This document shows, piece after piece, positions 1 through 64,000 of a DNA stretch of 64,000 nucleotides (its first letter is position 1; every line of letters starts with the position of its first letter). Under the pieces are notes generated by a model that saw only the letters and a list, made by a program, of their open reading frames with translations, had not been told where the DNA came from and made no database searches. The stretch covers positions 1 through 64,000 of the forward strand of contig NZ_ACYY01000012.1 in the NCBI RefSeq assembly GCF_000176015.1. Direction: 5' to 3'. The stretch is from Rhodobacter ferrooxidans (GTDB lineage: Bacteria > Pseudomonadota > Alphaproteobacteria > Rhodobacterales > Rhodobacteraceae). The translations under genes and the position numbers were made by a program.

Positions 1-81
1 AAGCTCACGAAAGACGAAGCCCCGGGAAAAATTCTGGAGGAGATGTCCGATTGGCGTCCCCTCGAGAGCATATACGAGTGA
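1..81 (+). CDS. C-terminal end of an upstream gene (partial)
   Basis: An open frame runs from the left edge to a TGA at 79-81 and encodes 26 residues ending in RPLESIYE. It is in the same direction as the next gene, 18 nt downstream, so it is probably the tail of an upstream gene of the same operon. Too little is visible to name it. Confidence 0.4.
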   Translation, partial: KLTKDEAPGKILEEMSDWRPLESIYE

Positions 82-99
82 CAGGCAATCGAGCGGCTC

Positions 100-657
100 A
101 TGAAAGACAACAAAGACGTAGACAAGTTCTACACCCCTGAAGACGCCACAGAGGCAATTCGAAACCTGTCAGCCGAGCAGAAGCGGAGGCTTGAACGTGC
201 GGCCAGAAGGCGCGCTTGGTTCTCAGGAGACCACAAGGGCCTCTTGCATGAAGCCATCGCAAGCACAGCAATTGGAAGGAGACGGTGGAACCGCTCCGTC
301 GATGTTGTGCGTCACCTGGACCAAGCGATGCGCAGCATGACTTGGAACGCCGCGAAGCGCAAAGAGATTGCCTCTGACAACCTCGAAGAAACATCGACAC
401 GGGGGGCATGGCAGGACGAGGAGCTGTCAACCGAAGCGGCCCTTGAGGCTCGCGAAAGCCGCGAGGAACAACGCGCGAAAGCCATCGAACTCTGCGGTGA
501 CGATTGGGAAGTGCAACTTCTCGTAGAAGGCCTGCTCAACGACAGCACGCCGGAAGAGCTGGTTGAACTCTTCGGAGACAAGACCTCATATGAAACGGTC
601 CGAAAACGAATGAATCGAAAAATCAAGAACTACCGGGCCCAGGGTGATAACCGATGA
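100..657 (+). CDS. Sigma-70-like (sigma-24 type) regulatory protein
   Basis: A 185-aa protein. The N-terminal third (about residues 13-85) reads like a degenerate sigma-factor region 2: a stretch with LLHEAIASTAIGRRRWNR is followed by a segment ending in AMRSMTWN, the layout of small proteins annotated as sigma-24-like. The C-terminal part (about 125-180) has an acidic helix and then a possible region-4/HTH stretch (YETVRKRMNRKIKNYR). Its stop overlaps the next start (ATGA at 654-657), so it is translationally coupled to the unknown protein and then to an ImmA/IrrE peptidase. I infer a regulator whose activity may be controlled by the peptidase. It could instead be a DNA-binding protein without sigma activity. 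ATG at 100 is the first in frame; no strong RBS precedes it. Confidence 0.6.
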   Translation: MKDNKDVDKFYTPEDATEAIRNLSAEQKRRLERAARRRAWFSGDHKGLLHEAIASTAIGRRRWNRSVDVVRHLDQAMRSMTWNAAKRKEIASDNLEETSTRGAWQDEELSTEAALEARESREEQRAKAIELCGDDWEVQLLVEGLLNDSTPEELVELFGDKTSYETVRKRMNRKIKNYRAQGDNR

Positions 658-1064
658 CGAAAAAGAAGGACCCTGGAGTGACCCGTCTCGAAGACGAGAT
701 GGTGGAAGATGTTTTCGCCATGAGCGACGCTGAGATCGAGGCGGAGCTGCGGGAAGATGGCGTCAATATCGACACGTTCGACAAGGAAATGGACGAACTT
801 TTCGCGTCCGCCCTCGCCGAGGGCGGGCAACGGCGCCTGCAGGAAGCCCGCAAGGCGGTCGACCTGCATCATGAGCGCCAGAAGCGAAAAGAGCAGCAGA
901 AGTCCCAGGACGAGCTTCGTGCGAAGATTGCTGCAATTGTGTCGGGAAATCCCGACCTGACGATGGCCGCCCGCAACTTCGAGAAGGAACATGACGGCGA
1001 TCTGGAGGGGGTCCTTGAGGACCTGCAGGAGCTCACGGGTGACGATTGGGATGGCGATGAGTGA
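654..1064 (+). CDS. Acidic coiled-coil protein of unknown function
   Basis: A 136-aa, strongly charged protein that I do not recognise. Residues about 60-100 are rich in Glu, Lys, Arg and Gln with heptad-like spacing, suggesting a coiled coil, and the last 20 residues are highly acidic (ending GDDWDGDE). It sits between the sigma-like gene and the ImmA/IrrE gene, and both junctions overlap by 1-4 nt, so the three proteins are likely made together. A role as inhibitor or partner of the sigma-like protein, cleaved by the peptidase, is conjecture by analogy with ImmR/ImmA pairs. Confidence 0.6.
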   Translation: MTKKKDPGVTRLEDEMVEDVFAMSDAEIEAELREDGVNIDTFDKEMDELFASALAEGGQRRLQEARKAVDLHHERQKRKEQQKSQDELRAKIAAIVSGNPDLTMAARNFEKEHDGDLEGVLEDLQELTGDDWDGDE

Positions 1065-1837
1065 TGCGCAACATCCGTGATCCGGAAGAGTTGTTGAAGG
1101 AGTTCGGCATCTCACGCCCCGACCAGATCGATCTCGAGGCCATCGCCTGGACGCAGAACGCACGTGTTCAATACCGTCATCTGCACGGGTGCGAGGCCCG
1201 GATCATTGGTGCAGGAAACCGTGCAATGATCTCCCTGAAACCGGATGGGAACCCGCGCCGGAGGCGTTTCTCGCTTGCCCATGAGATCGGCCATTGGCAG
1301 TGCCATCGCGGGCAGACCCTAATGTGCCAGGCTGACGATATCGAGACGGGCAGCACAATCGGAAGACTTCCAGAGCGCGCGGCCGATCGCTTCGCTGCTC
1401 AACTTCTTATGCCCGAGTTCCTGATCCGGGAGAGCCTTCGTGGCTACGGCAATCGTTTCGACATGGGAACAATTAAAGCCATGGCGGAAGATTTTGACAT
1501 GAGCCTAACAGCCGCCGCGATCAGGTTGGTCGAGCGCAACACCGTACCGAGCTTCTTGATCTGTCATACGTCGAAGGGACGAAAGTGGTTCACGCGATCC
1601 CCGAAAGTCGACCACCAATGGTTTCCAATGGATCACTTAGACAAGGACAGCCTAGCGTTCGACGTCCTGTTTGGTAGAGGGCCCGACGACAGAATGCTGC
1701 GCGCGAGCGGGGCAGATGCCTGGTTCGACAAGCCGTGGGCACACGAGATACCCATCAAGGAGCAAACCGTGCGTATTTACGACGATGAAGTGTTGACACT
1801 CTTGGTCGTGCAGGATGAGCGCATGCTGGCGAATTGA
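1064..1837 (+). CDS. ImmA/IrrE-family zinc metallopeptidase
   Basis: A 257-aa protein with the peptidase M78 signature: HEIGH at residues 73-77 (zinc ligands His73 and His77, catalytic Glu74), followed about 30 residues later by ERAADRFAAQLLMP, which carries the third-ligand Glu region typical of the family. Members cleave or inactivate repressors or anti-regulators, as ImmA does ImmR in ICEBs1 and IrrE does DdrO in Deinococcus. The ATG overlaps the upstream stop (TGATG); an in-frame GTG one codon earlier is an alternative. It is the third gene of a coupled set with the sigma-like protein, which suggests stress- or damage-triggered proteolytic control. The C-terminal 90 residues (possible ligand-sensing part) I do not recognise. 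Confidence 0.85.
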   Translation: MRNIRDPEELLKEFGISRPDQIDLEAIAWTQNARVQYRHLHGCEARIIGAGNRAMISLKPDGNPRRRRFSLAHEIGHWQCHRGQTLMCQADDIETGSTIGRLPERAADRFAAQLLMPEFLIRESLRGYGNRFDMGTIKAMAEDFDMSLTAAAIRLVERNTVPSFLICHTSKGRKWFTRSPKVDHQWFPMDHLDKDSLAFDVLFGRGPDDRMLRASGADAWFDKPWAHEIPIKEQTVRIYDDEVLTLLVVQDERMLAN

Positions 1838-2344
1838 CTTCGGCAGCTGCTGACTGAGCGAGCGATGAGGTCAGATGATCTAGTCGTCTTCCAGCTCCCC
1901 CTTCTCTCTGCTATCCATGCTGTAGTTCAACCGAAGCGCTGACGAAAATCTAGAATAATCGGAGCTCACGGCCGGTGCTTTCTCGGCCTTTTCACGCGTG
2001 GACGTTTTGGTGCATCATGCAAAATGGTAGCTTGATGCCGAAAGAGTTGGCAGCCGACAATACGAAGCCTGGATTGCAGGTATGGGAGGCAAATAAATGC
2101 TTTCATCTCCTAACCATGATCGGCCAACGTGGGCAAATTCTGCAGCGCAACTCGTCGAAATGGACGTTCGCGGCATATCATTGCCCTACATGGGGCTTAT
2201 CCCAAGCTCAATCTGACATCGGTTCGAGCGTGACTTTCGCGGCCACGATAGCTATAACCACTTCATGTATGGCGATTGAGAAGATATGGTAAGCTGCGTG
2301 CCTTCCAAGGCTACATATTGCACAAAATATAGGATGCAGAGTCC
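1838..2344. other. Intergenic region without a supported gene
   Basis: About 500 bp of lower-GC sequence. A 105-codon frame at 1975-2292 (+) has no RBS and an uneven composition with no family features, so I do not call it. The promoter for the following toxin-like/ImmA pair must lie here, but I see no clear -35/-10 pair or inverted repeat. Confidence 0.5.
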
Positions 2345-2668
2345 TTGGAACCAACTTTTTCGAGCAAACTCATGAGGGACTTGGCGACAGAACCCGAGAA
2401 AGCTTACCGCCATCTCGGGAGTGAAAGCGGCCAGGCTTTCATCAGTTTGGTCGCAGACTTCCGAGCAGCCTTTTTCGCGGGTGATGTACCGATGGGCCCA
2501 AGATCGGCAACGAGAAACGGTGACAGCTTCGAGCTGGACTGGTTTGTCTCCTCTGGCTGCACACTGAAAACGGTGATAACTGCCTCTGGCAGACGGGACG
2601 ACGCGTGGAAAGACGCTCATCGAATCCATTTGGAGACTATTATGATTGGCGGGGAGGTACTGGCTTGA
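2345..2668 (+). CDS. Small protein of unknown function coupled to an HTH-ImmA protein
   Basis: A 107-aa product if the TTG at 2345 is used; an in-frame ATG at 2372 would give 98 aa and is equally plausible. I recognise no family. Its TGA overlaps the ATG of the next gene (TGATG at 2666-2670). A small unknown immediately upstream of a HigA-like HTH plus ImmA protein is the usual order of a toxin followed by its regulator, so this is a candidate toxin or effector. That is inference from position only. The G+C content is visibly lower than in the plasmid backbone. Confidence 0.55.
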   Translation: MEPTFSSKLMRDLATEPEKAYRHLGSESGQAFISLVADFRAAFFAGDVPMGPRSATRNGDSFELDWFVSSGCTLKTVITASGRRDDAWKDAHRIHLETIMIGGEVLA

Positions 2669-3792
2669 TGTTTGAACCGAACTGGGCTTCTCCACCGGGT
2701 GACACAATCTCGCGGCTGGCGGCAGCCGCCAGCGTTCCGATATACGAATTGGCGGCGCGCATCGGGTTCGAAGAAGATGTGTTTGCTGGAATCATGGACG
2801 GACGTGTCCAGATCTGTTCCGAGATCGCGGTTGCATTATCATCGGAACTAGGCGCATCGAGCCAGTTCTGGACCGCACGTTACAACCAATTTGTTGCAGA
2901 TAAGGCGCGAATTTCCAGTTCTGCGCCTGACCAATCGTTGTCCACTTGGGGGCAGACGTTTCCAATTAGAGCGCTGCGCGAGCTCGGTTGGCTACCAAAG
3001 GGCTCTCGCGGCGAACGTCTCTCCGACGATGTACTCCGCTTTTTCGGCTGCGATAGTATCACCAACTGGAATGAACGATACTCCTCCGGGATTGGCCAAG
3101 TTGCATTTCGAACGTCGTTTGCCTTTGAAAGCGACGAGATGGCGACGTTAGCTTGGCTTCGAGTCGGCGAGATGCAATGCGAGAACTTATCTCTTGCGAG
3201 GTTTTCCGCGAGCAATTTCAAGAAGCGTCTGCCTGAGCTAAAGAAACTTAGTGCACTCAAGCGCCCCGAGTTATTCTTCCCAAAATTACAGCAAGCGTGC
3301 GCTGAAAATGGCGTTGGTCTGGTAAGTTCGAAAGCCCCAAGTGGATGTCGCGCAAGCGGTGCAACCTGGACAAACACAAAGGGCAACCCGATTATTTTGC
3401 TCAGCTTTCGCTACTTGAGTGAAGACCATTTTTGGTTCACTTTTTTCCATGAGGCAGCGCACGTTGTTTTGCACGGTACCGACCATATTTCGGTGGATGG
3501 TGCCGATCCGTCACCACTAGGTGCATCAGTATTTGAGGAAGAAGCCGATGCGTTCGCGCAAAACGCGCTTGTCCCATCTGACCTCAGGGAAGAGATGTTG
3601 AACGGCTTCCCAACCCGCCCATTTGCCCGTAAGATCGCGCGTGGAGCAGGCGTCACACCTGGCATTATTGTCGGGCAACTTCAAAGAGCTGGAGTTCTGC
3701 AGCCACAACAGCTCAACGATTTAAAGCGCCGCTACAAATGGGAGGGGAGTACTACACTACCAGTCCTTTTTCAGCCGCGGAAATACTCGTAG
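2668..3792 (+). CDS. HigA-like HTH protein fused to ImmA/IrrE metallopeptidase
   Basis: A 374-aa protein. Residues 10-75 look like a HigA/XRE-type helix-turn-helix (ISRLAAAASVPIYELAARIG, then a second helical pair ending SSQFWTARYNQF). The C-terminal half carries HEAAH at 261-265 with a downstream EEEADAFAQNALVP, the M78 zinc-site pattern. Such fusions act as self-cleaving or protease-type antitoxins and repressors. The start at 2668 is supported by GGGGAGG 9 nt upstream and by the overlap with the previous stop; an in-frame frame open from 2605 is rejected as start. Its 3' end overlaps the convergent aGPT-like gene by 22 nt. Confidence 0.8.
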   Translation: MFEPNWASPPGDTISRLAAAASVPIYELAARIGFEEDVFAGIMDGRVQICSEIAVALSSELGASSQFWTARYNQFVADKARISSSAPDQSLSTWGQTFPIRALRELGWLPKGSRGERLSDDVLRFFGCDSITNWNERYSSGIGQVAFRTSFAFESDEMATLAWLRVGEMQCENLSLARFSASNFKKRLPELKKLSALKRPELFFPKLQQACAENGVGLVSSKAPSGCRASGATWTNTKGNPIILLSFRYLSEDHFWFTFFHEAAHVVLHGTDHISVDGADPSPLGASVFEEEADAFAQNALVPSDLREEMLNGFPTRPFARKIARGAGVTPGIIVGQLQRAGVLQPQQLNDLKRRYKWEGSTTLPVLFQPRKYS

Positions 3793-4709
3793 ACATCAGG
3801 ACTCTTTTGCCAGTTGCAAAGGCTGTCCTCGATCACCTGTTTTCCCACACCGAAAACCTCATCCAAGGCATCAATGCGAGACTCCAAAGCTCTGCCTGTT
3901 ATGTGGTGTTCGCGATCGCCAAAAAACAACAGCCGCGCCCCAGCGAGCGGTCCTGTTGCTTTGTCCAAGTAAACGCTGCCTGGTGTAATCGGAGCGAGCT
4001 GAAGTTTGCCAAGCATTGTGAGAAAATCGAACCTACCTAGACGCCCCCCACCGAAACCAAATACTCCCTTCATGGAATTGTAGAGAGCATCGAAAGCCGC
4101 TCGCGGCTCTTGCCCAACACTCGCGTGTGTAGCGATCATTCTTTCACGAAAGCCGCCGAACTCCGTCTGCCACGCATAGTACGTACGAAACGTCTTTGCT
4201 ATCGCTTGAGGCTTCTTACTTTGGAATTTCCGATGATTGGAAAAACTACCGGAGACATTGGCGTCTGCCAATCTGCCCGAGTTCGCGGTCAACATACTCT
4301 CAAATGCATTTGGATCGGCACTATAGTGGGTGAATGTCCAAACAGGTCCCGCGCCAAATGTACCATAGACATTCCCCGCTAGCTTCCATTCATCTGCTGC
4401 GTGTTTTCCGAAGTGGGTCAAGATGAATGTTAGCCAAACCGCTTCGTCGAGTTGCCCGTGTCGTTGAAGGTGAAGGGCGCCTCTTACCGGGTCGAAAATA
4501 CCCGAATGTGGATCACACCGAGCCGGGTCCACGCCGCGCATCAGCAAAGTATCAGTATATGAAATTCGACGAAGGCTGGACACGATCTGATGCGCCCAGC
4601 AAAGCCTCCGTTGTGCAGTCGCGATCCCAGAAAGGGGACCAAACTGCGCGTCAACTTGCCCTATTCTTCCTAGAAATTCGTTGACTCGGTCTTTATGTAT
4701 GCCAACCAT
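3771..4709 (-). CDS. HhH-GPD-like protein resembling alpha-glutamyl/putrescinyl thymine pyrophosphorylase (clade 3)
   Basis: A 312-aa, largely helical protein. The order of features (an N-terminal helical region, a central GKHAADEWKLAGNVYG block, then GRLGRFDFLTMLGKL followed by GPLAGARLLFFGD) matches my memory of the aGPT-Pplase family. These proteins are relatives of helix-hairpin-helix DNA glycosylases, predicted by Iyer and colleagues to build hypermodified thymines. The gene begins 11 nt after the TS-like gene, with GAGG upstream of its ATG, so the two form an operon. It could act as a glycosylase-like enzyme on a modified base, either installing or recognising it. The family call rests on recollection and is moderate; the pairing with a TS homologue is direct observation. 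Confidence 0.5.
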   Translation of the reverse strand: MVGIHKDRVNEFLGRIGQVDAQFGPLSGIATAQRRLCWAHQIVSSLRRISYTDTLLMRGVDPARCDPHSGIFDPVRGALHLQRHGQLDEAVWLTFILTHFGKHAADEWKLAGNVYGTFGAGPVWTFTHYSADPNAFESMLTANSGRLADANVSGSFSNHRKFQSKKPQAIAKTFRTYYAWQTEFGGFRERMIATHASVGQEPRAAFDALYNSMKGVFGFGGGRLGRFDFLTMLGKLQLAPITPGSVYLDKATGPLAGARLLFFGDREHHITGRALESRIDALDEVFGVGKQVIEDSLCNWQKSPDVYEYFRG

Positions 4710-4720
4710 GCTTTTCTGCC

Positions 4721-5797
4721 TCAGCCTACGTGCTCAAAAAGATCTCTAACGGGTGCTTGCTTTCTTTCAAGCCTGCCGAGGATGTAAAGCCGATAAATCG
4801 GTGAAATCTCCTTCATTATCTTCGCAACCCTACGCAACTCGGGCCTCTCGGCTCTAAGATCATCACCGCGCTTCCGCATCTCCTCAAAAATCTTATGAAT
4901 TCGAAAAAGTTCAATAAAGTCGAGCCAGTAAGGGTCGAGATTTGTTGGCGCTGTGTGGTCGATATTTCCGGTTCGGATCTGGTGTTCGGCGATTTTCACT
5001 TGCTCTATGCTCTTCCACGGATTTCCTAAAGGCATCTCAGGCATTGGTGAATAATCGTGAAACCCTTCCCGATAATATGCTTCGGCGCCGGATGTGGAGA
5101 GGTTCGCGGGTCGCCCCTTAGTTGCGGCGCTGTCATGGTACAGATGTAGACTAGTCACGGAATGGCTATATCTGCCCAATCCAAGGCCCAATTCTCGAGC
5201 CGCTATCTCCTGTAGCATTGTAAACGTGAAAACATCATGCGGAAGCCCAAAGAATGCGTCGTTGGAACGCATGTGCGTGTGCATCAACAGTTGACCGTTT
5301 CTTATCGCAAATTGAATAGTGCAGGTGCAGGGCTTGTCACCGTTTTTCGGTTTTGCATCCGAGTTGTCATAAATCTGAACAAGCGCGTTTCTTGACCCTT
5401 CGCGTTCACGCAAAGTACGGATCACCCGATCCCATTCACTTGCTCCGTCGCGTTTTGCGAGCGCTTCCTTCCCGAAAATTCGCGGCCCATAGGCCCCGTT
5501 CGCCGTGACCTCATCCTTGATCAGCTTTGGGTAGTTTGGGATATAATGCTTGATGAACTCGACGCGATCACTCCCCGATAAGTACCAAAAAAGTTCTCCA
5601 AGTGGGCTGAAGGCTTTGGCTTTGGAGAACGATCGGCTAAGGCGCGCCCGAGGGTTCTTCAGCTCCAAAAGTGCACCGAAGACCTCTGTGCTCTTTCCCT
5701 TGCTGGAGTCGACCACAAAATTCCCACGCCCGGTGAGCAGCTGCTTGAAAACAACTCTCATGAGGTCGTCTAGGCTGTCCTCGCTCGCATGAAACAC
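4721..5797 (-). CDS. Thymidylate-synthase-like pyrimidine (hydroxy)methylase, predicted dCMP-type
   Basis: A 358-aa thymidylate-synthase-fold protein. Landmarks in order: GELFWYLSG (Glu68, E. coli TS Glu58), AYGPRIFG, catalytic Cys157 in KPCTCT, Arg177 and Asp180 in MRSNDAFFGLPHDV, and His218/Tyr220 in SLHLYHD. In TS the motif is GLPFNI and its Asn selects dUMP. Here that Asn is Asp188, the residue found in dCMP hydroxymethylase and known to shift TS toward dCMP. I therefore predict 5-methylation or 5-hydroxymethylation of dCMP, using methylene-tetrahydrofolate. The N-terminal phosphate loop (SSKGKSTEVFG) also departs from DRTGTGT. The start is GTG with a weak RBS; ATG at 5761 is possible. 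First gene of an operon with the HhH-type protein. Confidence 0.75.
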   Translation of the reverse strand: MFHASEDSLDDLMRVVFKQLLTGRGNFVVDSSKGKSTEVFGALLELKNPRARLSRSFSKAKAFSPLGELFWYLSGSDRVEFIKHYIPNYPKLIKDEVTANGAYGPRIFGKEALAKRDGASEWDRVIRTLREREGSRNALVQIYDNSDAKPKNGDKPCTCTIQFAIRNGQLLMHTHMRSNDAFFGLPHDVFTFTMLQEIAARELGLGLGRYSHSVTSLHLYHDSAATKGRPANLSTSGAEAYYREGFHDYSPMPEMPLGNPWKSIEQVKIAEHQIRTGNIDHTAPTNLDPYWLDFIELFRIHKIFEEMRKRGDDLRAERPELRRVAKIMKEISPIYRLYILGRLERKQAPVRDLFEHVG

Positions 5798-6051
5798 TGT
5801 TCATCAACCTCGTTCTCTGGTTGAATTTCGGCCTTCTCGGGCGAAAGTTCAAGGCGCCTAAGCCAAATCCCTTGTCTCCTGATACGAATAAATAGCTGGC
5901 TCGCGGCGTGGGTGGTAGGTCGAGGTCGAATTCAGGGTTGACTTAGTGACTTTCAGCAAATTGTGAGATTTCATGTTCAAGAAGTTCATTCTTTCTAGGA
6001 AAGTCTGTCCCTTGCAGAGGTATAAGGTCCACTTTCCTACGGCCGCATATA

Positions 6052-7878
6052 TCACCGCTGCCAGTCCTTTTCCGCTTGGGAGACAACTCTGTCTGACAAG
6101 TTTCGCTCGGCTTGTTTTGCCTCTTTCAGCGTCAGCCCGAACGCCACATGCGACTTGGCTGCAGACACAACCGACCGCGCAATCCACTTCCGCTGGTCCG
6201 CATCCGCGAAATCCCCTGCCAGTGCATCCGTCTGCCCGCTGGCAAGTTCCGCCACAACCCCTTTGCCATACCGCTGACGCAGCTCGTCGGCGAACCGCTC
6301 AGCATGGGCATCACCCCGGAACTCAACTTTGCCATCCGCCCGCATGATGCGGCCCATCGATCCGAGGGTGCGCAGCAATCGATCATTTTCGGGAACGACC
6401 TCATGCGCCCGGGTATGCTTGATCAGTTTGGCCGCCGTTTCATAGAAACCTTCAAGATCATTGACGACCTTCCGACTCTGCTCCGGATTGCGAAGATCGG
6501 TGAGCCGCCGCCCAGACAGGACCAGCAAGTCACCGCGCACCCAGTCGCGTTCTTTCCAAGCATTGGCGGCACCCGTTTCCAATCGCTCAGCCATACGATC
6601 ACCGCTGAGACCCAGGGCCACAGCTTTGCCGACGATATCGTTCTTGAGCCGGTCGGCAACACCTGGCTGCAAATCAACGGCCTCCCTGCCCTGTGTCAGC
6701 CGGTCACCCTCAAGACCCGTCGCGTAAAGCTTGGTCTGCGGCAGCATCTGCAAGAGCTGCGCGCCGCGGGCGTCGCCCAACCCTTTGGCGATGTCGATGG
6801 CATAGCCATAAAGCTCGTCCCGCATTTCCTTGCGCTCGGCGACGGGCAACTTCCGGATCTTGCCCTCCGCCTGTGCCATCCATCCGCTGAAATGCCGGTC
6901 CAGATCGGCCCGCTCAACTGTGGCCACATCACCCGGAAACGGCTGCAGCACCCCGCCCCGCCGCAAGGCTTCTTCCGCTTTAGCGATCTTCTCACCAATC
7001 TCCGGCAGGCCCGTGAGCGCCGCCACATGCTGCAGACTGCGCATGGCATCCGCCGTGCGCGTCATCGTCGCCAGAGCATCCTCCAGCGCCTTGCCCTCAC
7101 GCGGCCGTTCTTCCGGTGCCCGGCCCTCGACCCGCGCCCGCTCGATCTCTGCCCGCGACGGCCCATAGGTCAGCAACCCACGCTCGGCGCGCGAAGTGGC
7201 ATCCAGAAACACGCCCTCCTCGGCCGCGATCGCCACCATGCGCTCCTTCATAACCTCCAGATTGAAGACATGTTCCTTGGCCATGAAGAACCAGCTGTCG
7301 TTCACCGTGCCCCGGTTGTTGATGACCATGTGGACATGCGGATGCGCCTTGTCGGTGTGCAGGGCCGCGACATAGGACCAGACATCGTCCTGATGCTCGC
7401 CCGACTGGAACATCTCGAAGGCCCAGGCCTCGGCGATCAGCTTCGCTTTCTCCGGCCGCACATGGGACGGGAAGCTCATCAGCAGATGGGTGGTGTGGCC
7501 GTTCTTCGGTGATCCGCGCCAGTCCTCGACCCAGTCGCTGACGATGTCGTTGCGCTCATCCTTAGTCAGTCCCTTGGCGTCGGCATCCAGCACGACCCCG
7601 TTGCCGAAGATCGAGGCTGACTTCGAGAACAGATAATCCATCTGGGCGGCCAGTTCCTTGGCGTTCGCCGTCCCGCCCTTGCCGATCTTCTTCAGAACCG
7701 CCGCGCTTGAGCCCAGCGAAAACCGCCACATCTGGCTGGCCCGGGTCGAGAAACTGAACCCGCGCTTGGGCGAGGACGAGCCGCCCGCCTTCACCCTGCC
7801 CTGCTGCGGCCGCAGGAAGTTGATCTCCCCAAGAACGGCCTCTGCAACCCCGATGGGACGCGACCCAAGCTTAACCAT
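6052..7878 (-). CDS. MobP/VirD2-type relaxase
   Basis: A 608-aa conjugative relaxase that would nick oriT and pilot the transferred strand. The HUH metal-binding motif is HTDKAHPHVHMVIN near residue 175, and QMDYLFSKS near residue 80 fits the catalytic-tyrosine motif of the family. The long C-terminal region (about 280 onward) is charged and lacks a recognisable primase or helicase. The ATG at 7878 is chosen because AGGAGG lies about 8 nt upstream and it overlaps the mobC stop (ATGGTTAA). No coupling protein or type IV secretion gene is visible in this window, so transfer functions must come from elsewhere on the replicon or from a helper. Confidence 0.85.
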   Translation of the reverse strand: MVKLGSRPIGVAEAVLGEINFLRPQQGRVKAGGSSSPKRGFSFSTRASQMWRFSLGSSAAVLKKIGKGGTANAKELAAQMDYLFSKSASIFGNGVVLDADAKGLTKDERNDIVSDWVEDWRGSPKNGHTTHLLMSFPSHVRPEKAKLIAEAWAFEMFQSGEHQDDVWSYVAALHTDKAHPHVHMVINNRGTVNDSWFFMAKEHVFNLEVMKERMVAIAAEEGVFLDATSRAERGLLTYGPSRAEIERARVEGRAPEERPREGKALEDALATMTRTADAMRSLQHVAALTGLPEIGEKIAKAEEALRRGGVLQPFPGDVATVERADLDRHFSGWMAQAEGKIRKLPVAERKEMRDELYGYAIDIAKGLGDARGAQLLQMLPQTKLYATGLEGDRLTQGREAVDLQPGVADRLKNDIVGKAVALGLSGDRMAERLETGAANAWKERDWVRGDLLVLSGRRLTDLRNPEQSRKVVNDLEGFYETAAKLIKHTRAHEVVPENDRLLRTLGSMGRIMRADGKVEFRGDAHAERFADELRQRYGKGVVAELASGQTDALAGDFADADQRKWIARSVVSAAKSHVAFGLTLKEAKQAERNLSDRVVSQAEKDWQR

Positions 7879-8428
7879 GGCGCGCGCCCTCCTGGCTTTC
7901 TGCAAACTTGCGGAAAAGCGCCACGCCCTGCCGCCGACGTTCGGCGATAATCTGGCTCAGCGCCTTCGCCACCATTGGCAGGGACCGCCGCAATTCATCC
8001 ACCGAAGCCCATTGCGCCTTGACCATCGGTGCTCTGCCGCGGTTCGCCGCCAGGGCGATCTGGTTCACGTTGGTGCCGATCTTGCCCAACTCGTAACGGA
8101 TTTCTTCCAGCTTGGCGCTGTCCTCCCGGCTGAACTCGAGGAAACCTGACGCCATCCGCACCACCGATCGCACGCCGTCCGACCGGGATTTCGCACCAAG
8201 CTGGGTGCAGAGCGCATCGAAGGCATGAAGTTCTTCGGCAGGCAGGCGACAGCTCACGACCTGGCCCTTGTCCTCCGACCGAGGCCGACCTCGCCCACCG
8301 ACTTGCTGTGCTGCAGAATCAGAAACTTCATTGCCAGTTTGGTCAGAAACACTGGATTGCGACTTAAGTCTCGTTTTGCGTGTTTCTGATTTTACCGCCA
8401 ACTTCTGCCACCGATTATTTGTAGACAC
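7871..8428 (-). CDS. MobC-like relaxosome accessory protein
   Basis: A 185-aa protein with a disordered, basic N-terminus (1-50), then an RHH-like beginning (VVSCRLPAEELHAFDALC) and the MobC-type motif IRYELGKIGTNVNQIALAANRG at about residues 127-148. MobC proteins bind at oriT and help open it for the relaxase. Its stop overlaps the relaxase start, so both are one transcript reading away from the repeat-containing intergenic region. Confidence 0.75.
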   Translation of the reverse strand: MSTNNRWQKLAVKSETRKTRLKSQSSVSDQTGNEVSDSAAQQVGGRGRPRSEDKGQVVSCRLPAEELHAFDALCTQLGAKSRSDGVRSVVRMASGFLEFSREDSAKLEEIRYELGKIGTNVNQIALAANRGRAPMVKAQWASVDELRRSLPMVAKALSQIIAERRRQGVALFRKFAESQEGARHG

Positions 8429-8965
8429 ATCGCATTTCCTGCCACTCTTCCTATCCCTTCCCTCACCTCCCTTTCAAGTGCAATCTAGGCGCGATTTATG
8501 CTCTTGCAGATTGTGCTGACCTTGGGTAACTCCCCCGCCACCGAATGCGTTTCGCTGATCGCGCAACACACAAGGTGAGACAGGTAACGCGCACCCCCAG
8601 CCAGGAGGCCAGAGGCGCATTTTCCTTGAGAGTATGGGCCTAAAGCCTTGTTTTGTTTACCGTGCGGAGCCTGTCGTTCAGTGTTCAGGTTCCGGAGAAA
8701 GGAAGTGTGGGATGCGTCTTGTAGCATCAGGGATGTGTGTTCGGGGTTCCGCCTTGTGATACACGCATTGCGCGATCAGATAAAAGAGATACGCATCCAG
8801 TAATCAGACAAATGATTAAAGAGATACGCCTTGCGCAATAAGATTTGCGCGAGCCGGTTTCTGATATCCGCAGTGTGCGTTCAGATTAAAGCGATGTGAG
8901 TTAAGATAAAAGATTTACGCGATCCGCATTGTGAGAAACGCGATCGGCGAAGTGAGGAAGGTGGT
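8429..8965. other. Divergent mobilisation intergenic region, candidate oriT
   Basis: A 537-bp gap between divergent mobC-relaxase and virC1/virC2-like genes. The left part (8430-8750) holds the mobC promoter; the right part holds four diverged copies of an A-rich repeat (listed separately). Its position between relaxosome genes makes it the best place for oriT, but I cannot point to a nic sequence. A small frame at 8485-8727 (-) has no family features and is not called. Confidence 0.45.
8778..8921 (+). repeat. Four imperfect iteron-like direct repeats
   Basis: Copies of a motif close to AGATWAAAGMGATACGC start near 8778 (AGATAAAAGAGATACGC), 8812 (TGATTAAAGAGATACGC), 8883 (AGATTAAAGCGATGTG) and 8904 (AGATAAAAGATTTACGC). 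Spacings are 34, 71 and 21 nt. They end about 45 nt before the virC1-like gene. Likely protein-binding sites for the RHH protein or a transfer enhancer analogous to overdrive; replication iterons are less likely because repABC is present. Confidence 0.6.
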
Positions 8966-9691
8966 ATGGGTTACGGAATACGCGTTGTGCTGGTGATGAA
9001 CCGCAAGGGGGGATCGGGCAAGAGCACCGTCTGCCGCGCCTTGGCTTCTGCTGCGGCTGCAAAAGGCGAGACGGTGACGATCTTCGACACCGATGCTTCA
9101 AAGTCCTGCCTCAAGTGGATGCAGGCGGGAAAGGAGGCAGGCAACTGGTCTTCCTTGGTTGAAGTGATCCACACGCTTGATGCACACCGGGTGGCAGAAG
9201 CCATAGGGCAGATCTACGAGCAGCCCGATCAAGAGCATCTCATCCTGATCGACACCTTCGGCGGCGGATCTGAAGCACAGGACGTTCTGGCGGTCGCAGC
9301 GCACCGGATCATCTGCCCGATGATGTTGTCGCGCGGTGATCTCAGCGAAACGATGGAAACGGCCAACTGGTATTTGAAGCTGCGTGCCCGCGTGGAAAAG
9401 CCCGACGAGCTTGCAGGGTTTTCTGTGTTGCTCAACCGGGTGCCTGTGCGGGTGTCAGAGACCGAGCGGGCGGTGGCTGAAGAGCTGTTCAAGTCCTTGC
9501 CAGCCCTTGAGATCTATCTCGGTAGCCGCGCCGCTTATGTTCGAATGGACAAAGAAGGGCTTCTCGGGGTGATCGCGGACAAGACGCCAAACCGGGCGCT
9601 TGCAGCGCATGTCCAAAGTGCCGTGAAGGAGGCAGGGGACCTTCTGGAGGAAATCGACCAGCTGATCCTCTATCCGGCGGAGATAGCATGA
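8966..9691 (+). CDS. ParA-family ATPase, VirC1-like
   Basis: A 241-aa ParA/MinD-type ATPase with the deviant Walker A RKGGSGKST at residues 13-21, FDTDAS as A' motif, and LILIDTFGG as Walker B. GGAAGG precedes the ATG. It is coupled by ATGA overlap to a tandem-RHH protein and lies back-to-back with mobC-relaxase. That arrangement matches VirC1-VirC2 of Agrobacterium, where the ATPase gathers relaxosomes at the cell pole. A pure partition role is the alternative, but a dedicated repA/repB system exists at 38.8-41 kb, which favours a transfer role. Confidence 0.75.
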   Translation: MGYGIRVVLVMNRKGGSGKSTVCRALASAAAAKGETVTIFDTDASKSCLKWMQAGKEAGNWSSLVEVIHTLDAHRVAEAIGQIYEQPDQEHLILIDTFGGGSEAQDVLAVAAHRIICPMMLSRGDLSETMETANWYLKLRARVEKPDELAGFSVLLNRVPVRVSETERAVAEELFKSLPALEIYLGSRAAYVRMDKEGLLGVIADKTPNRALAAHVQSAVKEAGDLLEEIDQLILYPAEIA

Positions 9692-10407
9692 TGGCGCAGC
9701 GTAAGGACATGATGCGGATCATCCGCCAGGACGCCGGGTTTTCGGCCAAGTTGGGGTTTGGCGGGAAGGTGGGCGAAAGTGATTTGGTTGATCGGCCAAT
9801 CCCGGTTCAGCCGACGTCAGCCGATGAATTGACCGAGACAGAACCTTCGCCACCCGCGATTGCAGTAGCGGCGGCGGCGATGCCAGGTGGCGACGCAGGC
9901 GAGGTCAGCATCAGACCCTTTGGGTCCAAAGAAGAGTCCCGGGACGAGAAGAAGGTTTTCAATGCCCAGAGGGCTTCGGATGCGATGGCGGCTGGTCTTG
10001 CAACTGGGTCAGCTGTGCGCGGGCAGGTTGTCCATGTCTCATTGTCGCTGACCACCCGTCAGGCGCGGCTGGCAGAAGAGTGGGCCACGGCTGCACGTTG
10101 TACCGTCCAGTTTTTGATCCGTCGCGTTGCCCAGGGTCTGCGCGATCAGGTCTTCGACGATTGGGAACGTGATGGGATGCCGGAGGTCGAAGAGTCCCGC
10201 GGCGCACGCGGCAAGCACCCAACCAGCGTGACCTTGACCCTACGGCCGCAGTTCGCGGCTCACCTCGCGAAAATTCATGACCCGCTTAGAATCCTTGGAT
10301 TGGCACGCGCCATGGGTCCTGCCTACCGCGCGCGGTTCCAGGACGCCTTCGACGACGCCCTGGCCAAGGCGAAAATTCAGACAACAAACGAGGGAGACGA
10401 ACAATGA
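9688..10407 (+). CDS. VirC2-like tandem ribbon-helix-helix protein
   Basis: A 239-aa protein. Residues 1-110 are low-complexity and acidic. The C-terminal half contains two consecutive units that each begin with a short strand and continue with two helices: VVHVSLSLTTRQARLAEEWA near 117-136 and TSVTLTLRPQFAAHLAKI near 180-197. A single chain with two RHH-like repeats is the known fold of VirC2. The gene overlaps virC1-like upstream (ATGA) and a 73-aa gene downstream (ATGA). I infer binding to the repeats at 8778-8921 or to oriT. The sequence match to VirC2 itself was not checked. Confidence 0.5.
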   Translation: MMAQRKDMMRIIRQDAGFSAKLGFGGKVGESDLVDRPIPVQPTSADELTETEPSPPAIAVAAAAMPGGDAGEVSIRPFGSKEESRDEKKVFNAQRASDAMAAGLATGSAVRGQVVHVSLSLTTRQARLAEEWATAARCTVQFLIRRVAQGLRDQVFDDWERDGMPEVEESRGARGKHPTSVTLTLRPQFAAHLAKIHDPLRILGLARAMGPAYRARFQDAFDDALAKAKIQTTNEGDEQ

Positions 10408-10625
10408 CCAGCACAGAAGACCCTGCCCTCGCGCGCACCATCCCGCCGTCTGAATTCGACATTGGCACGCCCGTCGAATGGATGGTCGATCCGGATCAGC
10501 GCGAGAAAATCCTCGGGGTGACCTATGAGTTCAGCCAAACCGGCGAGCGCAAGACCGTTTGGTACACGCCCAACAAGCGGCGGGCAAAGAAGGCATTGGT
10601 CTTGTCTGAGTTGACCCAGGCCTGA
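10404..10625 (+). CDS. Small protein of unknown function in the virC-like operon
   Basis: 73 aa, starting with an ATG that overlaps the stop of the RHH gene (ATGA). It contains a central strand-rich part (VEWMVDPDQREKILGVTY, then ERKTVWYT) and a basic KRRAKKAL segment. No family recognised. Operon position implies a relaxosome- or plasmid-related role. It is followed by two perfect hairpins that separate it from the convergent ssb gene. Confidence 0.6.
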   Translation: MTSTEDPALARTIPPSEFDIGTPVEWMVDPDQREKILGVTYEFSQTGERKTVWYTPNKRRAKKALVLSELTQA

Positions 10626-10664
10626 TTAAGTTTGGCGCGGCGCGGCTTGGCCGCCACCTGTTTC

Positions 10665-10730
10665 CGAGCTGGCTTTCGCGCCAGCTCGCTGGGGCAACGA
10701 AGAGACCCGGCGACTCGCGCCACCGGGTCT
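10665..10730. terminator. Two hairpins between convergent genes
   Basis: CGAGCTGGC at 10665-10673 pairs perfectly with GCCAGCTCG at 10680-10688 (6-nt loop), and AGACCCGG at 10703-10710 pairs with CCGGGTCT at 10723-10730. They lie between a plus-strand gene ending at 10625 and the minus-strand ssb ending at 10744, so they probably terminate both. Neither has a clear T-tract. Confidence 0.55.
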
Positions 10731-10743
10731 GATCTGCGGGGTC

Positions 10744-11148
10744 TCAGCCCGCGAACTGATCCTCGCGGTCAACCAGTTCGGGGTCTTCGCCTTCACCTGC
10801 CTTTGGGCGGCTCAGGAAGTCGACCTTTTCCGCGATGATCTCGCAGCCGTAGCGGTCGACCCCGGCGGCATCGGTCCACTTGGTGTAGTGGATGCGTCCG
10901 TGGACCATCACCTTCATGCCCTTTTCGCAGTTGTCGGCGACCGTCTTGCCGAGACCGTTGAAGCAGGTGATGCGGTGCCATTCGGTGTCCATCACGCGGT
11001 AGCCGTTCTCGTCGCGCTGGACCCGACCTTCGGACAGGCGCGGACGCGAGGTGGCGAGGGTGAAGTTGGTGATCTTGGTGCCGCCTTGCGTGGTGCGGAC
11101 TTCCGGGGACTGACCGATGTTGCCGGCGAGGATGACGATGTTCTGCAT
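10744..11148 (-). CDS. ssb: Single-stranded DNA-binding protein (copy 1)
   Basis: A 134-aa OB-fold SSB starting MQNIVILAGNIGQSPEVR with the conserved WHRITCFN and EKGMKVMVHGRIHYTKW segments. It lacks the long acidic tail and the DDIPF-type tip that recruits partners; it ends in DREDQFAG. The ATG at 11148 is chosen for CAGGAGC 8 nt upstream; the frame stays open to 11412 but that extension is non-coding. About 90% identical to the copy at 32473-32877, with the leader also conserved, so this is a recent duplication. It would cover single strands during transfer and replication. Confidence 0.92.
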   Translation of the reverse strand: MQNIVILAGNIGQSPEVRTTQGGTKITNFTLATSRPRLSEGRVQRDENGYRVMDTEWHRITCFNGLGKTVADNCEKGMKVMVHGRIHYTKWTDAAGVDRYGCEIIAEKVDFLSRPKAGEGEDPELVDREDQFAG

Positions 11149-11375
11149 GTGAAGCTCCTGTATCTGGCTGAAGGGACCATCCCTTCGACAAGACCCGAAT
11201 GAAGCCTGTCGGTTGAGGCTTGCACGGTGGCCCTTCCGCCACCGGAAACCCCCGAGGGGCCGGGGTGGTGCGGGCAGGGAGCGGCACGCGACCAACACGG
11301 CCCGGACCTGAGCGGGGTTGCGAGCCAGAGGCCGAACAGGCTTAGGGGATTGTCCGTCGAAGGGAGGTGCCTGAG
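11149..11375 (-). promoter_or_regulatory. Conserved ssb leader (copy 1) with start-proximal hairpin
   Basis: About 225 nt upstream of ssb match the leader of the second ssb in several blocks, including GAACAGGCTTAGGGGATTGT (plus strand, near 11334) and CCAACACGGCCCGGAC. A perfect hairpin GAAGGGA-CCA-TCCCTTC lies at 11170-11186, 22 nt before the ATG. Conservation outside the coding region suggests a functional 5' UTR or promoter. Confidence 0.6.
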
Positions 11376-12047
11376 CCGGGATCACGGAAAGCGGCAGGGC
11401 AGAACCGCTCAAACGAGCAAATGGCAGTGTCAGGCCCGGGAAGAAAGAACCCGGAAAGAGGGGGGTGCCTAGTTAGCAACAGCGCACTAGATTGCCGCAA
11501 CCGTTTCGTCGAAAGGGGGTTTGCACGATCAGAATAGCAACGCGGGGGACAGACCGAATGTGACGCCGCCCTGCGGATGTCGCAAGCATGTGTCGCCATC
11601 TGCGACCTGAAGGTCATGATAGCAATGCCGGTCTCGGATCGCCTTGCTACCAAGTGCCGACGCCCCGGCTGTGCCCGCAAGGGTTGAAAAGAATGTTTGG
11701 GCGAAAGAATGATACAGCTCCCCAGCCGGAAAGGCGGTGATGCGTTCTGACACACCGATTGAGCCGCTGGAACAAATCGAAACGCTAGGCACCGTCAGAG
11801 CAAAAACTTGACGCGAGGTGTCAGGGTCGTGGAGTTGTTGACCGATAGGGCTCGGCAATCGCTCAGGCCCAAAGCGATGATCTCGATCGCTCCAGCCCAA
11901 AACCTTCGATGAGCTATAGAAACCAGTTCTATCGCTCATGGCAAGGAACGCGAAAAACCTCGCCTACCCAGGTTGAAGGGCAATCTGTCAGCGTTCGAAG
12001 CAATTTCAGATCGCCATAGAACGCTTTGGGCCGCCCGGGGCCGCCCG
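11376..12047. other. Region without a supported gene
   Basis: Minus-strand frames at 11529-11939 (136 aa) and 11342-11755 lack an RBS and any family signature; the first is the least bad candidate and could be a decayed gene. No repeats or RNA gene recognised. Confidence 0.4.
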
Positions 12048-12308
12048 TCAGCGAACGTAACCTTTCCGCTCCTTGGCTCGCGCAAGTTTCATCAGGGCGT
12101 TGACGGCCTGCCCTTCGTCAGAGTGGGTTTCGACCAGCATCTGCCCACGCGATCCGATCCGCCCCCATTCTCGCACCAGACTGGACTTATCAAAGAGATC
12201 GCTCTCAATTGCCATCCGATAGTAGCGCCGCATGTTGCGCGCAGGGTCAAGCCGCCGCAAATGCAGCAAGCGAGGAAACACTTCGAACTGGTCAGAAGAT
12301 GCAGACAT
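12048..12308 (-). CDS. WGR-domain protein
   Basis: An 86-aa protein that is almost entirely one WGR domain: RYYRMAIESDLFDKSSLV, then REWGRIGSRGQ with the name-giving Trp-Gly-Arg, then a helix (EGQAVNALMKLARAKERKGY). WGR domains are small nucleic-acid-associated modules found in PARPs, MolR-type regulators and many plasmid proteins. Stand-alone short forms are common on alphaproteobacterial plasmids. It lies 68 nt downstream of the secreted Cys-rich gene and could be in the same transcript as the restriction-modification gene. Confidence 0.8.
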   Translation of the reverse strand: MSASSDQFEVFPRLLHLRRLDPARNMRRYYRMAIESDLFDKSSLVREWGRIGSRGQMLVETHSDEGQAVNALMKLARAKERKGYVR

Positions 12309-12376
12309 TTCTACCGGGCAGTAAGGTATCCAGAATCTAACAGGCAGGACGCTTCACAGAAAGCAGAGAAAACCCT

Positions 12377-12823
12377 TCAGGGTTCACAAAGCTTCGCATC
12401 ATCAAGTGTGGTGGCGTAGAGCAGACAGGTTTCCATGTCGGCTAAGGTAGCCTCCAATCGGTCGTAGTCGGATTTCAGCGCCCGGGCTGCGGTGATCGTT
12501 TCGTCAAATTCTGTGGCCAGCTCTTTGTGCTTCTTGAGCAGGCCATTGTACTCATCAACCAACGTGTTGTTTTCACCGAGCAGCTTGTCATAGGCTGCGG
12601 CGCATTCGGTCACGTTGGATTTGCATGTGAAGCCTTCGTAGTCGCATTGGTACTTGTCGAAACAGGCTGCGTTCTGGTCGACGCACATGCCGCTGCTCGA
12701 GCAGACCGTATCGCCAAATCCAAGGCATGCTCCCCGGTCACCGTATGAACAGCTGAACCCCTGCTGTGCACTGACGCCGGTCGGGATCAAGACAAGGGCG
12801 ATCAACAGCCTTAGGATCTTCAT
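12377..12823 (-). CDS. Secreted Cys-rich coiled-coil protein coupled to the R-M gene
   Basis: 148 aa. A signal peptide (MKILRLLIALVLIPTGVSA, cleavage before QQ) is followed by a domain with about ten Cys in roughly 60 residues (e.g. CSYGDRGAC, CSSSGMC, CDYEGFTC) and then a heptad-like helix (about 80-130) ending in two more Cys. The ATG at 12823 overlaps the TGA of the type ISP enzyme (ATGA), so it is translationally coupled to it. I do not recognise the family. A periplasmic or surface protein coupled to a restriction enzyme is unusual (see findings). The frame extends upstream to 13135 but that part is antisense-like and lacks an RBS. Confidence 0.75.
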   Translation of the reverse strand: MKILRLLIALVLIPTGVSAQQGFSCSYGDRGACLGFGDTVCSSSGMCVDQNAACFDKYQCDYEGFTCKSNVTECAAAYDKLLGENNTLVDEYNGLLKKHKELATEFDETITAARALKSDYDRLEATLADMETCLLYATTLDDAKLCEP

Positions 12824-15800
12824 GCCATCACATCCAGCTTCGGCAGGCCGCGCACGATTTCCATGGTTCGCAGGCTCACGGTGATGACGCGTTGGAACAG
12901 TTCCAGCGGGTAGGCGGGGTTGGTCATCGTCTCGATGGCATAGCGGTTGGCGTCGTTTTCGATGCCGCTGTCCTTGTCGGTCTTGACCACCTGGCGTTCC
13001 ATCACCCACTCCAGTGCGGGCTTGCCGTTCACGACGTAGTCGTAGGCGTCCAAGGGCACGTCCTGCATGGTGATGTTGGCGTTGTAGATGACGGTGGTCT
13101 TGTCCTTTTCCTTGCCCGCCTTGCCGAAGGCCCATTTCGTGACGCGGTAGAAGGCCTCGGGGTTCTTGATGTCGGCTAGGCGCAGGTCGCCTTGTTTGAT
13201 CGTGACCGGGTAGGGTTCGACCGTTTCATAGTTCACATGCAGATCGCCGAGTTCACGGCCAGCGCGGCTGAAGGCCCAGAAGTCGGCGGCGGTTTTCACG
13301 CGGGGGATGCGGGGCAGTTCCTTCGACAGGTTGTCGGCATACTTCGCGCGGTAATCCTCAGAATGCAGCAGTCCGTAGACATAATAAAACAGGTCTTCCT
13401 TGGTGATCGTCTCGCCAGCGTATGCGTCCTGAAAGTGCTTCAAGCCAGCGTCGGTGATGCCGTCGATAGAATTGCCGGTCGGCTCCGCGGAGAACAGGTC
13501 CACCTCTTCGTCGTCCGCATCGACTTGCGCAAAATACAGTTTCAGCGGGAAGCATTGTATCCCACCATCACTGTGGATGTCCGCGATTGCATCAGTCATC
13601 AATGCAAGATGCCCGTCACCGTTCCATCGCTGCTTAACCATTATGTGAAGATTCGATGAAGTGCTGCCCGGGAATATCTGGGGCATGAGGTAACGATTTT
13701 CGTTCATCATCGGGTCGTAGTACAGCCATGTCTTCGTAAATGGCCGATGGATAGCTTTTGCAAGGGCGTCTTTAGAAAACTCAGTCGGTTTTCCCCGAAC
13801 TGCGTTCAATCTCAAAACCCATGACCAGCTTATATCGAGAAGAGAGATTGGAAGGTTATCTGTGGTTTTCTCGGTGCCGGAGAAATCTTTTTGCTGCGCA
13901 ACACTATTGTAGAAGTCGATGGTCTTTCGCATGTTATTGGCGAGGTCATGCTTGGAAAAATTATAGCACCAAGAGTCCCGATTGGTTTTGAGCCCGCTTG
14001 AGTATGACTTGAAAACCGCCTGCTGTTCCTTATTCTTCTTGTCACCGAACGTGATGAACTCTCCAAAGCCGCTATCCCTTTGGCTCAGCCAATCGTTGTG
14101 CTCATTGGGTCTTATGCACTTCCAACCATCCGCCGCTGCGACACCTTGGATGCTGCCGAAATCTCGGACAATCGACAGCTTCTGCTTTTGGTCCAAATAG
14201 TCGCCAATATCATGGAAGTAGATGTTCCCACGTTCAGCTCGTTTCTCACTTTTGACAAAAACGCTTATCGCAATCGGCGCTCGACTGCCCGAACCGAATA
14301 TCTTCCCGCCTTCGCGGCGCGATTGTTCACCGCTTGTTCTTTGGTTTCCGCGCAGGTGGAAAATATAGAGGTCGGTGAACTCCTCTGCCAGGCAAGCCCG
14401 CAATCCATCTGCAGCCTTTCCTTCCACCCAACCTGCGTTCGTAACATACGCCAGCACACCTTCGGACCCAATTCGGTCCGAAGCCCATCTGATCGCACGA
14501 ATGTAGCTGTCATAAAGACTGCGCGGGTTTCCTGTGGAGCGTGCGGCATAGGTTTGTTGAATGCGGTTATCAAGGCCGGTATATCGAACGTTAGCTGCTT
14601 CGTCATTGTCGCTGCCTTGCCCTGCGGAGTAGGGCGGATTGCCAATGATGACCCGAATATCCGTCGCCTTCTGCCGCTTCCGCCGCTCCGAGTTGTCGGG
14701 CATGTAATGCGAGATCAGGTCGTCGCTTTCATACATCTGGAAGGTGTCGGTCAGGCAGATGCCCTCGAACGGCACATACTCGCCGCCCTGCAGCCCATGA
14801 TAGACCGCCTCGATGTTGATCGCGGCGATGTAATAGGCCAGCAGAACGATCTCATTCGCGTGGATTTCGTGGCGGAACTTGTGTTCCATCTCTTCGGGCG
14901 CGATCAGGCCGGATTGCAGCAGCCGGGTGATGAAGGTGCCGGTGCCGGTGAAGGGGTCGATGATGTGGACGCCAGGCGAGCCGAGGGTCTGGCCGAATTC
15001 GGACTGCAGCACCTCGTTCACCGAATGGATGATGAAATCCACGATCTCGACCGGCGTGTAGACGATGCCCAGCTTTTCGGTTGTGCGCGGGAAGGCGCGG
15101 CGGAAGAACTTGTCGTAAAGCTCGACGATCAGTTTCTGCTTGGCCTGGGGGTCGGTGATGCCCTGTGACCGCAGCTTGACGCTGGCGTAGAACTTTTCGA
15201 GGTCGCGGGATTCCTTGTCGAGGTTGGCCTCGTTCAGCACATCCAGCACGCGCTGCATGGCGCGGGAGACCGGGTTTTCGGCGGTGAACTTGTGGCCTTC
15301 GAACAAGGTCTCGAACACGGGCCTGGTGATGATGTGCTGCGCCAGCATCTCGATGGCGTCGCCTTCGGAAATGGTGTCGTTCAGATCATCACGCAGTTCG
15401 CCAAGGAAGGCATCGAAGGCGCGGCGTGCTTCGGTGTCGGGGTCTTTCAGCAGGGCGGTCAGCCGGGTGATGTGGTTCTTGGCGATTTCGGCGATGGAGG
15501 CCGACCAATCCTCCCAATAATCGCGGGTGCCACATTTCTTGACGATCTTGGCCATGATGGCGCGGGAGAATTCGTCGATCGAGAAGGTCATCTCGGTCTG
15601 GGTGGGTTCGGGGCCTTCGATCACGTCATCGCCTGGTCCGCCGCTGCCCAACCCGATGCCGGAACTGGCGGCCTTGGTCTTGTTCGGCAGCTTCTGGACG
15701 ACAGCGGTGACCGAGCGCAGTTCTTCGGAGTCTGCGTTGATGCCGACAATCTCGACTTTGTCCGAGATATCTTGGCCGAGGGAGGCCTTGTTGATCGTGC

Positions 15801-17709
15801 TGTCGAAGCGTTCGTCATGGGCGCGCAGGGCGTTCAGGATTTGCCAAACGACGCGGTAGCGTTCATTGTCGGCCAGCGCCTGTTCGGGCGGAACCCCGGC
15901 AGGGACGCCCACGGGCAGGATGACATAGCCCATCTTCTTTCCGTCAGCGCGGCGCATGACGCGGCCGACCGACTGGACGACGTCGATCTGGCTCTTGCGT
16001 GGATGCAAGAACATGATGGCATCGAGGGCGGGAACATCGACGCCCTCGGACAGACAGCGGGCGTTGGTCAGGATGCGGCAGACATTGTCGCCCGCATCAG
16101 CCTTCAGCCAATCCAGCAGTGCGCCGCGCGTTTTGGCGTTGAATGTGCCGTCGACGTGTTCGATCTGGCACTGGAGGTGGTCAGAGGGGGTGTCGTCGTC
16201 GATCAGGCTGTCCTGCCCGAGGTATTCATCGACCACGGCTGTGAATTCGTCGCGGATTAGCTTGGAACTGCGGATGTCCTTGGCGAAGGCCAGCGCGCGG
16301 CGCATCGGGTGGGGATCGGTCGAGACATCGGCCTTCAGGTCGATCTTGGTCAGGGCCTTGTAGCAGCCAATGATCTTGGTGGCGTCGTCCAGAACCAGTT
16401 CGCTGCCCGCGTCGCCAAGGCGCTTTTGCACGGCCGCGCTGACCAGTCCCTCGTCCATCGCTAGCACGATGACCTTGTAGTCGGTCAGCAACCCGTTCTG
16501 CACGGCCCAGCCGAACCCGCGATAAAACAGTGTCTCGCCGAAAAGGGCCGGGTTATCCATCGAGGCCAGTTCGGCTCCGACCTCATCCGCCTTGCTGCGG
16601 ACATTGTCGCCGAAAATCCGGGGCGTCGCCGTCATGTAGAGGCGCTTGCGTGCCTTCACATTGTCATTGCTGTGAATCTTGACGAAATTCGACTCTTCAT
16701 CGCCGTCGAGTGTGGCACCTGTGGTGCGGTGCGCCTCATCGCAGATGATCAAGTCGAACTCGGGCAGCCCGGCTTCCTGCGCGCGGGTCAGTGTGACTAT
16801 GGATTGGTAGGTCGAGAAGATGACGGTCATCCGCTCTGGATCGTCCTCGCCAGCTTTTTCGGCGACCTTGACCGGGTCAGTGGTGGCGGGAAACGCCAGG
16901 TCATGGATTTCGATTTCCGCAATGTCGTCCGTGCTTGTGCGGCGCTTGCCAACGTGGGCGTCGGAGCAGACAGCGAAGGCGCGGATCGGCGTTTCGGTGT
17001 CGTTCGTCCATTCGCGCACGGTCTGGGACATCAGTGCTAGCGACGGCACCATGAACAGAACGCGCTTGCCCTTTCCTGCGATGGCTTCGGCGATCTTCAG
17101 CGAGGTGAAGGTCTTCCCGGTGCCGCAGGCCATGATCATCTTGCCGCGGTCGGCCGCGGCGAGGCCCTTGCTGACGTCTGCCAGCGCATCCTTCTGATGG
17201 TCCAACAGGGACTTCTTGGCGCTTAGGACGATTTCGCCGCGCGCCTCGAAGATGGTCCAATCGATCCGACTTTCTCGCAAGTCGGTCAGGCCGATGCGCA
17301 CAACCGGGATCACTTGATCACGGATCATTTCCTCGGCGTTTGTGCCCCATTCCTTTTCAGTCGTGTCGAGAACAACGCGCCTGCGGAAAGGCTCCTTGCC
17401 CGAGGCTGAGATGAAACTGTCGATGTGGATCTTCTGGATACGGGCATCCGCGGCGTAAAACTTTGCTTGAATGGCTGCGAACCCTGCCTCATTCCGCAGT
17501 TTTGCAACCAAGTCAATACCAACGTCTTTGCCGTCGCGGCCATTGGTTTTTGCCCAATCCGACCAAGTCCAGACCGCTTCATATTCTTCTGACTGAACAG
17601 GGTCATTCATGAAAAACACGAGGGCCAACCGTTCGAAATAGGTGCCCTTTTCACGCTCTGTAACTGCAGCGTCGCGGTAAGACTGTAAGATTCGGTCGAT
17701 GGCAGTCAT
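12820..17709 (-). CDS. Type ISP-like single-chain restriction-modification enzyme
   Basis: A 1629-aa multidomain protein. N-terminal Mrr-like nuclease with Asp66 and the QAK motif at 81-83 (GIDLVAK...AIQAKFY). SF2 helicase/translocase with Walker A CGTGKT at 195-200, DEAH at 324-327 and a motif VI-like QSVGRVMRR near 590. Helical coupler. N6-adenine methyltransferase with IDPFTGTGTF and catalytic NPPY. C-terminal target-recognition region. This is the LlaBIII/LlaGI architecture, in which one polypeptide methylates, translocates and cuts DNA. ATG at 17709 is preferred (GGGGT upstream) over GTG at 17715. All catalytic motifs look intact, so it is probably active as plasmid-borne phage defence. 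Confidence 0.88.
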   Translation of the reverse strand: MTAIDRILQSYRDAAVTEREKGTYFERLALVFFMNDPVQSEEYEAVWTWSDWAKTNGRDGKDVGIDLVAKLRNEAGFAAIQAKFYAADARIQKIHIDSFISASGKEPFRRRVVLDTTEKEWGTNAEEMIRDQVIPVVRIGLTDLRESRIDWTIFEARGEIVLSAKKSLLDHQKDALADVSKGLAAADRGKMIMACGTGKTFTSLKIAEAIAGKGKRVLFMVPSLALMSQTVREWTNDTETPIRAFAVCSDAHVGKRRTSTDDIAEIEIHDLAFPATTDPVKVAEKAGEDDPERMTVIFSTYQSIVTLTRAQEAGLPEFDLIICDEAHRTTGATLDGDEESNFVKIHSNDNVKARKRLYMTATPRIFGDNVRSKADEVGAELASMDNPALFGETLFYRGFGWAVQNGLLTDYKVIVLAMDEGLVSAAVQKRLGDAGSELVLDDATKIIGCYKALTKIDLKADVSTDPHPMRRALAFAKDIRSSKLIRDEFTAVVDEYLGQDSLIDDDTPSDHLQCQIEHVDGTFNAKTRGALLDWLKADAGDNVCRILTNARCLSEGVDVPALDAIMFLHPRKSQIDVVQSVGRVMRRADGKKMGYVILPVGVPAGVPPEQALADNERYRVVWQILNALRAHDERFDSTINKASLGQDISDKVEIVGINADSEELRSVTAVVQKLPNKTKAASSGIGLGSGGPGDDVIEGPEPTQTEMTFSIDEFSRAIMAKIVKKCGTRDYWEDWSASIAEIAKNHITRLTALLKDPDTEARRAFDAFLGELRDDLNDTISEGDAIEMLAQHIITRPVFETLFEGHKFTAENPVSRAMQRVLDVLNEANLDKESRDLEKFYASVKLRSQGITDPQAKQKLIVELYDKFFRRAFPRTTEKLGIVYTPVEIVDFIIHSVNEVLQSEFGQTLGSPGVHIIDPFTGTGTFITRLLQSGLIAPEEMEHKFRHEIHANEIVLLAYYIAAINIEAVYHGLQGGEYVPFEGICLTDTFQMYESDDLISHYMPDNSERRKRQKATDIRVIIGNPPYSAGQGSDNDEAANVRYTGLDNRIQQTYAARSTGNPRSLYDSYIRAIRWASDRIGSEGVLAYVTNAGWVEGKAADGLRACLAEEFTDLYIFHLRGNQRTSGEQSRREGGKIFGSGSRAPIAISVFVKSEKRAERGNIYFHDIGDYLDQKQKLSIVRDFGSIQGVAAADGWKCIRPNEHNDWLSQRDSGFGEFITFGDKKNKEQQAVFKSYSSGLKTNRDSWCYNFSKHDLANNMRKTIDFYNSVAQQKDFSGTEKTTDNLPISLLDISWSWVLRLNAVRGKPTEFSKDALAKAIHRPFTKTWLYYDPMMNENRYLMPQIFPGSTSSNLHIMVKQRWNGDGHLALMTDAIADIHSDGGIQCFPLKLYFAQVDADDEEVDLFSAEPTGNSIDGITDAGLKHFQDAYAGETITKEDLFYYVYGLLHSEDYRAKYADNLSKELPRIPRVKTAADFWAFSRAGRELGDLHVNYETVEPYPVTIKQGDLRLADIKNPEAFYRVTKWAFGKAGKEKDKTTVIYNANITMQDVPLDAYDYVVNGKPALEWVMERQVVKTDKDSGIENDANRYAIETMTNPAYPLELFQRVITVSLRTMEIVRGLPKLDVMA

Positions 17710-17807
17710 AAGCACCCCTGACTATGTATTTCATCAACTTAGCGATGAACCATCAGGGCGGCGACTACAAAAATTCGCCTTTTCGCCAGTGTCGATAAAA
17801 AGGGGGC

Positions 17808-18743
17808 TCACGCCCCCTTCTCGAACTTCAGGACCGGGATGCCCAGCTTCTTGGCCTTGTCGGCGAGGTTTTCCTGAATGCCATTGCCCGGGAAGACGAG
17901 GACACCCACAGGCAGCACGTCCAGTATGGCGTCGTTGCGCTTGAAGGGTGCGGCCTTGGCGTGTTTGGTCCAATCTGGCTTGAAGGCTACTTGCGTGACC
18001 TTGCGGGCTTCGGCCCATTTGGCGGCGATAAGTTCGGCCCCCTTGGGACTGCCACCGTGCAGAAGGACCATGTCGGGATACTTGGCCTGGACCTGATCGA
18101 GCTTGCCCCAGATCAGGCGGTGATCGTTGAAGTCGGTCCCACCGGTGAGGGCGATCTTGGTGCCTTGGGGGAGCATCACTTCGGTTTCCGAGCGGCGCTT
18201 GGCGGACAGGAAGTCGCGGCTGTCGATCAACGCTGCGGTCAGGTGCTTGTGGTTCACCATTGAGCCAGAGCGGGGCCGCCAGGTCGAACCGGTATGAAGC
18301 TCGAACGCCTCGGCGCTGCGGTCGCGGAAGGCTTCAAGACAATGCCGCCGTTCCACGAGGCTGGTGCCTTCGGCCGTCAAGCGCTCGAGCTCAGTCGATT
18401 TCACCTCAGAGCCGTCTTGTTCACGCTGCAGGCGGTGCTGCGCCACTTCGTTGTCATCGAGCAAGCGTTCGGTGCGGGCGGCGGCGCGGTGGAAGAGGTT
18501 GACTTGGCCCCAGAGCAATTCTTCGAGGTCCGGTTCCATCCGGGTGTCGCCAAGGGTTGCGACGAGGGCATCGAAGATATCGCTGACCGCGTCGATGAGG
18601 CGCTCGGGTTCCGGCATCGGGCGCAGATCGATCTCGTCCTGGAAGGCACGGGTGCCGTAGAGCTGAAGCTCCTGAAGCGCCCAGGCGGTCTGGGAAAGGG
18701 CGGGGCTGCGGTCGAAATCTTCGCTCTGGAATTGGGTCGTCAT
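17808..18743 (-). CDS. DUF2493-domain (YspA/SLOG-like) protein
   Basis: 311 aa. The C-terminal 120 residues form the DUF2493 domain: KIALTGGTDFNDHRLIWGKLD, then VLLHGGSPKGAELIAAKWAE and the final ILDVLPVGVLVFPGNGI, a Rossmann-like SLOG fold expected to bind nucleotides. The N-terminal 180 residues are acidic and helical (about 90-160 likely coiled coil). ATG at 18743 is chosen for GGAGG 9 nt upstream; a frame open to 18815 is rejected. A 7-bp hairpin sits 27 nt before the start. This gene recurs with the Toprim and strawberry-notch genes on alphaproteobacterial plasmids; its function is unknown. Confidence 0.8.
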   Translation of the reverse strand: MTTQFQSEDFDRSPALSQTAWALQELQLYGTRAFQDEIDLRPMPEPERLIDAVSDIFDALVATLGDTRMEPDLEELLWGQVNLFHRAAARTERLLDDNEVAQHRLQREQDGSEVKSTELERLTAEGTSLVERRHCLEAFRDRSAEAFELHTGSTWRPRSGSMVNHKHLTAALIDSRDFLSAKRRSETEVMLPQGTKIALTGGTDFNDHRLIWGKLDQVQAKYPDMVLLHGGSPKGAELIAAKWAEARKVTQVAFKPDWTKHAKAAPFKRNDAILDVLPVGVLVFPGNGIQENLADKAKKLGIPVLKFEKGA

Positions 18744-19105
18744 GGTCTTTTGCCTCCGGCTGCTCGGGCCCGCGCGACATCCCGCGCGGCCTTCATGGGC
18801 TGCGAAAGCTGTCACTGGGGACGCCGCTTCACCCCCTCTTTGGGGCCGGAACGCATGTGGAGGAGGACGGTGGGCGGCTGATTTGTCTCGCGATGCAAAG
18901 GCGGGGCTCGTCCCCGCCGGCGGAAATCAGTTGCCCTCCGTCCTTGAAGGGGCGGCCCCTTTGACGGCCGCCTGCCCATCTCTTGAAGGACGTGCGGGTG
19001 TCGGGTGGGTTCGAAAGCCGGGATGCGGGGAAAAGACGCGACCCGGTTACTCTAGCGATCCTTGACCCCTGCCCCGCTTCCTGACTGGCTTTGCGCTTTG
19101 ATAGC
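18744..19105. other. Intergenic region with hairpins; DUF2493 leader
   Basis: It contains the DUF2493 leader hairpin (CCGCGCG at 18770-18776 pairing with CGCGCGG at 18783-18789) and a second perfect hairpin GGCGGGG...CCCCGCC at 18900-18918, which may end the leader or the upstream Toprim transcript. No gene supported. Confidence 0.5.
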
Positions 19106-20137
19106 TCAGATCGTCAGCCGATGCTGATCCTTGAGGTCGATCTGCTGTGCCAGATGCAGGCGCAGCGCCACAACGCCGTGGGCACGGAGATCATCGTTGA
19201 AATCCCCAAGCCGCGGCTCCAGCACCCGTACGGCAATCCCGGCCTCGGTTGCTCTGGCGGTCAACCTCTCCGCCGCACGCTGCCCCGCCGGATCGCGGTC
19301 GATGGCGATGTAGAGGCGCTGCAACCCTGCGGGCAACAGGACAGCCCCGAGGTGAGACGACGAGAGCGCCGACCAGACCGGCAAGGAAGGTACAGCCTCG
19401 CGCACGGAAAGCATGGTCTCGATGCCTTCGCCCAACACGAGGGTTTGATCTGCGGGCACGATCCTGACGGCATTGCCCAGAAGGTGACCCATTGCCCGAC
19501 GGGGGATCTCGACAGCCGCCTTGTCCCGACCGTCAGGCGCCAACCAAGTGCGATGCACACCCTGCAAGACCCCTGCCAGATCGGTGACCGCCGCGATCAT
19601 CGCAGGTCTGGGCACAGGCTTGGTCTGACCCTCATCCCGATGCCAGCATTTCGGGTGGAAGCGTAGAGTTGAACTCGGCACCGCCTGAGTGATGCCCCGG
19701 GCACGCAGGTAGGTTTCTGCCTGAGAGCCCGCCAAAGACAGCGAGGCTGCAAACAAGCGCGATGCTGCTGCCGGCGTGCCCGAGGGGGATTTTCGGCTGC
19801 GCGGGGAATCGGCATCAGGGAGAACCGGCTGCGGACGGCCTAAATGCACCCGGGCCTCAGCTAGAAGATCGGGAAAGCGGGTGATGCCCGTGCGTTCGCG
19901 AATGATGTCGAGGAGATCGCCATGTTCCGAAGTGGCTGAATCGGTCCATTTGCCCCGGGCACCCGGCCCCGACGTGGGACCGGTCAACCTTACAAACAGC
20001 GATCTCCCTGGATTGTTCTGCAAATCGCCGACCATCCAGTAAGAGCCTTCCCGCCTTCCGGCGGGAAGATAATGGCGGCAAACGCTTTCGGCATTTTGCG
20101 AGAGGTCTCGCAGTATCTCTTCTGTTTCCAATGACAT
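19106..20137 (-). CDS. Toprim-domain primase-like protein (DUF7146 type)
   Basis: 343 aa. The N-terminal third resembles the zinc-ribbon/CHC-primase-like region of plasmid primases (SYWMVGDLQNNPGRSLFVR and GKWTDSATSEHGDLLDII), though the canonical Cys ligands are sparse. The C-terminal part is a Toprim domain: LVLGEGIETMLSV with the catalytic Glu near residue 235 and YIAIDRDPAGQRAAERL with the DxD near 285. It likely synthesises or handles primers during plasmid transfer or replication. It starts right after the strawberry-notch gene ends (TAA at 20149), so the two are an operon. ATG at 20137 is chosen; TTG at 20155 is an alternative. Confidence 0.8.
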   Translation of the reverse strand: MSLETEEILRDLSQNAESVCRHYLPAGRREGSYWMVGDLQNNPGRSLFVRLTGPTSGPGARGKWTDSATSEHGDLLDIIRERTGITRFPDLLAEARVHLGRPQPVLPDADSPRSRKSPSGTPAAASRLFAASLSLAGSQAETYLRARGITQAVPSSTLRFHPKCWHRDEGQTKPVPRPAMIAAVTDLAGVLQGVHRTWLAPDGRDKAAVEIPRRAMGHLLGNAVRIVPADQTLVLGEGIETMLSVREAVPSLPVWSALSSSHLGAVLLPAGLQRLYIAIDRDPAGQRAAERLTARATEAGIAVRVLEPRLGDFNDDLRAHGVVALRLHLAQQIDLKDQHRLTI

Positions 20138-20148
20138 GGCACACACGA

Positions 20149-23100
20149 TTAACAACCTTTGCGTGCATGTAGACCTTGGATGGGGAAACGTGCAAGCAGG
20201 TGGTCGAGCACGGAGATCCCACTAGCATCGGCGGGACAGAACAGCCGCAGCTTCCAGCTGATGATTTCCGAGAAGAAGCCATCGGCTTTGAGGCGGTCTT
20301 TTTGCGCTTCCGTGAACCCGGACAGCTCTATCCGGTTCACACCCATGACGCGGGACCGGTGCAACTCCATCGCTTCGGCGAGCCGCACCACGGTCTTGCC
20401 CTCCAGAATGAGGGCATGCACCTGCGCCGCAGTCAGTTTCGGCGCGTCAGCGGCCAGCGTGGTCGCGACCCAGGCGGGCGAGACACGGCGGCCGATGATG
20501 CGTTGGCCGTCATCGATCTGGAGGCGGTAAACACGGGTTTCGTCCTGCGGCAGCTGCTTCCAGATTGGCAACAGAAGCCCCGCGACGATGTGCAGTGAGG
20601 ATTCCGAGAACTCCGGCACCTCAGCCAGTTCCGCGGTCCAGGCGGCGACAAAGGCCGCGCGATCAGCCTCCAGCCAATGGGTGTCCTCCATCATCTTGAC
20701 CGGGAGCGTGTGGGTTTCCGTTGGCCGGATCAGCCGCAGGCGCGGCTCGATAGTGCCGTCGTCCAGCATCAGGCTGGTCGCGGGCAATTGCACCGCGGCG
20801 CGACCCGAGCGGCTGTTGACCAGAAGCCGCGCCTTGGGGTCCTCGAGCCAGTCCAGCGCATCAGCCAAGGAGACCGGTGCATTACGGATCTTCTGCGCTA
20901 TGGTCAGCAGCTGGGTTTCTGCCCCGGAACCGGGATGGGTGTAGATCACCCGAGCATCCGTGATACGGAAGCTCTCGGCGCGCAGGGTTTCCAGCCCGAG
21001 GTCATAGATCCCGGCGGCGATGGCGCCTTCGATGCGCTGCGCCAAAAGCTCCTCGAAGGCAGTAAACAGGATGCCCTGCATCGCAATCGTCAGCGCCAGC
21101 AGGCGATTGAGGAAAGTCGTGATGGGAGGCAGATCGTCCTTCAGACCGTTGTCATCTGTGAGGCTAAGGCCGGTCGCATCCTCGAAGGCCCCGAGCGAGC
21201 AACCCGGCACGTCACCGCGATAGAGTTTGCGGTAAAGCTGACGCAAGGAATCACGGGCGTAAGTCGACTCGAGGTTATCCTCGGGTCGGAACAGCCCCTG
21301 CCCACCGGTTTGGCGTTGGCCGCGTGTGATCGCCCCGAGAGTGTCGAGACGGCGCGCGATGGTGCTGAGAAACCGCTTTTCTGCCTTCACATCCGTGGCG
21401 ATGGGTCGGAACAGCGGCGGCTGCGCCTGATTGGTGCGGTTGGTGCGCCCGAGACCTTGGATGGCCGCATCCGCCTTCCAACCGGGTTCCAGCAGATAAT
21501 GGACGCGCAGGCGCTGGTTCCTGGCGCCGAGGTCGGCGTGATAGCTGCGCCCCGTGCCGCCCGCATCCGAGAAGATCAGGATGCGCTTTTGGTCGTCCAT
21601 GAAGGCGGCGGTTTCCGCGAGGTTGGCAGATCCGGCGCGGCTTTCCACGACCAGTCTTGCCGCAGGATCTTCACCCTTGCGGATGATGCGGCGCGAGCGG
21701 CCCGTGACCTCGGCCACCAGATCGGTGCCAAAGCGCTGCACGATCTGATCCAACGCGCCAGGCACGGGCGGCAGCGAGGCCAGATGCTCGATCAGCGCAT
21801 CGCGGCGGCGCACGGCTTCGCGGCATTCCACCGGCTGGCCATCGCGCGTGACGGGCCGGGAGGAGAGGTTGCCTTCGCTATCGGTGAAGGGCTCGTAGAG
21901 TTGCACCGGGAAGGAGTACTGCAAATAATCCAGGCAGCTCTCTCTTGGCGTGATGTCCACCCGCACATCGTTCCACTCATCCGTAGGGATGTCCGACAGG
22001 CGGCGTTCCATCAGCGCCTCGCCGGTGGAAACGATCTGGATGACGGCCGCATGGCCTGCGGCCAGGTCGGCGTCGATGGCGGCGATCAGGGTGGGGGTTT
22101 TCATCGAGGTGAGCAGATGGCCGAAGAAGCGCTGCTTGGCGCTCTCGAAGGCCGAGCGGGCGGCGGACTTGGCCTCGCGGTTCAGCGTGCCGCTGTCGCC
22201 CGTGATGTTGGCCGCCTCCATCGCCGCCGCAAGGTTGTTGTGGATGATGGCAAAGGCCCCGGCATAGGCATCATAGATGCTTCGCTGCTCGGGACTGAGC
22301 GCATGAACCAGCATCTCGTATTCGACACCGTCATAGGACAGCGACCGGGCGGTGTAGAGGCCAAGCGACCGCAGGTCGCGGGCGAGGACTTCCATCGCGG
22401 CGACCCCTCCCGCCTCGATGGCCTGGACGAACTCCGCACGGGTTGCGAACGGGAAATCTTCGCCGCCCCAGAGGCCGAGCCGCTGCGCATAGGCGAGGTT
22501 GTGAACTGAAGTCGCCCCGGTGGCCGAGACATAGACGATGCGGGCACTGGGCAGTTTATGCTGCAGGCGCAGGCCAGCCCTGCCCTGCTGCGACGCTTCG
22601 GTATCGCCACGTTCGCCCTTCGATCCGGCGGCATTCGCCATGGCATGGCTTTCGTCAAAGAGGATCACCCCGTCGAAATCCGCTCCGAGCCAATCGACGA
22701 TCTGGTCGACGCGGGATTTCTTGGCCCCACGTTCTTCCGAGCGAAGTGTTGCGTAGGTGGTGAAGAGGATGCCCTCAGAAAGCGGGATGTCGCGGCCTTG
22801 CGCGAAACGCGACAGTGGCGTGACCAGCAGCCGCTCCTGACCGAGAGCTGACCAATCGCGCTGCGCATCCTCCAAGAGCTTGTCGCTTTTCGATATCCAG
22901 AGCGCCTTGCGCCGTCCTTGTGCCCAGTTGTCGAGCAGGATCCCGGCCGACTGGCGGCCCTTGCCTGCGCCCGTGCCATCGCCCAGGAAAAACCCGCGCC
23001 GGAAACGGACAACATCACTGGCGCCGTCAGGTGCCGCCGAGACAAGATCACCGGTTTCATCGACGTTCCAGGATCCTGCGAGATGGCCGGTATGGGCTTC

Positions 23101-24528
23101 GCCCGCGTAGATCACTGTCTCGAGCTGCGCGTCGGAGAGAAGGCCATCGCGCAACACGGCAGCGGGCAACTTCGGGCGGTAGCTGGGTTTTGGGGGCGCG
23201 ACCGAGGCCATGGCCGCCGATTGCACCAGCTTGGTCGGATGCGGTTCCGCCCCGGGGATGTTGATGGCCTGCAGGCGGAAGGTCTCGTAAATCGCATCCG
23301 AGAGGCGCGCGGTATCATCGTTCTCGCGCACCTCGCGCAGGGTGTAGGCGAGATCTTCGGCCTCGATCTTAGCGATGGCTTGCGCGGGTTGGGCCGCAGA
23401 AGTCGCGCGAGATATGCCGATGGCCTTGCGCGTGGAGGGCGCAGAGTTTCCCGGGAAGAGGGAAGATCGGCTCTGACTTGCTTTTGCCACGTGTTCCAAT
23501 TCGAGACGCGGCGGAACTTCGGCGGTGATCCGGGCTAGGAGATGCGCTGCATCCGGAGAGGCCAGCTGGCGCAGGTCAGCCGTGACACCACCCATTTCGC
23601 CACCACGGCATTTGTCGATGACCGAAATCCGGGTCTCGAAAGTGGTGCCATGCTTGGCGAAGGCGGCTCCCGACACAGCGCCGGTGAAGACCAGATGCGC
23701 GGACTCGGTCAGGCGGTCGAAAGTCTCGGCCCATGCCGGAGCGTCGGGCGCGAAATTCGCACCCGTGATGGCGACCAGCCGCCCACCAGGGGCCAGCCGG
23801 GCAAGCGCCGAGCGCAGATGCCGGGCCGTCGCCTCGGTCGTCCGACCATCGACGTTGGCCATGGCCGAGAATGGCGGGTTCATCAGGATGACGCTCGGGC
23901 GAACGCCCGCGTCGAGATGATCGTCAATCTGCGCGGCGTCAAAGCGAGTGACCGGGCAGCCCGGGAACAGCAAGCGCAGAAGGTCGGCGCGGGTGTCTGC
24001 CAACTCGTTCAGCGCGAGGCTGCCGCCCGCAATCTCGGCGAGGATCGCCAGAAGCCCGGTCCCGGCCGAAGGCTCGAGGACCAGGTCGCGCGGCGTGGTA
24101 TGTGCGGCGGCCAGAGCTGCAAGGCCCATAGGCAGCGGCGTTGAGAATTGCTGAAAGCGCTCCATCTCCTCCGAGCGCCGGGTGTGCGTGGGCAAGAGGC
24201 CCGCCACCTTGACGAGGATCGGCAGCAACGCTGCAGGCGAGCCAGCCCGTGCCAGCAGCGCGCGGCCGAATTTGCGCAAGAAGAGGATCAGCGCCACCTC
24301 GCCAGCCTCATAGGCGAGCTTCCAGTCCCAGGCGCCGGTCGCATCAGAGCCGCCAAAGGCGCGCTCCATTTCAACGCGCAGGCGCAGCGCGTCGATCTGG
24401 AAACCCTGCGCCAGATCGGGCTGCAGCGCCGCGGCCACGCTCAAGATCGCGGCGGCCGTATCGAGGGACGGGATGGGGATAACAGGCGCAAGCGCGCGCT
24501 CGGTCGCAAAAGGGGCGAGATGGGTCAT
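20149..24528 (-). CDS. Strawberry-notch-type helicase with N-terminal methyltransferase domain
   Basis: 1459 aa. Residues about 140-330 form a class I SAM-methyltransferase domain (LVLEPSAGTGLLAILAE and MNPPFSA, an NPPF catalytic motif). Around 500-720 is an SF2-like ATPase (GDGTGAGKGRQSAG as Walker A, LFDESHAM as Walker B). Near 1020-1060 is the helicase C motif GLGRTNRTNQ. This is the large SNO family common on alphaproteobacterial plasmids and ICEs. The combination suggests DNA modification plus remodelling, possibly anti-restriction or transfer-related, but the activity is not established. ATG at 24528 follows CGGAGT; the frame open to 24582 is non-coding leader with a large hairpin. Confidence 0.85.
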   Translation of the reverse strand: MTHLAPFATERALAPVIPIPSLDTAAAILSVAAALQPDLAQGFQIDALRLRVEMERAFGGSDATGAWDWKLAYEAGEVALILFLRKFGRALLARAGSPAALLPILVKVAGLLPTHTRRSEEMERFQQFSTPLPMGLAALAAAHTTPRDLVLEPSAGTGLLAILAEIAGGSLALNELADTRADLLRLLFPGCPVTRFDAAQIDDHLDAGVRPSVILMNPPFSAMANVDGRTTEATARHLRSALARLAPGGRLVAITGANFAPDAPAWAETFDRLTESAHLVFTGAVSGAAFAKHGTTFETRISVIDKCRGGEMGGVTADLRQLASPDAAHLLARITAEVPPRLELEHVAKASQSRSSLFPGNSAPSTRKAIGISRATSAAQPAQAIAKIEAEDLAYTLREVRENDDTARLSDAIYETFRLQAINIPGAEPHPTKLVQSAAMASVAPPKPSYRPKLPAAVLRDGLLSDAQLETVIYAGEAHTGHLAGSWNVDETGDLVSAAPDGASDVVRFRRGFFLGDGTGAGKGRQSAGILLDNWAQGRRKALWISKSDKLLEDAQRDWSALGQERLLVTPLSRFAQGRDIPLSEGILFTTYATLRSEERGAKKSRVDQIVDWLGADFDGVILFDESHAMANAAGSKGERGDTEASQQGRAGLRLQHKLPSARIVYVSATGATSVHNLAYAQRLGLWGGEDFPFATRAEFVQAIEAGGVAAMEVLARDLRSLGLYTARSLSYDGVEYEMLVHALSPEQRSIYDAYAGAFAIIHNNLAAAMEAANITGDSGTLNREAKSAARSAFESAKQRFFGHLLTSMKTPTLIAAIDADLAAGHAAVIQIVSTGEALMERRLSDIPTDEWNDVRVDITPRESCLDYLQYSFPVQLYEPFTDSEGNLSSRPVTRDGQPVECREAVRRRDALIEHLASLPPVPGALDQIVQRFGTDLVAEVTGRSRRIIRKGEDPAARLVVESRAGSANLAETAAFMDDQKRILIFSDAGGTGRSYHADLGARNQRLRVHYLLEPGWKADAAIQGLGRTNRTNQAQPPLFRPIATDVKAEKRFLSTIARRLDTLGAITRGQRQTGGQGLFRPEDNLESTYARDSLRQLYRKLYRGDVPGCSLGAFEDATGLSLTDDNGLKDDLPPITTFLNRLLALTIAMQGILFTAFEELLAQRIEGAIAAGIYDLGLETLRAESFRITDARVIYTHPGSGAETQLLTIAQKIRNAPVSLADALDWLEDPKARLLVNSRSGRAAVQLPATSLMLDDGTIEPRLRLIRPTETHTLPVKMMEDTHWLEADRAAFVAAWTAELAEVPEFSESSLHIVAGLLLPIWKQLPQDETRVYRLQIDDGQRIIGRRVSPAWVATTLAADAPKLTAAQVHALILEGKTVVRLAEAMELHRSRVMGVNRIELSGFTEAQKDRLKADGFFSEIISWKLRLFCPADASGISVLDHLLARFPIQGLHARKGC

Positions 24529-24552
24529 CGGAAACTCCGGACTGAGGGACAG

Positions 24553-24596
24553 GATCAGGCCCGGACACCCTCTTTCGGGCACCCTCAGGCCTGACC
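24553..24596 (-). promoter_or_regulatory. Leader hairpin of the strawberry-notch gene
   Basis: GATCAGGCC near 24553-24561 pairs with GGCCTGACC near 24588-24596, with an inner CCCGG/CGGGC-type stem. It begins 25 nt upstream of the ATG, the same position as in several other genes here. Confidence 0.5.
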
Positions 24597-24653
24597 CTCC
24601 CCGGCCCCCCTCTTCCTCTCGAACTCCATGATCTGCGCAGGTGGCTTGCTTTT

Positions 24654-24668
24654 GTTCATGTTATGTTC
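24654..24668. promoter_or_regulatory. LexA (SOS) box
   Basis: An exact GTTC-N7-GTTC (GTTCATGTTATGTTC), the alphaproteobacterial LexA site. It lies 36 nt upstream of the 98-aa gene and also in the divergent leader of the strawberry-notch gene, so DNA damage may induce one or both. Confidence 0.7.
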
Positions 24669-24703
24669 TATATTGGAGGCCAAGCTAGGAAGGGAGATCC
24701 CCG

Positions 24704-24997
24704 ATGGAGAGCACCACTTACGCCTTGCCCGCGACGCCCAAGCAGATCGCCTATGCGCGCTCTCTGGCCCTGCGCAACCAGACGCTTTTGCCGTGGGAGG
24801 TTCAGCAAGACCTGCGTGCGCTCAGCGCCTGGATCGACGTGCAGGCCAGGCTGAAGCCGGGCACACAGGACAGCCGCCCGACATCAAAGCAGGTCGCCTT
24901 CGCCGAACGTCTCGCCCGCATCAAACGCCGCGCCGTGCCGGATGAGTGTTTCCGCGACAAAGGGCTGATGTCGAAGTGGATCGACGGGAACAGGTGA
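24704..24997 (+). CDS. Small duplicated-domain protein, likely SOS-regulated
   Basis: 97 aa made of two similar halves: TPKQIAYARSLALRNQ...ALSAWID (about 11-46) and TSKQVAFAERLARIKR...LMSKWID (about 61-94). Each half looks like a short helical DNA-associated unit. GGGAG lies 8 nt before the ATG, and an exact LexA box sits just upstream, so expression is probably damage-inducible. Function unknown. It is one of few plus-strand genes in a long minus-strand run. Confidence 0.75.
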   Translation: MESTTYALPATPKQIAYARSLALRNQTLLPWEVQQDLRALSAWIDVQARLKPGTQDSRPTSKQVAFAERLARIKRRAVPDECFRDKGLMSKWIDGNR

Positions 24998-25132
24998 TCC
25001 CGGTACCGGCTGGTGATGCCCCATACCGCTGTCCGGGCCTCTCGCAATCATTCGGAGCTTTTGCCACAGTGTAGTTTGGCAAAACGAGCGTAGTTGCCAA
25101 GCTATAGTGTTGCGGACTGGTTCTTCAGAACT

Positions 25133-25750
25133 TCAACCTCGGTCGAACTTCTGTCCGAGCCGCGCCAGCTCTGTGAGCGCCGCTTCCTTCTTCTGCACGT
25201 CGTCCTCTTCAGCGATGAGCTTGCGAACAGTACTGACGGACATGAACATTCTCAGCGGATTAGAAACCAAAGATTGGAACCCGTAGCTTTCGTAAAGCGC
25301 CTTGCGGCGCGCGACGCGATCTGGATCGCCGCAGTCGAGCACATCAAGCATGACGACCGCGACGCCAATCGCGTCAGCGGCAACGGCAATCCGCCGGAGG
25401 GCGTCGACAAGCAGATCGCCGCCAAACCCACCGCCGCTGAACTTCTGGTCCCGCCCGATCATGGAGATGTAGGCGGCAGGAATGTTGCCATGCGAAGGCC
25501 GGGTCCGTGCAAACTTTACAGGAAGATCCGTAAACTGAACCGCGTGCGCATTCAGAGCATAGAAGCCGATGACCGTGCCGTCTCGGTCAACCATCACATA
25601 GAGGCGGACGTTATCTGCCTTGGCGAGCTTGTTCGCGGTCTTCTGAAAATAGTTGTCGACCTGTTCGACGCCGCAAGAAAAAGCCGCCCGATCATGTTTC
25701 TCTGGATCGAACGGCTCGATGATGTAAGTGGCCGGTTCAGATGTCGCCAT
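25133..25750 (-). CDS. GNAT-family acetyltransferase toxin (TacT/AtaT type)
   Basis: 205 aa. GNAT landmarks: FSCGVEQVDNYFQKTANK near the N-terminus (typical of toxin GNATs), the strand LYVMVDRDGTVIGFYAL, the acetyl-CoA pyrophosphate loop region RDQKFSGGGFGGDLLVDAL, and a Tyr in YESYGF near residue 165. These toxins acetylate the aminoacyl group of charged tRNA and stop translation. It follows the DUF1778 antitoxin directly (ATG at 25750, antitoxin stop at 25751). The C-terminal 30 residues are a charged extension beyond the usual 170-aa length. Confidence 0.88.
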   Translation of the reverse strand: MATSEPATYIIEPFDPEKHDRAAFSCGVEQVDNYFQKTANKLAKADNVRLYVMVDRDGTVIGFYALNAHAVQFTDLPVKFARTRPSHGNIPAAYISMIGRDQKFSGGGFGGDLLVDALRRIAVAADAIGVAVVMLDVLDCGDPDRVARRKALYESYGFQSLVSNPLRMFMSVSTVRKLIAEEDDVQKKEAALTELARLGQKFDRG

Positions 25751-26059
25751 TTACTGCGACACAACCGTTTTGCCATGCCGACGGAAGGCCGAACGTAGGG
25801 CGTCAGTCGGTACCGCCGGGGTATCAAGCGCTGCGAAGAACGCCTCATGATCGACCGGCTGCAGTACCGTCCGTTCATGCGCTGCGATCGTTGCCAGCGC
25901 TGCCTGGTAAGCGGCATTCATCGTGAAGACGGAATCGTCGACGCCAGAAAGCGCCGCCGCCTGCTGGATCGCAGTCTTGATGCGCGGCTTCGTCCGGAAA
26001 TTCATCCGGGCCTCGTTACGCTCATCGATCGCGCGCGTGGTGTCGTGGAAACCAAGCAT
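25751..26059 (-). CDS. DUF1778 ribbon-helix-helix antitoxin
   Basis: 102 aa. The RHH region spans about residues 15-60 (RMNFRTKPRIKTAIQQAAAL, then a second helix SVFTMNAAYQAALA), and the C-terminal tail (LQPVDHEAFFAAL and onward) is the toxin-neutralising part. First gene of the pair; GGAGG 5 nt before the ATG. It should repress its own operon through the palindrome at 26086-26108. Confidence 0.88.
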   Translation of the reverse strand: MLGFHDTTRAIDERNEARMNFRTKPRIKTAIQQAAALSGVDDSVFTMNAAYQAALATIAAHERTVLQPVDHEAFFAALDTPAVPTDALRSAFRRHGKTVVSQ

Positions 26060-26085
26060 GGTCGCCTCCTGTTTCGCTATCCATC

Positions 26086-26108
26086 ATGTACGCCATCTTG
26101 ACGTACAT
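26086..26108. promoter_or_regulatory. Operator-like inverted repeat of the toxin-antitoxin operon
   Basis: ATGTACG at 26086-26092 and CGTACAT at 26102-26108 form a perfect 7-bp inverted repeat with a 9-nt spacer, 27 nt upstream of the antitoxin ATG. Position and symmetry fit autorepression by the RHH antitoxin. Confidence 0.65.
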
Positions 26109-26149
26109 CGCAAGCGTTCGGTCGTGAAAGTTCTTCGAGAGTATCGTGC

Positions 26150-26794
26150 TCACCCGAACCGCCGCCCTCCTTCCGTGAAGGTGTATTCGTTCACGATGAT
26201 GCCGTCTTCGATGGTTTCGTCAGACGTCAGGTGGTCGTATTCGGTCTGAAGCTGGCGGTAGAGCCAACGGGCGAGATCGCGGATCGCCTCAACCACGGTC
26301 TCCTCGGCATCCGCGGTGGGCGGTTGCCAGCTTGGGCTGTCGCGGGTGACGTCCACAGACATGGTGTATTCGTGATAATAGCGGCCGCGGTGGCTGATCG
26401 CGGCGGCAAGCTGGTAGAAGTTGCGCCGCTGTATGGCCTGAAGCCGGTCGGCGATGCTGTGCAGAGTCGCGTCCTGGGGAACATAGTCCCGGATACGCGC
26501 GGCCGCACCCTTGGCGTGGCTGAGGTAGCCCTCCAGACAAGCCCCATCCCCCTGGCTCCAGAACCCTGAAAACCAGATGCAGGGCTCGGACCGCGTCCCG
26601 CCGCCCATCAGCCGGACGGAGGTGGTTTTGAGCCGGATGCCGAGAATTTCGCAGATGCGTTCAAAATCCTCGTAGACCGTGTCCCACCAGTCATCGTGGG
26701 GGCCAAGCTCGCGATACCAGCTGCGCGCCCTTTCCTTGGCCGCATCCGAGAGTTCGGAGAACTGGTAAACGGTGGTGCAGATGACGTCAGGCAT
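26150..26794 (-). CDS. Conserved plasmid protein of unknown function
   Basis: 214 aa, mixed alpha/beta, rich in aromatic residues (SWYRELGPHDDWWDTVYEDF, IWFSGFWSQGDG). I associate this type with phage and plasmid genes that carry no assigned function; older annotations call it an antitoxin-like protein, which I cannot support. Its ATG overlaps the stop of the upstream gene by 8 nt, so they are co-translated. Confidence 0.7.
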   Translation of the reverse strand: MPDVICTTVYQFSELSDAAKERARSWYRELGPHDDWWDTVYEDFERICEILGIRLKTTSVRLMGGGTRSEPCIWFSGFWSQGDGACLEGYLSHAKGAAARIRDYVPQDATLHSIADRLQAIQRRNFYQLAAAISHRGRYYHEYTMSVDVTRDSPSWQPPTADAEETVVEAIRDLARWLYRQLQTEYDHLTSDETIEDGIIVNEYTFTEGGRRFG

Positions 26795-27206
26795 GGGCGT
26801 CCTCCCCGTTCAGCGCAGCGGCGAGCCATTCTTGGCTGCTGGTCCAGCCGACGGATTTGCGGGCACCGAGGTCGATGACATGCGCGCCGCCACCGAAAGC
26901 GTCGATGCGGGGTCGGGAACAGGTCAGCGAATACTGGAACCCCCAGAGGCCGGTGAGGTCGAGTGCGTCCGCGAGGCGCAGCACGAAGCTGATGACAGCC
27001 TCGACATCGCCGTGCTCGTCGTCATGGATCCAAAGTGTGCTGCCCTCAGGTGCGTCCTGGCGCGAGAGTGTGAGTCCTGCGAATTCCGGCTCGTCGGCTT
27101 CCTGCTCCGCGGCGCGGAGATCCTGAAACAGCGCAAGCGCGCGGGCAGCCTTGTCGGCCGTGCCGACGTCGATGATGCATGAGAAATGGGTGAAGTAATC
27201 CGCCAT
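26787..27206 (-). CDS. Conserved plasmid protein of unknown function
   Basis: 139 aa, acidic. It starts MADYFTHFSCIIDVGT and has a repeated strand pattern (LWIHDDEHGDVEAVISFVLRL). Not recognised beyond being typical of the plasmid DUF cluster. AGGAGG lies 5 nt upstream, and a perfect hairpin begins 23 nt before the ATG. Overlaps the next gene by 8 nt. Confidence 0.65.
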   Translation of the reverse strand: MADYFTHFSCIIDVGTADKAARALALFQDLRAAEQEADEPEFAGLTLSRQDAPEGSTLWIHDDEHGDVEAVISFVLRLADALDLTGLWGFQYSLTCSRPRIDAFGGGAHVIDLGARKSVGWTSSQEWLAAALNGEDAHA

Positions 27207-27228
27207 GGGGACCTCCTGAAATTGAGAA

Positions 27229-27248
27229 GCCCGGCCAAGGGGCCGGGC
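27229..27248 (-). terminator. Perfect GC hairpin between small genes
   Basis: GCCCGGCC at 27229-27236 and GGCCGGGC at 27241-27248 pair over 8 bp with a 4-nt loop. It could end the upstream small-gene transcript or belong to the leader-hairpin series, since it begins 23 nt before the ATG at 27206. Confidence 0.5.
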
Positions 27249-27281
27249 ACTGGATTGGGATGAAGGGATGAGGCAGAGCGA

Positions 27282-27479
27282 TCAGCCGGATGGCGGATCG
27301 CCTGCGGCTTGACGTGCCGCGTGCGCGCAGGGCATCTGCCGGTAAAAGCGTTTGCGTGCCGTTCGGAAGCTGCGCACGGCGCGCGTATCGGGATGTAGAG
27401 CCCGGACCGCCGCACGCAGGACAGTGAAGGGCGACGCCGTCAGCGGCAGGCGGAGGCGCAGATAGGCTGGATCGGTCAT
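27282..27479 (-). CDS. Small Arg-rich protein of unknown function
   Basis: 65 aa and basic: LRLRLPLTASPFTVLRAAVRAL followed by an Arg-rich stretch. It starts 1 nt after the stop of the frameshifted DUF6915-like gene, in the same operon. No family recognised. Confidence 0.5.
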   Translation of the reverse strand: MTDPAYLRLRLPLTASPFTVLRAAVRALHPDTRAVRSFRTARKRFYRQMPCAHAARQAAGDPPSG

Positions 27480-27480
27480 G

Positions 27481-27857
27481 TCAGCTGACCTCGACCACGG
27501 GCGAGGCGAGATGCGGATCGACGAGCGCCTCGATCCGCTCGGCCCGGCCCATCCAGGGCTCGGGGCGGATCACTTTCACCCAATCCGCAAAGCTGGGGAT
27601 GAAGCCGAGGTCCTCCTTCACATGCTGCTCGCCAACCCAACGGGTCGGGATGATGCGCCCTGTCGAGAGCGTGAGCGTCGGGCCAAAAATCGTCTCGGCC
27701 ATGAATATGCCTCGGCATGGTGGCGCAGCGCCCGGTGCCGGAAGTCTGCAGTTATGGATTTTGATGCATCGAACCAGGCATGAACTACGATGAAGTCGTC
27801 AACCGTGCCGCCCCATTTCTTCACCGAGGAAAGGGCGTGGTGGTAGGGATGTGCCAT
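27481..27857 (-). pseudogene. DUF6915-like gene split by a one-base frameshift
   Basis: Two frames continue each other. The first begins at 27857 (MAHPYHHALSSVKKWGGTVD, AAGGGGG just upstream) and runs to about 27705 (FRHRALRHHAEA). The second runs from about 27702 (MAETIFGPTLTLSTGRIIP) to 27481 (PSFADWVKVIRPEPWMGR). In the family as I remember it, the junction reads HHAEGIF-M-ET in one frame; here GAGGCATATTCATG lacks one G relative to the expected GAGGGCATATTC. So the gene carries a -1 deletion, or the sequence has an error there. Function of the intact family is unknown. Confidence 0.65.
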
Positions 27858-27868
27858 CGCCGCCCCCT

Positions 27869-28360
27869 TCAAAAATCGTGGGTTAAGAGTTCGGACGAGG
27901 TGAAGCGCTCGTTGAACTCGAGATGGATGCAGCGGGCGGAAGCGTCGAAGCAGAACTCGCCGTAGGCGCCGTCGTTGTTTTCCCAACCGCCATGGGTGTC
28001 GGAGAGGAAGTCGTAAGCCAGCTGCTCGACGACATCCTCCAGCGACAGGCTGCGCATCTCGACCTCAGGATCATCCCAGGTCAGCGCGGCATAGGGGATT
28101 TCGCTCAATGGGAAGTCGACGGCGGTCTCGCCCGACCAGGCGCCGATGCTTTCGATCTGGCCGCTGTCACCGGCACCGTCGAAGGTTACGGTGACATGGG
28201 TGATGCCGGCGGCCATGAGGCCATCGAAGAGGCGATCCTTGTTGCCCGGGCGCAGGGCGAGGGTACGGGCAGTGCGTTCGGCATGTGCGGCGAAGATTGA
28301 CCCCATATCGACGGTGGAGGGCGGCATCGGCGGTGCGAGGGTGGGTTCAGTCAGGTTCAT
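27869..28360 (-). CDS. DUF6878-like plasmid protein
   Basis: 163 aa. N-terminal helical part (FAAHAERTARTLALRPGNKDRLFDGLMAAGI), then a strand-rich domain (VTVTFDGAGDSGQIESI) and the conserved end GGWENNDGAYGEFCFD followed by a strand with HLEFNERF. This matches plasmid proteins labelled DUF6878 in my memory. GGAG precedes the ATG and a strong two-part hairpin begins 29 nt upstream. Function unknown. Confidence 0.65.
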   Translation of the reverse strand: MNLTEPTLAPPMPPSTVDMGSIFAAHAERTARTLALRPGNKDRLFDGLMAAGITHVTVTFDGAGDSGQIESIGAWSGETAVDFPLSEIPYAALTWDDPEVEMRSLSLEDVVEQLAYDFLSDTHGGWENNDGAYGEFCFDASARCIHLEFNERFTSSELLTHDF

Positions 28361-28388
28361 CGGGAAACTCCGGTAAAGGGAAAGGGGC

Positions 28389-28429
28389 GGAGCTGGGCCG
28401 GGTGATCACTCTCCCCCCGGCAAAGCTCC
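28389..28429 (-). promoter_or_regulatory. Leader hairpin of the DUF6878-like gene
   Basis: GGAGCT (28389-28394) pairs with AGCTCC (28424-28429), and the inner GCCGGG (28397-28402) pairs with CCCGGC (28416-28421). The sense-strand loop includes GGAGAGTGATCA, close to the GGGAGAGTGG seen in other leaders. Confidence 0.55.
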
Positions 28430-28462
28430 AAATCCCCCCTGCCCTTCTCTGTCTCTCGGGGC

Positions 28463-28981
28463 TCAGGCCGCGACCTGAAGCGCCCGGGTGGCAAAGGCGC
28501 GCCAGAGCGAATCGACGAGCCGCGCATCCAGCAGATCGGCACGGTGCCGCAGCCTCTCAGCCAGATCAGGCTCGCCCCATGCGGCAGCGCGGCTCGCCTG
28601 CCCGCGAAGCTGGCTCGCTTCGGTCACGACGCACCGCGCCTCGGTTGCACTGGCCACCGGATGGCACCAGGCGACGGCCCCGTCGCTGGCGGCCCCGGCC
28701 AGCACAAGCTGTTCGTCGCGATCAAGGATCGCCAGAAGCTGGAACGCGGCATCCGCGGCCATCGCCTCGGCATGATTGATCGCGCCCTCCATGGCCTCTG
28801 CCAGCGTCGCGAAACGCGCGAGAACCAGTGGGGTGGCCCGGCCCGACATATTATCCGCAGGCGTCCGGTGCGATAGGGTCAAGGCGAAGGGATGGTTGGG
28901 ATCAGCGTCGCCAATCGCAAAGACCGGCGCAAACCTCGCCGGGCAAGTGGTCGAGTGGATAGGCAGAGACAGGTCGAACAT
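28463..28981 (-). CDS. Plasmid protein of unknown function
   Basis: 172 aa, Ala-rich and mainly helical. It begins MFDLSLPIHSTTCPARFAPVFAIGD with a strand-rich first third, then helices (LVLARFATLAEAMEGAINHAEAM). Not recognised. ATG at 28981 is preferred because GGAGAT lies 8 nt upstream and a leader hairpin (29004-29018) precedes it; the frame open to 29026 is leader. Confidence 0.6.
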   Translation of the reverse strand: MFDLSLPIHSTTCPARFAPVFAIGDADPNHPFALTLSHRTPADNMSGRATPLVLARFATLAEAMEGAINHAEAMAADAAFQLLAILDRDEQLVLAGAASDGAVAWCHPVASATEARCVVTEASQLRGQASRAAAWGEPDLAERLRHRADLLDARLVDSLWRAFATRALQVAA

Positions 28982-29003
28982 CGGGAATATCTCCGACGGC
29001 GCA

Positions 29004-29018
29004 GGGAGCCGCTCTCCC
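29004..29018 (-). promoter_or_regulatory. Leader hairpin GGGAG-AGCGG-CTCCC
   Basis: On the sense strand GGGAG and CTCCC flank a 5-nt AGCGG loop, starting 23 nt before the ATG at 28981. Confidence 0.55.
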
Positions 29019-29083
29019 CGCCTCATCCGTCAAAGACTAAACCGCCGCCCTCTTCCTCGGAGGGGACGGACGGCACCAACCAG

Positions 29084-29584
29084 TTATCTTGCCGATGGCA
29101 AATCACTCCATCGGACACGCAAGTATCGACCCTGCCGTTTTGGCAACGCCTTTCGGTCGATCATTCGACCCGATACTTGAAAATCCCCGTTGATCTTGAC
29201 CACAAGTAACCTGTTGAAATTTCCTGCAGTGTCGACCACCACCACGTCTTTGGTCTTGAACGGCGTAATAGTTTTCACCTCGACATGGTCGTTGCCAAGT
29301 CTTCCGTCCGCGCCTTGGGCGTAGGTCTTGTTCAACCTGATTCCGTAAGTAATCGCACCGAAAAGTTCGCCGATATCGCCATAGACGGCGAGATGAAGGC
29401 CAGTCTCCGCGTGGTAGCTTTCCGCAAGTGATATGAGGTTTTCAAAGTAGGGTATCATTGACCGAATGGCGTTGGGGTACTTTGCCCCCCACTCCTTGTA
29501 GCGAAGCTGCTCGTCAATTTCCGACCAGGTAACCCATTCGCCATCATCATAAAACGCGCGATCTGACCAATCAGTATCATCCAT
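29084..29584 (-). CDS. DUF6998-like, possible PD-(D/E)XK-fold protein
   Basis: 166 aa. A helical N-terminal half leads to GDIGELFGAITYGIRL, then GADGRLGNDHVEVKTIT and a C-terminal strand with FQVSGRMIDRKALP. The order Glu (helix), Asp, then ExK (EVKT near residue 112) is the layout of PD-(D/E)XK nuclease-like domains, and I associate it with DUF6998. It may be a small nuclease or an inactive sensor. It stands alone between the DUF cluster and DUF932. Confidence 0.55.
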   Translation of the reverse strand: MDDTDWSDRAFYDDGEWVTWSEIDEQLRYKEWGAKYPNAIRSMIPYFENLISLAESYHAETGLHLAVYGDIGELFGAITYGIRLNKTYAQGADGRLGNDHVEVKTITPFKTKDVVVVDTAGNFNRLLVVKINGDFQVSGRMIDRKALPKRQGRYLRVRWSDLPSAR

Positions 29585-29675
29585 CTATGCTCGCCCAACT
29601 TGAAGTTTTGCAAGTGGATAGCAATCCATTTTGGCAATAAAGAGGCCGGAGGCACCAGAGCCTCCGGCCCTGCGG

Positions 29676-30875
29676 TCAGCCGACCCGGTCTAGGAGCTTC
29701 TTGGCACGCCCTTCCATATCGAGGCGGGCATCCTGCTGCGTCTTATCGCGCGCAAGCCGCGTGATGCCCTGGACGAAGTCGAAGATACTTTCGGGCGGGC
29801 GGCCCTCTTCCATCAGCACCTTCTCGATGATCTTGCCGGACTCGGCCTTCGAGAAGCCGCGTTTCCTCAGGAAGTCATCGCGGTCTTCATCCGTGCGCGC
29901 GACGATCTGCTGCCGCGCAGCCTTGATGCCGTTCACGAAGCCCTGCGGCGAAGAGTTGGCAAACCGTGTCAGCGCCGGGGCCGCCTCGTGGGCGAAGCGG
30001 GAGGCGGCGTATTTCGAGTGGCGGATCGTGATCTCCTGGAAATCTTCGACGCCCCAGAGGTTGCGGTTCTGGCAAACCGCCCGCAGGTAGAAGCTTGCCA
30101 TGCCAAGGGTCTTCGCCCCGACCTCGGAATTCCAGCAATAAAAGCCCCGGAAGTAGAGATCGGGGGAGCCATCGGGCAGCTTGCCTGCTTCGATCGGGTT
30201 GCGATCATCGACCAGGAACAGGAAGACATCGCGGTCCGAGGCATAAAGCGTGGTTGTGTCACGGCTGATTTCGACATCGGGGTTGTAGACCCCGGTCGAC
30301 CAGTCGAGCACCCCCGGCACCTTCCAGCGCGTGTCGCCCGTGCCATTGCCCGCGATGCGCTGCACCGCCTCGACCAACTCGTGGTCATGGATACGGCCAT
30401 AGTCCGGGCCGGTCACGGCGCGCAATTCGGTGCGACCATCTTCGGTCTCGAAGGTCTTCACCTGCTCGGCGCGATGGTTGGTCAGACCGTATTGCAGGTT
30501 GATCCCCGCCAGCGGCGCAGGCAGCTGCCGCAGGTAGGATGCCGGGGCGCCTACGATGCTGGCAAGCTGGCCGAAGGCCCAGTGCGTGGGCGCGACAGGT
30601 TCATGCGCTTTCGGCAGGACCAGGTGCAGCCGCTCGGGGTTGTCACGCGCGGCCTCGACGCGGATATCCGCCGTCTGCACCACCCGGCTACGGCTGCGCT
30701 CAGATCGGCCCTTCACCGATGCCCATAGATCATCGAGCGACAGATACCGCTCGTCATCAGGCCGATTGAACCATTCGGACGATACCCGCCCGTTCCGTTC
30801 ACCCCGGCTTACATCCACCTTCCAGCCACCAGCCCGCGTCGGTGCGACCGGATCCAGAACTTCCACAACGCCCAT
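29676..30875 (-). CDS. DUF932-family plasmid protein
   Basis: 399 aa. It has the DUF932 pattern: HWAFGQLASIVGAPASYLRQL, then LRAVTGPDYGRIHDHELVEAV, DRDVFLFLVDDRNPIEAG and CQNRNLWGVEDFQEITIRHS. The family is common on plasmids and phages and resembles phage/plasmid-like proteins without known activity. ATG at 30875 has GGGAG 9 nt upstream; the in-frame extension to 30923 reads through the leader hairpin and is rejected. Confidence 0.8.
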   Translation of the reverse strand: MGVVEVLDPVAPTRAGGWKVDVSRGERNGRVSSEWFNRPDDERYLSLDDLWASVKGRSERSRSRVVQTADIRVEAARDNPERLHLVLPKAHEPVAPTHWAFGQLASIVGAPASYLRQLPAPLAGINLQYGLTNHRAEQVKTFETEDGRTELRAVTGPDYGRIHDHELVEAVQRIAGNGTGDTRWKVPGVLDWSTGVYNPDVEISRDTTTLYASDRDVFLFLVDDRNPIEAGKLPDGSPDLYFRGFYCWNSEVGAKTLGMASFYLRAVCQNRNLWGVEDFQEITIRHSKYAASRFAHEAAPALTRFANSSPQGFVNGIKAARQQIVARTDEDRDDFLRKRGFSKAESGKIIEKVLMEEGRPPESIFDFVQGITRLARDKTQQDARLDMEGRAKKLLDRVG

Positions 30876-30899
30876 CGGCAATCTCCCTCGACAGGAGCC

Positions 30900-30914
30900 G
30901 GGAGCCACTCTCCC
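30900..30914 (-). promoter_or_regulatory. Leader hairpin GGGAG-AGTGG-CTCCC (DUF932)
   Basis: Sense-strand GGGAGAGTGGCTCCC, 25 nt before the ATG at 30875. The same 15-mer recurs in the ParB-like leader at 37255-37269. Confidence 0.7.
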
Positions 30915-31049
30915 AACCCTCAACCTGTCACTGGAAACTCATCCAAACTCGAACTCTAAAGCCCAGCCAGACAAGTGGGCCGGACGGTCTGCCTTTGGGC
31001 CACAAGTGGTCAGCCGTTTGAAGCATTTGTGGGGCTTGCACCCTCGCCG

Positions 31050-32018
31050 ATGAATATCCAATTCGAAGCAATCGGACGGCTTAGCCAAGGCAGATTGATG
31101 ATCGACGTATTGACAAAGTTCTTTGAAAGCTACCCGAGGAGTTTCCTAGACACGAACGGCCCTTTCGAGGGCGGGATCTCGCCCGAACTAATGTCCCGGA
31201 TGCTGGATTTTCGCGACAGGCAGCTGCACATTCTGTCCTATGCGCAGCACTATCGGATCGACCAAGAGACGGTCCAAATGTTGACCGACCTCGCCTACGG
31301 AACGAAGCCCGCTGGCCGTGAGGAAATCTACCGGGAAGCCCAGTTTCCCTTTCCTGCATTACTTGTCGAGTGCCCGGACACGACCGGTGAAGGGTCTTAC
31401 GTTGCCCTGACGACGGTAGTGGACGATTGCATGTACACCCAACGCATGCTCGTTTCCGCCAATGGGATTGTCCCAAGTCTGCTGGTTCTAAAGTCCTCAG
31501 GCCTAAAGGGCGAACTGATCTGGACACCAACCTATGAGGCGGCGATGTTGGGGCCAAAGAATCCGGATGGTGACGCCGCCGTTAAAGCCGAAAGTGAGGT
31601 CTGCAGCCACTTCGTCGCGATCGTGGCCACGATGTGTTCGATGCTCAAATACAAGGGCATGATCGAAACCGATGAAGTCCAGGCGTTCAGTCGACCTGAG
31701 CGTCGGCGAGCCGAAAAGGCCGGGAAGCCGCTTCTGGACACGCTTGTGACGCGTGTTCGACTTGGTTCCGCCGGCAAGGTCCAGCTGAAGGCAACGCAAG
31801 TAGAGAAGGATCTGGATGAACCTTCGGAAAAAAGGCGCGCGCACTGGGTAGCGGGCCACTACATGCGGCACATCGCGAGGCCTGAGAAGGTCTTCCGCAT
31901 GCCGCATGTCCGTGGCGCAGGTCCCGTGATCCCGCAAACGCGCCGAGTTGAATTGCCACATGTCGCAGATCGACTGGCAACGAAGGAGCGGCTTGCGACC
32001 ACGGGTGAGGGCGAATAG
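31050..32018 (+). CDS. Mobile-element protein of unknown function
   Basis: 322 aa. N-terminal helical part, central strand-rich part (ALLVECPDTTGEGSYVALTT), and a conserved-looking C-terminus with HWVAGHYMRHIARPEKV and MPHVRGAGPV. Proteins with this kind of ending (HWV-RGH...PHVRG) are common on plasmids and phages. The length and ending recall AcrVA2-like proteins, but I hold this only as a lead. No good RBS for ATG 31050; an in-frame GTG at 30975 is possible. Plus strand, opposite to its neighbours. Confidence 0.65.
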   Translation: MNIQFEAIGRLSQGRLMIDVLTKFFESYPRSFLDTNGPFEGGISPELMSRMLDFRDRQLHILSYAQHYRIDQETVQMLTDLAYGTKPAGREEIYREAQFPFPALLVECPDTTGEGSYVALTTVVDDCMYTQRMLVSANGIVPSLLVLKSSGLKGELIWTPTYEAAMLGPKNPDGDAAVKAESEVCSHFVAIVATMCSMLKYKGMIETDEVQAFSRPERRRAEKAGKPLLDTLVTRVRLGSAGKVQLKATQVEKDLDEPSEKRRAHWVAGHYMRHIARPEKVFRMPHVRGAGPVIPQTRRVELPHVADRLATKERLATTGEGE

Positions 32019-32098
32019 CCAACGCCTACAGCGGGCGCCAGTGTCCGCGTGCCTCCAAATTATTGTCGGGGCCTGCAGATTAGTACCAGACCACTAAA

Positions 32099-32395
32099 AT
32101 GAATGATGAGAGGCATTTGGACACCGTGGAACTCAAATATCCGATCAACCTGATGGGGGCAGAAGGCGGCGGAGAAAAGGGCGATGTCGTGACACGTGAC
32201 GGTGAATTTCTTGGAGCATGGTCCTTCGAGAAGAACGAAGCCGAGGAGACGGGCATTTTTCATTTTACCGCTGACGGTGAAGTGGAACCGACGTTCTCCG
32301 AGAGCGTCCCGGTCTTGACGAGCGGAATGCTCACAGGTCTGGCGATGAGCAATTTGTGCCGATCCATACGAGACTGGCACGACGGGCAATCCTAG
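32099..32395 (+). CDS. Small protein of unknown function
   Basis: 98 aa, acidic, with a strand-rich central part (GDVVTRDGEFLGAWSF, then IFHFTADGEVEPTF). Follows the 322-aa gene by 80 nt on the same strand and ends before a perfect terminator-like hairpin. Not recognised. Confidence 0.5.
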   Translation: MNDERHLDTVELKYPINLMGAEGGGEKGDVVTRDGEFLGAWSFEKNEAEETGIFHFTADGEVEPTFSESVPVLTSGMLTGLAMSNLCRSIRDWHDGQS

Positions 32396-32427
32396 TTTGC
32401 GCCTCGGCGTCATGCACTATTGGGCAA

Positions 32428-32451
32428 GCCCGGCGGGTTTCCCCGCCGGGC
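32428..32451. terminator. Perfect 10-bp hairpin between convergent genes
   Basis: GCCCGGCGGG (32428-32437) and CCCGCCGGGC (32442-32451) pair perfectly around a 4-nt loop, which reads GAAA on the minus strand. It lies between the 98-aa gene and the end of ssb copy 2. Confidence 0.65.
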
Positions 32452-32472
32452 CCTGGGGAGACCCCGTTCTTT

Positions 32473-32877
32473 TCAGAACGGGATCTCGTCGTCGCGGTCG
32501 ACCAGCTCGGGGTTTTCGTTTTCGGCCGACTTCGGGCGGCTCAGGAAATCGACCTTCTCGGCGATGATCTCGCAGCCGTAGCGATCAACGCCGGTTGCGT
32601 CGGTCCACTTTGTGTAGTGGATACGGCCGTGGACCATGACCTTCATGCCCTTTTCGCAGTGCTCAGCGACGGTTTTGCCGAGACCGTTGAAGCAAGTGAT
32701 GCGGTGCCATTCGGTGTCCATGGCCCGGTAGCCGTTTTCGTCGCGGATCGCACGGCCTTCTGAAAGGCGCGGCCGCGAGGTGGCCAGGGTGAAGTTGGTG
32801 ATCTTCGTGCCGCCCTGCGTGGCGCGGACTTCGGGCTTCTGACCGATGTTGCCGGCGAGGATGACGATGTTCTGCAT
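32473..32877 (-). CDS. ssb: Single-stranded DNA-binding protein (copy 2)
   Basis: 134 aa, about 90% identical to the copy at 10744-11148 and identical in its OB-fold core (DTEWHRITCFNGLGKTVA). The differences cluster near the C-terminus: this copy ends VDRDDEIPF, with an acidic tip ending in Pro-Phe as in canonical SSB, whereas copy 1 ends in EDQFAG. So this copy may keep partner-protein recruitment that copy 1 has lost. ATG follows CAGGAGC. Confidence 0.92.
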   Translation of the reverse strand: MQNIVILAGNIGQKPEVRATQGGTKITNFTLATSRPRLSEGRAIRDENGYRAMDTEWHRITCFNGLGKTVAEHCEKGMKVMVHGRIHYTKWTDATGVDRYGCEIIAEKVDFLSRPKSAENENPELVDRDDEIPF

Positions 32878-33115
32878 TTTGTAGCTCCTGTTTTTCCTGT
32901 CCCTGGGACCGTCCCTTCGACAAGACCCGAAAGAAGCCTGTCGGGTGAGGCGTGCACGGCTGGGCCATCAAAACAGACGGAAACCCCCAAAGGTCCGGGG
33001 TGGAGCGGGCAGGTGCCGCGTTTCCAAAGAAACGCTAGCCAACACGGCCCGGACTGACGCGGGGTTGCGCGCATGAGGCCGAACAGGCTTAGGGGATTGT
33101 CAGTCGAAGGGATGG
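32878..33115 (-). promoter_or_regulatory. Conserved ssb leader (copy 2)
   Basis: About 240 nt that align block by block with the leader of ssb copy 1, including the exact 20-mer GAACAGGCTTAGGGGATTGT near 33080. The start-proximal hairpin (GGGA-CCG-TCCC at 32905-32915, plus strand) is shorter than in copy 1 but in the same place. Confidence 0.6.
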
Positions 33116-33319
33116 CGCCGGGGACAGGAGAGATCGGGGGCTCTTGCAGAACATGTCTTCCCTCGCCCTGCTAAGACGGCAAACCCAAAGTCCTTAGCCC
33201 CATAGCGGCTGATCACCTCAGGGCCCCTTCGCTTGCCATTCGCGAACCAGCCCGATCGGCGTTGCGTGCCCGCGCCGTGACGGTTATCCCAAGGACATCA
33301 TTTTGGACATGAGGCACCC

Positions 33320-33640
33320 ATGGCCGAATTCGACGTTGAGACGCTGTCGCTCAAAGAGCTCAAAAGCCTGCAGAGGGATCTGGCCAAGGCCATTTCCACA
33401 TTTGAGGACCGGCAGAAAAGCGATGCCCGCAGCAAGCTCGAGGTCCTTGCCAAAGAGATGGGCTATTCTCTTGCCGACCTGATTGGCACCGAGGTAAAAC
33501 CCAGCCGTGCGCCCGCCGCCGCGAAGTACCGCCACCCAGAAAACGCGGCTCTCACTTGGTCAGGCCAGGGGCGCAAACCGCTGTGGTTTGTCGCAGCTCT
33601 AGAAGCAGGCAAATCGCCCGAGGACCTGGCAGTCAACTGA
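33320..33640 (+). CDS. H-NS/HvrA-family nucleoid protein
   Basis: 106 aa. The N-terminal helices (LSLKELKSLQRDLAKAISTFEDRQ) form the oligomerisation part. The C-terminal KYRHPENAALTWSGQGRKPLW at about 74-94 contains the H-NS DNA-binding core (TWSGxGRKPxW). Such proteins silence A+T-rich acquired DNA. On a plasmid it may limit the cost of carriage and regulate the low-GC island at 1.8-5.8 kb. Confidence 0.92.
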   Translation: MAEFDVETLSLKELKSLQRDLAKAISTFEDRQKSDARSKLEVLAKEMGYSLADLIGTEVKPSRAPAAAKYRHPENAALTWSGQGRKPLWFVAALEAGKSPEDLAVN

Positions 33641-33859
33641 CCATCTGTGCGTGACCGAGCAGTAGGACGTTCGTGTTATAGAAATCCACTTTTGTGAACA
33701 TGTCGCCTCGGTCATGTTTACAAAACGTGGTTCTCCATACATTAGAAAGCCCCCTGCCCTATCTGCTTCAGTTTCTTGCCACCGCCTTCTTTGGATTTCG
33801 GAATGCCGACAAGACGTCGGCGCAGTGGGCCTGTCAGGCTCTTGAGGGAAGACAGGCGA

Positions 33860-33896
33860 AAGGCCCGGAGGCGCGTTCGCGCCGTGCCCGGGCCTT
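33860..33896. terminator. Strong bidirectional terminator-like hairpin
   Basis: AAGGCCCGG (33860-33868) pairs with CCGGGCCTT (33888-33896), enclosing a further GGCGCG/CGCGCC stem. It follows the stop of the 54-aa gene (33914, minus). The plus strand continues with CTTG rather than a T-run. Confidence 0.6.
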
Positions 33897-33913
33897 CTTG
33901 GCGACCGTGGGCA

Positions 33914-34078
33914 TTACGCCCACGGGTCGATTTCTGCAATCAGGGAGACCTCGTCACCGTCGATTTCATCGGCGGGGACGGCACCAAAGGTTCCATCCCC
34001 GGCCTGAAAGACGACGATCGAAACCATGAGCGTGGCGGCGAGAGAGGCGGCGAAGGCGTGAGCATCTTTGCGGGACAT
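33914..34078 (-). CDS. 54-aa membrane-anchored or secreted small protein
   Basis: Starts MSRKDAHAFAASLAATLMVSI, with one hydrophobic segment (about 9-24), followed by an acidic tail (ADEIDGDEVSLIAEIDPWA). AGGAG lies 10 nt before the ATG, a leader hairpin of the shared type begins 23 nt upstream, and a strong hairpin follows the stop. All of this supports a real gene despite its size. Function unknown; a signal anchor or secreted peptide. Confidence 0.6.
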   Translation of the reverse strand: MSRKDAHAFAASLAATLMVSIVVFQAGDGTFGAVPADEIDGDEVSLIAEIDPWA

Positions 34079-34467
34079 CTGTTTTGGCTCCTGCTGGGAG
34101 GCGAGGGACCATCCCCCGCGCTGACAGGAACCCGCAGGCCCAAAGACCGGCTGACATCACCGGGTGCGTTCGGCTTGCCCGAATCCACACGGCGGCACGG
34201 GCTTGCCCCGTAGTCCGAGCCCTTGTGGCTTGATCTCGAAGACTGGATTTGGGCCAAGGAAGGGACTGGCAAGCGGGGGATGGTACTTTGACACAAGGAG
34301 CCGAATTGTCCCGCCGATGCTCACCCCGCCAGCCTTTCAGACATGCTCTTAGTTGACCGAGGCCTTACTGGGGATGGAGCCTTTGGTGCCCCGCGCAGAT
34401 GCACGGGACAGGTTGGTGCTGGATGAGAGGCCCGCGTGCGGCGGGGCCCCTTGGTCTATGAGAAGGC
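34079..34467. other. Leader of the 54-aa gene and inverted 21-mer; no gene
   Basis: Contains the hairpin GCGAGGGA-CCA-TCCCCCGC at 34101-34119 (22 nt before the ATG at 34078) and, at 34370-34390, an inverted 20/21 copy of a 21-mer located inside the 54-aa gene (33980-34000). Frames here have no RBS or family features. Confidence 0.5.
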
Positions 34468-34938
34468 TCAGGCGGCGATACCCGCCTCCCCTGCCCCGTC
34501 GGCTTCGTCGCCAACGACTTGCAGCCGCGCGTTGCGATAGCCTTCCTTTGCAATCCAAAGCTCTGCCGCCGTGACGGACGACGCCAGATGCAAAAGCTCG
34601 GTGCTGCCCCCGAAATCCAAGAGCACGCGGACCTGCCCCACCTTGGGCTCATCGATGACTTCGAAGACCAACCGGCTATCCGCCGAATGGCTGCGCATGA
34701 TGGTAACGAGGATGACCCCGTCCGAGGAGAAGTTCCCCTCATGCAGCGTGAAGGACGCCGGAGCCGTCCAGGTTGGATAAGGCCGCGGCGGTTCCTTCTT
34801 TACCAGACGGCCAACACCGTTGGACCTTTCCCAGGCTGCCAACTTTTTGGTGAAGCGTGCTGGCGGCTTTGGACTGCCGTCGGTGTAACGAATGAGCGCG
34901 CCCAAAGGCGTTTGGTCGATGATTGTGTTTGCGGACAT
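34468..34938 (-). CDS. Protein of unknown function with own operator-like palindrome
   Basis: 156 aa. A basic N-terminal half (TKKLAAWERSNGVGRLVKKEPPRPYPTW) precedes a strand-rich C-terminal domain (FTLHEGNFSSDGVILVTIMR, RLVFEVIDEPKVGQVRVLLD). Not recognised. GAGGAA precedes the ATG. An inverted repeat 14-27 nt upstream suggests specific regulation. Composition is typical of the backbone. Confidence 0.6.
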   Translation of the reverse strand: MSANTIIDQTPLGALIRYTDGSPKPPARFTKKLAAWERSNGVGRLVKKEPPRPYPTWTAPASFTLHEGNFSSDGVILVTIMRSHSADSRLVFEVIDEPKVGQVRVLLDFGGSTELLHLASSVTAAELWIAKEGYRNARLQVVGDEADGAGEAGIAA

Positions 34939-34951
34939 GATTCCTCATCTT

Positions 34952-34965
34952 GAATGCGAGCATTC
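34952..34965. promoter_or_regulatory. Operator-like palindrome
   Basis: GAATGC-GA-GCATTC at 34952-34965, overlapping a second inverted repeat TGCGA-GCAT-TCGCA. It lies just upstream of the 156-aa gene, next to an A+T-rich stretch (34975-34997) that may be its promoter. Confidence 0.45.
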
Positions 34966-35004
34966 GCACTCATCATATTGATATTATTGTTTTTTGTGGT
35001 GGTT

Positions 35005-35026
35005 GAGGGCGGGTTTCCCCGCCCTC
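35005..35026. terminator. Perfect 9-bp hairpin downstream of the ParB-like gene
   Basis: GAGGGCGGG (35005-35013) pairs with CCCGCCCTC (35018-35026) around a 4-nt loop (GAAA on the minus strand), 12 nt after the stop at 35038. Likely transcription end of the ParB-like gene. Confidence 0.6.
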
Positions 35027-35037
35027 GGGGGCTCAGA

Positions 35038-37230
35038 TCACTCCGCAGCCATCAGCGCCGTGCTTTCCACGGGCAAATCGGCCATCAGGAAGGCGGGCAA
35101 GTCGATCTCAGCGTCAATGTCAGCAGCGCCCAAGGGTTCTTCGCTCAAAGCCCCCTGCCCTTCTGCAGCGACATCACCGTCCAGAGCGGCAAGATCACTG
35201 CGCCGCAGAACCTCCGGCAACCAACCGCTCCCCTTGAGCAAGCGCTCGGCTTCCGTCGCCATCTCGCCCTTCTTCAAATGATCGAGCAACTGTGCGGTGC
35301 CCTCCCCCTTCGCCTCACGCACGGCCTCGAGAATGCGCGCCTTGGGAACCCGGTTTAGATAGGTGTCCGCCGTCGGCTCCCATCCTGCCGCGACCAAATC
35401 GAGATCGACAGCTTGGGCCACGAGGTCGGACTGCGCTATACGGCGGGCCAACCCGCTGGTGGAGATGCCCGCGCCATAGGGGTTCACCTTCTCATGCAGC
35501 GCGTTGATCCCGAAGCTCAGGCAATGCGCCAGCAGAGCCAGACGGCTGGCCTGATCGAAGGCCGAGAGATAGTCCCAAAGCACGGCATCGTCGCCAAGCG
35601 GCAGATCGGCCTCCCAGGCAGCATGACGATCGTCCACGGCCTTGGCCACCGGACTGTCCTTCAGATCAGGCGCCTGAGCCGACATGTAGACGGTGCGCAC
35701 AGACGCCTCGAGGCAACTGCCCGAAGCGCCTGAGCTGCGGAAGGTGTCATTGACCAGCTTCATCAGCAGCAGCGTCAAGGCGACGTCGGGCGAACGCCCA
35801 ATCGCCTCGCGCAAGGCGAGGGTGCGATGCGCGGTCAGCTCCATGACCAGACGCTCCGGCAAAGGCTTCAATGCGCCATCATCTTCGTCGTATGGAAGAC
35901 CGGCACTGAACGGCTGGCCCCCGGAAGTGATGACGGTGGCCGCAGACGGACCAGCGGACAGCTGATGGGCCGAGACGTCACCATCAGTCCCCTGCCCTTC
36001 CTTGTCCAGTTCATCGCCGAAGTTGGCCACGGTCTCTTCGCGAGGCTCATCCTCCGGCCGGACATAGCCGCGATAGACAGCCAGGCCAACATCCCGATCC
36101 AGCGTCACGAAGACGCCAGCGCGACCAACCTCGGCCGCATCGAAGATCAGCGGACGCTGATCAAAGGCTTCCATCGCCGATTCCAGCTCGCCGAGCCGGG
36201 TGTCGATCTCCTCGGGGTATTCGTCTTGGCCAGAGTATTCCTGTTCCAGTGCACGATACTTGGCGAGCAGCTTGGCATGCTCTGCAGCTTCATCAGCGCT
36301 GAGCGGCGATGGATCGCCAGCCAGCCGCCGCAGACCGTAGCTATAGCCATAGGGCAGCTCAGTTGACACCTCGATCCACTTCCAACCCTCAGCGGCGATT
36401 GCTTGAGCCTCGGCTTGCAGTTTGTCCGCGACCAAACGGTCGAGCAGGGCAGGGTCCTCCAACCAGCCACCATCATCGCCTTGGAAGAGATCGCGCAGGA
36501 CAACGCCACCCGCTGTCTCATAGGCATCAACACCGACAAACACCGCGCGCCGATCCGAGGCCCGCACAGAGGTTTCGGTCAACATGCGCCGGATCGAATA
36601 GGGCTCTTTGTTCCAGGAGTTCTTCACCGCATCCCAAACCTGCGCCTGGCGCACGTGATCGGGGTTCACCGTGAAGGCCATCAGCTGTTCCAGCGTCATG
36701 CTATCCTCGGCGTAGACGTCCAAAAGGGCAGGGGCCACAGACGCGAGCTTCAACCGCTGTTTCACGATCTGCGGCGTCACGAAGAAGGCCGCCGCGATCG
36801 CCTCCTCGCCCTGACCCTTCTCCCGCAAAGCAACAAAGGCGCGGAACTGATCGAGCGGATGCAAGGCAACGCGCTGCATGTTCTCAGCTAAGGAGTCGTC
36901 CTCGGCCAGAATATCTGATGTCGCATCACGCAACACGCAAGGCACAGGCGCTGTCTTTGCCAAACGCTTCTGCTTCACTAGCAGTGACAGGGCCTGAAAG
37001 CGGCGACCGCCAGCCGGGATCTCGAACTTGCCGGTCTCGACGCCATCGGCATCCAACACAGGCCGCACGCTCAGGCCTTGCAACAGGCCACGACGTGCGA
37101 TGTCCTCGGCCAACTCCTCCACCGACACACCGGCCTTGATGCGCCGGACGTTGGACTGGCTCAGCACCAGCTTATCAAAGGGGATATCCCGTGAGGACGA
37201 CAGGGTGATCTTCTGGGCAGCTTGGGCCAT
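35038..37230 (-). CDS. Large ParB-domain plasmid protein
   Basis: 730 aa. Residues about 12-190 are a ParB/Srx-type domain (NVRRIKAGVSVEELAEDIA, the GGRRFQAL box, ENMQRVALHPLDQFRAF) followed by an HTH-like stretch (AAAFFVTPQIVKQRLKLASV). The remaining 500 residues are a long acidic and helical extension of unknown function, as in the ParB-like proteins that accompany DUF932, ssb and strawberry-notch genes on such plasmids. It is distinct from the partition protein RepB. ATG at 37230 has GGAG 8 nt upstream and a GGGAGAGTGGCTCCC hairpin; the frame open to 37302 is leader. Confidence 0.82.
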   Translation of the reverse strand: MAQAAQKITLSSSRDIPFDKLVLSQSNVRRIKAGVSVEELAEDIARRGLLQGLSVRPVLDADGVETGKFEIPAGGRRFQALSLLVKQKRLAKTAPVPCVLRDATSDILAEDDSLAENMQRVALHPLDQFRAFVALREKGQGEEAIAAAFFVTPQIVKQRLKLASVAPALLDVYAEDSMTLEQLMAFTVNPDHVRQAQVWDAVKNSWNKEPYSIRRMLTETSVRASDRRAVFVGVDAYETAGGVVLRDLFQGDDGGWLEDPALLDRLVADKLQAEAQAIAAEGWKWIEVSTELPYGYSYGLRRLAGDPSPLSADEAAEHAKLLAKYRALEQEYSGQDEYPEEIDTRLGELESAMEAFDQRPLIFDAAEVGRAGVFVTLDRDVGLAVYRGYVRPEDEPREETVANFGDELDKEGQGTDGDVSAHQLSAGPSAATVITSGGQPFSAGLPYDEDDGALKPLPERLVMELTAHRTLALREAIGRSPDVALTLLLMKLVNDTFRSSGASGSCLEASVRTVYMSAQAPDLKDSPVAKAVDDRHAAWEADLPLGDDAVLWDYLSAFDQASRLALLAHCLSFGINALHEKVNPYGAGISTSGLARRIAQSDLVAQAVDLDLVAAGWEPTADTYLNRVPKARILEAVREAKGEGTAQLLDHLKKGEMATEAERLLKGSGWLPEVLRRSDLAALDGDVAAEGQGALSEEPLGAADIDAEIDLPAFLMADLPVESTALMAAE

Positions 37231-37253
37231 CAGGTCTTCTCCACGACGGGCGC

Positions 37254-37270
37254 CGGGAGCCACTCTCCCG
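37254..37270 (-). promoter_or_regulatory. Leader hairpin CGGGAG-AGTGG-CTCCCG (ParB-like)
   Basis: A perfect 6-bp stem with AGTGG loop on the sense strand, 24 nt before the ATG at 37230. Same 15-nt core as at 30900-30914. Confidence 0.7.
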
Positions 37271-37380
37271 ATCTCACTTCCCGCCACCGTCAAACCAACC
37301 ATTCTCTCACTTTCGTACTGGACATAGGTGGCAACGACAGCGCCCCAGACCGGCAGGCCGGCGCGCTTTAGGTTGGTAAT

Positions 37381-38559
37381 TTATGTACCAACGCAAAGTT
37401 GGCCATGGCCAACTCTTGTCTTGGTGCAACCGGCTAGGATCCTCGATAGGTAGCTATCGGGGCTTTTGACCTGGTCGATCTTGCAGGCCATTTGATCTGC
37501 CAGCTGAATCGCTTCTGCCAGGCCAAGCAAAGACACCGCCCTACCCAACAGAGCGCTGTCTATTCTCAGCATCTTACCAAATTCAAATAGCAGCTGTAGT
37601 AGGCCGTGTTCTGTGGTGGGGTGGTCTGGATAAAAGGCCGGGATTTCGGTCAAGCAAGCCCACAGCTCTGTCATCGAGCGCGGTAAGGTTTTTTTTGTAT
37701 ATGATTTTTGAGTCTCTTTGTGCCGGACATTTTGTCCGTCTGAGGCGGTCGGTTTGTTTGAGTTAGAAGACGGTGCTTGTTCTTGGCGTTGTTCGTGTTC
37801 TGGATTGTTGGCCGTGGCCAACTCTTCGAGATTCGGTATGCTTGGAGTGACTACCTTACTCTGCAGGATGCATTTAAGTCTGCTGATGACGCTGCTTGCC
37901 TGAAGTACAGTTACTCCGGTTCGACGCATAAAGTTGCGGGCAGCTTCGACGAACTCTAGGGCCTCGCCTTGCAGGCAAAGGGAGAGGCATTCACCGCGCA
38001 GTTTCTGGATGTAGGCTTTCATGCCTCGCAGTTCGTCGGCTTCCTGACGATGTTTCTGAGACATTGCAAGGATTTCGCCAGACCGTACGAGCAGGGGCGA
38101 CAGGTCGATGCCAAACGCGCCGATGACTTTACCGTTGCGCATAATTGGGAATCGTTTGCCGTTGGAGCTGTCACGCCGTTGGATCAGATTCGCAGCTTCA
38201 AGTTTCTCAAGGTGCCGCCGAAGTTGCCTGTCCGTTATGCCTTTCGCGCGAAAACATAAAGTGTCGTTGCAAGCGAACACGGTCAGCAGGGTGAGTGGCG
38301 TGATTGGGCTGTCATTCCCGGTTTTCGGATCGTTGCAGGGAAGGCAGCTCAAGAGTGCGTCAAGCACAACGACTGAAGGCGGCCGCAGGCCCAGTGCGCG
38401 ACTTGTGGTGTTGACCGCCGCCATAAGCGCGCGCCGCGTTACAGGTACGAAGTGTGGCTGTTGTTCGATCGTGCCAATACCGGCGAAAGAATCGAAGATT
38501 GAAGGCGCACAACTCAACTGTGCCTCGACCTCGATGGTCGTGACTGCTTCTTGTTCCAT
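37381..38559 (-). CDS. repC: RepC replication initiator
   Basis: 392 aa, with the RepC layout: conserved N-terminal winged-helix part (VTRRALMAAVNTTSRALGL, then DALLSCLPCNDP, then ITDRQLRRHLEKLEAANLIQRRDS), a Ser/Gln/Lys-rich variable linker (about 255-300), and a conserved C-terminal helical domain. RepC initiates replication at an origin that in this family lies inside repC, where the A+T-rich linker-coding stretch (near 37690-37760) is the likely site. Two parS-like palindromes fall within the gene. Translation is expected to be controlled by the antisense RNA encoded upstream. Confidence 0.93.
   Translation of the reverse strand: MEQEAVTTIEVEAQLSCAPSIFDSFAGIGTIEQQPHFVPVTRRALMAAVNTTSRALGLRPPSVVVLDALLSCLPCNDPKTGNDSPITPLTLLTVFACNDTLCFRAKGITDRQLRRHLEKLEAANLIQRRDSSNGKRFPIMRNGKVIGAFGIDLSPLLVRSGEILAMSQKHRQEADELRGMKAYIQKLRGECLSLCLQGEALEFVEAARNFMRRTGVTVLQASSVISRLKCILQSKVVTPSIPNLEELATANNPEHEQRQEQAPSSNSNKPTASDGQNVRHKETQKSYTKKTLPRSMTELWACLTEIPAFYPDHPTTEHGLLQLLFEFGKMLRIDSALLGRAVSLLGLAEAIQLADQMACKIDQVKSPDSYLSRILAGCTKTRVGHGQLCVGT
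37398..37413. promoter_or_regulatory. parS-like palindrome 1
   Basis: GTTGGCCATGGCCAAC, a perfect 16-bp palindrome inside the 3' end of repC. It fits the GTT-N10-AAC layout of repABC centromere sites bound by RepB. Confidence 0.75.
37807..37822. promoter_or_regulatory. parS-like palindrome 2
   Basis: GTTGGCCGTGGCCAAC within repC, one mismatch from copy 1. Confidence 0.7.
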
Positions 38560-38634
38560 CTGTTTTCAGACAGCAAAAGGATACCGGTCACCGAAATCGG
38601 TGTTGCAGTGATTCGATTTTTTGGGTACCAATAG

Positions 38635-38692
38635 ATTGCGAGTAAATCGGGACCCTCTGGAGTGCTTCACCGCCTTCGGGGGGTTTCTTTTT
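38635..38692 (+). ncRNA. Candidate antisense ctRNA (incompatibility RNA) in the repB-repC gap
   Basis: The repB-repC gap (38560-38789) carries, on the plus strand, a hairpin (ACCGCC-TTCG-GGGGGT, one mismatch) at 38669-38684 followed by TTTCTTTTT, a good intrinsic terminator. A promoter-like TTGCAG near 38603 with an AT-rich -10 region about 38630 would give a transcript of about 60 nt, the size and orientation of repABC ctRNAs that repress repC. The 5' end is a guess. Confidence 0.55.
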
Positions 38693-38740
38693 GCGCTACG
38701 TCTGCCTCCTTTTTGATTGTTTCTTGCCTGTTTGATCAGG

Positions 38741-38756
38741 GTTGACCATGGCCAAC
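38741..38756. promoter_or_regulatory. parS-like palindrome 3
   Basis: GTTGACCATGGCCAAC in the repB-repC gap, one mismatch from perfect symmetry. Together with copies 1 and 2 it forms a cluster within 1.4 kb of repC. Confidence 0.7.
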
Positions 38757-38789
38757 CCTATAAAGATCAATCACTTAACCGTTTCGGCG

Positions 38790-39746
38790 TCATGATTTTT
38801 CTATCCACTCCTTGTAGAGGCGCTCAAGCTGCGTCTCCACGAAGTTGATGAACCCGCGCTCCTTTTTGTCGGAAACCTCGATCAAAAGACGTTGGCCTTT
38901 GGACCTGAAAGCCACCGAAGTTGCGGGCATCTTGTTGAGCGGGGCAGGGGAGGGGCCCTTGGCGGCAGACTCCGATGCGTTCTGCTGTGCATCCGCAGCC
39001 TTCTGCAGCGCATCGATGACAGCGCTGAGCTTCTCTGCCGCAGTGCCTTCTTCAGGAACAAGCAAGAGGACAGAACTGTCTGAAGGGGCGTTTTCGGTTT
39101 TGACCAGACGACGCAGTTCCAGCCATGGGCGACGGCCTGCTTCATGCGCGGCGCCAATTTTGTAGATCACTGCGTCGGGCACGTCTCGGGCAACGCCAAT
39201 CAGTTTGCTTAGCGTTCCCTTGTCGACAGCTAGCACATCGCCGATCTCGGCCCGGGTGAAGCCCTGGTCCTCTAGCTTGGTGGCGAAAATGGCTTGTTCG
39301 ATGAAGCTGCGTTCTAGGCGCGCAGAGTTTTCCAGAGCCTGTGAGACAAGCGCCTCACGGTGGTCCATTTCCTTGACATAAGCCTTGACCTTGATCCCAA
39401 GCACGCGGCACGCGGCAATTCTGCGGCGTCCGTAAACCACCTCATAGCGAGGGCCAGGGCCACGGCGATAGCGGAGCAGTGCAGGGAGCTGTTGTCCTGA
39501 TGTCCTGATGGACTCGATCAGATCATCAAGCCCTTCGGATACGTCAAAACGATCCGCGATTTCAGAATCGCCGATCTCATTGACATCCACGTCCTGGGCC
39601 GCTTGTGCCGAGACCTGAGAAAGGACGTCTGACATGCTCTTCAGGGACCGAGGCGAGCTTTCGTCCACCTTCGACCCGGCCTCGGCAGCAACCAAAGGCT
39701 TTGAGCCCATTTGTGCTAGGCTCTTGGCAAGAAGATCACGCTTCAT
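38790..39746 (-). CDS. repB: RepB, ParB-type partition protein
   Basis: 318 aa. ParB nuclease-like N-terminal domain (SEGLDDLIESIRTSGQQLPALLR, YEVVYGRRRIAACRVLG, HREALVSQALENSARLERSFIEQA), a KorB-type HTH (GFTRAEIGDVLAVDKGTLSKLIGV near 178-202) and a C-terminal dimerisation part. It binds parS and loads the RepA ATPase for segregation. Its ATG overlaps the end of repA (39736-39746). Confidence 0.93.
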   Translation of the reverse strand: MKRDLLAKSLAQMGSKPLVAAEAGSKVDESSPRSLKSMSDVLSQVSAQAAQDVDVNEIGDSEIADRFDVSEGLDDLIESIRTSGQQLPALLRYRRGPGPRYEVVYGRRRIAACRVLGIKVKAYVKEMDHREALVSQALENSARLERSFIEQAIFATKLEDQGFTRAEIGDVLAVDKGTLSKLIGVARDVPDAVIYKIGAAHEAGRRPWLELRRLVKTENAPSDSSVLLLVPEEGTAAEKLSAVIDALQKAADAQQNASESAAKGPSPAPLNKMPATSVAFRSKGQRLLIEVSDKKERGFINFVETQLERLYKEWIEKS

Positions 39747-40962
39747 TTGTGCCCCCTCGACCCCATGCTGACTGGATCATCTTTTCAATGTCATTTGAAA
39801 AGCTCATCACCGACTCTAGGGCTCGCTCATAAGTCTTTCGGTTCTTGGTCGTAGCGAGGTCCACTTCGAAGATTGTCTTCTGCGAAAGGCCGGCCTCGCT
39901 AACCGCCGAAGACTTCACGAAGGGCGTCTTGATCACACTGTCACCTAGCAATTGCCTGAGCCATTCAGACAAGTCCTGCTGCGTGCTGATAGCGGTGTCG
40001 AAGCGCGTCAGGAGGTAGGCGAAATTGTCATACGCGCCGATGCCACCGTTCGAGTACAGGACTTCCAACACGCCCGACGCCATCGTCAGGAACTGGCTGG
40101 CCGAGGCCAGGTCGACACGCTCAGGGATGATGGTCATGAGAAGCGACGTCGATGCACAGACCGCCGCCATCGTCAGATAGCCAAGCTGAGGCGGGCAGTC
40201 GATTAAAACGATGTCATAATCGTCTTCAACCTGTCGTAGCGAGTCGCGGATCCGATTGAAGAAGACGGGTTGTTCGCCACGGCTCAGCGCGGTTGGAGTT
40301 TCGGTTTCGAATTCCGAGAGCATGATCCCGCCGGGCACTAGATCCAGGTTCGGGAAGTACGTCTTGCGCAAAACGTCCACGATAGGCACCCGGGACGTTT
40401 CGCCATCGTTGTAGCGAATTGCATCATACAGCGTGCCGCCGTGACGGAAGTCGATCTCTGGCTGGTATCCAAAGAAGGTCGTCAGTGAGGCCTGAGGGTC
40501 TGCATCGACCAAACACACACGGTATCCACGCAGGGCGAGCCTCATCCCGAGAGTCACGGTGGTCGTAGTTTTGCTGGATCCGCCCTTGAAGTTGACGGTT
40601 GACCAGATCTGAAGCTTGTCACCTTGTCGCCGACCGGGAAGGAACTGAAACGGATCCTTTGCATTCTGAGCCAGAATGTTGCGGATCTGGAGAATGTTCT
40701 CGGCGGAATAAAGGCGCTTGTTACCCGGTCCCTGTTCGACTTCTGGAATTCTGCCGTCGAAATGCGCCTTGCGCAGATAGCCGTCGCTCACCCGCAATAA
40801 CTCTCCGACCTCTGCGCTTGTGAAGGCGCGTAGTGTCTTTTCTTCCTTCGGTGCCAAAAAAAGCTTCGACATATGTTCAAGGGCTTCAGAAAGCCGCTCT
40901 GCGTCTGCCTTGAGCTTGTCATGCAACACTTGGTGCATCATCATTCGCCTGTCTCGAGACAT
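39736..40962 (-). CDS. repA: RepA, ParA-type partition ATPase
   Basis: 408 aa. An N-terminal MerR-like HTH region (FTSAEVGELLRVSDGYLRKAHF) used for autorepression, then Walker A KGGSSKTTTTVTLG near residue 129, DADPQAS as A' motif and IVLIDCPPQLG as Walker B. First gene of repABC. The annotated ATG at 40962 lacks a clear RBS; a second ATG 18 nt downstream (40944) has CAGGCG upstream and may be used instead. Confidence 0.93.
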   Translation of the reverse strand: MSRDRRMMMHQVLHDKLKADAERLSEALEHMSKLFLAPKEEKTLRAFTSAEVGELLRVSDGYLRKAHFDGRIPEVEQGPGNKRLYSAENILQIRNILAQNAKDPFQFLPGRRQGDKLQIWSTVNFKGGSSKTTTTVTLGMRLALRGYRVCLVDADPQASLTTFFGYQPEIDFRHGGTLYDAIRYNDGETSRVPIVDVLRKTYFPNLDLVPGGIMLSEFETETPTALSRGEQPVFFNRIRDSLRQVEDDYDIVLIDCPPQLGYLTMAAVCASTSLLMTIIPERVDLASASQFLTMASGVLEVLYSNGGIGAYDNFAYLLTRFDTAISTQQDLSEWLRQLLGDSVIKTPFVKSSAVSEAGLSQKTIFEVDLATTKNRKTYERALESVMSFSNDIEKMIQSAWGRGGTNEA

Positions 40963-41387
40963 CTCTTAAGCGTTACCCGTGATCTGCAGTCGATCGGTGC
41001 CAGCAGGAACGCAGTGGACGTCGTTTTCTTAGTTTTCGCGTTACAGATATGACGCCCGTCGGGAAGAAACTCAAGGCAAATCTTGTGCAGCTATCTTGTG
41101 CTTTCTGCCGACTATGGCACCATATGATGCGAAATGGCTAAAGTGACCTGTTAAAGGTTGGGTGTAGGATATTGTAAAGATTACAGAAAATGTCGCGAGA
41201 CTTATCCACAGAACGCGACGCCCTTGAACCCACGCGTGATGCTTGAAAAATCTCTGACTAGGCTCAGTAACGCTGTAGCAGACCTGACCACGGCAATCGT
41301 GTTCGCGTGAGCATCGCAAGCGATTCTTCGTCTGAGCCCGTCGGTAGAATGCCTTTTGGCCTCATGGGCACCGAAAAGCGTTACCTA
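40963..41387. other. repABC promoter region
   Basis: Holds no gene. GCGTTAC occurs three times (40970, 41038, 41377), a possible RepA operator element, and a perfect DnaA box lies at 41202-41210. A+T-rich stretches around 41165-41195 are promoter candidates for repA. Confidence 0.5.
41202..41210 (+). promoter_or_regulatory. DnaA box
   Basis: TTATCCACA, the perfect consensus, about 240 nt upstream of repA. It may couple replicon expression or replication to host DnaA. Confidence 0.6.
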
Positions 41388-42272
41388 CTACAACAGTCCC
41401 AACTTCTTCGCCCGCTCCAAGATCATCTTGACCGATGACGGCTCCCACTTGCTGCGGCCCCTAGGTGTCCGTTCGCGCATGGTCTCTAGCCGGTCGCAGA
41501 TGGCTTGAAGAGTCATCTTGGGATCTGCGCCTTTGATGCCCGCGACGATGGCGGGCAGGCGATCATCCTTGTCGGACGCGGAGGCGCGGGAAAGGATGGT
41601 GTCCGGCAGCAGGCCTTCGCGGACGAAGGTTTTGGCAGCACGGATCAGGCGGGGCAGGGACCAAGGCTGCGCCTCGCTCGGCAGACCTGAATTGACGATG
41701 CGCAGCACGTCTTCCCAAGGCAGGCCCGGTCTCAGACGGCGCACTTCCGGCACCCACTGTTCAGCACTGGCATTAAGCTTCTGGAAATGGCTTTCCACTC
41801 GGGCGGCTCTTGCCTTGCGGATTGCCACGGGATCGCCCGCCTTTAGCCCTGGGTTGCCGCCAACCCGCCCTGCCGCCTTCGCAGATCGCAGCCCGGCCTT
41901 GGTGCGCTCGCGTATCAGTGCCCGTTCAAACTCGGCGGCTGCGCCCAGGACCTGCAGGGTAAACTTGCCCTGCGGCGACGCCGTGTCGATCGGATCCTGC
42001 AAGGACCGGAAATGCGCACCTCTTGCCTCCAGCCGCTCGATGATTTCCAAGAGGTGAGAAAGCGAGCGGGCAAGGCGGTCGATCCGAACCACGACAAGTG
42101 TATCGCCAACGCGCAGTTGATCCAGCACACGCGCCAGAACAGGCCGGGTGCGACTGCCGCCAGATGCTTGCTCCTCCACGATTTCCATACAGCCCGCCGA
42201 GCGCAACTCCTGTACCTGGGGCAGGGCGGTTTGGTCTTCGGTGGAAATACGCGCATATCCGATGAGTGGCAC
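41388..42272 (-). CDS. Serine recombinase (resolvase/invertase family)
   Basis: 294 aa from GTG at 42272. Resolvase catalytic domain: IGYARISTEDQ with the nucleophilic Ser near residue 10, VRIDRLARSLSHLLEII, and the helix E region AEFERALIRERTKAGLRSAKAAGR. The C-terminal 130 residues are longer than in Tn3 resolvases and contain an extra helical DNA-binding region. Probably resolves plasmid multimers, given its place beside repABC, or is left from a transposon; no matching terminal inverted repeats were seen. An upstream extension to 42413 is not supported. Confidence 0.85.
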   Translation of the reverse strand: MPLIGYARISTEDQTALPQVQELRSAGCMEIVEEQASGGSRTRPVLARVLDQLRVGDTLVVVRIDRLARSLSHLLEIIERLEARGAHFRSLQDPIDTASPQGKFTLQVLGAAAEFERALIRERTKAGLRSAKAAGRVGGNPGLKAGDPVAIRKARAARVESHFQKLNASAEQWVPEVRRLRPGLPWEDVLRIVNSGLPSEAQPWSLPRLIRAAKTFVREGLLPDTILSRASASDKDDRLPAIVAGIKGADPKMTLQAICDRLETMRERTPRGRSKWEPSSVKMILERAKKLGLL

Positions 42273-42502
42273 GGGGCAGGGGGCCTCTTTTGCAATTGCG
42301 GATGTCAGGAGTAAACGACCGTTTGTAAACGAATGCAAGGGCACGCTGTGTGATGCTGATCGCTGGAAACCCCTTGGTTTCCATACGCTGAACGCGACTA
42401 GAGCGCTCTCCACGGACGCTGCGCGCGCGTACTAAATAAGGAGCAAATGCAGCCCCACAGAAAACCCTTGGGTAGTTTGCATAATAGGCGTATTTTGCGC
42501 AT

Positions 42503-43570
42503 ATGAAGCCCTTCCACTCTGTTCTGCCTGATATTTCTGACGAAACCCTCGGCGATCCCGAGGCAAGAGAACAGGTGTCCGAAGACGACCTGTGGTTCCT
42601 GCCAGGACCGATGGATGAGGAAGATGATTATCTGCTTCCAGGCCCAAGATCTGAACCCAGCGAAACCTCAGTCGTTGCGGCATGGGCCCGGGCCGAAGCG
42701 GGTTGTGCGGCCCGCCTCGCACGAGTAGCCGGGAGACTGGGCGCGCTTGACGACCGTCTGCGACGCGGCCCATCGGGTTGGCGGCACAGATTGGCCCTGA
42801 TCGAGGCTGCAGAGCTGAGCTGGTTCGTTGGCGATCGAGTCAGCCCTGACCGCCTTGCACTCTGGATCGCGCTTCGTCTGTCTGGCGCTCAGGAAGACTC
42901 TGGGGCGCTGTCACGCGTTGGATGGGCTGTTCGACGTCTTACTGGGGGGCCTGGCCCTGAAGCTGGGCTAGCCGATTTTCTCGACCGGCGGGACCCTGAG
43001 AACATAGCGGATGACGCCGAGCGCTTCACCGATCGCGCCGATGGCTGGCTCGCCGTGACGGGAGCCGCTCGACATCTGCACCCTATCACCCGGGCTTGTC
43101 TGGGCTTCCACCTTTGGAGCCTGGCAGGTCTCGGTCAGCATGGTGACCGGATGGAAGCCGCGGTCACGGCAGGCCGGATTGCTGCAGCCGAAGGGAAGGG
43201 TGCGATTTTCGCACCAGTAGCAATGGGTGGGGCAGGGGGGCTTCGTGCCGGCGGACCTCCGGCAGAGCGGTTGACCCGATGGCTGGACGGAATGGACAAT
43301 GCATGCCTCGCAGCGATGCGGCACCTCGACGATCTCGAAATATGGTCTACCCAAGCGGAGACTGTCATGTCGGTGATGTCTGGCCGTACGCCTCCAGCTT
43401 TGCGCTCTGCATTGACCGAATGGCCCTTGGTCTCTGCGCCGATGGCTGAGACTCTGAGCGGCGCCAGCCGTGCGGCAATCCAGCGAAACCTGGCTTGGAT
43501 GGAGGCGCACGGGCTGATCTGCGAGGTGACTGGCCAAGGGCGTTTCAGGATGTGGCGTGCAGCGGTTTAG
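42503..43570 (+). CDS. DUF1612/HTH_13 (RHE_PE00001-like) protein
   Basis: 355 aa. The middle contains LGALDDRLRRGPSGWRHRLALIEAAELSWFVGD, typical of the DUF1612 family (helical, often called Fic/DOC-like N-terminal), and the C-terminus is a winged-helix-like HTH (PLVSAPMAETLSGASRAAIQRN and EVTGQGRFRMW). Members are regularly found near repABC in Rhizobiales and Rhodobacterales plasmids and are presumed regulators. It diverges from the resolvase gene; no RBS precedes ATG 42503, so it may be leaderless with a -10-like CATAAT about 20 nt upstream. Confidence 0.65.
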   Translation: MKPFHSVLPDISDETLGDPEAREQVSEDDLWFLPGPMDEEDDYLLPGPRSEPSETSVVAAWARAEAGCAARLARVAGRLGALDDRLRRGPSGWRHRLALIEAAELSWFVGDRVSPDRLALWIALRLSGAQEDSGALSRVGWAVRRLTGGPGPEAGLADFLDRRDPENIADDAERFTDRADGWLAVTGAARHLHPITRACLGFHLWSLAGLGQHGDRMEAAVTAGRIAAAEGKGAIFAPVAMGGAGGLRAGGPPAERLTRWLDGMDNACLAAMRHLDDLEIWSTQAETVMSVMSGRTPPALRSALTEWPLVSAPMAETLSGASRAAIQRNLAWMEAHGLICEVTGQGRFRMWRAAV

Positions 43571-43647
43571 AGGCCAGATGTGACCACGGCTTTTTTGTGG
43601 GTTGGCTTCGATAGCCCAAGAAGGTTGGGCGATCTTGTTAGATGAGA

Positions 43648-45051
43648 TCACGCATCACCGAGTGGCAAACACACAACTGCTTCCAGTCCACCTGCCAGCA
43701 CATTGCGGAGCACGACTGTCCCGCCGTGTGCCTGAATGATCGTGCGGGCGATTGCCAGCCCGAGGCCGACGCCGCCGGTATCTCGGCTGCGAGACCCTTC
43801 CAAGCGTACGAACGGCTCAAAGACCGCTTCAAGCTGGTCTTCGGGCAATCCCTGGCCCTTGTCCGCGATGGTGATGATGGCCAATCCCGGCGTTCGGTCC
43901 AGCTTTACCATCGCCACCCCGCCATAGCGGACAGCATTGTCGATCAGGTTCCTTAGAGCGCGGTTCAAGGCGTGCGGGCGGACGGTGATGGGCAGAGGCG
44001 ACGACGGGGCAAGATTGGCTCGTTCTCCCCCTACATCGTTGACCAGATCAGCCAGCAGGACGGCAAGATCGACTTCAGCGGCGGGTTCTGCCCGCGCAAC
44101 CCCGCGTGCGAATTCCAGGGTCGCCTCGACCATGGCCTGCATTTCCTCGACCAGTGCCTTCAGGCGTTCGCTATCCTCGGTTTCGTCCAGCATTTCGATC
44201 CTGAGCCGCATTGCTGTAAGCGGCGAGCGCAAATCATGACTCAGGGCGGCGAGCATGTGCGTGCGCTCGTTCACGAAGCGGGTCAGTCGGGCCTTCATCC
44301 GGTTGAAGGCCTGCGTGGTCTCGCGCACCTCGGATGGCCCCGTCATCGGCAGCGGATCGGCATCAAGCCCACGGCCCAAGCGGTCGGCGCCAACAGCAAG
44401 AGCACGCATCGGGCCGACGACGCGCCGCGCAGTCCACCAGGCCACCAAAGCTACCGCGACTGCCATCAACACCACCGGCAGCAGGGCCTGCGGAGTTAAT
44501 TGCAGGGCAGGGCGGTAAAACATCGTGCGTACGTTCAGCCAGTCGCCCGCCGCAAGACGGATCGACAGCGTCAGCTCAATGGGGTCGGTCCGCCCCGCCA
44601 TCATCGCCTCATGCATCGGGCGCATGGACGCAGGTACTCCCTCTGGCAATGGCAGGGACGCGAGGGACAGCGCATGAACATCGGCGCGCACTTCCCGTTC
44701 CGGCTCGCCAAGGATCTGGCGGATCTGGCGCAGAACCATGTCCGCCTCGGCGCTGTCGTGGGACGCTGCAGGCTCGGGTCCGACTTCAAACCGCACCAGC
44801 GGAGAATTTGCCGCGCGGAGTATCGACATGCGCAGATCAGTGGGGGCGCCATCCAAAAGCAAGACAACATTCGCGGCGCGCCCTGCCGCCTCCAGCCCGA
44901 GGGCTGCACGAACTGCACGGTTCCGCCCGTCTGTCAGCAGCAACAGGCCAAGCCCCTGTGTGATGGCCAACGCCAAAAGCAACATGATCAGCAACTGCCC
45001 GCCAAGAGATTGCGGGAAGAGCTTGCGCAACATCGAGAAGCGCGCGCTCAC
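43648..45051 (-). CDS. Sensor histidine kinase of a metal-island two-component system
   Basis: 467 aa. TM1 about 16-35, periplasmic sensor about 36-160, TM2 about 172-190, HAMP, HisKA with ALSHDLRSPLTAMRLR (phospho-His near residue 265) and HATPase_c with NLIDNAVRYGG, DKGQGLPE and GVGLGLAIA. It phosphorylates the adjacent regulator. GTG start overlaps the regulator stop. Lying back-to-back with a copper-type set, it probably senses periplasmic metal, but the sensor domain shows no obvious metal-binding His/Met motif. Confidence 0.9.
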   Translation of the reverse strand: MSARFSMLRKLFPQSLGGQLLIMLLLALAITQGLGLLLLTDGRNRAVRAALGLEAAGRAANVVLLLDGAPTDLRMSILRAANSPLVRFEVGPEPAASHDSAEADMVLRQIRQILGEPEREVRADVHALSLASLPLPEGVPASMRPMHEAMMAGRTDPIELTLSIRLAAGDWLNVRTMFYRPALQLTPQALLPVVLMAVAVALVAWWTARRVVGPMRALAVGADRLGRGLDADPLPMTGPSEVRETTQAFNRMKARLTRFVNERTHMLAALSHDLRSPLTAMRLRIEMLDETEDSERLKALVEEMQAMVEATLEFARGVARAEPAAEVDLAVLLADLVNDVGGERANLAPSSPLPITVRPHALNRALRNLIDNAVRYGGVAMVKLDRTPGLAIITIADKGQGLPEDQLEAVFEPFVRLEGSRSRDTGGVGLGLAIARTIIQAHGGTVVLRNVLAGGLEAVVCLPLGDA

Positions 45052-45773
45052 GGCATTGCACTCACGTCTGCGGCAAGGCTGTAGCCACCACCCCAGACAG
45101 TTGCGATCAGTACAGGCTTGGCCGGATCGGCCTCGATCTTGCGGCGCAGGCGGCTAATCTGGTTGTCGATGGTGCGGTCGAACACCTGTGCGGCGCGACC
45201 CGATGTAAGATCGAGCAGTTGTTCGCGGCTGAGCACGAAGCGCGGCCGTTCCAGAAACACCGTCAGCAGACGGAATTCTGCAGTTGTGAGTGCGACCTCG
45301 ATGCCATCGTCGTCGGTCAGGGCCCGGCGGTCGGTATCAAGCACCCATCGGTCGAAGGCCAATCTGTGCCCGGCAAGGCTGCCACCAACGACGCCCCCCC
45401 GGTCGGATCGGCGCAGGATCGCCTTGATTCGGGCCAGCAGCTCTCGCGGATTGAAGGGTTTGGGCAGATAGTCGTCGGCCCCGACCTCCAACCCCACGAT
45501 ACGGTCAGTTTCATCACCCAGGGCTGTCAGCATCAAGATCGGAATGGCCCCCTGCGCACGCAAACGTCGGCAGACCGAGAGGCCATCTTCGCCCGGCATC
45601 ATCACATCCAGCACGATCAGATCGAATTGACCCACCTTCATCGCCGCATCCATTGCGACGGCATTGGCGGCAGAAGTCGCGCGCATGCCGTTCTTTTCCA
45701 GATATTTCACTAGGGCATCGCGGATATCACGGTGGTCATCGACGATCAGAATATGCGGCGGCTGGTTCATCAT
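45048..45773 (-). CDS. OmpR-family response regulator
   Basis: 241 aa. Receiver domain with DDHRD, phospho-acceptor Asp in LIVLDVMMPGEDG near residue 56, Lys in YLPKPFNPREL near 106, and a C-terminal winged helix (VALTTAEFRLLTVFLERP and RTIDNQISRLRRKIE). AGGAGA lies upstream. The target is likely the divergent EF-hand/copper operon 180 bp away; that is inference from position. Confidence 0.92.
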   Translation of the reverse strand: MMNQPPHILIVDDHRDIRDALVKYLEKNGMRATSAANAVAMDAAMKVGQFDLIVLDVMMPGEDGLSVCRRLRAQGAIPILMLTALGDETDRIVGLEVGADDYLPKPFNPRELLARIKAILRRSDRGGVVGGSLAGHRLAFDRWVLDTDRRALTDDDGIEVALTTAEFRLLTVFLERPRFVLSREQLLDLTSGRAAQVFDRTIDNQISRLRRKIEADPAKPVLIATVWGGGYSLAADVSAMP

Positions 45774-45954
45774 CTTGTCTCCTGATGTCGACCCTAGCTG
45801 AACGCGGTAGTGCTGCGGACAGAAGATTGTCGCAAACCTCTCTCAGGACCTCTGCTTGCGACAGCTTGATACAAAACAGGCGTCGCCCTGACAAACCTGT
45901 GGGACACCTCGCTCCCAGATTGGACCCATCGCAATTTGATCCAGGAGAGACAGA

Positions 45955-46458
45955 ATGAAACGTTCGACAAAATTCGCCCTCGCTACCGTTGCCGCCCTTG
46001 GCGTAGCCGCTGTCGCCGTGCCGGTCGTCGCCCAGCAGGGTCAGATGCAGCATGATGGCATGATGGACGGAGGCATGGGCATGATGGGCCAGCATGGCGG
46101 CATGATGGGTGGCGCCATGGGAATGATGGCCGGCGGCCAGAGCTATGCCATGGCCACGTTCGACACCAACAAAGACGGCACGCTCAGCCCCGAGGAAATG
46201 ACAGCCGGAATTCAGGCTGAACTCAAGACCTACGACACCGACGCCAACGGTACTTTGTCGCTGGAGGAATTCGCGGTGATGCATGCGGCCCACACCCGAC
46301 CGATGACCGTGCGTGCCTTCCAGATGCACGACGCCGACGGTGACGCACAGGTCACGGAGGCTGAAATGGCCGCCATGGCAGAAATGATGCAAAGCCACAT
46401 GGGCGGACAGCAAGGCGGCATGCCGGGCATGGGTAAAGGCATGATGGACAACGACTGA
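45955..46458 (+). CDS. Periplasmic EF-hand, Met/His-rich protein
   Basis: 167 aa. Signal peptide (about 1-25, cleaved after VVAQ), a Met/His/Gly-rich stretch (about 30-60) and three EF-hand loops: DTNKDGTLSPEE, DTDANGTLSLEE and DADGDAQVTEAE. It ends in another Met/Gly-rich tail. Met- and His-rich segments suit Cu(I)/Ag(I) binding. First gene of the copper-type operon, opposite the two-component genes; AGGAGA lies 7 nt upstream. Role inferred: metal buffering or delivery in the periplasm. Confidence 0.8.
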   Translation: MKRSTKFALATVAALGVAAVAVPVVAQQGQMQHDGMMDGGMGMMGQHGGMMGGAMGMMAGGQSYAMATFDTNKDGTLSPEEMTAGIQAELKTYDTDANGTLSLEEFAVMHAAHTRPMTVRAFQMHDADGDAQVTEAEMAAMAEMMQSHMGGQQGGMPGMGKGMMDND

Positions 46459-46470
46459 CCCACCTTTTTT

Positions 46471-46506
46471 CTCCCGCTGACTGGGCGAAGCTCCGGTTAG
46501 TGGGAG
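46471..46506 (+). terminator. Intercistronic hairpin
   Basis: CTCCCGCTGACT and GGTTAGTGGGAG form an imperfect stem between the EF-hand gene and the tiny membrane gene. It may attenuate the operon or protect the upstream mRNA. Confidence 0.4.
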
Positions 46507-46531
46507 GAATCCCAACACAGATCAGGAGGCC

Positions 46532-46651
46532 ATGACTATGAACGGCTACGGTATGGGATTTGGAATGGGCTTCGGCTGGCTCTGGATGATCGTCATCCTT
46601 GTGCTGGTCGGCCTCGCGATTGCGGCGCTGGTCAAATACCTGCGCAAATAG
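46532..46651 (+). CDS. 39-aa single-TM protein
   Basis: MTMNGYGMGFGMGFGW is followed by one hydrophobic helix (LWMIVILVLVGLAIAALV) and a short basic end KYLRK. AGGAGG lies directly upstream. The Met/Gly/aromatic-rich N-terminus facing the periplasm and its place between metal genes suggest a small accessory of copper handling, similar to the short SHOCT-like or YnfA-sized membrane peptides found in copper operons. Function unproven. Confidence 0.65.
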   Translation: MTMNGYGMGFGMGFGWLWMIVILVLVGLAIAALVKYLRK

Positions 46652-46666
46652 CGGAAGGGAAACCCG

Positions 46667-47053
46667 ATGGACTATACGATCAACCGCCTGATCATTGGCG
46701 CGGACTTTGACGTGGTCGATGCCCGGACGCGTGCCGCGCTGTCCGAAAACGGCTTTGGTGTACTGACCGAAATCGACGTCAAGGCAACGATGAAGAAGAA
46801 GCTGGACGTGGATATCCCAGCCTACCGCATTCTAGGGGCCTGCAACCCGAAGATGGCGATGGAAGCCATTGGGATGGAACCGCGCGTCGGTGCGATGCTG
46901 CCATGCAACGTGATCCTGCGCGAGGTCGAAGGCGGGGTCGAGGTCAGTGCGATTGATCCGGTGGCGTCGATGCAGGCCATCGACAATCCCGCATTGCATG
47001 CCGTCGCAGGTCAGGTGCGCGACCTGCTGGCCAAAGTTGTTGCGGCAATTTGA
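46667..47053 (+). CDS. DUF302-family protein
   Basis: 128 aa, one DUF302 domain: DFDVVDARTRAALSENGFGVLTEIDV, then ILGACNPKMAMEAI and MLPCNVILREVEGG. Two conserved Cys (in GACNP and LPCNV) are positioned like those of the family. DUF302 genes often sit beside copper or mercury efflux ATPases. No signal peptide, so cytoplasmic. Starts 16 nt after the tiny gene, AAGGGA upstream. Confidence 0.85.
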   Translation: MDYTINRLIIGADFDVVDARTRAALSENGFGVLTEIDVKATMKKKLDVDIPAYRILGACNPKMAMEAIGMEPRVGAMLPCNVILREVEGGVEVSAIDPVASMQAIDNPALHAVAGQVRDLLAKVVAAI

Positions 47054-47167
47054 TTGCACGTGCAGCCGCAATCTTCGCTTGACCTTCCAATGATGGGAAG
47101 GAGCATCGCGAGTCGGTAGGCCTTTGCATCTGCCTTCACGCGGCGCCGACCGCGATAGGAGAACGCT

Positions 47168-49540
47168 ATGAAACCCACCGATCTGCACAGCAGCCACGCC
47201 CATCCAGACCCGGATATGCCCGAGGGCCTAGGCGTTCCAGAAAGTGGCACCGGGCTAACGTCCATCGACCCAGTCTGCGGCATGACCGTCACGCTGAAAC
47301 CCGACACTCGGACCGAGGCGTTTGGCGGCAAGGACTTCCATTTCTGCTCTGGCAAGTGCCAGACGAAGTTTCAGGCCGATCCGTGGTTCTATGCCTCCGG
47401 CCGGGCGGCGGGGCGTAAGAAAGTTGCCCCGGTCAACGTCCAGTATACCTGCCCGATGCACCCCGAGATCATCCGCGATGCGGCCGGCTCGTGCCCGATC
47501 TGCGGCATGGCGCTGGAGCCGATGCTGCCCTCGAACGAGCCCAGCCACGAGTTGACCGACTTTACCCGCCGCATGCGGATCTCGGTTGCCGCGGCGGTAC
47601 CGCTGATCATGCTGACGATGGGGCCGATGGTTGGCCTGCCGGTGCGCGATTGGATCGGGCATCAGGCGGCGGGTTACCTCGAGTTTGTGTTAGCAACGCC
47701 GGTGGTCCTTTGGGCTGCACTGCCGTTCTTCTTGCGCGGCTGGAATTCGGTTGTGAACCGCAGCCCGAACATGTGGACGCTGATCAGCCTTGGTGTGGCG
47801 GCGGCCTACATCTATTCCCTTTTTGCGGTGTTCCTGCCCGATCTGTTCCCCGAGGCCTACCAGATGGGCCACGGCGTCGGCACATATTTCGAGGCGTCGG
47901 TGGTGATCGTGGCGCTGGTGTTCTTTGGTCAGGTGCTGGAACTGCGGGCGCGCGAACGCACCGGCGATGCGATCCGCGCGCTTCTCGACCTCGCGCCGAA
48001 GACCGCGCGGCGCATTTTGCCGGACGGCACCGAATATGATGCGCCGCTGGAAAACATCATGGAGGGCGACCGTCTGCGCGTGCGCCCCGGCGACGCTGTG
48101 CCAGTCGATGGCGTGGTCATCGAAGGTCATTCATCCTTGGACGAAAGCATGCTGACCGGCGAGTCGATGCCGGTCGAAAAAGGGCCGGGAGATGCGGTGA
48201 CCGGCGCCACCATCAACAAAAACGGAAGTCTTGTCATCGAGGCTGGCAAGGTTGGCGCAGACACCGTCTTGGCTCAGATCGTGGCCATGGTGTCGAACGC
48301 GCGCCGGTCGCGCGCACCAATCCAAGGGCTGGCGGATCGGGTGTCCGCAATCTTCGTTCCGACCGTAGTTGGGATCGCACTACTGGCCTTTGCGGCTTGG
48401 ATGATCTTTGGCCCCGAGCCAGCCCTGGTCTTTGCCATCGCGTCGGCGGTGTCGGTGCTGATCATTGCCTGCCCCTGCGCGTTGGGTCTTGCCACCCCAA
48501 TCTCGATTACGACGGCGGCTGGACGCGGCGCTCAGGCGGGCGTGCTGATCAAAGACGCTGAGGCGCTGGAGCGGATGGCAGGAGTCGATACGCTGATCGT
48601 CGACAAGACGGGCACACTAACGATGGGAAAGCCCAAACTGACCGATACGGTGATGCTTGGGGACGTGGCCGTCACAGACCTTTTGTCACTGGCGGCGGCG
48701 CTGGAACGTGGGTCCGAACACCCGCTTGCCGAAGCCATTGTCGAGGGGGCTGACGCGCAGGGGGCGTCCCGGCAAGAAGCAGCGGATTTCGAGGCGGTCA
48801 CCGGCAAGGGTGTTCGCGGCAAGGTCACAGGTCGCTCGGTTGCGCTTGGCAACGCGGCCATGATGCAGGAAATGGGCTTGGACACTGCACGCGCGGAGAC
48901 ACAGGCGGACACTCTGCGCGAAGAGGGCAAGACCGCGATGTTTATCGCTGTCGACGGTGTGCTGTCAGGTATCGTCGCCGTCGCAGATCCGATCAAGGAG
49001 TCGACCGCACAGGCGATAAAGGAACTGCACGCTCAGGGGCTGCGCGTCATCATGGCAACCGGCGACAATGAACGCACCGCACAAGCGGTCGCGGGCAAGC
49101 TGGGCATAGATGAGGTGCGTGCGGGAGTGTTGCCCGAGGCCAAGAAAGACCTGATCGACCAGTTGCGCCGTGAAGGTCACAAGATCGCCATGGCCGGCGA
49201 CGGCGTCAATGACGCGCCTGCACTGGCGGCGGCAGATGTCGGCATCGCCATGGGTACTGGGGCTGACGTCGCGATGGAAAGCGCGGGCATCACGCTGCTC
49301 GGCGGCGATCTGATGGGCATCGTCCGGGCGCGCAAACTTGCTCGGGCTACCTTGCGCAATATCAAGCAGAACCTGTTCTTTGCCTTTGCTTACAACGCAC
49401 TTGGCGTACCGATCGCAGCCGGGCTGCTTTATCCGGTCACCGGACTTCTTTTGTCGCCCATGATTGCGGCAGCAGCGATGAGCCTGTCGTCGATCTCCGT
49501 CATCTCCAATGCGCTGCGTCTTCGGCGGGTAGAGCTATGA
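47168..49540 (+). CDS. copA: Copper-exporting P1B-type ATPase with YHS and metal-binding N-terminus
   Basis: 790 aa. N-terminal YHS-like domain ([10 protein letters not shown] and [10 protein letters not shown]), heavy-metal binding domain (YTCPMHPEI...[10 protein letters not shown]), then a P-type ATPase core: CPC in [19 protein letters not shown] phosphorylation site, HP in [10 protein letters not shown] and [10 protein letters not shown]. The last helices contain YN (FAYNALGVP) and MSLSS, the P1B-1 signature for Cu(I)/Ag(I). Exports copper from the cytoplasm. AGGAGA precedes the ATG. Last gene of the EF-hand operon. Confidence 0.9.
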
Positions 49541-50206
49541 AGACCGGAGATGGCAGGAAATCTTAACCTTTGGGAACAGGCATGCCAGATCACGCATAAC
49601 GCCGAGGAGGGCTTGTTTGTAGAGAGCCAGTTGACCTCCATCAGCTATATCGGAACTGGCTTCGAGAAAAACATGCGACCAGACCGCAAAGATAGCCTCT
49701 GACCCAGCCATGGTCCCCTCTGACGAGAACATTCTCTTTGGGGAACTTAGGGTAAATGAAGCGAGTGAGAGTGTCACCAACGCAAGAGCTGCGTAGTGAC
49801 CGCACTTCGCAAGTGTGACCACTGGCATAAACCGGCGGAGCGGTTTCCGCATCATGCCTGCGGCAGGCTTCAGCGGGTCATCATCGATCGGCAACCGCGA
49901 TCATATGGAAGCGCGTTCATGGCGGAGAGGATCGTGTCAAACGATCGCAAGGGGGTTTGTATTCGCACCTTTGGCCATGGACGGGGGAAGGGGCTCCTAG
50001 GGTCGGTGACTGGTAAAGACAAATACTGAATGGGGTGTGCAAAGGCAGGATTTTGTGCTGACAGCAGCCAACCTACAACCAATGTGCCAGATAATTTGGC
50101 GAGTTGACCAACTTCTCGGTAAGGATGATGCCCCTCGAGAGTTTTCATCTATACATTATTGGTCGCCCTGCTAGGCTTTCCCAAAACCAACCAACAGGGG
50201 TAAGTC
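49541..50206. other. Intergenic region between the copper and nickel operons
   Basis: No convincing gene. A minus-strand frame at 49535-49894 (from ATG about 49853) with one hydrophobic stretch (YAALALVTLSLASFTLSS) is a weak candidate, and the plus frame at 49796-50029 could be a decayed fragment. No riboswitch recognised upstream of the nik-type operon. Confidence 0.4.
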
Positions 50207-51754
50207 ATGCTGAAGCTCGACCGTCGTTCCTTCCTTGCCACCACGGCGGGATTGTCGTTCCTGTCCGTCCTGCCGCGGGTTGCCCATGCCGATGGCCATG
50301 CCGACACGCTGCGCGTCGCCATCGCGGGCGAGACGGGCGATCTTGACCTGTTGCAGAACGTCTCGACGCTCTCCTCTTACTCTGCCGTATTCGACGCGCT
50401 GATCCACTATGGCCCCGGCGGCGCGCTGGAGCCGGGTCTGGCGACGGCCTGGACGATTGCGGAGGATGGGTTGTCAATCAGCTTTGATCTTCGCGAGGGT
50501 GTCAGCTTCACGGATGGCACCCCGTTTGATGCAACTGCAGCCGAATGGAACCTGAAACGTTGGATGGGAGTGGCCGATTTCTCGTGGATCGGGATTGCCG
50601 ATAACTATGACAACATCACCATCGACGCGCCGAACAAGATCACCGTCAAGCTGAAGCGTCCAGTTCCGGCGGCGCTTTTGGAACTCACAATCGTGCGCCC
50701 GGTCCGCTTCCTGTCGCCAAAGGCGGCGGCGGGCCAGCCGATTGGCACTGGGCCGTGGATCGTGGAGAGCTACTCCTCGACCGAAACCGTGCTGGTGCGC
50801 AACGATGCCTACTGGGGCGAAAAGCCCGCCTTTGGCCGGATGGAACTGAAAGTGGTGCCGGATGAACTGGCCCGCGCCAACGCGCTGCGAGCTGGCGAGC
50901 TGGACGTGATCGGCGGCGACTGGGTCGCGGCCCTGTCGCCGCGCCGCGCCAAGGCGCTGGAGGGCGAAGGCATGACCATCGTGGCCGAGCCGGGCACGGC
51001 GACGACGATCCTCGGCTTTTCGCCGAAGTCGCCGATGATGCAGGACAAGGCCGTGCGTGATGCGATCTTTATGGGCATTGACCGGGCAGCCGTGGCGACG
51101 GTTTTGTTCGAAGGTTATGCGGACCCGACCGCAGACATCTTCCCGACCACCGTGCCAACTGCTGGAGCGCGCACTCCGGTCCCGGCGCGCGATGTGGCCG
51201 CTGCGCAGGCCGCGCTGACGGCAGGCGGCTGGACGGGTGACGCTTCGGGCTGGGCAAAGGACGGGGCGGCGCTGGAGATCGCTTTCCTCGTCTCCGAAGA
51301 ATCCTTCCCCGGGTCGCGCCGGATCGCCGAGATGATTCAGGGCATGCTGATGGAGGTGGGCGTCAAGACCAACATCGAGACGGTCGATAACGCCACAATG
51401 CACGAGCGTCGCCCGAACTTCGACTATGACCTGACTTTCTTCGCGACTTACGGGGCCCCTTACGATCCGCATGGTTCGCTTGGAGCGTCCTTCGTAACCG
51501 CGTCGGATACCGGCCCGGATGGCAAGATCTATGTCCATCCCGATCTAGATGCACTGGTGGCGACCGCGCTGGAAACCGGAGGCGATTCCCGCCAAGGCGC
51601 GATGCAGGCAGTTTACGATTGGTTGCGCGACAACACGGCGGCCTGCCCGCTGGTGGTGACGCAGCGGCTGTGGGCCGTGAACCCGCGGGTGAAAGGTTTC
51701 ACCCTGCCGGCCACGGACTATGACCTGCCGTTCAAAGGCATCACGCTGGGTTGA
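50207..51754 (+). CDS. nikA: Periplasmic substrate-binding protein, NikA-like
   Basis: 515 aa, SBP family 5. A Tat-type signal (RRSFLATTAG, cleavage near 28) leads to the SBP_bac_5 domain (FDALIHYGPGGALEPGLA, FTDGTPFDATAAEWNLKR, TGPWIVESY). YGAPYDPH near residue 430 matches the NikA region that carries the Ni-binding His. Peptide-binding is the general alternative, but the surrounding Ni/Co genes favour nickel, probably as a Ni-histidine complex. First of five tightly packed genes. Confidence 0.75.
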   Translation: MLKLDRRSFLATTAGLSFLSVLPRVAHADGHADTLRVAIAGETGDLDLLQNVSTLSSYSAVFDALIHYGPGGALEPGLATAWTIAEDGLSISFDLREGVSFTDGTPFDATAAEWNLKRWMGVADFSWIGIADNYDNITIDAPNKITVKLKRPVPAALLELTIVRPVRFLSPKAAAGQPIGTGPWIVESYSSTETVLVRNDAYWGEKPAFGRMELKVVPDELARANALRAGELDVIGGDWVAALSPRRAKALEGEGMTIVAEPGTATTILGFSPKSPMMQDKAVRDAIFMGIDRAAVATVLFEGYADPTADIFPTTVPTAGARTPVPARDVAAAQAALTAGGWTGDASGWAKDGAALEIAFLVSEESFPGSRRIAEMIQGMLMEVGVKTNIETVDNATMHERRPNFDYDLTFFATYGAPYDPHGSLGASFVTASDTGPDGKIYVHPDLDALVATALETGGDSRQGAMQAVYDWLRDNTAACPLVVTQRLWAVNPRVKGFTLPATDYDLPFKGITLG

Positions 51755-51778
51755 CCTGACCCAAGGAGGGCGAATTCG

Positions 51779-52720
51779 ATGCAACGCATGTTCATGCGGC
51801 GAGTGGGGCTTGCCCTCCTTCTGATGCTGGCGGCGACGGCGCTGACCTTTTGGCTGGTTACAGCCGCCCCCGGAAACGTGGCAGCCCTTATTGCCGAACG
51901 GGCAGCGGGTGCGGGCGCAGATGGCGAGATGATCGCCAAGATCGCCGATGATCTGGGCCTGAACGATCCCCTGCCAGTGCGCTATGCGCGCTGGCTAGGG
52001 GATGCCTTAACCGGGGATTTCGGAGTCAGCCTGCGGACCGGCAAGCCGATGGCCGAGGAATTCGCCGAGCGTATTCCGATGACGCTCGCGCTGCTGGCGG
52101 GCGGCGGGGTTCTGGCGCTGGTTTTGTCCTTGGCGATGGGCATCGCCGGGGCTGCGTCGAACGGCGGCATTGTCGACCGGGTGCTGCACGGGTTGGCTCT
52201 GGTCGGAGCCTCGACCCCGAACTTCTTCGTCGCGGCTATGCTGGTGATCGTGTTCTCGGTCTGGCTCGGGATGGTGCCGACCTTCGGTGTAGCCGGCCTG
52301 ACCTCTTGGCTGCTGCCCTGGATCACCATCGCGCTCTTCCCGGCTTCGGTGCTGGCGCGCGTCGTGCGCGTGAATCTGCAAGACACCATGTCGCGCCCCT
52401 TCGCAACCACGGGTTTTGCCAAGGGCCTGACCCGCAGCGCGGTCTTGCTGCGTGAAGCTCTGCCAAACATCGCTATCCCCTACATGACCACCTTCGGCGC
52501 GCAGTTCACGCTGATGATCATCGGCGCCATTGTGGTCGAGCGGGTGTTCGGCCTGAACGGCGTAGGTGCCTTCTTTATCGAGGCGATCCGGTTTCGGGAT
52601 TTCATCGGGATGCAGGCGATCCTGACGCTGTTCGTGGTGTTCTTTGTCTCGATCAACTTACTCGTCGACGTCTTGGCGATGCTGGCAGATCCCCGTCTCC
52701 GCCGCCCGAGGAAAGCATGA
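51779..52720 (+). CDS. nikB: ABC transporter permease, NikB-like
   Basis: 313 aa, six predicted TM helices and the BPD_transp_1 layout (N-terminal helix, periplasmic part DDLGLNDPLPVRYARWLGDA, then the EAA loop REALPNIAIPYMTTFG). Forms the membrane channel with NikC. Start follows AAGGAGG. ATGA overlap with the next gene. Confidence 0.78.
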   Translation: MQRMFMRRVGLALLLMLAATALTFWLVTAAPGNVAALIAERAAGAGADGEMIAKIADDLGLNDPLPVRYARWLGDALTGDFGVSLRTGKPMAEEFAERIPMTLALLAGGGVLALVLSLAMGIAGAASNGGIVDRVLHGLALVGASTPNFFVAAMLVIVFSVWLGMVPTFGVAGLTSWLLPWITIALFPASVLARVVRVNLQDTMSRPFATTGFAKGLTRSAVLLREALPNIAIPYMTTFGAQFTLMIIGAIVVERVFGLNGVGAFFIEAIRFRDFIGMQAILTLFVVFFVSINLLVDVLAMLADPRLRRPRKA

Positions 52721-53610
52721 AAAACTGGCCCTGGGCGATCCTTGCCCCCGCACTCCTCTTTGTCCTGATCGGCCTTTTCGCACCTTGGATCATGACGCAT
52801 GACCCCGCTTCGCAGGATTATAGCGCACTGCTGAAAGGGCCGTCGGGCGCGCACTGGCTGGGCACCGACTATCTTGGCCGCGACATGTTCAGCCGCATCA
52901 TCGGTGGCGCGCGCACGTCGCTGGTGGCCATGGCCTTCGTTCTGGTGGCGGCACTGGCCATCGGCGTCGTGATCGGGTCCTTTGCCGGCTATGTCGGCGG
53001 CAAGACCGAACTGGTGCTGATCTCGGTCATCGACATCGCGCTGGCACTGCCCTCGCTGGTTATTGCGCTTGCACTGATGGGCGTGTTCTCGGGCGAGAAT
53101 TTCAGTTGGATGAGCGATTACTGGAAGATGATCGTCGCCCTGACGCTGGCTTGGTGGGCGAACTACGCTCGCATGAGTCGTGCGGTCGTGGTGGCCGAAC
53201 TTCAGCAGCCCTATATTGAGGCGGCCCGCGTGATGGGGGCGTCGCATATCTGGATCTTCACGCGCCACATCCTGCCGCATGTTCTGGGGCTGGTTGTGGT
53301 CTATGCAAGCGCCGATGCGGGTGCGCTGGTGCTGGCAATTGCCACGCTCTCGTTCCTGGGTCTGGGCGTCGCTCCGCCCACGCCCGAGTGGGGCCAGATG
53401 CTGGTCGATGGCATGTCCTATATCGAAGAGAACCCGGCGCTGGTGATCATACCGGGCTTGGCGCTGACCGCCGTTGTCGTCAGCTTCAACCTGCTGGGTG
53501 AGGCCTTCGCCCTGCAAAAGGTGCCCCGCGCTGTGCGAGGACGCTTCCTTGCCCGCAAGAAGGCCGCCCGCGCTGCCGAAGACGCTGCCCGGAAAGAGGT
53601 GGAGGCATGA
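52717..53610 (+). CDS. nikC: ABC transporter permease, NikC-like
   Basis: 297 aa. N-terminal OppC-type helix and HWLGTDYLGRDMFSRII, then the permease core with EAA loop (EAARVMGASHIWIFTRHILPH). The C-terminal 25 residues are unusually basic/Ala-rich. Overlaps both neighbours by ATGA. Confidence 0.78.
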   Translation: MKNWPWAILAPALLFVLIGLFAPWIMTHDPASQDYSALLKGPSGAHWLGTDYLGRDMFSRIIGGARTSLVAMAFVLVAALAIGVVIGSFAGYVGGKTELVLISVIDIALALPSLVIALALMGVFSGENFSWMSDYWKMIVALTLAWWANYARMSRAVVVAELQQPYIEAARVMGASHIWIFTRHILPHVLGLVVVYASADAGALVLAIATLSFLGLGVAPPTPEWGQMLVDGMSYIEENPALVIIPGLALTAVVVSFNLLGEAFALQKVPRAVRGRFLARKKAARAAEDAARKEVEA

Positions 53611-54629
53611 GCCGGCATAGCCAGAATGGGCCGATCTACGAGGTCGAAGGGCTGGTGATCGACCTTTACACACCGACAGTGTCGGTCCGCGCCGTGGATG
53701 GGGCGGGGTTTTATGTGGCTCCGGGAGAGACACTGGCGATTGTCGGTGAGAGCGGCTCGGGCAAGACGGTGATGACCCTGGGGCCGTTGGGACTCCTGCC
53801 TGAAGGCGTTGCAGTCGACCTGCGCGGAACGGCACGGGCGGATGGGAAGGACATTCTTTCCATGTCGCCCACCGACCTCAGCCGGCTGCGCGGCGGTTTC
53901 TTTGGCGTGATCTTTCAGGACCCGATGTCAGCACTTAACCCGATGCTGAAAATCGGCCCGCAGCTTGCCGAACAGGCCCGCCGCTTTGCCGGGTTGTCGG
54001 CGACTGAGGCTCGGAAGGAAGCGGTATCGCTGCTTGCGCGTTCCGGCATCCCGGATCCCGAGGATCGTTATGATCGATATCCGCATGAGCTGTCTGGAGG
54101 TATGCTGCAACGCGCGATGATCGCACTGGCGCTGGCGGCACGGCCAAGGGTGCTGATTGCGGACGAGCCGACAACGGCGCTGGATGCCACGGTGCAGGCG
54201 CAGATACTCGCTCTGATCCGCCAGATCCAGAAGGAGGACGGCATTGCAGTGATCCTCATCACCCATGACATTGGCGCAGTGTCGGTGCTCGCCGACCGCG
54301 TGGCTGTGCTTTACGCAGGCCAGGTGGCCGAGGAGGGCAGCGCCATCGATGTGCTGACAGCACCCGTGCATCCCTACACCCGCGGGCTTCTCGCCTCGGT
54401 CCCCGACTTCCGCAGCGACAACGCGACGGGTACGAAGGAAATCCCCGGCATTCCGCCCAACCAAGCGCAGCTGGAACCCGGTTGCCGCTTTGCCGATCGC
54501 TGCGAACTGGTCCAGCCCCAGTGCCGAACCCACCGCCCGCCGCTGGTCAAGGTGGGCGCAGGCTCGGTGCCGCATCGCGTCGCCTGTCCCGTTGTCATCG
54601 CCGCCGAGGGGATCGTGACCCATGACTGA
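53607..54629 (+). CDS. nikD: ABC transporter ATPase, NikD/DppD-like
   Basis: 340 aa. Walker A GESGSGKTV, Q-loop FQDPMSALNP, signature ELSGGMLQRAMIA, Walker B VLIADEPTTALD, and the oligopeptide-type C-terminal Cys motif (CRFADRCELVQPQCRTH), which binds an FeS or zinc in DppD/OppD relatives. Overlaps the next gene by 8 nt. Confidence 0.82.
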   Translation: MSRHSQNGPIYEVEGLVIDLYTPTVSVRAVDGAGFYVAPGETLAIVGESGSGKTVMTLGPLGLLPEGVAVDLRGTARADGKDILSMSPTDLSRLRGGFFGVIFQDPMSALNPMLKIGPQLAEQARRFAGLSATEARKEAVSLLARSGIPDPEDRYDRYPHELSGGMLQRAMIALALAARPRVLIADEPTTALDATVQAQILALIRQIQKEDGIAVILITHDIGAVSVLADRVAVLYAGQVAEEGSAIDVLTAPVHPYTRGLLASVPDFRSDNATGTKEIPGIPPNQAQLEPGCRFADRCELVQPQCRTHRPPLVKVGAGSVPHRVACPVVIAAEGIVTHD

Positions 54630-55608
54630 TGCCCCAATGACCGACGCAATTGTCGCCAAGGGCCTCAAGGTCCACTTCCAGACCGCTGCAGGCCTCGTCC
54701 GCGCGGTCGATGGCGTTGATCTGACCGTCGCGCAAGGTGCGTTCCACGGCATCGTCGGCGAAAGCGGATGCGGCAAGACCACGCTCGCCCGCGCGCTGAT
54801 CGGGCTGCAAAGTGCCACGGAGGGGCAAGTGCAGATCCTAGGCCGCGACCGTTCCGACTGGGCGCGATCCGACCGCAAGGGCTTTGCTCGCGCCGTGCAG
54901 TTCATCTTCCAGGACCCGCTCGGCAGCATGAGCCGCCGCCAGACTGTCGGCCAAACCTTGGAGGAACCTCTGCAGATCCACGGCGTCGGCGATGCGAAAG
55001 CCCGCCGGGCGCGTGTCGCTGAACTCCTCGACCTCGTGGCCTTGCCGGCAACGGTTCTGGACCGTTTGCCGCGCTCGCTATCAGGTGGGCAGCGGCAGCG
55101 CGTGTCTATTGCCCGGGCGCTGGCGCTATCGCCACAGGTCCTGATCTGCGACGAGCCGCTGTCGGCGCTGGACGTGTCCGTCCGGGCGCAGATTGTCAAC
55201 CTCTTCGCCCGGCTTCAGGCACAGCTGGGCCTGACCATCGTCATCGTCGCCCACGACCTGGCCATCGTCCGCGAGGTTTGTTCGGCCGTTACCGTCATGT
55301 ATCTGGGTCGCGTCGCCGAGGAAGGGGTTGCGAAGTCTCTCTTCGCCGACCCCGCCCATCCCTACAGTCAGGCGCTTCTCTCCGCCGTTCCCTCGCCCGA
55401 CCCCCGGATCGAAGCGACACGTCCGCGCATCCTGCTGGCGGGCGACCCACCCAGCCCGCGCAATCCGCCGCCTGGGTGTCGGTTCTCGACGCGCTGCCCG
55501 GTGGTCGAACCACGCTGCCGCGAAACGGAGCCTGCCCTTCGGGCCGTGCAGCATGGTGGAGCTGCTGCCTGCCACCTTGCCGACGCAAACATTCATGCCA
55601 TGATCTGA
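54622..55608 (+). CDS. nikE: ABC transporter ATPase, NikE/DppF-like
   Basis: 328 aa. Walker A GESGCGKTT, FQDPLGSMSRR, signature SLSGGQRQRVSIA, Walker B LICDEPLSALD, and a C-terminal Cys motif (CRFSTRCPVVEPRCRE). Second ATPase of the importer. The regulator gene starts 3 nt after its stop. Confidence 0.82.
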   Translation: MTDAPMTDAIVAKGLKVHFQTAAGLVRAVDGVDLTVAQGAFHGIVGESGCGKTTLARALIGLQSATEGQVQILGRDRSDWARSDRKGFARAVQFIFQDPLGSMSRRQTVGQTLEEPLQIHGVGDAKARRARVAELLDLVALPATVLDRLPRSLSGGQRQRVSIARALALSPQVLICDEPLSALDVSVRAQIVNLFARLQAQLGLTIVIVAHDLAIVREVCSAVTVMYLGRVAEEGVAKSLFADPAHPYSQALLSAVPSPDPRIEATRPRILLAGDPPSPRNPPPGCRFSTRCPVVEPRCRETEPALRAVQHGGAAACHLADANIHAMI

Positions 55609-55611
55609 CGC

Positions 55612-56340
55612 ATGCACGACCACGCACCCGATACACGTCCGGCAACCTTGCACGCCCGTATTCGGGCCGAGGTGGAGGCACGCATCCTGTCTGGCGAGTT
55701 AAAGCCAGGCGATCGTCTTCCGACGGAAACGGAAATGATGGCCCGCTATAGCTGTTCACGGATGACGGTGAACAAGGCGATGGCCTCACTTGCAGCAACA
55801 GGACTGATCATCCGCAATCGCCGCGCGGGCACCAGCGTCGCCCGGCCAAAGATGCACGCAGGTGTGCTGACGATCCCAGACATTCGCGCCAACATCGAGG
55901 CGCGCGGGGCCCGCTATGGCTATCAAGCCGTCCTCGATGAACTGCGCCCGCCCTGCTGCGTGCATTTGGGGTCCGAAGGACATCATTTGGGCCAAAGCCG
56001 CTTCGTCCGCTCTATCCATCACGCAGATGACAGTCCCGTTCTTATCGAGGACCGGCACATCTTTCTCGATGCTGTGCCCGGTGCAGCAGAGGCGGATTTT
56101 CGAACCGAACCGCCCGGACCTTGGTTGCTGGGACATGTGCCCTGGACAGAAGCCGAACATCGGATTGCAGCAATCGCCGCCGATCCATTAACAGCCCGCT
56201 GCCTTGAGATCAGCATTGGTATGCCGTGCCTCTTGGTCGAGAGGAGGACGTGGCGCGGTGAGGAAACCTTGACGATTGCCAAGCAGGTATTCCGTGGTGA
56301 CGCCTTTGATCTGACAGCTAGATTTGGACCGTCGTCCTGA
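55612..56340 (+). CDS. GntR/HutC-family regulator (UTRA domain)
   Basis: 242 aa. N-terminal winged helix (ILSGELKPGDRLPTETEMMARYSCSRMTVNKAM), C-terminal UTRA ligand domain (VLIEDRHIFLDAVPGAA, VPWTEAEHRIAAIAAD, CLLVERRTWRGEE). The UTRA part resembles HutC, which responds to urocanate, more than sugar- or fatty-acid-sensing members. Last gene of the nik-type operon, so probably its regulator. NikR-type Ni regulation is absent. See findings. Confidence 0.8.
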   Translation: MHDHAPDTRPATLHARIRAEVEARILSGELKPGDRLPTETEMMARYSCSRMTVNKAMASLAATGLIIRNRRAGTSVARPKMHAGVLTIPDIRANIEARGARYGYQAVLDELRPPCCVHLGSEGHHLGQSRFVRSIHHADDSPVLIEDRHIFLDAVPGAAEADFRTEPPGPWLLGHVPWTEAEHRIAAIAADPLTARCLEISIGMPCLLVERRTWRGEETLTIAKQVFRGDAFDLTARFGPSS

Positions 56341-56345
56341 TCCCG

Positions 56346-56777
56346 TCAGCTTGCTAGGCCGTGTGTGATCCACGCAAGCGCCAGATACCGACCGCCTTTG
56401 GCCAAGGTAACTATCAGCAAGAATCGCCCGAATGGTTCGCGCAGCACGCCGGCGACAAGGGTTAAGGGATCGCCGATCACGGGAACCCACGAGGCCAACA
56501 AGCTCCAATGTCCCCAACGCGCATACCAGCCTGTGGCCTTATCGATCTGCGTTACGGATGCTGGAAACCAGCGGCGGCCGGCAAAGCGAATGAGAAACCT
56601 CCCCATCGCCCAGTTCACAGCAGAGCCGAGCACGTTGCCGACCGTTGCAACCAACAGAAGCAGCCAGACCGGTTGGTTCGCTGAAAGGATCAAAGCAACC
56701 AGCACCGCCTCGGACTGTGCAGGGATCAGCGTGGCGGCGGCAAAGGCTGCCAGAAACAAACCACCAAGCTCGATCAT
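56346..56777 (-). CDS. DedA/YqaA-family membrane protein
   Basis: 143 aa with four or five hydrophobic helices. It has the SNARE-associated/DedA pattern: VATVGNVLGSAVNWAMGRF and SWVPVIGDPLTLVAGVLREP, the YqaA-type short form. Last gene of the Ni/Co efflux operon, 2 nt after the MFS gene, convergent with the GntR gene. A transport or envelope role in metal resistance is inferred. Confidence 0.75.
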   Translation of the reverse strand: MIELGGLFLAAFAAATLIPAQSEAVLVALILSANQPVWLLLLVATVGNVLGSAVNWAMGRFLIRFAGRRWFPASVTQIDKATGWYARWGHWSLLASWVPVIGDPLTLVAGVLREPFGRFLLIVTLAKGGRYLALAWITHGLAS

Positions 56778-56779
56778 GA

Positions 56780-58087
56780 TCAGGCCGCGCGTGGCCAGCG
56801 GCGGTGCAAATCGTCGATCACGAAGGCATGAGCGTGATGGGGCCCATGTTCGGCCAGATGCGGGTGATCAGGTGGCAGGTCCGGGTGGTCGTGCGCCATT
56901 TCACTGGCGTCCTGCGTCGGCCAGATGCGCAACACGGCCACAAGCCCAAGCGAGCCGATCCCGGCAAGAACGAGGGCCGCAGCCGTCAGCCCCGCCCCTG
57001 CGCCGATCCAGCCCGCCAGCGGATAGGTCACCAGCCAACAGGCATGCGACAGCGCGAACTGCGCGGCAAACACAGCGCCCCGGTCAGCTTCGCGCGCAGA
57101 ACGGTTGATGATGCGGCCAATGGGCGTCTGCGTCAGCGAAAAGCCAAAGCCTATAACCGCCCAAAGCGCGATCAGCACGGCAAGGCTGCCCACCAGAGGC
57201 ACCAGCGCCACGCCCGCGACCATGAGGGCGGCGCCTCCGATCATCACCGGGCGGTCCGCCAGCCGGTCAAGGATGCGGGGCAGAAGGAACGCCGCCAGCA
57301 TCGACCCCGCGCCAAAACCCGCGAAGGCCAGCGCCACGGATTCCTCGCCAAAACCCAGCCGGGCCTGCACCAGAACCACGGTGTTCACATAGACCATCGC
57401 ACCGGCGGCAGCGACGGCTGCCTCCATCACCATCAGACCGCGCAGGCGCGGCGTTCGGGTGTAGATGCGGATGCCCTTGGTCACATCGGCCCAGAAATGA
57501 CCGGGTTCGACCTGCGCCCGACCCGGCAAGCGCGCTGTGACCACCAAAAGGGCAGAGGCGACAAAGCCCACCACGGTGCCGGCGAACAGCACCGGAAAAC
57601 TGACCACGGTCAAGAGAAGCGCCGCGATCATGGGCGAGGCGAGTTGTTCCAGATCCTCGGCCAGACGTAGCAGCGAAAGAGCGTTGGTATAGTCGTCTTC
57701 ATCCTTCAAGACATCGGGGATCACCGCCTGGAAGGCAGGCGTGAATCCAGCCGAGGCGGCTTGGAGGAAAAAGATCAGCACATAAATCTGCCAGACCTGA
57801 TCAACGAAAGGCAGGCAGGCGATGACGGCCGCGCGGATCAGGTCCAGTGCCACCAGAAAGGCCCGGCGCGGCAAGCGTTCGGCGATGGCGGCCGCTACCG
57901 GGGCCAGCGTGACATAGGCCACCATCTTGATTGCCAGGGCGGTGCCGAGCACGGCACCCGCGTTGTCACCAGCGAGCTTCCAAGCCAGAAGACCAAGTGC
58001 CACAGTCGCAAGACCTGTGCCCACCAACGCCACGATCTGTGCGGCAAAGAGGTGGCGAAAGGTCGGGTTTTTTAACGTTTTAAGCAT
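56780..58087 (-). CDS. MFS efflux protein with His-rich tail, NreB-like
   Basis: 435 aa, about 11-12 TM helices of an MFS exporter (motif-A-like AIAERLPRRAFLVALD) and a C-terminal cytoplasmic tail with about ten His in 35 residues (AHDHPDLPPDHPHLAEHG). Ni-resistance exporters NreB/NrsD carry such tails. Operon with dmeR and dmeF supports Ni/Co export. Confidence 0.75.
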   Translation of the reverse strand: MLKTLKNPTFRHLFAAQIVALVGTGLATVALGLLAWKLAGDNAGAVLGTALAIKMVAYVTLAPVAAAIAERLPRRAFLVALDLIRAAVIACLPFVDQVWQIYVLIFFLQAASAGFTPAFQAVIPDVLKDEDDYTNALSLLRLAEDLEQLASPMIAALLLTVVSFPVLFAGTVVGFVASALLVVTARLPGRAQVEPGHFWADVTKGIRIYTRTPRLRGLMVMEAAVAAAGAMVYVNTVVLVQARLGFGEESVALAFAGFGAGSMLAAFLLPRILDRLADRPVMIGGAALMVAGVALVPLVGSLAVLIALWAVIGFGFSLTQTPIGRIINRSAREADRGAVFAAQFALSHACWLVTYPLAGWIGAGAGLTAAALVLAGIGSLGLVAVLRIWPTQDASEMAHDHPDLPPDHPHLAEHGPHHAHAFVIDDLHRRWPRAA

Positions 58088-58096
58088 GTGTGGCTT

Positions 58097-59464
58097 TCAA
58101 TGGTGATGCCCGTCCGGCTCCACCATGCGGAACGGAAGGGTTTCGGATGTGTCATTCGCGGTCAACACGAGCGTTGCGTTGAACTCATGCGGCTCGGCAG
58201 GCACGGCATGGCTGGTCAATCTGTGGTGGTTGTCCATGTCCGGCATAAGCTCAAGAATTTCCGGGCCATCGGGGCGATCAATCACCACCTTTGCCGATAG
58301 TCCCTCGACATGCCGCGCCAGCGTAAGGCGCATTCTTTCACCACCTGGCGTATCCACAATCTCTACCACACCCGCAGCAAGCCCGGTTTCGAACCGGAAC
58401 GGTTCTGGTGCATGGTGGTGCGAATGTGCGTCAGAATGGTGCAGCGCGGCAGCATGACCGGTGCTGTCATGCGCCGGCGCTTCGATCCGGATCGAGACCT
58501 GCGACAGGACCGGCAGATGTGCGAAGAGTTCTGTCCGCATGTGATCAACGATCCGCAAGGCGTCAGCCAGGGGCAATGTCTCATCGATCTGGACGGACAT
58601 TTCTGCGTGCAGCCGGTGGCCCAGCCAGCGTGCCTGCACCGCATGAACACGCTGCACCCCTGCGACATGCTCGGCGACGTGATCGATTTCGTTCAGGATG
58701 TCCGGCTCAACGCCATCCAGCATGCGGGTCAGCACGGCCCGTGCGGATTGCCAGACAATCACGAAAATGGCTGCCGTGATCACCAATCCAACAATCGGAT
58801 CGGCCAGCGGAAATCCCATCCAGATACCGAGGGCTCCCAGAACGACGGCGAGGCTAGTAAATCCGTCGGTGCGGGCATGATAGCCATCGGCGATCAGGGC
58901 GGCCGAATTGATTTCGCGTCCTACGCGGATGCGAAAAACGGCGACCGCCTCGTTGCCGAAAAACCCGATGACACCGGCTGCCAAGACCCAGCCAAGATGC
59001 GTGATCGGTTGCGGGTCAATGAGGCGCAAGATCGATTGGTAGCCCGCGACAATGGCCGAAAAGAGAATGATCGCCACTATGAACAGCCCGGCAAGATCCT
59101 CGACCCGGCCCAGACCGTAAGTAAAGGTGCGCGAAGGCTTGCGGCGCGCCAGCATGAAGGCGACCCAGAGCGGAATTGCTGTTACCGCATCCCCGACATT
59201 GTGAATCGTATCGGCAAGCAGGGCGACCGAGCCCGAGATGATGACCACTACCAGTTGCGTCGCCGCCGTTAGTGCCAAGATCACGAACGACCATTTTATC
59301 GCCCAGATACCGCGGCTCGTGGTGGCGATGGTCGGGTCGATCACACCGTGCGTGTGACCATGCCCCCCGCTCCCATGGTCATGCCCCCCGGAATGGCCGT
59401 GTCCGTGGCCACCAAGAACGTGGTCGCCGTCCCCATATCCGAGCCAAGACAATAACGATTTCAT
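58097..59464 (-). CDS. dmeF: Cation diffusion facilitator, DmeF-like, with C-terminal extension
   Basis: 455 aa. A His-rich N-terminus (GGHGHGHSGGHDHGSGGH), six TM helices with HxxxD-type sites (LLADTIHNVGDA and ALIADGYHARTDG), and a cytoplasmic metallochaperone-like domain. It then continues about 115 residues beyond a usual CDF: a His-rich linker (HHSDAHSHHHAP) and a strand-rich domain ending in DGHHH. DmeF exports Co and Ni. AAGGGA upstream; coupled to dmeR. Confidence 0.85.
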   Translation of the reverse strand: MKSLLSWLGYGDGDHVLGGHGHGHSGGHDHGSGGHGHTHGVIDPTIATTSRGIWAIKWSFVILALTAATQLVVVIISGSVALLADTIHNVGDAVTAIPLWVAFMLARRKPSRTFTYGLGRVEDLAGLFIVAIILFSAIVAGYQSILRLIDPQPITHLGWVLAAGVIGFFGNEAVAVFRIRVGREINSAALIADGYHARTDGFTSLAVVLGALGIWMGFPLADPIVGLVITAAIFVIVWQSARAVLTRMLDGVEPDILNEIDHVAEHVAGVQRVHAVQARWLGHRLHAEMSVQIDETLPLADALRIVDHMRTELFAHLPVLSQVSIRIEAPAHDSTGHAAALHHSDAHSHHHAPEPFRFETGLAAGVVEIVDTPGGERMRLTLARHVEGLSAKVVIDRPDGPEILELMPDMDNHHRLTSHAVPAEPHEFNATLVLTANDTSETLPFRMVEPDGHHH

Positions 59465-59476
59465 GTGGTGTCCCTT

Positions 59477-59758
59477 TCACAGGTACTTGGCGATCAACTT
59501 GAACTCGTCGATCTGCGCCCGGTCGCCTTTGGCCAACGGCTCTGCGATCGCATCGAGACAATGGTCGATGTGATCGTGGATGAGCGCCTTCTTGGCCTGA
59601 ACGATGGCTTTCTCTACAGCGAGAAGCTGCTGGGCGATGTCGAGACAGGGTCTATCCTGTTCGAGCATCTGGATCACGGAGCGCAAATGCCCGTCGGCGC
59701 GGCGCAAGCGCTTGATGATTTCGGGATGACCGGTGTGGGTGTGTGCGTCGCTCGTCAT
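59477..59758 (-). CDS. dmeR: Metal-sensing repressor, RcnR/FrmR family (DmeR-like)
   Basis: 93 aa, all-helical DUF156/CsoR-RcnR type. Ligand pattern: His-rich N-terminus (DAHTHTGH), Cys near 38 in DRPCLDIAQQL and His near 63 in HDHIDHC, the set used by Ni/Co sensors. First gene of the efflux operon; it should release the operator at 59763-59783 when metal binds. Confidence 0.88.
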   Translation of the reverse strand: MTSDAHTHTGHPEIIKRLRRADGHLRSVIQMLEQDRPCLDIAQQLLAVEKAIVQAKKALIHDHIDHCLDAIAEPLAKGDRAQIDEFKLIAKYL

Positions 59759-59762
59759 GATC

Positions 59763-59783
59763 CTATCCCCCTGGAGGGGATAG
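59763..59783. promoter_or_regulatory. G/C-tract operator of the dmeR operon
   Basis: CTATCCCC-CTGGA-GGGGATAG, a perfect 8-bp inverted repeat 5 nt before the dmeR ATG. RcnR/CsoR-family repressors bind such G/C tracts flanked by AT. Confidence 0.75.
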
Positions 59784-59947
59784 CACTAGGGCCGACCAAC
59801 TCACATTGCAAGGGTCGACTTCAGGCCAGGAGGCTTTCACCGACCCCAGATGCTCAATTTGCAGCGGTCGCCTTGATGCGTTTTCGATGTTGCTGTAAGG
59901 GTTTGGAAACCTCGGGAGAGGGAAAAAACGTCAATAGGCGAGCAGGC

Positions 59948-60313
59948 GTGTCGGGCAAAAGTGCGCAATTGGGAACAAGACCAGGCTGGGCCAGAGTTTT
60001 CTGGTCCGTTGCTGTTATCTGCGCCTTGCTCATCGCGCCGCTGTTCACAATCAAGACTCACGGCCCGGGTGCCTATGCCGAGGCGGTGGCTGCTGCTGCC
60101 GAGGATCTCGCTCATGGTCACTCACACGACTTCAGTGGCGACGGATCCGCTTCCCATGACGCCACGGACCATGAACATCAGAGCTTTGCGGTAATCCCTC
60201 GCGCCGAACATCCAAACCCAAGTGAACAGTCCGAAGACCTGTCCATTGAGTCTGCGGTCGCATCTGGACTTGACCGGGGTGGGCCACGAAGGCCCCCGCG
60301 TCTCGACGTCTGA
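59948..60313 (+). CDS. His-rich secreted or membrane-anchored protein
   Basis: 121 aa from GTG 59948 (weak RBS; ATG at 59876 is an alternative). One N-terminal hydrophobic segment (VFWSVAVICALLIAPLFTI), then a periplasmic part with a His-rich stretch (AHGHSHDFSG and SHDATDHEHQ). Likely binds Ni or Co in the periplasm for the adjacent HupE permease. First gene of that operon, divergent from dmeR. Confidence 0.55.
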   Translation: MSGKSAQLGTRPGWARVFWSVAVICALLIAPLFTIKTHGPGAYAEAVAAAAEDLAHGHSHDFSGDGSASHDATDHEHQSFAVIPRAEHPNPSEQSEDLSIESAVASGLDRGGPRRPPRLDV

Positions 60314-60367
60314 CCTGCCGCCGTTTGCGGCGTCAACCTTTCGAGACACCTCTTCAAGGAAACAACC

Positions 60368-61096
60368 ATGAGTCATCGGACGCAAACCCCGTGGTTTGCG
60401 GATCACGGCCCGTTAAGGGTCATGGTCCTGCTTGCCACAATCGCAATAACGCTTCTCTGGGCAGAAGCGGCACTCGCCCACGCCGTCACCCTTGGCGACA
60501 AAGGCTATATTCAGGAAATTACCGGGCCGCAGATCGTCCCGTTCCTTTACCTTGGCGCCAAGCACATGGTGACCGGATATGATCACATCCTCTTCCTCTT
60601 TGGCGTGATCTTCTTCCTGTATGGAATGAAGGAGATTGGACTTTACGTCACCCTTTTCGCCATCGGCCATTCGACGACGATGATCATTGGCGTCTGGTTC
60701 AACTTTGGTATCAACGCCTACATCATCGACGCGATCATCGGCTTCTCTGTGATCTACAAGGCGCTTGATAACCTCGGCGCCTTCAGGGCGTGGTTCGGAG
60801 TGCAGCCAAATACCAAGGTGGCGACGCTGATTTTCGGCTTTCTGCACGGCTTCGGCCTTGCCTCGAAAATCATCGAATATGAGATCTCGCCGGACGGGCT
60901 GTTGACCAATCTGATCGCCTTCAACGTCGGCGTCGAACTTGGTCAACTTACAGCTTTGGCCATGATCTTGGTCGTCATGCAGCGCTGGCGCGCGACACCC
61001 TCGTTCGAGCGCCAAGCCTACAGTGCAAACGTCATTATGATGGGACTGGGTTTTTACCTGATGGGCTTGCAGCTCATCGGTCTGGCCATGTCCTGA
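60368..61096 (+). CDS. hupE: HupE/UreJ-type nickel/cobalt permease
   Basis: 242 aa. A cleavable N-terminus ends near EAALAHAV. Then about six TM helices with the HupE signature HMVTGYDHILFLFGVIFFL, a conserved GHSTTMIIG and HGFGLA. HupE proteins import Ni for hydrogenase or urease. AAGGAAA upstream. Together with nikABCDE it gives two Ni uptake routes beside two efflux routes. Confidence 0.88.
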   Translation: MSHRTQTPWFADHGPLRVMVLLATIAITLLWAEAALAHAVTLGDKGYIQEITGPQIVPFLYLGAKHMVTGYDHILFLFGVIFFLYGMKEIGLYVTLFAIGHSTTMIIGVWFNFGINAYIIDAIIGFSVIYKALDNLGAFRAWFGVQPNTKVATLIFGFLHGFGLASKIIEYEISPDGLLTNLIAFNVGVELGQLTALAMILVVMQRWRATPSFERQAYSANVIMMGLGFYLMGLQLIGLAMS

Positions 61097-61109
61097 AGAG
61101 AAATCGCAA

Positions 61110-61982
61110 ATGAACAACAAATTCGATATCACCCGCGCACCCCAGGTTCCGCCGCGTGCAGGCGCAAAGATCCGTAGCGTCGAAACCACCTCTGGAGGCC
61201 TGATCCGGTCCACCATGCTTTCAGGCGTGGCGGCGCTTGCCGTCCTCACGATTGTCTATCTCCCGTCAGAATACGGGATCGATCCGACCGGTTTTGGTGC
61301 TGTGCTTGGACTGACCGAGATGGGCCAGATCAAGCAGCAGCTTTATGCCGAGGCTGAGGCGGATGCTGCAGCAACGCCTGTTGTTCTCGACCCTGCAGTG
61401 ATGGCACGGCTGGACCGGATGGAAGCTCAGCTTTTGGCCATCGGGGCCATTATTGGTGCCCCTGTGACTGAGGCTCCTGCGCCCACAGTCGAGACCGCAC
61501 CGAGAGAAGAAGTGGTCGTCGTTGAGCCGGAACCGCAGGCGGCACCGGAAGCGGTTTCGCCTGAAGCCACCCCCGTGGTGGAAGATACGGCGACAAACTC
61601 TGAGCCTGCGGCCGAAGCAGCCGCGATTGAGCCAGCCGTCGAAGCGGCGGTTGCCGAAGCGATCACGTCGGAATGGCGTGACGAAGTAAGCTACACACTT
61701 GCCCCCGGCGAAGGGATCGAGGTGAAGCTGGTCATGGAGGAAGGCCAGACCGCACGCTTCGAATGGACCGCGAATGGTGCCGTCGTGAACTACGATACCC
61801 ATGGCGACGGCAGCGGACAGAAGATCAGCTACGAGACCGGACGTGGCGTGCCTGAACAAGCAGGCGAACTGACTGCCGCGTTCACCGGAAATCACGGATG
61901 GTTCTGGCGCAACCGCACGGACGCCCCGGTGACCATGACGTTGCGGACTGCCGGGGACTATGCGGAACTGAAGGCCCCTTGA
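61110..61982 (+). CDS. Transmembrane anchor protein, HupE-associated
   Basis: 290 aa. One TM helix (about 32-52), a Pro/Ala/Glu-rich disordered stretch (about 120-190) and a C-terminal strand-rich domain (SYTLAPGEGIEVKLVM and GNHGWFWRNRT). Annotated in databases as transmembrane anchor protein and usually next to HupE. Probably presents a periplasmic domain to the permease. AGAG upstream. Confidence 0.78.
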   Translation: MNNKFDITRAPQVPPRAGAKIRSVETTSGGLIRSTMLSGVAALAVLTIVYLPSEYGIDPTGFGAVLGLTEMGQIKQQLYAEAEADAAATPVVLDPAVMARLDRMEAQLLAIGAIIGAPVTEAPAPTVETAPREEVVVVEPEPQAAPEAVSPEATPVVEDTATNSEPAAEAAAIEPAVEAAVAEAITSEWRDEVSYTLAPGEGIEVKLVMEEGQTARFEWTANGAVVNYDTHGDGSGQKISYETGRGVPEQAGELTAAFTGNHGWFWRNRTDAPVTMTLRTAGDYAELKAP

Positions 61983-61994
61983 GCAATACAGCAC

Positions 61995-62022
61995 CGTGGC
62001 GGCCCTGTAAGGGGCCGTCACG
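61995..62022. terminator. Hairpin ending the hupE operon
   Basis: CGTGGCGGCCC pairs with GGGCCGTCACG (one wobble) around TGTAAG, 12 nt after the stop. No T-run. Confidence 0.5.
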
Positions 62023-62232
62023 TCGGCGGGAAGGTCGGAGAGAACTCCCTGCCAGACATCTCCATCTGGTCCAGACTTCTCCCAGCAGGCTGCCACTCAA
62101 GTCCAATGGGCAAGAGTCTGGATGGCTTCTGGTTTTCCGAAAATCCATAGCCCGGCAGCCCTTGACGCAGCGACTTGCCAACATATTGCTCCCTCAGCAT
62201 CAAAATTGTCCCCGCCTGACGGCATGACGGGA

Positions 62233-62568
62233 TCAGGCGGCGCGCGGCGCAAACAGGATGATCGCCGCCCCTATCAGACAGACCGCGGCCCCGGTGACAT
62301 CCCAGCCATCCGGGCGCTGGCCCTCGATTGCCCAAAGCCAGATCAGCGACGCGGCGATATAGACTCCGCCATAGGCCGCATAGGCCCGCCCGGCAGCATC
62401 GGACGGGGCCAATGTCAGTAGCCAGGCAAAGGCAGCAAGCGAGGCAAGACCCGGCACAAGCCACAGCGCCGAGGCCCCAAGCCGCAACCAGGCCCAGACG
62501 GCAAAGCACCCGGCGATCTCGGCCAGTGCGGCAAGGGCATAGAGCGCCACGGTCGGGGCGGAACTCAT
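62233..62568 (-). CDS. YnfA/UPF0060 family membrane protein
   Basis: 111 aa, four TM helices ([20 protein letters not shown] and [21 protein letters not shown]), the standard YnfA length and motif. ATG overlaps the MerR stop (ATGA). YnfA is a small multidrug-resistance-like exporter; coupling to a metal MerR suggests metal-induced expression. Confidence 0.88.
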
Positions 62569-63011
62569 CCGGCGACCTCGATCAGGTGTCCGGCGTGGGC
62601 ATGGTCCGCGTGGCACTTTGTATGATCGCCCAAGACCTCGATCACACGGCAATCGGCAATCACGCCCCCCGCGCATTGGACGAGCATCCTTTCCAGCTCG
62701 GCCTTGAGCGCCACGAGCCGCGCAATGCGCGCTTCGACCGCTGCAAGCTGCGCCGAGGCGATGGCATCGGCCGCAGCACAGGACTGGTTTGGCCGGTCTG
62801 AAAGGCTGAGCAGGTCTCGGATCGCATCGAGCGGGAACCCAAGTTCGCGGGCATGGCGGATGAAGGTCAGCCGCTCTTGTGCCTTTTGGCCATAAAGCCG
62901 TTGATTGCCTGCACTGCGTTCGGCCTCGGGCAGAAGGCCGATCTCTTCGTAGTAGCGGATGGTCGGCACTTTGACCCCGGCGGCATCGCTCAGTTTTCCA
63001 ATGGTGAGCAT
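62565..63011 (-). CDS. MerR-family metal regulator (CadR/ZntR/PbrR type)
   Basis: 148 aa. MerR HTH ([26 protein letters not shown]), long dimerisation helix, and ligand residues Cys near 79 (NQSCAAAD) and Cys/His near the end ([23 protein letters not shown]). It should sense Zn, Cd or Pb and activate the divergent ATPase through the promoter at 63021-63051. AAGGAC precedes ATG 63011; an earlier in-frame ATG is not used. Confidence 0.85.
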
Positions 63012-63020
63012 GGTTTGTCC

Positions 63021-63051
63021 TTGCACCTCTAGTTACTAGAGAGATTACAGA
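63021..63051 (+). promoter_or_regulatory. MerR-type promoter with 19-nt spacer and operator
   Basis: TTGCAC (-35) and TACAGA (-10) are 19 nt apart, with the perfect dyad CTCTAG-TTA-CTAGAG between them. Over-long spacing with a central dyad is the hallmark of MerR-family activation. It drives the ATPase gene and overlaps the merR promoter. Confidence 0.85.
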
Positions 63052-63103
63052 GGAGCCTGAACAGTTGCAACCGGTGCCAAGGCTCCGGTGGGAAAGGCTT
63101 GAA

Positions 63104-64000
63104 ATGGCACAGAAATCAGAGGCCGAATCGCAGGAGTGGGTCGTCACCGGAATGGATTGCGCATCCTGTGCCGTGAAGATCCGGACGGCAGTGGAGCGGC
63201 TTCCGGGGGTCAGCGACGTCAACGTAGCGGTCATGGCGGAAAAGCTGACGCTTAAGCTGGAGCCGGGCACCACGCCGCGCGACAAGATCGAGGCGGCGGT
63301 GACGAAGCTGGGCTTTGGCATCGGGGCCACCAAGGCCAAAAAGGCCAAGGCGTTCGTCATGCCCGGTGCGCTGGACGCCGGGAAAGACGATCACCACGCT
63401 GGACCTGATCACGCGGACCATGTCGGTCACGACCACGTCGCTTCGTCCGACACGATGGCAAACGTCACCCCCGCCCCTGTCGACAGCGAGGATGGTCATG
63501 GCGCGCCCGGCCACATCCACAACGACCCTGCCGACCGGGGCAAGCGCTGGTATGAAACCGGCAAAGGCCGCCTGGTCATCGGTACCGGCCTGCTGCTGTG
63601 TGCCGCTTGGGCGGTCAAACTACTGGCGTCCGAAGACATCGCAAACTGGGCGTTCATCGCGGCCTGCCTGATCGGTGTGGCACCGGTGGCGCGGCGGGCG
63701 TTTTCGGCGCTGCAAGCCGGAATGCCTTTCACTATTGAAATGCTGATGACCATTGCCGCCGTCGGTGCGCTGTTCATCGGGGCGGCGGAGGAGGCGGCGC
63801 TGGTCGTGTTCCTGTTCGCAGTCGGCGAGGTGCTGGAAGGCGTGGCGGCCAACAAGGCGCGCGACGGCATACGGGCGCTGGCAAACCTGATCCCCAAGAC
63901 CGCGCTGGTCGAGGAGAACGGTACCACTCGCGAGGTTGCCGCCGACACGCTGCGCATCGGCCAGAGGGTGCTGGTCCGCCCCGGCGACCGGATTCCTGCG
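63104..64000 (+). CDS. zntA: Zn/Cd/Pb-type P1B ATPase, 5' part (truncated by window edge)
   Basis: First 299 codons of a heavy-metal ATPase. An HMA domain with GMDCASC (about residues 16-24), a His/Asp-rich linker ([17 protein letters not shown] near 90-106), then two or three TM helices and the beginning of the actuator domain ([24 protein letters not shown]). The frame is open to the right edge. Placement opposite a MerR regulator supports ZntA/CadA function. Specific metal not decidable from this part. Confidence 0.88.

What the first reader, a model, noticed from the sequence alone, without database searches (positions are those of the whole stretch)
12377..17709. Secreted Cys-rich protein translationally coupled to a type ISP-like enzyme
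A protein with a clear signal peptide and about ten Cys overlaps the end of a single-chain restriction-modification gene by ATGA. A periplasmic partner has no place in known type ISP biology. It could block phage adsorption or DNA entry, giving a two-layer defence.
Basis: partly seen in the sequence, partly recalled or inferred. Interest (0 to 1): 0.55.

Follow-up and report, generated by a model that had tools for sequence, protein, structure and literature searches.

The report
Secreted stalk protein riding with restriction genes
A small exported, cysteine-rich, probably rod-shaped protein is repeatedly encoded directly behind several kinds of DNA-cutting defence genes, and also within phage genomes, in one group of bacteria; it may be an unstudied outer defence layer, but its function is untested.

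Summary
Window 12377-12823 (-) encodes a 148-aa protein with a signal peptide and ten cysteines. Its ATG overlaps the TGA of a complete type ISP gene (12820-17709, -) by four bases. It is not specific to type ISP either. I found 20 loci of this unnamed family. In 14 of 20 the gene starts at the stop of a restriction gene: type ISP (7), ISP remnant (2), type I HsdR (4) or an MmeI-type enzyme (1). The other six lie in or beside phage genes (5) or in a chromosome (1). In one prophage lineage the gene occupies a defence slot whose restriction cargo swaps. A second, unrelated secreted protein can fill the same position. The protein is a cysteine-rich head, a coiled-coil stalk whose length changes only in steps of seven residues (19 of 19), and a Cys-Cys cap. 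Three copies stay open beside a broken restriction gene, so it probably acts on its own. The best reading is a periplasmic exclusion-type prophage accessory gene, about 40% likely. A true two-part ISP machine is unlikely. Interest is moderate.

The parts
12820..17709 (-). Type ISP restriction-modification gene, 1629 aa, complete
   Evidence: Pfam: Mrr_cat_2, ResIII, ISP_coupler, N6_Mtase, Type_ISP_C; PADLOC best match REase_MTase_IIG PDLC03597, residues 1-1627
12377..12823 (-). Secreted Cys-rich stalk protein gene, 148 aa
   Evidence: Translation; purifying selection; 19 other loci of the family
12820..12823 (-). ATGA overlap of the ISP stop codon and the start codon of the small gene
   Evidence: Sequence; same 4-nt arrangement in L013, L014, L002, L015, L061
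12767..12823 (-). Signal peptide, residues 1-19, cleavage predicted before the conserved Gln
   Evidence: Hydrophobic core; across the family -3 is A/G/S/V/T and -1 is A/G/S in 16 of 19 members (exceptions L020, L021, L069), counted by hand; own rule, no predictor was available
12623..12766 (-). Cys-rich head, residues 20-67, seven Cys
   Evidence: Invariant Cys columns in alignments A2 and A3
12428..12622 (-). Helical stalk, 65 residues, carrying the eighth Cys (C74)
   Evidence: AlphaFold2 helix 70-136; mean pLDDT 64 for residues 71-80, then 86-94 per block of ten up to residue 140; lengths in steps of seven across the family
12386..12427 (-). C-terminal Cys-x12-Cys cap, residues 133-146
   Evidence: Spacing 13 in 19 of 19 members

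Best explanation
The small gene encodes an exported, disulphide-rich periplasmic protein made of a Cys-rich head on a coiled-coil stalk. It is cargo of mobile elements: prophages and plasmids of the own bacterial family, and some other phages whose hosts I could not name. It docks at the 3' end of the last gene of whichever restriction-modification system the element carries, and so is probably made together with it. Most likely it acts on its own in the periplasm or at the outer membrane as an exclusion protein that hinders attachment or DNA entry of competing phages, while the restriction enzyme attacks DNA that does get in. Shown: sequence, recurrence, docking to three restriction types, the prophage slot, selection, the heptad stalk lengths. 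Inferred: export, disulphides, co-expression. Conjectured from context only: the exclusion function.
For: In 14 of 20 loci the gene lies at the stop of a restriction gene or its remnant; where a usual start codon is present it stands within -11 to +3 nt of that stop (13 of 14; L018 has none). The partner is type ISP (window, L013, L014, L002, L015, L061, L062), ISP remnant (L016, L017), HsdR (L018, L063, L064, L065) or MmeI-type (L020). In one prophage lineage the restriction cargo swaps between ISP and type I while the small gene and an exonuclease stay. The same position holds an unrelated secreted protein after HsdR in L125, L133 and L139. In L066-L069 the gene lies on the opposite strand directly beside a tail-fibre or tail-protein gene (PHROGs run on L067 and L069), a typical place for an added prophage gene. 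Purifying selection. Stalk lengths 30, 44, 58, 65 and 79 are all 2 modulo 7.
Against: No functional evidence exists, and no known exclusion or defence family is matched. The Cys head was not resolved by AlphaFold2, and fold search gave nothing at E <= 0.001. The gene is absent after most relatives of its partners: 10 of 13 ISP genes and 33 of 36 HsdR loci. In L071 and L072 the exonuclease stays and the small gene is missing; 11 of 16 contigs with this slot lack it. The 14 docked loci are not independent: the window, L013 and L014 are close kin, and L063 and L064 carry identical small proteins, so only about three separate dockings are secured. L021 lies in a chromosome with no phage or restriction gene recognised by eye. 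No protein partner or receptor is known.
Confidence: 0.4

Rival explanations
1. A lysogenic-conversion or fitness gene of the cell envelope (surface, adhesion, stress) with no role in phage exclusion; it sits by restriction genes only because both are cargo of the same elements.
For: Signal peptide, Cys-rich head and stalk fit many envelope roles; six of 20 loci have no restriction gene; it stays open beside broken restriction genes in L016, L017 and L020.
Against: Tight docking to three different restriction types within a few nucleotides is more than shared cargo needs.
Confidence: 0.32
2. A passive neighbour: the small gene and exonuclease are a conserved edge of the prophage slot that serves as homology for swapping restriction genes, and was carried onto plasmids by chance.
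For: The restriction gene changes while the edge genes stay in L061-L065; 11 of 16 contigs with this slot do without the small gene.
Against: Selection on the protein; in the window, L013 and L015 the ISP-small gene pair is present without the exonuclease; L020 has the pair near a tRNA gene with no phage gene recognised by eye.
Confidence: 0.15
3. A true two-part machine: the periplasmic protein senses an attached phage or incoming DNA and primes the type ISP enzyme.
For: ATGA overlap kept in six ISP loci, and a GTGA overlap in a seventh, L062.
Against: 10 of 13 ISP relatives lack it; it occurs with other enzymes and alone; beyond the leader no second membrane segment was seen by eye, so a route for a signal is not apparent.
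Confidence: 0.06
4. A phage lysis part such as an inner spanin with uncleaved leader.
For: Weak PHROG similarity to an Rz-like spanin over the coil, E 0.14.
Against: Found behind restriction genes on plasmids and on the strand opposite the neighbouring tail genes in L066-L069; cleavage motif and conserved Gln; the E-value is not significant.
Confidence: 0.04

Closest known systems
Type ISP restriction-modification enzymes (LlaGI, LlaBIII)
   Same: The long gene has the full domain order of this family.
   Different: No secreted partner turned up in my two searches of the type ISP literature (listings only).
Periplasmic superinfection-exclusion lipoproteins: T5 Llp, and T1/phi80 Cor
   Same: Small phage-encoded exported proteins; Llp is periplasmic and has a disulphide (PMC9586334, passages seen). 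That llp lies beside the receptor-binding gene is recalled.
   Different: No lipobox here; ten Cys and a coiled-coil stalk; no library match; receptor unknown.
Prophage hotspots of antiviral systems (P2/P4 type)
   Same: A variable defence slot between conserved prophage genes (PMC9122126, passages seen).
   Different: A prophage lineage with a GpA-type terminase found here in viral contigs; an exported protein is a recurrent part of the cargo.
SNIPE, a membrane-bound nuclease that cuts phage DNA during injection
   Same: Defence at the entry step (PMC13190303, abstract and outline seen).
   Different: The small protein has no nuclease domain match and no anchor beyond the leader was seen.

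Membership tests
Type ISP restriction-modification enzyme | Mrr nuclease, SF2 helicase, coupler, N6 methyltransferase and ISP specificity domain in one chain | tested here: met
   Pfam matches in that order over 1629 aa
Type ISP restriction-modification enzyme | ATP-dependent translocation and cleavage at unmodified sites | not testable with these tools
   Only motifs visible in the sequence; motif names recalled
Exclusion lipoprotein (Llp/Cor type) | Lipobox with Cys at +1 | tested here: not met
   The mature part begins with Gln in the 19 members compared, with no Cys at the cleavage site
Exclusion lipoprotein (Llp/Cor type) | Sequence match to a known exclusion family | tested here: not met
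   No significant match in Pfam, NCBIfam, PADLOC or PHROGs; no direct comparison with Llp or Cor was made
Exclusion protein (works like) | Exported to the periplasm | tested here: inconclusive
   Hydrophobic leader in 19 of 19 members and a fitting cleavage site in 16 of 19 by own rule; no predictor or experiment
Exclusion protein (works like) | Blocks adsorption or DNA entry | not testable with these tools
   Needs phage assays
Prophage defence hotspot | Variable defence cargo between conserved phage genes | tested here: met
   16 contigs sharing the methyltransferase gene (87-100% identity) carry ISP, type I HsdR, NaeI or other cargo
Listed anti-phage defence system (PADLOC) | Small protein matches a defence model | tested here: not met
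   0 families for the small protein at E up to 1

The most novel reading that the evidence does not exclude
Mobile elements of these bacteria carry a modular two-layer defence: an exchangeable intracellular restriction system plus an exchangeable periplasmic exclusion protein docked behind its last gene. At least two unrelated secreted proteins (the Cys-rich stalk family and a 113-aa family) fill the outer-layer position. The stalk's reach is tuned in whole heptads to different envelopes or phages.
Probability: 0.25. Interest if true: 0.75.

Novelty: new variant of a known kind. Interest (0 to 1): 0.5.

Why it matters
Restriction is treated as an intracellular trade. If restriction operons of mobile elements often carry an exported partner, defence surveys that score only cytoplasmic genes miss part of the unit, and the genes behind restriction operons become a place to look for new entry blocks. 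The question becomes testable with one small gene. If the protein is instead an ordinary conversion gene, it still defines a new prophage protein family with an unusual head-and-stalk design.

Tried and rejected
Family libraries gave nothing significant for the small protein. The PDB sequence search gave only coil-like noise, best E 0.12. AlphaFold2 on two alignments resolved the helix but not the head, pLDDT under 50 in places. Fold search had no match at E <= 0.001. The phage record collection held no relative at E <= 0.01, and the neighbouring virion gene of L067 had none there at E <= 1e-10. The first viral-contig scan with the single sequence found none; scans with alignments found seven and nine. 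Class-wide searches found the family only in the own genome, 1 of 385, but at most 10 candidates per genome were scored, so misses are possible. I dropped one of the ten genome hits (G098, L011): 26% identity over residues 31-129, inside a longer coiled protein. L014 was left out of the tree and stalk counts because its small gene has an in-frame stop.

A search for the prophage exonuclease in 394 genomes matched 54, mostly distant relatives; among the 30 loci fetched only the three already known (G314, G302, G376) had the small gene.

Considered and rejected: the ATGA overlap as proof of function (such overlaps are common); an ISP-specific partner; a Mu-like prophage gene for L019, because the prophage border could not be placed; a spanin.

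Full report
What is there. On the minus strand, 12820-17709 is a complete type ISP gene of 1629 aa with Mrr nuclease, SF2 helicase, coupler, N6 methyltransferase and ISP specificity domains. Its stop overlaps the start of a 148-aa gene (12377-12823) by ATGA. The small protein has a hydrophobic leader, a cleavage-like V-S-A before a conserved Gln, and ten cysteines in the mature part. The leader was judged by my own rule; no signal predictor was available.

Is it more than chance. The protein is under purifying selection: dN/dS was 0.08-0.31 in the nine of ten compared pairs for which it could be computed; in three of these dS exceeds 1, so those ratios are rough. A four-base overlap by itself says little: 6 of 39 same-strand neighbour pairs in this window overlap by 1 or 4 nt under crude gene picking, which did not include the pair itself.

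Family survey. One genome per genus of the own family: 10 of 394 matched; one (G098) is a chance coil match, leaving 9. In the class, 1 of 385 matched, the own genome. Genome contigs gave Rhodobacter amnigenus (L013) and a Pseudotabrizicola MAG (L014). Plasmids gave one record, Roseicitreum antarcticum pRA03, which is G302. Viral contigs gave nine. That makes 20 loci including the window. They are not independent: the window, L013 and L014 are close kin, and L063 and L064 carry identical small proteins.

What precedes the gene. In 14 of 20 it lies at a restriction gene's stop. Seven follow type ISP: window, L013, L014, L002, L015, L061, L062 (in L014 only the gene's 3' part is on the contig). 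Two follow an ISP remnant: L016 (46 aa matched) and L017 (94 aa matched). Four follow HsdR of type I systems: L018, L063, L064, L065; Pfam was run on L018 and L063, the others are in the same protein cluster. One, L020, follows an MmeI-type enzyme with an 11-nt overlap. In L063-L065 a GTG start stands 3 nt after the stop; in L018 no usual start codon stands there. The six others are L019 (beside an S24 repressor and Mu transposase, border unresolved), L021 (chromosomal, no phage gene recognised by eye) and L066-L069 (next to a tail-fibre or tail-protein gene, opposite strand).

The prophage slot. L061-L065 share a layout: early genes, restriction cargo, small gene, RNase_T+BRCT exonuclease, two N6/N4 methyltransferases, and then, where the fetched stretch reaches it, a GpA-type terminase. 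pRA03 carries the same slot in what looks like a partial prophage beside repABC. Sixteen viral contigs share the methyltransferase gene at 87-100% identity. Five have the Cys-rich gene (L061-L065). Three have an unrelated 113-aa protein with a signal peptide after HsdR (L125, L133, L139). Eight have neither (L071, L072, L117, L119, L122, L123, L132, L136), so 11 of 16 lack the Cys-rich gene; L071 and L072 keep the exonuclease without it. These contigs were fetched through the small gene, the exonuclease or HsdR, so the shares are not frequencies.

Controls. Thirteen relatives cover the whole length of this ISP gene in 394 genomes, own included (11 in one piece, 2 in two; three of the 13 have an internal stop); 3 carry the small gene. 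In viral contigs 2 of 4 ISP loci do. Of 36 HsdR loci in viral contigs 3 do, the three already known; one of the 36 has only 71 nt downstream. The position behind ISP also takes other genes, for example an AAA_13 protein with the same ATGA in L025 and an AlbA_2 protein in L078. So the pairing is real and recurrent but optional on both sides.

Autonomy. The small gene is open beside broken partners in three loci: L016, L017, and L020, where the MmeI-type gene has a frameshift near its N-terminal end. The reverse also occurs: L014 has an in-frame stop in the small gene and L018 lacks its start. This argues against a strict two-part machine.

Anatomy. The head has seven invariant Cys. An eighth (C74) at the stalk's base is present in 14 of the 19 sequences compared and missing in L066-L069 and L021. 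The tree puts L066-L069 together with L021 (99/97), apart from the 14 others; L019 and L021 have long branches, so their places are unsure. The stalk between head and cap is 30, 44, 58, 65 or 79 residues. All 19 sequences compared give remainder 2 on division by 7, and hydrophobic residues favour three heptad positions. Five lengths need at least four changes; if lengths were free, four changes that are all multiples of seven would be a 1 in 2401 chance. The C-terminal pair is always 13 apart. AlphaFold2 gives a confident helix and an unresolved head.

Mechanism. Shown: docking to three restriction types, prophage cargo, selection, stalk lengths. Inferred: export and disulphides. Conjecture: exclusion of competing phages at the envelope. 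The analogy is T5 Llp, which is periplasmic and closes its receptor from inside (PMC9586334, passages), but the lipobox of that group is absent here, so this is not a member. Prophage slots for defence are known (PMC9122126, passages). A review of superinfection exclusion (PMC11436027, three passages) describes nothing like this in what I saw.

In print. My searches turned up no description of this family or of a secreted partner of restriction operons; I saw listings, and passages or an outline of four papers only, in an open-access library.

Noticed in passing
L125 7216-7557; L133 7216-7551; L139 1713-2054: A second, unrelated 113-aa protein with a signal peptide (judged by eye) follows HsdR in the same prophage slot; no significant Pfam match. 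A relative on a Roseibium plasmid has no restriction gene annotated within 7 kb.
   Followed up: partly
L025 6405-7905; L078 11346-12980: Close ISP relatives are followed by other genes: an AAA_13 protein overlapping by ATGA, and a Schlafen AlbA_2/HATPase_c_4 protein.
   Followed up: partly
L020 5900-9604: The MmeI-type gene is frameshifted near its N-terminal end while the small secreted gene behind it is open; a tRNA-Ser lies at 5662-5751.
   Followed up: partly
L016 6346-9621 (reverse-complement numbering): A gene that by eye looks like Cas9 (recalled motif, not searched) lies divergent to the small gene and an ISP remnant.
   Followed up: no
L061 2839-4896; L002 4814-6871: A GmrSD-type (type IV) restriction gene lies on the opposite strand just before the ISP gene; Pfam was run on L061, and L002's gene is in the same protein cluster.
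   Followed up: no
window 47168-54629: A heavy-metal type P-type ATPase and an oligopeptide-type ABC transporter lie on the same contig.
   Followed up: no
window 17808-24582: Upstream of the ISP gene lie a YAcAr SLOG protein and a Strawberry-notch-type helicase; the order is shared with L013.
   Followed up: partly
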